Positions 1-16,622 of a stretch of 16,622 bases of DNA are shown one piece after another. The notes under the pieces are model-generated. The model did not search any database. It saw only the letters and a list, made by a program, of their open reading frames with translations, and had not been told where the DNA came from. Each line of letters opens with the position of its first letter. Position 1 is the stretch's first letter. The position numbers and the translations under genes were made by a program. The DNA lies in contig SBBD01000179.1 of the NCBI GenBank assembly GCA_005239845.1, forward strand, positions 1 through 16,622, given 5' to 3'. This DNA is from an archaeon. Lineage in GTDB: Archaea > Micrarchaeota > Micrarchaeia > Norongarragalinales > SBBD01.

Positions 1-889
1 ATTTCTCTGCCGCCTCGAACGCTTTCTCAAGCAGCGATTCCCGGATCGTTACGGCCACGTGCCCTACCTCGATGTTGTTGACCATCACATGCTTCAACGC
101 CTCCAATTGCTGTTCTGCTGGAAGCCTCAGCAAGCCGTCCAAGTTCGTCTGCCTCCTCATGTCGATGCCCATCAGCTCGACTTCCTGCTGCAGGGGCGAA
201 TAGAAGAAGTTGAAGTTGAACTGCGCTCCCACCACGAATTCCTCGATGACCGCCTGTTCCAGTCCTTCTTTTGTGAGCCTTCCCTTCTCCACCATTTGCT
301 TCCCCTTTTCCTCGAATTCTTTTGCGGAAGAAACGAAGAAGAACGCCCGCTCGTACTTGCGTTTGGCTTCCGAGGCCTTCACGACCACCAAACGGTCGAT
401 TTCGGAAGCATTCTCGAATTGTTTGGGCATGCGGATTCCTGCTTTTTGCAGCAGGGCATATTGGTTCTTCTCTTCCGTGCGTTCCTCCCAGCGCAGCAAG
501 AAGCGGTTGCCAAAAATGGGCACTTGGAACTTGTTCTCGATGGCCTCGTAGGGAACGTAAACGGCAAATGAGCGGTTGGGAACGAAAAGGGCGTTTTTCA
601 GCCTCAAGTGTTTCTGGATGTCTTCCGATACCAAATCCGAAAAATGGTCCAGCAAGGCAATTTCGTCCACGCAGCCTACCGTCGTCTCGTGGCCCTTGCG
701 GGCTCTCGCCAAATAGTGCTTGGAGTACGTCTTGTCCCTGCCTTTCTGGCACACGATGAGGTTGTGCAGGCCCTCGTCTTTCGCCCCTCTCGCAATCTCT
801 AACGCAGAATGGGAGCCAATGGTTGCAATCGTGAGGCGGTCCTTGTGGTAGGCGTTCAGGATCCCCGCGACGTCTTGAAAGGAGAGCAT
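1..889 (-). CDS. purP: PurP, FAICAR synthetase (partial, C-terminus beyond window)
   Basis: This is the archaeal ATP- and formate-dependent ligase that converts AICAR to FAICAR in purine synthesis, replacing the formyl-folate reaction of PurH. About 296 codons are visible, and roughly the last 50-65 residues of a normal ~350-residue protein lie off the left edge. Family hallmarks are an early TIATIGSHSALEIARGAK segment, VPIFGNRFLLRWE in the ATP-grasp core, an EEFVVGAQFNFNFFYSPL segment, and ELMGID...NLDGLLRLPA. Two ATGs compete (895 and 889). The one at 889 is preferred because AGGA sits 7 nt upstream, a TATA box lies 26 bp upstream, and PurP proteins as I recall them place the TIAT motif about 20 residues from the start. 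It has its own promoter, separate from alaX. Confidence in the family is high; the start is moderately sure. Confidence 0.93.
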   Translation of the reverse strand, partial: MLSFQDVAGILNAYHKDRLTIATIGSHSALEIARGAKDEGLHNLIVCQKGRDKTYSKHYLARARKGHETTVGCVDEIALLDHFSDLVSEDIQKHLRLKNALFVPNRSFAVYVPYEAIENKFQVPIFGNRFLLRWEERTEEKNQYALLQKAGIRMPKQFENASEIDRLVVVKASEAKRKYERAFFFVSSAKEFEEKGKQMVEKGRLTKEGLEQAVIEEFVVGAQFNFNFFYSPLQQEVELMGIDMRRQTNLDGLLRLPAEQQLEALKHVMVNNIEVGHVAVTIRESLLEKAFEAAEK

Positions 890-910
890 ATTCATTTCCT
901 GCGCTGGAAA

Positions 911-926
911 CTTATAAACCTTTCCC
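911..926 (-). promoter_or_regulatory. purP promoter (BRE GGGAAAGG + TATA TTTATAAG)
   Basis: On the minus strand the sequence reads GGGAAAGG directly followed by TTTATAAG. The TATA centre is about 26 bp before the ATG at 889, so the transcript is predicted to be leaderless or nearly so. A second AT-rich stretch (TTTATATTTG, about 936-945) is a weaker alternative. The same GGGAAAGG element precedes the TATA box of the gene starting at 15168. Confidence 0.6.
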
Positions 927-951
927 GCTCGTTTCAAATATAAAGCGATAA

Positions 952-1671
952 TTAGGGGTTTTCCGCAACCAATTCGACTCTTCGCTTTCCCTGGCCCTTG
1001 CTTTCGACGTTCGTGATTTTGATGCTTCCGATTTCCTTCGTGTTCTTCACGTGCGTGCCGCCGCACGCCTGCAGATCAAAGCCCTTGATTTCAATGCAGC
1101 GGATGGTTTTCACGCTCTCCGGCACCAAATTTATTTGGGTGCGAATCAGTTCGGGGTTCTGGAGCGCTTCTTCTCTTGCAATAAAGTGCACGGCCGTCTC
1201 AAACCCTTTTGCGATGGCTTGGTTGGCTTTTTCCTCCATGAACTTCACTTGCTCGTCATTCAATTCCGCAAGCGAAAAGTCCATGCGCGCCCGTTCCTCG
1301 TAAATCTGCGAACCGGTAACGAGCGCATTGTAGGCATCCAGCACTACCCTCGAGAGCACGTGCAATGCCGTATGATGGCGCATGTGCCCGTAGCGGCGCT
1401 TCCAATCAATCACTCCGTGTACGGCATGAATGTGCGACGGCATCTCTTCCTTGAGTTTGTGCCTAATCTCTCCTGTTTCCTTCTGCCTGTAAACATCCAC
1501 GACGGGATATTCCTTGCCTTCCGCCACCAATTTTCCGGTGTCGTTCGGCTGGCCTCCGGAAGTATAGTAAAACGCCGTCTGGTCCAGCACGACTTCTTGC
1601 CCGTAATTCTTCACGATGGAGGCGTCGAACTCTTTCAAGTAACTGTCCTTCGAGCAAAGCATTTCCCTCAT
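952..1671 (-). CDS. alaX: AlaX, free-standing alanyl-tRNA editing protein
   Basis: This is a trans-editing hydrolase that removes serine or glycine wrongly attached to tRNA-Ala. It corresponds to the AlaRS editing domain without the synthetase core. At 239 residues it fits the AlaX-M class: an N-terminal beta-barrel part (YLKEFDASIV, DQTAFYYTSGGQPNDTG) followed by the second-additional-domain fold. The zinc site is intact, with HxxxH at H100 and H104 (HTALH) and CxxxH at C203 and H207 (CGGTH). Starts at TTG 1674, ATG 1671 and ATG 1662 are possible. ATG 1671 is chosen because GGCGAT lies 7 nt upstream and because the N-terminus then resembles other AlaX-M proteins. The gene follows gltX by 34 bp with no TATA box between, so co-transcription with gltX is likely. 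Confidence 0.93.
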   Translation of the reverse strand: MREMLCSKDSYLKEFDASIVKNYGQEVVLDQTAFYYTSGGQPNDTGKLVAEGKEYPVVDVYRQKETGEIRHKLKEEMPSHIHAVHGVIDWKRRYGHMRHHTALHVLSRVVLDAYNALVTGSQIYEERARMDFSLAELNDEQVKFMEEKANQAIAKGFETAVHFIAREEALQNPELIRTQINLVPESVKTIRCIEIKGFDLQACGGTHVKNTKEIGSIKITNVESKGQGKRRVELVAENP

Positions 1672-1705
1672 CAAGTTAATCGCCTTCGTGCCTTTTCCCT
1701 CCCCC

Positions 1706-3424
1706 TTATCCGCTCAAAACGAAGGTTAGTTGGTTGCCTTCTTTTTTGTCCAGCCTGCAGAAGCCCACGCGCTCGAACTGCACGATTTGCCCTTCCTTTA
1801 ACTCAAGGCACGTCTTCTCGCAGTACCCCTTCCTTTCCTTCCAGCTATCCTCGTTAAAATCCCCTTTTTCGTCCAGCAAGTTGCCCACTTCGATTACCGT
1901 ACACCCCATGGCTTCCCCTTCCTCTCCAGAAACCCACTGAATTACTTTACTGGTTTGGGCATCTGCGGACGCCAACTCGCCCACGATTTCTTCCCTGTTT
2001 TCCATCTTTCTCTCATTGATTTTTACGGCAAACAATTCCTTCAAGCGAACCACTTCGCCTTCCTTCAAGCTGGCGGCATCCGTTCCAGAAACGTAGCATG
2101 AGTTCGCATAGCCTATGTTCCTTTTGTCCTTGCTGTTCCCCTTCTTGGGAATCAAAATGGATTGCCGTCTCTGTTCCTGCAGTCCGTACACGCTTAATTT
2201 CACGGGGTTCTCGACAAAGAAATAGTGTTCCGCAACCGGGTCCAGGAGGCGCCGGTTGATGTGCAGCAACTGCTCGAAGGTGGGAAAGCTCTCCTGCTTG
2301 CTCAACCCCAGCCCCAAGACGAACTCCTTGATGGCCTCCGGAAGAATTCCTCGTCTCCGCAATCCTCGAAGCGTGGGAAGGCGCGGGTCGTCCCAGTCGT
2401 TCACTTTCCCTTGCTCGATGAGGGGCTTGAGAAAGCGTTTGCTGAGCGCGGTGCCCTTGATGTTCAGGCGCGCAAAATCGTAGACGTACGGTTTCGGCAA
2501 ATTGACGGCGTTCAGAATCGCGTAGTACAATTCGTCCCTCAGCTCGTATTCTTTGCTCCGCAGGGCGTGCGTGATGTCCTCCAGAGAATCCGAGATGCTG
2601 ACCTCGAAGTCGTAGGTGGGCCACGCCTGGTACTTCTCCCCTTGCCGGTAATGCGGCGTCTGGATGACGCGGAACAGCGTGGGGTCCCTCATGACCGTGT
2701 TCTGGCTCTGCATGTCGCCCTTCAAGCGCAGCACCATTTTTCCTTTTTCCGCTTTTCCTTCTACCATGGCCTGCCACAGCATCACTTGTTCCCCGTCCTT
2801 TCTTTCCCTGCAGGCGCAGGCTTTCTTTTCATAGCGGTTCTGGTTCATTTCCTCGGGCTTGCACGTGCAGATGTACGCCCTTCCCAAAATCAGCAGCTTC
2901 TTTCCGAATTGTTGGAGGCGAGGCATTACGTCCGAGGTGAAGGAAACGCCTGCGAACCCGATGCCCAGCCAGTCGAGGTCTTCCTGGATGGCGTTGGCGT
3001 ATTCGAGCTTTTCCGTTTCGGGGTTCGTATCGTCGAAGCGCAGCTTGCATTTTCCCTGCCACTGCCTGGCAAACTCCCAGGAGAGCATGGCCGCCTTCGC
3101 GTGCCCCAAGTGCAGGTAGCCGTTGGGTTCCGGGAGAAAGCGCGTGACCACTTTCCCTTTCTCGGCGCCTTCCAAGTGCCAGACCTTTGGGCCTTCCTCT
3201 TTGTGCTTGAACTCGTACTTCTTGAGTTCCTCTTCCACTTGTTCTTTGGTGAGATGGTTCACTTGTCCGACAATTTCTTGAATCGCATTCATTGTGCTTT
3301 TCATGTCTTTCTTGGCGTCCGGGAATTCGGCGACGACTTTGCCGACGACGGCTCCTGCGAACGCCTTTCCGTACCCCAACGCATTCTTCAAGGCAAACTT
3401 TCGTATGATTTCTCTTAGTTCCAT
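1706..3424 (-). CDS. gltX: Glutamyl-tRNA synthetase, archaeal type
   Basis: This is a class I aminoacyl-tRNA synthetase that charges tRNA-Glu (and possibly tRNA-Gln, as archaeal GluRS is generally non-discriminating). The 572-aa protein has the archaeal helical N-terminal extension and the HIGH motif as HLGH at residues 105-108 within FLPEPNGYLHLGHAKAA. A cysteine knuckle (CTC at 186-188, CAC at 203-205) probably binds zinc. The KMSKS-equivalent LSKR is at about 327-330 (KGTALSKRFLK), and the C-terminal part is the GlnRS-like beta-barrel anticodon-binding region ending KEGNQLTFVLSG. An in-frame GTG at 3448 would add eight residues, but ATG 3424 (MELREIIRKFAL) matches the usual archaeal start. 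It is followed closely by alaX. The leader is unusual: it contains an imperfect copy of the gene's own first codons (see 3477-3509). Confidence 0.96.
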   Translation of the reverse strand: MELREIIRKFALKNALGYGKAFAGAVVGKVVAEFPDAKKDMKSTMNAIQEIVGQVNHLTKEQVEEELKKYEFKHKEEGPKVWHLEGAEKGKVVTRFLPEPNGYLHLGHAKAAMLSWEFARQWQGKCKLRFDDTNPETEKLEYANAIQEDLDWLGIGFAGVSFTSDVMPRLQQFGKKLLILGRAYICTCKPEEMNQNRYEKKACACRERKDGEQVMLWQAMVEGKAEKGKMVLRLKGDMQSQNTVMRDPTLFRVIQTPHYRQGEKYQAWPTYDFEVSISDSLEDITHALRSKEYELRDELYYAILNAVNLPKPYVYDFARLNIKGTALSKRFLKPLIEQGKVNDWDDPRLPTLRGLRRRGILPEAIKEFVLGLGLSKQESFPTFEQLLHINRRLLDPVAEHYFFVENPVKLSVYGLQEQRRQSILIPKKGNSKDKRNIGYANSCYVSGTDAASLKEGEVVRLKELFAVKINERKMENREEIVGELASADAQTSKVIQWVSGEEGEAMGCTVIEVGNLLDEKGDFNEDSWKERKGYCEKTCLELKEGQIVQFERVGFCRLDKKEGNQLTFVLSG

Positions 3425-3537
3425 TTGCTCACGTGGTAGGGGCGACACGCGTAGGGGGCTTGCTCCCTAGAGGGGTCGCACATTTGCGGATGATTTCCTG
3501 AAGTTCCATAGGGGTACTGCCCTTTCAAGAGTCCCAT
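3415..3537 (-). other. Possible leader ORF (40 codons) overlapping the gltX start
   Basis: An ATG at 3537 lies about 10 nt after the transcription start predicted from the gltX TATA box. It opens a 40-codon frame that ends in TAA at 3417-3415, so its stop overlaps the first codons of gltX. The peptide contains two cysteines and is proline- and tyrosine-rich; I recognise no domain. The same stretch can form short hairpins: CGCA-AATG-TGCG, an AGGG/CCCT arm, and AGGGAG...CCCCCT with one mismatch. It could be a translated leader, a structured untranslated leader, or chance. There is no Shine-Dalgarno sequence before its ATG. Confidence 0.25.
3477..3509 (-). repeat. Imperfect copy of the gltX 5' coding end
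   Basis: Reading from ATG 3509 gives MELQEIIRKCA, which matches the gltX N-terminus MELREIIRKFA at 9 of 11 residues and 24 of 33 nucleotides. Apart from the fourth codon, most differences are at third codon positions. The copy continues as a 26-codon frame that stops at TGA 3431-3429, five bases before the gltX ATG, and it is out of frame with gltX. It may be a remnant of a tandem duplication of the gene start. Confidence 0.5.
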
Positions 3538-3565
3538 CGGCTGGCGAGTAGCTTCAGCATTCGAA

Positions 3566-3580
3566 CGTTTTTAAAGTAAA
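3566..3580 (-). promoter_or_regulatory. gltX-alaX promoter (TATA-like CTTTAAAAAC)
   Basis: The minus strand reads TTTACTTTAAAAACG here, with the TATA core at 3568-3575. Transcription would start near 3546, which gives gltX a leader of about 120 nt. That is much longer than the near-zero leaders of the other first genes in this window. Confidence 0.5.
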
Positions 3581-3617
3581 CGAGGAAAGCCGCTGCGGGG
3601 GAAGCGCCGAGTGTTTC

Positions 3618-4658
3618 CTATTGCAGGATGGGGGTGAAGGCGCTCGTGAGGAGGAAGTGCACCAAGAAAAAGATGCCGAGCGAAAGGGGCACGAACACGG
3701 GGATGAGCTTGACGCCCCATTGGGCCTTCCCATGCTGCAGCAAGCCGATCGTGAGGGCACTGAAGAACGAAGTGATGAAGATGGCGCTCATGGCGAACAG
3801 GCGGACGTCGTTGGAAGTGATTTGGGATGCGATCTTGCGGAAGGCGAAGCCTCCGAGCGGGCTGCCGCCTCCTCCGAGAGAGCTGGGCCCACGTTGCATG
3901 TTGCCGTAATCCACGCTTTGCTGGCGTGCCAGCATTTTTTCGTTCGTTTCCGAGTAGTACACCGAGACCGAGAAGAGCATGGGCGCCACGATCACGGCGG
4001 AAAAGACGATGAAGAGCGTGTAGCTGATGGTCGCGTTGCGGATTTCCTTTCGCAGGTCCTTGGTCTGCTTGATGCTGTCCGCCACTTCGTCCAGCAGGTT
4101 CGCGATTTCTCCGCCGAGTTCGATGCCTTCCGCCAAGAGGCTTGCGGAGCGCCTGAGGAGCTTCGAGTCCACGCGCGCCCCGAGTTCCTTGAGCGCGTCG
4201 CTGATGGGCTTCCCCGCGTACACGGCCACGCTCATGTGCCGGATTTCGTCGCCCAAGACCCCGAACTCGGGCTTGCTGACGCTCCACACCGCGTTTTCCA
4301 CGGTCATGCCCGCGCGGATGTTGGCCGCAATGATGCGCAGGGCTTCCGGCAAATTCTCTTCCACGGCCGACGCCCGGTTTTCCGCCGCGAAAAAGAGGAT
4401 GATGTAAAAGCCTCCCGCTACCGCGAGCAGCGTCCCCACGACGGCCCCGAATGGGATCCAGAAGGATTTGGGGTAGAATTGGTTGGCGACGACGCCCGCG
4501 AGCAGGGCTGCAACGAGCGTGAACAGGACCATGAAACCCGCGTACTTACGGGGGTCGATCGTCTCGAAGCCCGACTGGATGATGAGGCGCTCGAGGTTCC
4601 CGCGCATGCCCGTGGGAAGGAGCTGCGACAACACGAAGTACAAGCGGATCTTGACCAT
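3618..4658 (-). CDS. T2SF-family pilus assembly membrane protein (TadC-like)
   Basis: This 346-aa inner-membrane platform protein belongs to the type II secretion F / TadC / ArlJ family, which couples the assembly ATPase to pilin insertion. After a cytosolic N-terminus there are two membrane segments (about 38-60 and 66-91). A T2SF cytosolic module follows (NLPEALRIIAANIRAGMTVENAV; ELGARVDSKLLRRSASLLAEGIELGGEIANLLDEVADSI), then a segment at about 205-230, a glycine-rich linker (GGGGSPLGG) and two C-terminal membrane segments. It starts one base after the stop of the preceding T2SF gene (TGACATG), so the two are almost certainly co-translated. It is the last gene of the minus-strand pilus arm. 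A weak GC-rich hairpin follows the stop. The family is clear; the TadB versus TadC label is by position only. Confidence 0.88.
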   Translation of the reverse strand: MVKIRLYFVLSQLLPTGMRGNLERLIIQSGFETIDPRKYAGFMVLFTLVAALLAGVVANQFYPKSFWIPFGAVVGTLLAVAGGFYIILFFAAENRASAVEENLPEALRIIAANIRAGMTVENAVWSVSKPEFGVLGDEIRHMSVAVYAGKPISDALKELGARVDSKLLRRSASLLAEGIELGGEIANLLDEVADSIKQTKDLRKEIRNATISYTLFIVFSAVIVAPMLFSVSVYYSETNEKMLARQQSVDYGNMQRGPSSLGGGGSPLGGFAFRKIASQITSNDVRLFAMSAIFITSFFSALTIGLLQHGKAQWGVKLIPVFVPLSLGIFFLVHFLLTSAFTPILQ

Positions 4659-4659
4659 G

Positions 4660-5550
4660 TCAGATGTCCTCGATGGCGGGCCTCCGGCTTTTCACGAAAT
4701 CCATGAAAAAGATCTGGAACCCCAGCAGGAAGAGCAGGACGAAGGCGAAGAAAATGGGGGGCATGTCGACTCCTAAGAAGGAGACGATGACGAGCATCAT
4801 GGTGATGCCCAGCGAGGGAACGATGATGGCCGCCAGCATGTAAATCATGGTCCACGGGCTGAGCTCTTGTCCGTAGCGCCGGATGTCGTCGATGCGTTCT
4901 TTCGTCAAATCGCTGATGATTTCCTGGAGCGCGACGCCCACGTCCGTCCCCACCTTCAAGGCATTCGAGAGGTGCCAAAGGATGCGGCGGAGCTGCTTGG
5001 AGGGCGTGCGGTTGCTGGCCTCTTCAAACGTGATCTGGATGGGAATGCCTCCGTTGATGCGCTTGACCATGCGCCGGAATTCCTCGGAGGTGTACCCGTA
5101 GCCCGTGCAGATGCTGGCCATGCCGTCAAACAGGGGCACGCCGCTCTTGACTTGAATCAAGAGCTGCCGCATGGCGGGACTGAGCTCGTTGTCGATTTTA
5201 CGCGCACGCTTTCGGGCAATGAGTTCAGGGTAGTTGACAATCGTGGCAAACGAGACGACTCCGATGAAGAGCGCGGCCAGCGGAGCTTGCCAAAGCAAGT
5301 CATTGTTCTTGGTAATTTCAAGCAAGAACAGGCCTCCGCCTAAGAGGATGAGAAAGTTGAAGAAGGTGGCGACGAGGACCCTCGCCATGTATTGCTTGGC
5401 GTTCCAATCGCTCTCCACGTGGATGAGCTCCTCCCCCAAGTGCGGGTAGAGCGTGCTGGCCACGTTGCCGATGCGTTGGATGGTTTTCACTTGCGCAATC
5501 TTGTCCACGAGGGGGGGTGGAAGAAAGCTGAAGGGCAGCTGAAAGGCCAT
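4660..5550 (-). CDS. T2SF-family pilus assembly membrane protein (TadB-like)
   Basis: This is the second platform protein of the same family, 296 aa from ATG 5550. It has two N-terminal membrane segments (about 57-78 and 84-105). A T2SF module follows, containing ELSPAMRQLLIQVKSGVPLFDGM, FRRMVKRINGGIPI and LSNALKVGTDVGVALQEII. Two strongly hydrophobic segments lie near the C-terminus (about 228-260 and 267-288). A GTG at 5565 would overlap the ATPase stop. ATG 5550 is preferred because it lies 4 bp after that stop and a GGTGA motif is present about 11 nt upstream, but the GTG cannot be excluded. The two separate T2SF proteins probably act as a heteromeric platform, as TadB and TadC do in bacterial Tad systems. 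Confidence 0.88.
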   Translation of the reverse strand: MAFQLPFSFLPPPLVDKIAQVKTIQRIGNVASTLYPHLGEELIHVESDWNAKQYMARVLVATFFNFLILLGGGLFLLEITKNNDLLWQAPLAALFIGVVSFATIVNYPELIARKRARKIDNELSPAMRQLLIQVKSGVPLFDGMASICTGYGYTSEEFRRMVKRINGGIPIQITFEEASNRTPSKQLRRILWHLSNALKVGTDVGVALQEIISDLTKERIDDIRRYGQELSPWTMIYMLAAIIVPSLGITMMLVIVSFLGVDMPPIFFAFVLLFLLGFQIFFMDFVKSRRPAIEDI

Positions 5551-5554
5551 CGCC

Positions 5555-7183
5555 TTATTTTTCACCCAGGATGGCTTTGAGCTTCTTGCGGATGCTTTCC
5601 TTGGTCACTTTGGGTTCCTTGGGCTTTTCAGGCGCTGTAACCGCGGGGTGGGCGGGCAGGCTTTCGATTTCCGTCTCTAGGCGGGCTTCCAGCAAGGCTT
5701 GGGGGGGCTGGTTTTCGTCCACGATTTTGAGCAGGCGATGCTTGTCCTTATAGTATTCGGCGACCACGCGGCCCACGTCGTTTACGGACATAATGCCGTG
5801 CTTGAGCAGGTATTCGAGGACGCGCGTCCGGTCCCGGATTTCCGCCTGGATTTCTTTCGGAGTCATGCCGGTGTACAGGCTCAGCGTGTTGTAGAGCTTG
5901 ATGGACTCCCCCACTTTCTCGAGCTCGTCGCGCTGGGGGTTCCACCGGTACAATACGTTCGTGGACACCTTGTCTTCTTCCTCGATGAATTCTGCGATTT
6001 CAAAGACGCGGCGGAAGCCCGTCCTTCGCTGCCGGTACTGGATGACGACCATATTGATGGCGCTAAGCAAGAGCTCGGGAATGTTCACGGGAGGGTGGAT
6101 CAGACGGTTCTTCAGCTGAAAGACGTCTTCCGCGTGGAACGTGCTGAACACGGAATGCCCCGTGTGCATGGCCTCGAACAATACCTCGGCTTCCCGCTGC
6201 CTCCGGGTTTCCCCGAGGACGATGCGGTCGGGCCGCATGCGCAGGCTGTTGACCATGAGATCCAGCATCGTGATTTCCCCCTTGCCTTCCGTGTTCGGCT
6301 GGCGCGTGACCATGGGCGTCCAGTGCAAAAAGTCGGGAAGCACCAGCTCGCGCGTGTCTTCGATGCTTACGATACGCTGGTTCGGAGGCGTAAAGAGGAG
6401 GATGGCGTTCAGGAACGAGGTCTTTCCGCTGCCCGTTCCCCCTCCCACGATGATGTTCATCTCGTACTGCACGCACAGCCACAACAACGCGGCGACTTCG
6501 GGCGTAAGGGTTTTCACGTTGGGATCCAGCAGGTTGACGATGGTCCACGGGTCCGCGCGGAATTTACGAATCACGATGCTGTTGCCCTTGCTGGAAATGG
6601 GCAGCAGCACCGCATTGACGCGGTTTCCGGAAAGCAAGTTGGCGTCCATGAGCGGGTTGAGGGTCGTGATCTGCCTTCCCACTTTCCTTCCAATGATTTC
6701 CGAATAGTTCTGGACTTGTTCTTCCGTAGGAATGCGGATGTTGCTTTTCAGCCAGCCGAACTTGCGATGGTAGACCCACACGTTTTCTTTTGCGGAGTTG
6801 ACGATGACTTCCTCGAGTTGGGGGTCCGCCAGCATGAGCTCCAAGTCGCCCAGCCCCAGCATTTCCTGCAACAGTCTCCCCGCCAGGAAGCTCTCTTCGT
6901 CCTTTGTGGCGTCGGAAAACTCCCGCTTCAGCAGCTCCTTGGCCTTCTTCTGGAAGGTGCGGCGGATGGCCTCGTCTTCTGATTTAGAGACCAAGTCCGA
7001 AACCTTGAGGTCTACGCTTTCAATGATGCGCTCTTTCAGCTTTTCGAGCACGGCCCGCGTGGCCGGGTTCAAGTGCGGATACTCGACTTCGTACTCGTTC
7101 AGGAACTGGTCTTCGCGCTGCACGACGCGAACGTCCGCGACCACTTGCTCGCTTTCCACCTTGTAGGCGGCCAATACTTTCAT
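5555..7183 (-). CDS. Pilus/secretion ATPase (TadA/VirB11/ArlI superfamily)
   Basis: This 542-aa hexameric ATPase powers assembly of the pilin-like proteins encoded on the opposite strand. Residues 1-220 form the N-terminal domain, including LGDLELMLADPQLEEVIVNSAKENVWVYHRKFG. The RecA-like core has Walker A GGGTGSGKTS (K254), an Asp box (IVSIEDTRELVL), Walker B RIVLGE (E325) and a His box (TGHSVFSTFHAE). About 100 residues after the core include a TPKEIQAEIRDRTRVLEYLL segment and a charged lysine-rich tail. All catalytic motifs are intact. It begins 160 bp after the winged-helix gene. An AT-rich box at 7207-7220 would start a transcript close to ATG 7183, so it may also be expressed separately. 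Function within the superfamily is inferred from the neighbouring T2SF and pilin genes. Confidence 0.95.
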   Translation of the reverse strand: MKVLAAYKVESEQVVADVRVVQREDQFLNEYEVEYPHLNPATRAVLEKLKERIIESVDLKVSDLVSKSEDEAIRRTFQKKAKELLKREFSDATKDEESFLAGRLLQEMLGLGDLELMLADPQLEEVIVNSAKENVWVYHRKFGWLKSNIRIPTEEQVQNYSEIIGRKVGRQITTLNPLMDANLLSGNRVNAVLLPISSKGNSIVIRKFRADPWTIVNLLDPNVKTLTPEVAALLWLCVQYEMNIIVGGGTGSGKTSFLNAILLFTPPNQRIVSIEDTRELVLPDFLHWTPMVTRQPNTEGKGEITMLDLMVNSLRMRPDRIVLGETRRQREAEVLFEAMHTGHSVFSTFHAEDVFQLKNRLIHPPVNIPELLLSAINMVVIQYRQRRTGFRRVFEIAEFIEEEDKVSTNVLYRWNPQRDELEKVGESIKLYNTLSLYTGMTPKEIQAEIRDRTRVLEYLLKHGIMSVNDVGRVVAEYYKDKHRLLKIVDENQPPQALLEARLETEIESLPAHPAVTAPEKPKEPKVTKESIRKKLKAILGEK

Positions 7184-7206
7184 GGCACGCGTCCTTAGGG
7201 CGCCTC

Positions 7207-7220
7207 GGTATTTATTTCTA
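7207..7220. promoter_or_regulatory. AT-rich TATA-like box between ATPase gene and candidate RNA
   Basis: GGTATTTATTTCTA has its centre at about 7213. On the plus strand it would place a start at about 7239, right where the candidate structured RNA begins. On the minus strand it would place a start at about 7187, next to the ATPase ATG (7183). It may act in one or both directions. Confidence 0.4.
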
Positions 7221-7239
7221 TGGCTTTTGGAGGAAAAGG

Positions 7240-7339
7240 AGGGCGTAGGTTCGTCCCGGACCGCGGCGCCAGGCAGGCGCTATCTGCCCATGCATGCGAA
7301 TCCTATCGTCGGCCTTCGTTCAACGCCGGGCTTTTTTTT
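7240..7339 (+). ncRNA. Candidate structured small RNA
   Basis: This intergenic stretch can fold into a 13-bp stem pairing 7242-7254 with 7296-7310, interrupted only by single bulged T residues at 7301 and 7306. Inside is a second perfect hairpin (GCGCC, loop AGGCA, GGCGC, 7266-7280). Two of the outer pairs are G-U in the plus-strand RNA and would be A-C mismatches on the minus strand, which favours plus-strand transcription. A TATA-like box lies about 26 bp before the predicted 5' end, and eight T residues at 7332-7339 follow a GC-rich segment, as an archaeal terminator would. It matches no RNA family I recognise, and tRNA was ruled out. Confidence 0.4.
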
Positions 7340-7343
7340 AACC

Positions 7344-7937
7344 TTAGGGCTTGAGGCGGAAGAGACGGCTCACGTTTTGGAGGAAGCGGTTGCCGAACCC
7401 TTTCTTTCCGCGGTGTTTTACCACTTCGCCTTCGAATTTTTTCATTTCTTCGCGAACGCCGGCCGTTTTCTTTTGCTCGTCCGCCAGCTGCATCTGGATT
7501 TGTTCCAAGTCGTTGAGCAGTTCTTCAACCCGCCGCTTGAGCTCGTCCAGGTCGTCTCCCCGCAAGTCCAGCTCCTCGATTTCGCGGAAGTGCTCGCGGA
7601 TGATATCCAAGCGCCGTTCCACGTCTTTTTGGGAGAAGACCACCATCCCCGCCACGGACCGCACTTCGTCGTGGATTTCGATGAGGCGTTCGAGCACCGT
7701 CTTTTTCCGCTCTTGGGGCGCCTTGCTTTCCTCTTTGTTGACGAGCTGCGGCGTGAGGCGGATTCCGGAGAACTCGTATTTGAGGTGGATGAGGCCGCTT
7801 TCCGCCAGGATCTCGGCGATTTCCTCCACTTGCTTCGCGGAAAGGGAGAGTGCCCGGGCCGCTTCCTCTACGCTCGTGGACTTCTTGAGCCGGATGAATT
7901 CCACCAGGCGGTCAATGGAGGTGTCGAGCTGGCTCAT
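7344..7937 (-). CDS. Winged-helix/coiled-coil protein of the pilus locus
   Basis: This 197-aa protein of unknown function is the first gene of the minus-strand pilus arm. Residues 1-60 look like a winged-helix domain (LVEFIRLKKSTSVEEAARALSLSAKQVEEIAEILAESGLI), which could bind DNA or mediate protein contacts. A long, highly charged coiled coil runs from about 75 to 170 (ERLIEIHDEV, REHFREIEELDLRGDDLDELKRRVEELLNDLEQIQMQLADEQKK). A basic tail follows (KKGFGNRFLQNVSRLFRLKP). There is no signal peptide or membrane segment, so it should be cytosolic. A TATA box centred about 26 bp before the ATG predicts a leaderless transcript. It could regulate the divergent promoter or be a cytosolic structural partner of the ATPase; the sequence does not decide. 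Confidence 0.75.
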   Translation of the reverse strand: MSQLDTSIDRLVEFIRLKKSTSVEEAARALSLSAKQVEEIAEILAESGLIHLKYEFSGIRLTPQLVNKEESKAPQERKKTVLERLIEIHDEVRSVAGMVVFSQKDVERRLDIIREHFREIEELDLRGDDLDELKRRVEELLNDLEQIQMQLADEQKKTAGVREEMKKFEGEVVKHRGKKGFGNRFLQNVSRLFRLKP

Positions 7938-7956
7938 GCGCCTATTACGCTGCCTC

Positions 7957-8006
7957 CATTAATAAATTCTTGGTTTTGTCTCGAGTAAAAAACCAATGTT
8001 TTTAAG
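7957..8006. promoter_or_regulatory. Divergent pilus promoter pair
   Basis: The plus-strand TATA box (TTTTTAAG, 7999-8006) is centred about 25 bp before ATG 8028. The minus-strand TATA box (AATTTATTAAT, read from about 7968 down to 7958) is centred about 26 bp before ATG 7937. Neither ATG has a Shine-Dalgarno sequence, so both mRNAs are predicted to be leaderless. This single 90-bp gap appears to drive both arms of the locus. Confidence 0.65.
7970..7996. promoter_or_regulatory. Inverted repeat TTGGTTTT...AAAACCAA with CTCGAG centre
   Basis: Perfect 8-bp arms at 7970-7977 and 7989-7996 flank an 11-bp spacer that contains the palindrome CTCGAG. The repeat sits between the two divergent TATA boxes, so each box is preceded by AAAACCAA on its own strand. 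It could be a regulator's operator or a pair of matched BRE-type elements. Confidence 0.6.
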
Positions 8007-8027
8007 GAGCTGGAACGTGCCTCTTTC

Positions 8028-8435
8028 ATGCGCGCCCAATCGGCCTTGGAGTACCTCATCTTGCTCGGCATTAGCTTGGCCGTCCTCGTTCCGTTGTGGC
8101 TCTACGTCAGCAGCCAAGTGGGCACGACGCGGCAAGACCTGCAGGTCACGTACGCTCGCTTGGCCGTAGACAAAATAGCGGACGCAGCGGACTTGGTGTA
8201 CGTGCAAGGTCCGCCTTCCCAGATTTCGGTGGTCGTTACGCTTCCAGACAACATTATTTCAACGCGCGTGGACTCCAAGGAGATCCTGCTGCAGCTCTCC
8301 ACGCCTGGCGGTGCGTCCGACGTGTACGCGGTCACGCTCGGGAATGTTTCAGGGGCTATTCCAACGCGTCCAGGCCCCATCCGCTTGCTCGTCAAGTCCG
8401 AAGGCACGTACGTAAATATTACAGAAGGGGGTTGA
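8028..8435 (+). CDS. Class III signal peptide pilin-like protein
   Basis: This 135-aa protein begins MRAQSALEYLILLG, an archaeal class III (EppA-type) prepilin signal. Q4 follows a short basic leader, E8 is the conserved glutamate at mature position +5, and a hydrophobic helix runs to about residue 27. The third mature position is Ala rather than the usual Ser. Cleavage is expected just before Q4. The remainder is a small beta-rich domain with few charges (SQISVVVTLPDNIISTRV, IRLLVKSEGTYVNIT) and two N-x-S/T sequons. It is the first gene of the plus-strand arm and probably a major or structural pilin. The ATG has a TATA box 25 bp upstream and no ribosome binding site. Confidence 0.87.
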   Translation: MRAQSALEYLILLGISLAVLVPLWLYVSSQVGTTRQDLQVTYARLAVDKIADAADLVYVQGPPSQISVVVTLPDNIISTRVDSKEILLQLSTPGGASDVYAVTLGNVSGAIPTRPGPIRLLVKSEGTYVNITEGG

Positions 8436-8436
8436 C

Positions 8437-8832
8437 ATTCGACTGCAGTCCGGAATTGAAATGGTGGCTTTCGTCGGCTTTCTCGTGATTTTGTTCCTGG
8501 TGTTTGCCGGCGCCTCCATTCAGCGACAAGGGGAAGTGCTCCGCTCGCAGTACCTCGTGGAAGCCGAACGCATCGGCACGCTGGTGGCCACGCACATCAA
8601 CACGGCTGCTTCCGTCGGAGACGGCTATTCCGCCAATTTCACGCTTCCCCCCGACCTGCAAGGCGCTCCCTACTACTTCTTGTCTTTTCCGGAAGAAGAG
8701 CGCATCGTCGTCGTGTGGGGAACCCAAAACGCCAGCTTCTCCGCCCCGGTTTCCACGTCTCAGCTCCTTTTCAATGTCACCTCGACGAGCGTACGCGTAC
8801 GAAACCAGCAAGGAATCGTCTATGTCGAATAA
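8437..8832 (+). CDS. Second class III pilin-like protein, probable ATT start
   Basis: The reading frame contains RLQSGIEMVAFVGFLVILFLVFAGAS, a class III prepilin signal laid out exactly like the upstream gene (start-R-L-Q-S-G-I-E versus M-R-A-Q-S-A-L-E). No ATG, GTG or TTG exists in frame upstream of it back to the stop at 8413-8415. The codon at the expected start is ATT (8437), one base after the previous gene's TGA, with GGGGGTTGA just before it resembling GGAGGTGA. An ATG at 8461 would give 123 aa but would remove the Q-S-G-I-E cleavage motif. From ATT the protein is 131 aa, with a hydrophobic N-terminal helix and a short extracellular beta domain. Confidence in the gene is good; the start is the open question. 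Confidence 0.75.
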   Translation: MRLQSGIEMVAFVGFLVILFLVFAGASIQRQGEVLRSQYLVEAERIGTLVATHINTAASVGDGYSANFTLPPDLQGAPYYFLSFPEEERIVVVWGTQNASFSAPVSTSQLLFNVTSTSVRVRNQQGIVYVE

Positions 8833-9436
8833 ACACCTGACAAAAAGCATGAAATCGAAGTCCTTTCCTGCCATGGCCCTCGAAGCGGCTCCTCCCAAAA
8901 TGCAATCCCTAAGCCGCAGGAGAGAATTTCGGGGCTTGCTGTCCGGTGACTTTGTCGTAGGCCTCGTGGTCTTCGTAGTCGTGCTCTCCTTCCTGCTTCC
9001 GCTGGCGGATGACCTTTGGCGACAGACCTCTACGGTTTCAGAAGAACGTCACCTCCAAGGACAGGCGCTTTCCGTATCCGATCTGCTGCTCCGCAGCCCG
9101 GGCTATCCCTCGGATTGGAACGAGACGACCGTGCAAAGCATCGGTCTTGCGAACGAGGAACACGTCTTGAATTCGACGAAGGTACTGCGCTTCTTGAATG
9201 TGCTGAACGCCGACTATTATACGGCAAAAAGCAGGTTGGGGTTGCCTTCAGCGCACGTGAACTTTTCCGTGACGGACAAAACGGGTGCTCCCCTGGTGTT
9301 GGAAGGCAACCTTACGCAGTATACGCGCAGCGAACCTCCCACCTCCAACGCGTTTTCCGTAAAGCGGCTTGCCCTCGTGCAGCTGAACGCGACGCACCGC
9401 CAGCTGGTTAACCTGAACGTCGTGGTTTGGAAATGA
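8822..9436 (+). CDS. Membrane-anchored pilin-like surface protein
   Basis: This 204-aa protein has a basic N-terminal extension, then RGLLSGDFVVGLVVFVVVLSFLLPLADDL, a single hydrophobic helix (about residues 44-64) like archaeal pseudopilin-type anchors. The extracellular part has the pattern GYPSDWNETTVQSIGLA...LNSTKVLRFLNVLNADYYTAKSRLGL...VNFSVTD, which I associate with proteins in archaeal pilus loci. It ends LNVVVWK. ATG 8822 overlaps the upstream gene by 11 bp and has AAGGA 7 nt before it, which favours it over the internal ATG 8900 that has no ribosome binding site. Its own stop overlaps the next start as ATGA. It is probably a minor pilin. The exact role is unknown. Confidence 0.82.
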   Translation: MSNKHLTKSMKSKSFPAMALEAAPPKMQSLSRRREFRGLLSGDFVVGLVVFVVVLSFLLPLADDLWRQTSTVSEERHLQGQALSVSDLLLRSPGYPSDWNETTVQSIGLANEEHVLNSTKVLRFLNVLNADYYTAKSRLGLPSAHVNFSVTDKTGAPLVLEGNLTQYTRSEPPTSNAFSVKRLALVQLNATHRQLVNLNVVVWK

Positions 9437-12400
9437 AGCGCAACGAAAAAGAAGTTAGTGGAAATGAGAAAAAAGGCTTTAGCGAGGAGGCGGGAGGTCG
9501 GCGACATTTTGTTCGGCCCACCCTGAAGACGAAAAGCATTGTGTTTACGTTGGATGCGTCGTTTGCGCTCCTGCTCGTGCTGGCCGTGGTGCCCGCGTTG
9601 CTGCTCCTAGTTGCGCAGCCTGTTCCAACGCATCGTTTCGCGGAATACTTGCACGCGCTCGCCGAAGATACGGTGGACGTGTTGGCGTTGACGCGTGTTT
9701 CCGACGTGCGGAACGAGCCCGTCGTCCAAGACTTGTTTGCCCAAGGCATGCTCGACGACAGTGACTTGAACCGTTCGTTGTTGGATGTCGCGGGCTTGTA
9801 TTGGAGCGCTAACAATTCAGGGAATTGGACTGCTGCAGGCAATCTTTCGCAGCAGTTGCTTTCCCCCTTCTTGCCGCAACCCCTAAAGTGGGAGTTCCAA
9901 GTAGGCGGAGATGTCCTTTACAATTCCACGAATCGCACCAATTCCAGCATTTGGGTTTCTTCCGTCAGCAGGAGAGCGGCTTCAGGGTTCAGCAAATCCG
10001 CTCCCACGACGGGCTACGTGGCGCGCGCCTTTCTTGAAAACGTGGTGGGCACAGACGTTTCCTCGTACTTTTTTTTCGGGGGCTTTGTGGGCCAGGGCAA
10101 CCTGACGGCGACCCTCTACGACATTCCTTTGGACGCCAACCTCTCCAAACTGTATTTGGAAATGAAGGCAGGAACTGGCTTCAATTTTTACGTGAACAAC
10201 GTTTTCTGCCAAAGCATGTCGGTGACGCCGGGGAACTTTTCGGTCGACAACTGGACGATTACCGACTCCCTCTGCTTGAACGCGGTCTTGCCCGGAGCCA
10301 TCAACAACTTTTCCCTCAACTTTTCTTCCTCCAACTTTTCCGACCAGTTTGTAGGCGGAGGCTACTTGAAGGCCGTCTATTCTACTCAACAGCTCGTGAG
10401 CGGAGGAAACGGCCTCGCCTACTACCGTTTTCCGGGCATCCAGGGCCTCGTGAACCTTTATGACTCGTTTTACGTTCCCGGCAACATTACGGCCATGAGC
10501 GCCAACCTCACCTTTTATACTAACAGCAACTACTCGACGCTGTTGTGGATCGGCAACACCACCGTCTTGAACCACACGGGCACCAACCAGACGATTACCG
10601 CCTTCATTTCCGATGCCGACTTCCAAGCCAACTTCAGCGCCAACAACGTTACGTACGCCATGCTCAGCAATTCCAGCATCCCGTTGCGCATGCTGACGAG
10701 TGCCAACATCTCGGGCGGCCTCATCAACGGCACCGTGGACATCGTGCTCATTACGGATACTTCGGGAAGCATGTCGTGGCGCTTGAACCAAGACGGCGTG
10801 GGTGGCAATTCCATCACGAACTGCAGCGATCCCAATCTCTACCTTTCCACTACTTCCCGCATCTCGCTGGCGCGTTGCCTGGACAAGGACTTCGTCAACG
10901 CCATTTTGGGAGGCAACGCCTCGTCGTGCAGCAGCGGCCAGCCCGTGGAAGGCAACCGCGTGGCCCTGGTAGATTTCGGGGCTTCGGAAAAGAACTGGAC
11001 GGCGCTCACAGACGATATTGGTTACCTCACGGGAGTGATTGACAGTTATACGGCGACGGGCGGCACGTGCATTTCGTGCGGCATCAACCGGGCCTACCAA
11101 ATCTTCAACTCCTTCAGCAACGCCAACCGCTCGAAATACATCGTGGTTATGACGGACGGCGTTGCCAACTATCGCACGACTCCCGAATGCTATGACTTGA
11201 ATGACGTGGGGCTCGTTTTTGCCGTTGGGGAAAGCGGCGCTCACGTCCAACGCACGCCGCCATGGTTTGACCCCAGTGGCGGAGGAGCAAGTGACGCGTT
11301 CAACCGCATTTCCGCCCTCAACAGCTCCGTGGCCCGAGCAGGCGCTGACGGGGGAGAGATTTACCGCTGGAACGGCACGGCCTGGCTCTTGGAAACGGAT
11401 ACGGGAAGCAGCAACGTGTACGGCATCGACGTGTGGAACGAAACGTTGGGGTTTGCGGTGGGAGCCAGCGCCAAAATATGGCGGTGGAACGGCGCGTCGT
11501 GGTCGGAAACCAACGATTTCGGGTCTTTCAACTTTTGGAGCGTGGCCGTCCTCAACAGCTCGTGGGCTTTTGCGGTCGGGGATGCGGGCCGCATCTACTA
11601 CTGGAACGGAGCGGCATGGAACAGCTTTACTACCGTAGGCGGGGGCAGTTACAACTTGTATGGCGTCGACGGCTTGAACGCTTCGCAAGGTGGGCCGTTG
11701 GCGTACGCCGCAGGAGCCAGCGGAAAAATTTACGTGTGGGCCGGAGGAAGCTGGAGCGAAGCCACGGACACGGGAAGCAACACGCATTACGACGTAAGCG
11801 CGCTCAACAATTCGCTGACGTTCACGGCCTCCTCTAACGGAAGAGTATACCAAGGAAACGCTTCCTCTTGGTCGAGCACCGTGCTCACGCCTTCCTCGTC
11901 GTACCCCTTGAAAGGTGTTCATGCCGTGAACGGGACGCTGGCCTATGCCGTTGGAGACCCCCGCGGCGACGTCTACGAGTGGAACGGGGCCACGTGGTCG
12001 CGCACGTACTCCCGCTTCTACTACGAGGGCAACAGCACGACCGGTTTGTACTGCAGCGACAATGACAGCTGTTCTTTGGACATTACGCAATCCTATCCTG
12101 CCTTGAACGCCAACTATTCTACGGCAAGAGTGTTCTCCGCGTTCAACAACCTTACCGTCGATTCCGTGGGCTTCGGGCCCATTGCGACGTGCCAGCTCGG
12201 CAACGACACGGTGACGGAGATCGCACGAACCGGCAACGGCAGCTCCTACAGCAGCGCGAATGCCACGGAATTGAAGGACATTTACTGCCAGATCGCGCAG
12301 AACATTTTGACGAAACAAACCGAAACCCAGCAAGTCGTACCCCAAGGAAGCTTTGTCAACGCCATTCTGGACCCCTCCTCCTTCATCCGCTTCGTGTACA

Positions 12401-13161
12401 CCCCAGACGTAGCGCCTCCCGGCTACCAGGAAATCACGCTCAACGCAGAAACGACGACGTTTCCCTTATGCGAAGGCGGCTTCTTCTTGAGTCCCGGCAT
12501 GACGTTGACGGACGCCCGCCTCACCTCGTACTCTGGATTCTATTGGACGAAGGGAGGCTACGTGCGCAACTCGCTCACGGGAGGCACAAATCAAAGCGTA
12601 TTCAACTTGAGCGTCTACGGCCCGAATTATTCCACGTTGGGCGACCCCTACTCCGTCTACCTCCCGGTTTCGCTGCTGTCCTTAAACGAGACGAATTACG
12701 TGGTGGACGAGCTGGGATTGAACCGCTCCTATTCAAGTCCCAATTGTTCCTCGAGCAACCGCGTCATTTACACGCTGCGCCTGAGGGCCTACGCGCCCCT
12801 CCAAGGCGTGTTTCAGCAATTGAACGGCAGCAACGTCACCGTCTACTTCGACCGGGACCATGACGGCATTGCGGACGAGTTCGTCTACGTGAGTGTGGGC
12901 GCCGGCCTTCCGAACTTTAATGCAACTCCCATCCTCGTCAGCGACTTGAACCCCGCAAACAATGCGTTGCACGACGCGCTGCTGCGGTTGCTCGACCAGA
13001 TCAACTTCGTTGTTACGGCAGGGAACTCGGGGCGTTCTGGCGGGCAGACGAATCCCGTAGACGTCCTGCTTTCGGGGAACGTGAAAATCGAGACGGACGT
13101 GCTCACGTTCATTCCCTACGTCTGGGGCCCCGTTGATATGAATGTGGTGGTGTGGGCGTGA
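9433..13161 (+). CDS. Giant vWA-domain pilus protein with inserted beta-propeller (TadG-like position)
   Basis: This is a 1242-aa anchored extracellular protein, probably the adhesin or tip component. After a hydrophilic N-terminus of ~36 residues comes a pilin-like anchor (FTLDASFALLLVLAVVPALLLLVA). Next is a beta-rich segment with dense N-x-S/T sites, including YYRFPGIQGLVNLYDSF. A vWA domain starts at about 437 with a complete MIDAS: DTSGS (D442, S444, S446), T545 and D575. From about 589 to 859 the vWA domain is interrupted by seven propeller-like repeats. It resumes with VDSVGFGP and ends near residue 970. The C-terminal domain carries a DRDHDGIADE calcium-type loop (D1140-E1149) and ends MNVVVWA. 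ATG 9433 overlaps the upstream stop (ATGA); an in-frame TTG at 9427 is less likely. There are about 50 N-glycosylation sequons. Confidence 0.88.
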   Translation: MKRNEKEVSGNEKKGFSEEAGGRRHFVRPTLKTKSIVFTLDASFALLLVLAVVPALLLLVAQPVPTHRFAEYLHALAEDTVDVLALTRVSDVRNEPVVQDLFAQGMLDDSDLNRSLLDVAGLYWSANNSGNWTAAGNLSQQLLSPFLPQPLKWEFQVGGDVLYNSTNRTNSSIWVSSVSRRAASGFSKSAPTTGYVARAFLENVVGTDVSSYFFFGGFVGQGNLTATLYDIPLDANLSKLYLEMKAGTGFNFYVNNVFCQSMSVTPGNFSVDNWTITDSLCLNAVLPGAINNFSLNFSSSNFSDQFVGGGYLKAVYSTQQLVSGGNGLAYYRFPGIQGLVNLYDSFYVPGNITAMSANLTFYTNSNYSTLLWIGNTTVLNHTGTNQTITAFISDADFQANFSANNVTYAMLSNSSIPLRMLTSANISGGLINGTVDIVLITDTSGSMSWRLNQDGVGGNSITNCSDPNLYLSTTSRISLARCLDKDFVNAILGGNASSCSSGQPVEGNRVALVDFGASEKNWTALTDDIGYLTGVIDSYTATGGTCISCGINRAYQIFNSFSNANRSKYIVVMTDGVANYRTTPECYDLNDVGLVFAVGESGAHVQRTPPWFDPSGGGASDAFNRISALNSSVARAGADGGEIYRWNGTAWLLETDTGSSNVYGIDVWNETLGFAVGASAKIWRWNGASWSETNDFGSFNFWSVAVLNSSWAFAVGDAGRIYYWNGAAWNSFTTVGGGSYNLYGVDGLNASQGGPLAYAAGASGKIYVWAGGSWSEATDTGSNTHYDVSALNNSLTFTASSNGRVYQGNASSWSSTVLTPSSSYPLKGVHAVNGTLAYAVGDPRGDVYEWNGATWSRTYSRFYYEGNSTTGLYCSDNDSCSLDITQSYPALNANYSTARVFSAFNNLTVDSVGFGPIATCQLGNDTVTEIARTGNGSSYSSANATELKDIYCQIAQNILTKQTETQQVVPQGSFVNAILDPSSFIRFVYTPDVAPPGYQEITLNAETTTFPLCEGGFFLSPGMTLTDARLTSYSGFYWTKGGYVRNSLTGGTNQSVFNLSVYGPNYSTLGDPYSVYLPVSLLSLNETNYVVDELGLNRSYSSPNCSSSNRVIYTLRLRAYAPLQGVFQQLNGSNVTVYFDRDHDGIADEFVYVSVGAGLPNFNATPILVSDLNPANNALHDALLRLLDQINFVVTAGNSGRSGGQTNPVDVLLSGNVKIETDVLTFIPYVWGPVDMNVVVWA
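11197..12018 (+). repeat. Seven ~39-residue beta-propeller blades within the vWA gene
   Basis: Repeat units share the pattern (V/L)xGVxxLNxSxAFAVGxxGxIYxWNGxxWxxxTDTGSxx. Clear blades begin near FNRISALN (11299), VYGIDVWN, FWSVAVLN, LYGVDGLN, HYDVSALN and LKGVHAVN. A degenerate first blade begins near LNDVGLVFAVG (11197), with an altered GSGAHVQ/PPWFDPSGG loop. The AVG...G.I..WNG.W signature resembles Ycf48/BNR-type propellers. Nucleotide similarity between blades is modest, so this is not a recent tandem duplication. Confidence 0.75.
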
Positions 13162-14108
13162 CTTCCTTCGGAAAGCGGAAGGGCGTGCTGTATTCCGTCA
13201 TCGCTGTCACTGTTCTGGCGCCGCTCTTGTTTTACTTGGTCGTCTACTTGAATTCCTTGCAGACCCAAGAAGAGCACACGGTGTTGAAAGTGCGGGGGGT
13301 CGAACTGGCGAACTACATGGAGTCCATTTCGCTGGACGTGCCCCGCATTTTGGACATCACGTCGAAGCTCGCATTCGTCGCCGCGTTGAACGAAATTGAC
13401 GCCAACGGTACCCCCTTGGATGACGCCCGCCTCCGCCTTCAGGAACTCATGCGGAATGGAACGTTGTACGGAAGCAATTCCACATTCTTGAATTCAAGCA
13501 ACTTGGGCGACTGGTCGGACCGCATGGAACAACTGGGCACGCGGTTCGGCTTGCAAACCAACGTCACCATTTCCAACCTGAATATTTCTTTGTCGAACAG
13601 CTTCACGCTCAACTTTTCCATGAACGTCATCGTCAATTCCACGGACCCGCTCACGCAGATTCGTGTGGATCGCGCCTACTTCCAAACCGCCCTGGTTTCC
13701 GTGGAAGGGTTCGAGGATCCCCTTTATCCTCTTGAAACGAATGGCTTCGTGAAACGCATCGTCAACCGCACGGTTCTTCCTCAAAACATTTCTGCCGTAA
13801 ACAACGCTTCCTTGTACAAGCTCTATTGGAGTTCTTCGGAAGGAGCCAGTTTCCTGGATCGCATGGAAGGCCGCTACTACCTTTCTGCCGCGTACAACGT
13901 CACAGGCACCGAGGGGCTCGAAAGCTTCGTGGACCTCGCCGAGATTTCTGCAGTAGGCGTCTCCGTCAGGACCAACCAGAGCGTCGTGGACTTCAACTAT
14001 TTCAGCCCCTTGACCATTGACGGGTGCCCCGTCGTGAACGCCTCCTACTCTTGGTTCAAGCTCGACAGCAGCAGCGCCTCGAAATACAACGTCAACGCCT
14101 CTTGCTAA
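13158..14108 (+). CDS. Anchored surface protein of the pilus locus
   Basis: This is the last gene of the plus-strand arm: 316 aa from GTG 13158, which overlaps the preceding TGA as GTGA; an in-frame GTG at 13152 would add two residues. GGTGGTG lies about 4-10 nt before GTG 13158. A short basic N-terminus (SFGKRKG) precedes one membrane helix (VLYSVIAVTVLAPLLFYLVVYLNSL). The outside part contains ELANYMESISLDVPRILDI, a VSVEGFEDPLYPLETNGFVKRIV segment and SFLDRMEGRYYLSA, and has about 15 N-x-S/T sites. I recall similar DPLYPL...G and FLDRLEG patterns in archaeal pilus clusters but know no assigned function. Operon position suggests a minor pilin or an anchor partner of the vWA protein. No clear terminator follows on this strand. 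Confidence 0.82.
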   Translation: MTSFGKRKGVLYSVIAVTVLAPLLFYLVVYLNSLQTQEEHTVLKVRGVELANYMESISLDVPRILDITSKLAFVAALNEIDANGTPLDDARLRLQELMRNGTLYGSNSTFLNSSNLGDWSDRMEQLGTRFGLQTNVTISNLNISLSNSFTLNFSMNVIVNSTDPLTQIRVDRAYFQTALVSVEGFEDPLYPLETNGFVKRIVNRTVLPQNISAVNNASLYKLYWSSSEGASFLDRMEGRYYLSAAYNVTGTEGLESFVDLAEISAVGVSVRTNQSVVDFNYFSPLTIDGCPVVNASYSWFKLDSSSASKYNVNASC

Positions 14109-14121
14109 AACAACAAATAAA
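14106..14121 (-). terminator. T-rich stretch after tpiA
   Basis: Read on the minus strand, the tpiA transcript runs into ATTTATTTGTTGTTTT, a T-rich run of the kind that ends archaeal transcripts. It overlaps the stop codon of the convergent surface-protein gene, so the two transcripts would end against each other. The 64-bp gap 14109-14172 holds nothing else I can identify. Confidence 0.35.
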
Positions 14122-14172
14122 TCCTAGCGCGAAATACTTCGCTTACACGGGGGTGGGTGTCCGGCTGCTCAA

Positions 14173-14853
14173 CTAGAGTTGCAGCAACATTTCTTCCAGC
14201 AGTTTTTTCGGGTCCCTGCTCTTCACGTACGCGCTCGCCAAAAGCACGCCTTCCGCTCCCAATTCCCTCGACTTCGCGACGTCCTCTGCCGTTGAAACTC
14301 CTGCCCCCACGAGCACCACGGTGCGCGGACTTATTTTCTTGATTTCTTTTACCGAATGCGTGACGATTTCGGGCTTTGTCGTGCTCACGGAAACGCCTTT
14401 CCCGATGAGCTCCGGAGGCTCTACGGCGATGCAGGGCGGATGAAAAGCCGCGATTTGCTTGGCTTCCTCCACGCTGTCCGCGCAAACGATCAGCTCGAGT
14501 CCCACTTTCCGCGCATGTTCAATCGTTTTCCTCACGTTTTCCAGCCCGATTTTTTTCTCGGAATGATTCAGCAAGCTGCCCGGGATTCCATTTTCCAGTA
14601 ACGTCTCCGCGGCCACGCTTCCCGTGAACGCCCCCTGCGAAACGACGTCCACGTGCTGCGCAAAAATGCGGAAATGGGGACTCGGAGGAAATTGTTTTGA
14701 GAGCCGTGCCAGTTCTGGAGCCTGAGGGCAAACGATGACGTGCTTCTTGTGCTTTTCCGCCACTTCCTTGGCTATCCGCACCAATGGTTCCGTCTTTCCT
14801 GCCGTGGCTTCCGGATACGTTTTCAAGTTCAAAACTAACAGCGGCGTATCCAT
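14173..14853 (-). CDS. tpiA: Triosephosphate isomerase (archaeal short form)
   Basis: This cytosolic TIM-barrel enzyme interconverts glyceraldehyde-3-phosphate and dihydroxyacetone phosphate in glycolysis and gluconeogenesis. At 226 aa it matches the short archaeal form, which assembles as tetramers in characterised relatives. The substrate-binding N9 and K11 (NLKTY), catalytic H97 (LLNHSEKK) and catalytic E145 (AVEPPELIGKG) are all present. So are the phosphate-binding loops (GAGVSTAEDV and EGVLLASAYV). ATG 14853 gives the usual N-terminus (LLVLNLKTY). GAGG lies 10 nt upstream, so this is a led rather than leaderless start. The gene is 69 bp downstream of the small tail-anchored gene and has no visible TATA box of its own, which suggests co-transcription. 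Confidence 0.96.
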   Translation of the reverse strand: MDTPLLVLNLKTYPEATAGKTEPLVRIAKEVAEKHKKHVIVCPQAPELARLSKQFPPSPHFRIFAQHVDVVSQGAFTGSVAAETLLENGIPGSLLNHSEKKIGLENVRKTIEHARKVGLELIVCADSVEEAKQIAAFHPPCIAVEPPELIGKGVSVSTTKPEIVTHSVKEIKKISPRTVVLVGAGVSTAEDVAKSRELGAEGVLLASAYVKSRDPKKLLEEMLLQL

Positions 14854-14922
14854 TTTTTCTAACCCTCGTTCTCCTTACTCTTTCTACCTTTTCCGCACAT
14901 GGGTTCACTGCTTTCTCTTTTT

Positions 14923-15168
14923 TCATCCGAAATAGGCCCGCAACAACGCGCCCAGTACCAACGCCAGAAGCACGGCCACGATGACGAGCACGATGTAGAG
15001 CACGCCCTTGATTTCGAACACTTTGTCTTCCACGACTTTGCCGACTTTCTCGTCGTATTCCGCGAGTTCGTCAACGCGTTCGTGGACTCCGGCGAGCTCC
15101 TTGTTCAAGAGGTCAAGCTTGGCCTCCAGGCGGTCGAGCGCTTTTTTTGCATCCGGGCCTAACACCAT
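14923..15168 (-). CDS. Small tail-anchored coiled-coil protein
   Basis: This 81-aa protein is not assigned to a family. Residues about 6-50 are a charged heptad-like helix (KKALDRLEAKLDLLNKELAGVHERVDELAEYDEKVGKVVEDKV). A single C-terminal membrane helix follows (GVLYIVLVIVAVLLALVLGALL, about 55-76) with a very short tail (RAYFG). This layout means a cytosolic coiled coil held at the membrane by its C-terminus. Its ATG lies about 28 bp after the centre of a TATA box. It probably shares a transcript with tpiA, though no functional link is apparent. Coding likelihood rests on the organised domain layout and the good promoter. Confidence 0.7.
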   Translation of the reverse strand: MVLGPDAKKALDRLEAKLDLLNKELAGVHERVDELAEYDEKVGKVVEDKVFEIKGVLYIVLVIVAVLLALVLGALLRAYFG

Positions 15169-15192
15169 ACGAACACCGATTACCTTGCCAAC

Positions 15193-15210
15193 GCATAAAA
15201 AGCCTTTCCC
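15193..15210 (-). promoter_or_regulatory. Promoter of the tail-anchored gene and tpiA
   Basis: The minus strand reads GGGAAAGGCTTTTTATGC: a GGGAAAGG BRE-like element followed by a TATA box. Its centre is about 28 bp before ATG 15168, predicting an almost leaderless transcript. A short inverted repeat (CCCT-TATTT-AGGG, 15208-15220) overlaps the upstream edge and could be an operator. Confidence 0.5.
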
Positions 15211-15286
15211 TTATTTAGGGCGGATTTCGACCTTGCGTGTTTTCTGTTTTTTTCATGTGCGTAGTAAAGTTTGCGAGTGCGTTACT

Positions 15287-15295
15287 CTTTTAAAG
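15287..15295 (+). promoter_or_regulatory. M29 aminopeptidase promoter (TATA CTTTTAAAG)
   Basis: CTTTTAAAG is centred 25 bp before ATG 15316, and no ribosome binding site precedes that ATG, so the mRNA should be leaderless. This excludes the in-frame upstream TTG at 15271 as the start. The 147-bp gap 15169-15315 otherwise holds the opposing promoter and a T-rich stretch near 15241-15253. Confidence 0.6.
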
Positions 15296-15315
15296 ATAGC
15301 CCAAAACATAAGGTT

Positions 15316-16353
15316 ATGAAACCCTTGGAACGTGCGGCTTCCAATGTAGTCCACAAGTGCCTTCGCGTTCAACCCGCAGACCGAGTCGTATTGATTACGG
15401 ATCAATCCACCCAACGTATTGCGGAGGCGGTCCATTCCAAGGTAAATTCGATAGGGGCCCAGGTGCTTCGCATCAACCTCGATGAGTATGGGTCTCGCCC
15501 GTTGACCGGATTTCCTCCGCAGATGAGGCGCCAAATCGTACGTTTCAAGCCGACCGTGTCTTGGTTTGCGGCAGCAGCCGGTGAAGGCGAGCTGCCTAAT
15601 CTGCGTAGGCCCTTGGGAAAGCTGCTGCGTGAAAATTTGCGCACGCGGCATGCCCACAGCCCCGCCCTTACAGAAGAAGTACTGCTTCGAGGCATGCGGA
15701 CCGATTATGACCGGATAGCCGCCTTAACTCACGCGGTGCACTCCATCGTCCGCCATGCCCGCCGGATTCAGGTTCGTACTCCTGCCGGAACTAATCTCGA
15801 CATCGAGTTAAACCCTCGAAGGCGGTGGAAGCTCTCTACGGGCTTCATTCATCAACAAGGGGGGTGGTCAAACCTGCCGGACGGCGAGCTTTATACGGCT
15901 CCGTGGAACGTAAACGGCACGCTCGTCGTCGACGGTTGTTTGGGGGATTGGTTCAAAAAATACGGCGAGATTCATAACAGTCCGGTAACCATCACCGTAC
16001 GCAACGGTCGAGCCCTCCTGCGATCCATTCATTGTGCAAATGGGGAAATAGAGCAAAACTTGCGGACGTACTTAAAACAACATCCTAACTCCAACCGTGT
16101 CGGCGAACTCGGCATTGGAACCAACTTTGAACTCACGGATTTGATCGGGAACCTCCTTTTGGATGAAAAGTTTCCGGGAATTCACGTCGCTTTTGGGGAT
16201 CCATATGCACATCACACGGGCGCAAAATGGTCTGCGCCTTCTCACATCGATGGTGTGCTCCGCCGTTGCACTATTGTAGTGGACGGCAGGAAGATAATGA
16301 AAAACGGGACGTTTGCCCCCGAGCTACTTCGCGCTACCCAAATCAAAAGATGA
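15316..16353 (+). CDS. M29-family metallo-aminopeptidase
   Basis: This 345-aa cytosolic peptidase is related to aminopeptidases T/S (COG2309-type, two-metal), which remove N-terminal residues from peptides. The N-terminal half has the nucleotide-fold-like pattern PADRVVLITDQSTQRIAEAVHSKV. The catalytic half contains likely metal ligands in family order: E191 in DGELYTAP, E264 in VGELGIGTN, H290 in GIHVAFGDPY, and H310 and D312 in SHIDG. The hallmark GNLLLDEK is also present. The spacing between the two histidines (20 residues) is shorter than I recall for bacterial members, as is overall length. The start is fixed by the TATA box 25 bp upstream. Arginine and leucine codons look less biased than in the pilus genes. 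It ends 15 bp from the convergent hypothetical gene. Confidence 0.85.
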   Translation: MKPLERAASNVVHKCLRVQPADRVVLITDQSTQRIAEAVHSKVNSIGAQVLRINLDEYGSRPLTGFPPQMRRQIVRFKPTVSWFAAAAGEGELPNLRRPLGKLLRENLRTRHAHSPALTEEVLLRGMRTDYDRIAALTHAVHSIVRHARRIQVRTPAGTNLDIELNPRRRWKLSTGFIHQQGGWSNLPDGELYTAPWNVNGTLVVDGCLGDWFKKYGEIHNSPVTITVRNGRALLRSIHCANGEIEQNLRTYLKQHPNSNRVGELGIGTNFELTDLIGNLLLDEKFPGIHVAFGDPYAHHTGAKWSAPSHIDGVLRRCTIVVDGRKIMKNGTFAPELLRATQIKR

Positions 16354-16368
16354 TTCCCGGCGACGCTC

Positions 16369-16614
16369 CTACAAAGCCTGCTTCTCATGCTTTTCCAGTT
16401 TCACGCGCAACTCCAGCACGGGTTTCCCTTCCACCGCCAACCTTATTTTCCCCTCCTTCATTTCCACCGCAACGGCTTCCTCTTCCTCCAAACCGTCTAT
16501 TTCTGACGTTTCTACCTGCAACAATTCAACCATTTTTTTTCCTGTTTCATCCAACGTTTTTACAACCACTTCTTTCGGGGCCCTCCTTTCCACTTCAAAC
16601 TCTTTCACGCCCAA
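16369..16614 (-). CDS. Hypothetical acidic protein, possibly partial at window edge
   Basis: This frame of at least 81 residues ends TAG at 16371-16369, convergent with the aminopeptidase. The sequence is rich in Glu, Lys and Val with alternating patterns typical of beta strands (FEVERRAPKEVVVKTL, EEEAVAVEMKEGKIRLAVEGKPVLELRVKLEK). The frame stays open to the right edge, so it may be the C-terminal part of a longer protein. Candidate internal starts are TTG 16614 and GTG 16608, the latter with AGGG 8 nt upstream. I do not recognise the family. There are no membrane segments. Confidence 0.5.
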   Translation of the reverse strand: MGVKEFEVERRAPKEVVVKTLDETGKKMVELLQVETSEIDGLEEEEAVAVEMKEGKIRLAVEGKPVLELRVKLEKHEKQAL

Positions 16615-16622
16615 TACCCTAA

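What the first reader, a model, noticed from the sequence alone, without database searches (positions are those of the whole stretch)
11197..12018. Seven-bladed beta-propeller apparently inserted inside a vWA domain
The vWA domain has a full MIDAS (D442/S444/S446, T545, D575). Directly after the MTDG strand the sequence leaves the vWA pattern for about 275 residues that divide into one degenerate and six clear ~39-residue blades (AVG..G.I..WNG..W). It then returns to VDSVGFGP...IARTGNGS...LKDIYCQIAQNIL, which looks like the last vWA strands and helices. A propeller on top of a metal-dependent adhesion domain recalls the integrin head, where a vWA (I) domain is instead inserted into a propeller, so this would be the reverse topology. 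The repeats are seen directly; the fold and insertion are inference.
Basis: partly seen in the sequence, partly recalled or inferred. Interest (0 to 1): 0.78.

Follow-up and report, generated by a model that had tools for sequence, protein, structure and literature searches.

The report
Pilus protein with swappable propeller head
A large surface-filament (pilus) protein of a tiny archaeon carries a complete seven-bladed propeller plugged into one loop of its metal-binding adhesion domain, and relatives leave that loop empty, fill it with another repeat domain, or carry propellers exchanged between distant lineages, so it looks like an interchangeable gripping head.

Summary
ORF 9427-13161 encodes a 1244-aa pilin-like protein in an archaeal type IV pilus locus. 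A YCF48-type seven-bladed beta-propeller (residues 591-860; 11197-12006) sits inside its vWA domain, in the loop just after the MIDAS aspartate. Three lines agree: insert-lacking homologs align to both vWA halves; AlphaFold2 gives vWA strand order interrupted only by the propeller (pLDDT 91.5, pTM 0.89); family profiles match pilus vWA adhesins and Ycf48. The integrin comparison holds only as reversed topology, by analogy.

Of 164 relatives with both anchors found, about 88 carry this propeller, 4 a different ~50-residue repeat domain, about 72 a short loop. Propellers are reticulate: eight proteins (six on a Pacearchaeota-type chassis, two on a Micrarchaeota-type one) share one propeller clade and nine another, while the chassis rejects both groupings (AU p 1e-41, 5e-58).

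Most likely function: a MIDAS-bearing minor pilin at a pilus tip, with the propeller as exchangeable recognition head. Ligand, metal and tip location are inferred. New variant of the vWA pilus-adhesin kind.

The parts
9427..13161 (+). Pilin-like vWA-propeller protein, 1244 aa from TTG 9427 or 1242 aa from ATG 9433
9550..9612 (+). N-terminal hydrophobic, pilin-like helix (residues 42-62)
   Evidence: model helix 7-27 (model residue + 35); family consensus KxGxxFSxDAxxAL
9892..10701 (+). N-terminal beta-rich stalk (residues about 156-425)
   Evidence: strands
10735..11157 (+). vWA N-terminal half (residues 437-577): b1, a1, b2, b3, helices, b4
   Evidence: (PF13519, E 4.6e-8)
10756..10770 (+). 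MIDAS motif DTSGS (D444, S446, S448)
   Evidence: invariant columns of the 77-row alignment
11065..11067 (+). MIDAS T547
11155..11157 (+). MIDAS D577 at the end of strand b4; the insertion loop follows directly
11197..12006 (+). Inserted seven-bladed YCF48-like beta-propeller (residues 591-860)
12007..12093 (+). Exit linker with conserved cysteines (CSDNDSC; residues 861-889)
12094..12315 (+). vWA C-terminal half (residues 890-963): helix, b5, helix, b6, helix
12334..13158 (+). C-terminal beta-rich stalk (residues 970-1244)
13152..14108 (+). Pilin-like partner gene directly downstream; similar gene (tblastn E <= 1e-5) in 48 of 55 parsed loci
8028..8435 (+). Small pilin with a weak class III signal-peptide match (E 0.039, below Pfam cut-off)
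   Evidence: similar gene in 27 of 55 loci
8461..8832 (+). Small pilin-like protein; similar gene in 9 of 55 loci
8828..9436 (+). Pilin-like gene just upstream; true start unclear, 8828 is where the piece used as query begins; similar gene in 21 of 55 loci
5555..7183 (-). T2SSE/FlaI-family assembly ATPase
4660..5565 (-). T2SSF (FlaJ/TadC-type) platform protein 1
3618..4658 (-). T2SSF (FlaJ/TadC-type) platform protein 2

Best explanation
The protein is a large minor pilin (adhesin) of an archaeal type IV pilus, in a genome that is Micrarchaeota-type judging by the names of its closest relatives. An N-terminal hydrophobic helix puts it into the filament, beta-rich stalk segments carry the head, and the head is a vWA domain whose MIDAS binds a divalent metal. 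In the loop that follows the MIDAS aspartate, the chain leaves the vWA, folds a complete seven-bladed YCF48-type propeller, and returns to finish the vWA. The propeller therefore sits beside the metal site as an accessory recognition head. That loop is an evolutionary socket: empty in many homologs, filled by another repeat domain in some, and refilled with propellers exchanged between chassis lineages. Shown: nesting (alignment plus predicted model), locus context, socket states, chassis/propeller conflict. Inferred: tip position, metal binding, adhesion, and that propeller exchange changes what is bound (a host cell or surface).
For: Nesting. Closed seven-bladed propeller. Profile matches of the vWA to Mfa5, cell-wall-anchored pilus adhesins and PilB, and of the propeller to Ycf48; Foldseek of the whole model lists Mfa5 6to1 at E 4.8e-8. 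MIDAS columns invariant in a 77-row alignment. Locus: ATPase, two T2SSF, small pilins; assembly ATPase beside the vWA gene in 35 of 55 parsed loci, 28 of the 41 with at least 12 kb held. Two prepilin-peptidase-family matches in the own genome. Socket. Exchange. Precedent: PilB of Streptococcus sanguinis, a vWA pilin adhesin with arms at the MIDAS (PMC8179133, passages).
Against: No experiment. Full-length pTM is only 0.54, so stalk/head orientation and tip exposure are unsure. The class III signal-peptide family does not hit this protein (E up to 1). 13 of 41 loci with 12 kb or more held show no ATPase match, among them two of the propeller-bearing ones (L075, L086) and L099. The own genome has several other T2SSE-family matches (7 in all), so this is not its only such machine. 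In the PilB paper the metal-less mutant still bound fibronectin and fibrinogen in vitro, so a MIDAS need not be the binding site (PMC8179133, passages). A vWA pilin-like protein in another species is proposed to be a mechanosensor (PMC12607857, passages). For the window's own nearest relatives the propeller conflict is not significant (AU p 0.13), so exchange is shown for other branches of the family, not for this copy.
Confidence: 0.68

Rival explanations
1. Pilus mechanosensor or assembly primer: the vWA head senses tension or primes filament assembly (as proposed for CpaL and PilY1) and the propeller serves protein-protein contacts inside the tip complex, not external recognition.
For: CpaL, a Tad minor pilin-like protein with a vWA split by a beta-rich insert, is proposed as a mechanosensor (PMC12607857, passages); Ycf48 is solved bound to a peptide (PDB titles).
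Against: Dispensable and exchangeable propellers fit a changing partner better than a fixed internal one. In P0035 a GH115_C-type domain (PF17829, E 5e-14) lies inside the propeller region.
Confidence: 0.22
2. Base or anchor protein (TadG-like) or filament-associated surface protein rather than a tip subunit.
For: TadG-type vWA proteins are hypothesised to anchor pili (PMC4858521, passages); the tip position here is not shown.
Against: Most vWA profile matches are pilus or fimbrial adhesin chains; no TadG-type family was among the three Pfam families listed for this protein.
Confidence: 0.1
3. Ordinary tandem arrangement: vWA ends near D577, the propeller follows, and residues 861-970 are an unrelated domain.
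For: Pfam matches stop at residues 578-587.
Against: Insert-lacking homologs, PF00092 across the empty site, PilB over both halves, strand order in the model.
Confidence: 0.02
4. Assembly chimera or gene fusion artefact.
For: The window is one 16.6-kb contig of a 195-contig, 70%-complete genome assembly.
Against: 86 to 88 proteins have the same arrangement, some on contigs over 100 kb.
Confidence: 0.01

Closest known systems
PilB of Streptococcus sanguinis (7b7p; PMC8179133, passages seen)
   Same: Minor type IV pilin with a vWA/MIDAS module and extra elements (two arms) beside the MIDAS; direct role in adhesion. Profile of the insert-less relatives aligns over both vWA halves.
   Different: PilB's arms are small; here a whole seven-bladed propeller is inserted, in a far larger archaeal protein.
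CpaL of Caulobacter Tad pili (PMC12607857, passages seen)
   Same: Minor pilin-like protein whose vWA is formed by two chain sections separated by a beta-rich insert.
   Different: CpaL's insert lies between the DxTxS motif and the MIDAS threonine (residues 204-384, T470) and is described as two six-stranded barrels; here it lies after the MIDAS aspartate and is a YCF48-type propeller.
Fimbrial/pilus vWA adhesins: Mfa5 (6tnj, 6to1), RrgA (2ww8) and GBS104 (3tw0, 3tvy; this name recalled, the record says cell wall surface anchor family protein)
   Same: vWA head; profile matches E 1e-8 to 5e-4.
   Different: Other pilus types; only their vWA part is matched.
Ycf48/HCF136 photosystem II assembly propeller (5ojp, 2xbg; PF14870)
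   Same: Seven-bladed propeller with matching repeat sequence (family profile E 2e-6; Foldseek ranks 2 and 5-7).
   Different: Cellular role unrelated; stand-alone there, nested in vWA here. The family profile's best propeller match by E-value is another chain, 9ya3 H (TLAP2, E 3e-8).
PilY1 and Saccharibacteria PilX2 (PMC12206443, passages seen)
   Same: Pilus-associated proteins with a seven-bladed propeller, proposed as adhesins; PilY1 also has a vWA domain (PMC12607857, passages).
   Different: PilX2's propeller is C-terminal with RCC1 repeats; PilY1's is C-terminal too (recalled). The PilY1 Pfam family was not among the matches here.
Integrin alpha-subunit head (recalled)
   Same: vWA (I) domain and seven-bladed propeller combined by insertion.
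   Different: Reverse nesting: there the vWA sits in the propeller; different propeller type. Analogy only.

Membership tests
vWA domain (PF13519/PF00092) with MIDAS | DxSxS, T and D of the MIDAS | tested here: met
   D444/S446/S448, T547, D577, invariant columns of a 77-row alignment
vWA domain (PF13519/PF00092) with MIDAS | Alternating strand/helix order with the complete C-terminal half | tested here: met
   Model order b1-a-b2-b3-a-a-b4-[propeller]-a-b5-a-b6-a; PF00092 spans the empty site in P0101; PilB aligned over both halves
vWA domain (PF13519/PF00092) with MIDAS | Metal actually bound | not testable with these tools
   Needs protein
YCF48-type seven-bladed propeller (PF14870) | Seven blades closed into a ring | tested here: met
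YCF48-type seven-bladed propeller (PF14870) | Sequence match to the family | tested here: inconclusive
   Window protein: PF14870 not among its Pfam matches; its insert alone finds no PDB sequence at E 0.1; the family profile matches Ycf48 chains at E 2e-6; relative P0082 matches PF14870 at 3e-15, P0064 at 2e-5 below the cut-off
Modular type IV minor pilin (PilB kind) | Prepilin-type N-terminus | tested here: inconclusive
   Hydrophobic N-terminal helix and conserved KxGxxFSxDA, but no class III signal-peptide match for this protein
Modular type IV minor pilin (PilB kind) | Encoded in a pilus assembly locus | tested here: met
   ATPase, two T2SSF, small pilins; ATPase nearby in 35 of 55 parsed loci
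Modular type IV minor pilin (PilB kind) | Located in the filament; mediates adhesion | not testable with these tools
   Needs cells or protein
PilY1 (Neisseria_PilC family; name and accession PF05567 recalled) | Match to the family's own C-terminal propeller domain | tested here: not met
   Not among the three Pfam families listed at E up to 1
Integrin head | vWA inserted between blades of the propeller (recalled) | tested here: not met
   Nesting is the other way round

The most novel reading that the evidence does not exclude
The loop behind the MIDAS aspartate is a plug-in socket of DPANN pilus adhesins. Whole recognition heads (YCF48-type propellers, a second ~50-residue repeat domain) are inserted, lost and exchanged there between archaeal phyla while the pilus chassis stays put, so that the head sets which host cell or surface the symbiont grips and head exchange is how host range shifts.
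Probability: 0.35. Interest if true: 0.85.

Novelty: new variant of a known kind. Interest (0 to 1): 0.68.

Why it matters
How DPANN archaea recognise the cells they live on is largely open (general knowledge). This gives a concrete candidate family, with module borders, empty-socket relatives and natural head exchanges, so the question becomes testable with purified heads. For protein evolution it is a clear case of a complete closed propeller nested in a vWA loop next to the MIDAS, the reverse of the integrin arrangement, with the same loop filled by at least two different repeat domains.

Tried and rejected
Tandem (non-nested) reading: rejected. Assembly artefact: rejected. Exchange in the window's own closest relatives: identities suggested it (P0008 chassis 638 of 925, propeller 130 of 259; P0006 chassis 488 of 919, propeller 170 of 262), but the AU test did not reject a shared clade (p 0.13 for P0001+P0003+P0008, 0.07 for P0001+P0008), so I do not claim it. 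Single origin of the propeller on the chassis tree: rejected (AU p 1.2e-6, 53 propeller rows against 56 of 59 insert-less rows; P0101, P0108 and L037 were left out because they lie among propeller-bearing rows). The window's insert alone against PDB sequences: nothing at E 0.1; the family profile finds 9ya3 H (TLAP2) and then Ycf48. The listed rows of the structure searches are almost all propellers, so the vWA fold rests on sequence profiles and strand order; Mfa5 6to1 is the one vWA row that I recognise among the 50 listed (rmsd 20.5 over 802 gapped columns, so no rigid match). Variability by loop (DA 2.50, BC 2.12, CD 2.05, AB 1.83 bits) hints that DA loops vary most, but that script labelled the three strands of blade 1 as B, C, D instead of A, B, C, and it is too weak to name a binding face. 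Literature searches without a paper: Micrarchaeota + type IV pili + von Willebrand; YCF48 + archaea + pilin (58); 'propeller domain inserted' + von Willebrand factor (61); receptor-binding + pilus tip + domain swapping + archaea + recombination (74); Pacearchaeota + pilin + vWA (75). DPANN + von Willebrand factor + adhesion listed one paper on vesicles (PMC11944275, listing only); of the four papers listed only PMC12607857 was opened.

Full report
What is there. The ORF at 9427-13161 (+) encodes 1244 residues from a TTG, or 1242 from the ATG at 9433. Pfam finds VWA_2 at 440-578 (E 4.6e-8), a sub-threshold VWA at 508-587, and nothing in the repeats. The MIDAS residues D444, S446, S448, T547 and D577 are present and are invariant columns of an alignment of this head with 76 relatives.

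The repeats are real. Residues 591-866 have a 39-residue period that 0 of 2000 shuffles reach. TRF finds no DNA tandem repeat at 10700-12400.

The insertion is shown by homologs without it. A protein search returned 149 relatives (120 listed). In an alignment of 20 of those 120, ten rows without this propeller (P0095, P0097, P0099-P0101, P0104-P0108) and one with a different domain before strand b4 (P0115) align to the query on both sides of the propeller: MTDG before it, and the stretch ending in the VDSVGFGP...GNGS...IA region after it; P0112 in the same alignment has a different insert at the same place. Pfam PF00092 runs from profile position 31 to 172 of 174 across the empty site in P0101, and 9 of 11 insert-less proteins match PF00092. 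A profile of those 11 aligns with the S. sanguinis PilB structure 7b7p over positions 387-632 (E 4.4e-5), which is both halves.

Relatives by sequence. A profile of the family matches 13 PDB sequences at E 0.01: for the vWA Mfa5, 3tw0/3tvy (GBS104, name recalled), 4rck and PilB; for the propeller 9ya3 H (TLAP2, E 3e-8) and Ycf48 chains (best E 2e-6). The window's propeller alone finds nothing in the PDB at E 0.1.

Setting. On the other strand lie a FlaI/T2SSE ATPase (5555-7183) and two T2SSF proteins (4660-5565, 3618-4658); around the ORF lie small pilin-like genes. From genome contigs 240 candidate stretches were found and 80 loci kept; my anchors parsed the gene in 55. In these 55 (tblastn E <= 1e-5) the ATPase is near the gene in 35, the ATPase with at least one T2SSF in 30, and the downstream partner in 48; among the 41 with 12 kb or more held the ATPase is found in 28, so 13 lack it there. 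Of the eight parsed propeller-bearing loci, five (L050, L067, L072, L079, L095) have ATPase and both T2SSF; L043, L075, L086 show only pilin-like partners (and in L075 the 7344-7937 neighbour) in the DNA held. The own genome (1.19 Mb, about 70% complete) has two prepilin-peptidase-family matches, seven T2SSE-family matches and one VWA_2 match, this gene. Of 60 genomes searched (the own one included) 12 have a match at E 0.001 or better; some are weak and partial.

The loop is a socket. In the 226 proteins listed by two searches (seeded with this protein and with L099, so the proportions follow the queries), 173 have the DxSxS pattern and 164 both anchors (9 missed): 86 carry the propeller, with a distance between anchors of median 338 (5-95%: 327-375); two more (P0204, P0208) hit the propeller model although the anchor rule called them short; 4 (P0112, P0121, P0123, P0166) carry a different ~50-residue repeat domain; 72 have a short loop. 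L099 carries that second domain too. In an earlier, partly overlapping and partly redundant set, 110 of 112 long-loop rows matched the propeller model and none of 60 short-loop rows did. The second repeat type has close relatives that cover 97-99% of the vWA-plus-insert query (P0121-P0124). A second insertion place, just before strand b4, is aligned in P0046 and P0115; by anchor distance 10 of the 164 rows have something extra there.

Propellers are exchanged between chassis. Taxon words here come from source names and record titles of some rows and their tree neighbours. On a tree of the chassis (114 rows, insert left out) propellers occur in two separated groups, one mainly Micrarchaeota (39 rows) and one next to Pacearchaeota (14 rows), and one clade of all propeller rows is rejected (AU p 1.2e-6). 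Inside the Micrarchaeota group the insert-less P0101 is sister to P0074 (support 100), which suggests a loss or gain there. The propeller tree does not follow the chassis: L003/P0026 are 58% identical in the propeller and 38% in the chassis, while P0016/P0064 are 38% and 55%; over all 1326 pairs the two identities still correlate (r 0.78), so much of the history is shared. With a mixture model on 32 rows the chassis holds the 14 Pacearchaeota-type rows together (support 100), whereas the propeller rejects that (AU p 1e-89) and instead groups P0015, P0020, P0016, P0023, P0024, P0026, P0027, P0038 (support 99) and P0074 with eight Pacearchaeota-type rows (support 99.9); the chassis rejects both groupings (p 1e-41, 5e-58). 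These groups were named after seeing the earlier trees, and the trees are quick ones. In 30-residue windows of P0016, the chassis relatives P0064/P0068 are closer in 16 of 17 windows before residue 511 and in 10 of 10 after 810, and the other-lineage P0020/P0015 are closer in 8 of 10 windows between. In P0074 the better match to the other lineage extends into the vWA, so there the whole head may have moved; P0074 is known from one contig only. For the window's own nearest relatives exchange is not significant.

How it most likely works. vWA minor pilins act as adhesins in bacteria: PilB of S. sanguinis binds fibronectin and fibrinogen through its vWA and has two arms flanking the MIDAS, although the metal-less mutant still bound them in vitro (PMC8179133, passages). 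CpaL shows that a vWA pilin-like protein can carry a beta-rich insert (predicted structure; PMC12607857, passages). Propeller-bearing pilus proteins are proposed adhesins in PilY1 and Saccharibacteria PilX2 (PMC12206443, passages). I infer a metal-dependent pilus adhesin with the propeller as exchangeable head. Pili in contacts of ultra-small cells with hosts are reported in work cited by PMC9938205 (passages). Tip position, metal and ligand are not shown here. A survey of archaeal type IV pili mentions, in the passages I saw, vWA proteins as regulators and TadG in bacteria as a possible anchor (PMC4858521).

Novelty. vWA pilus adhesins with extra elements at the MIDAS are known, so this is a new variant of a known kind. 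The nested closed propeller and the reuse and exchange at one loop I did not find in print in the searches named under Tried and rejected.

Noticed in passing
L099 ORF at 9959-13492; P0112, P0121, P0123, P0166: The same vWA loop is filled by a different ~50-residue repeat domain (FNVTG..W.LI.G...G.F.GYYW.G..W), about five copies; the search with it also lists long proteins with beta-helix Pfam domains and no vWA match.
   Followed up: partly
L095 3.2-13 kb: Two vWA-propeller genes on one contig; the longer one (1701 aa) has a 771-residue insert that matches the propeller model in five stretches, perhaps two propellers.
   Followed up: partly
P0035: A GH115_C-type domain (PF17829, E 5e-14) lies inside the propeller region of this relative.
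   Followed up: no
P0046, P0109, P0111, P0115; by anchor distance also P0191, P0195, P0199, P0202, P0221, P0226: A second insertion place in the vWA, just before strand b4, holds other domains; P0046 uses both places.
   Followed up: partly
P0090, P0091, P0093, P0096: Long bacterial proteins, named pilin-like, Patescibacteria or Uhrbacteria by their sources, with many YCF48-type repeats; P0093 has a type IV pilin N-terminal methylation motif (PF07963). A parallel use of these repeats on pilin-like proteins in another ultra-small group.
   Followed up: no
L029, L087: MAG contigs titled Coatesbacteria and Kaiserbacteria carry a member of this archaeal family; perhaps misbinned contigs or transfer.
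   Followed up: no
window 1706-3448 (-), 14173-14853 (-), 2-1066 (-): Neighbouring ORFs look like glutamyl-tRNA synthetase, triosephosphate isomerase and a PurP-like enzyme (recognised by eye from the translation, recalled, not tested).
   Followed up: no
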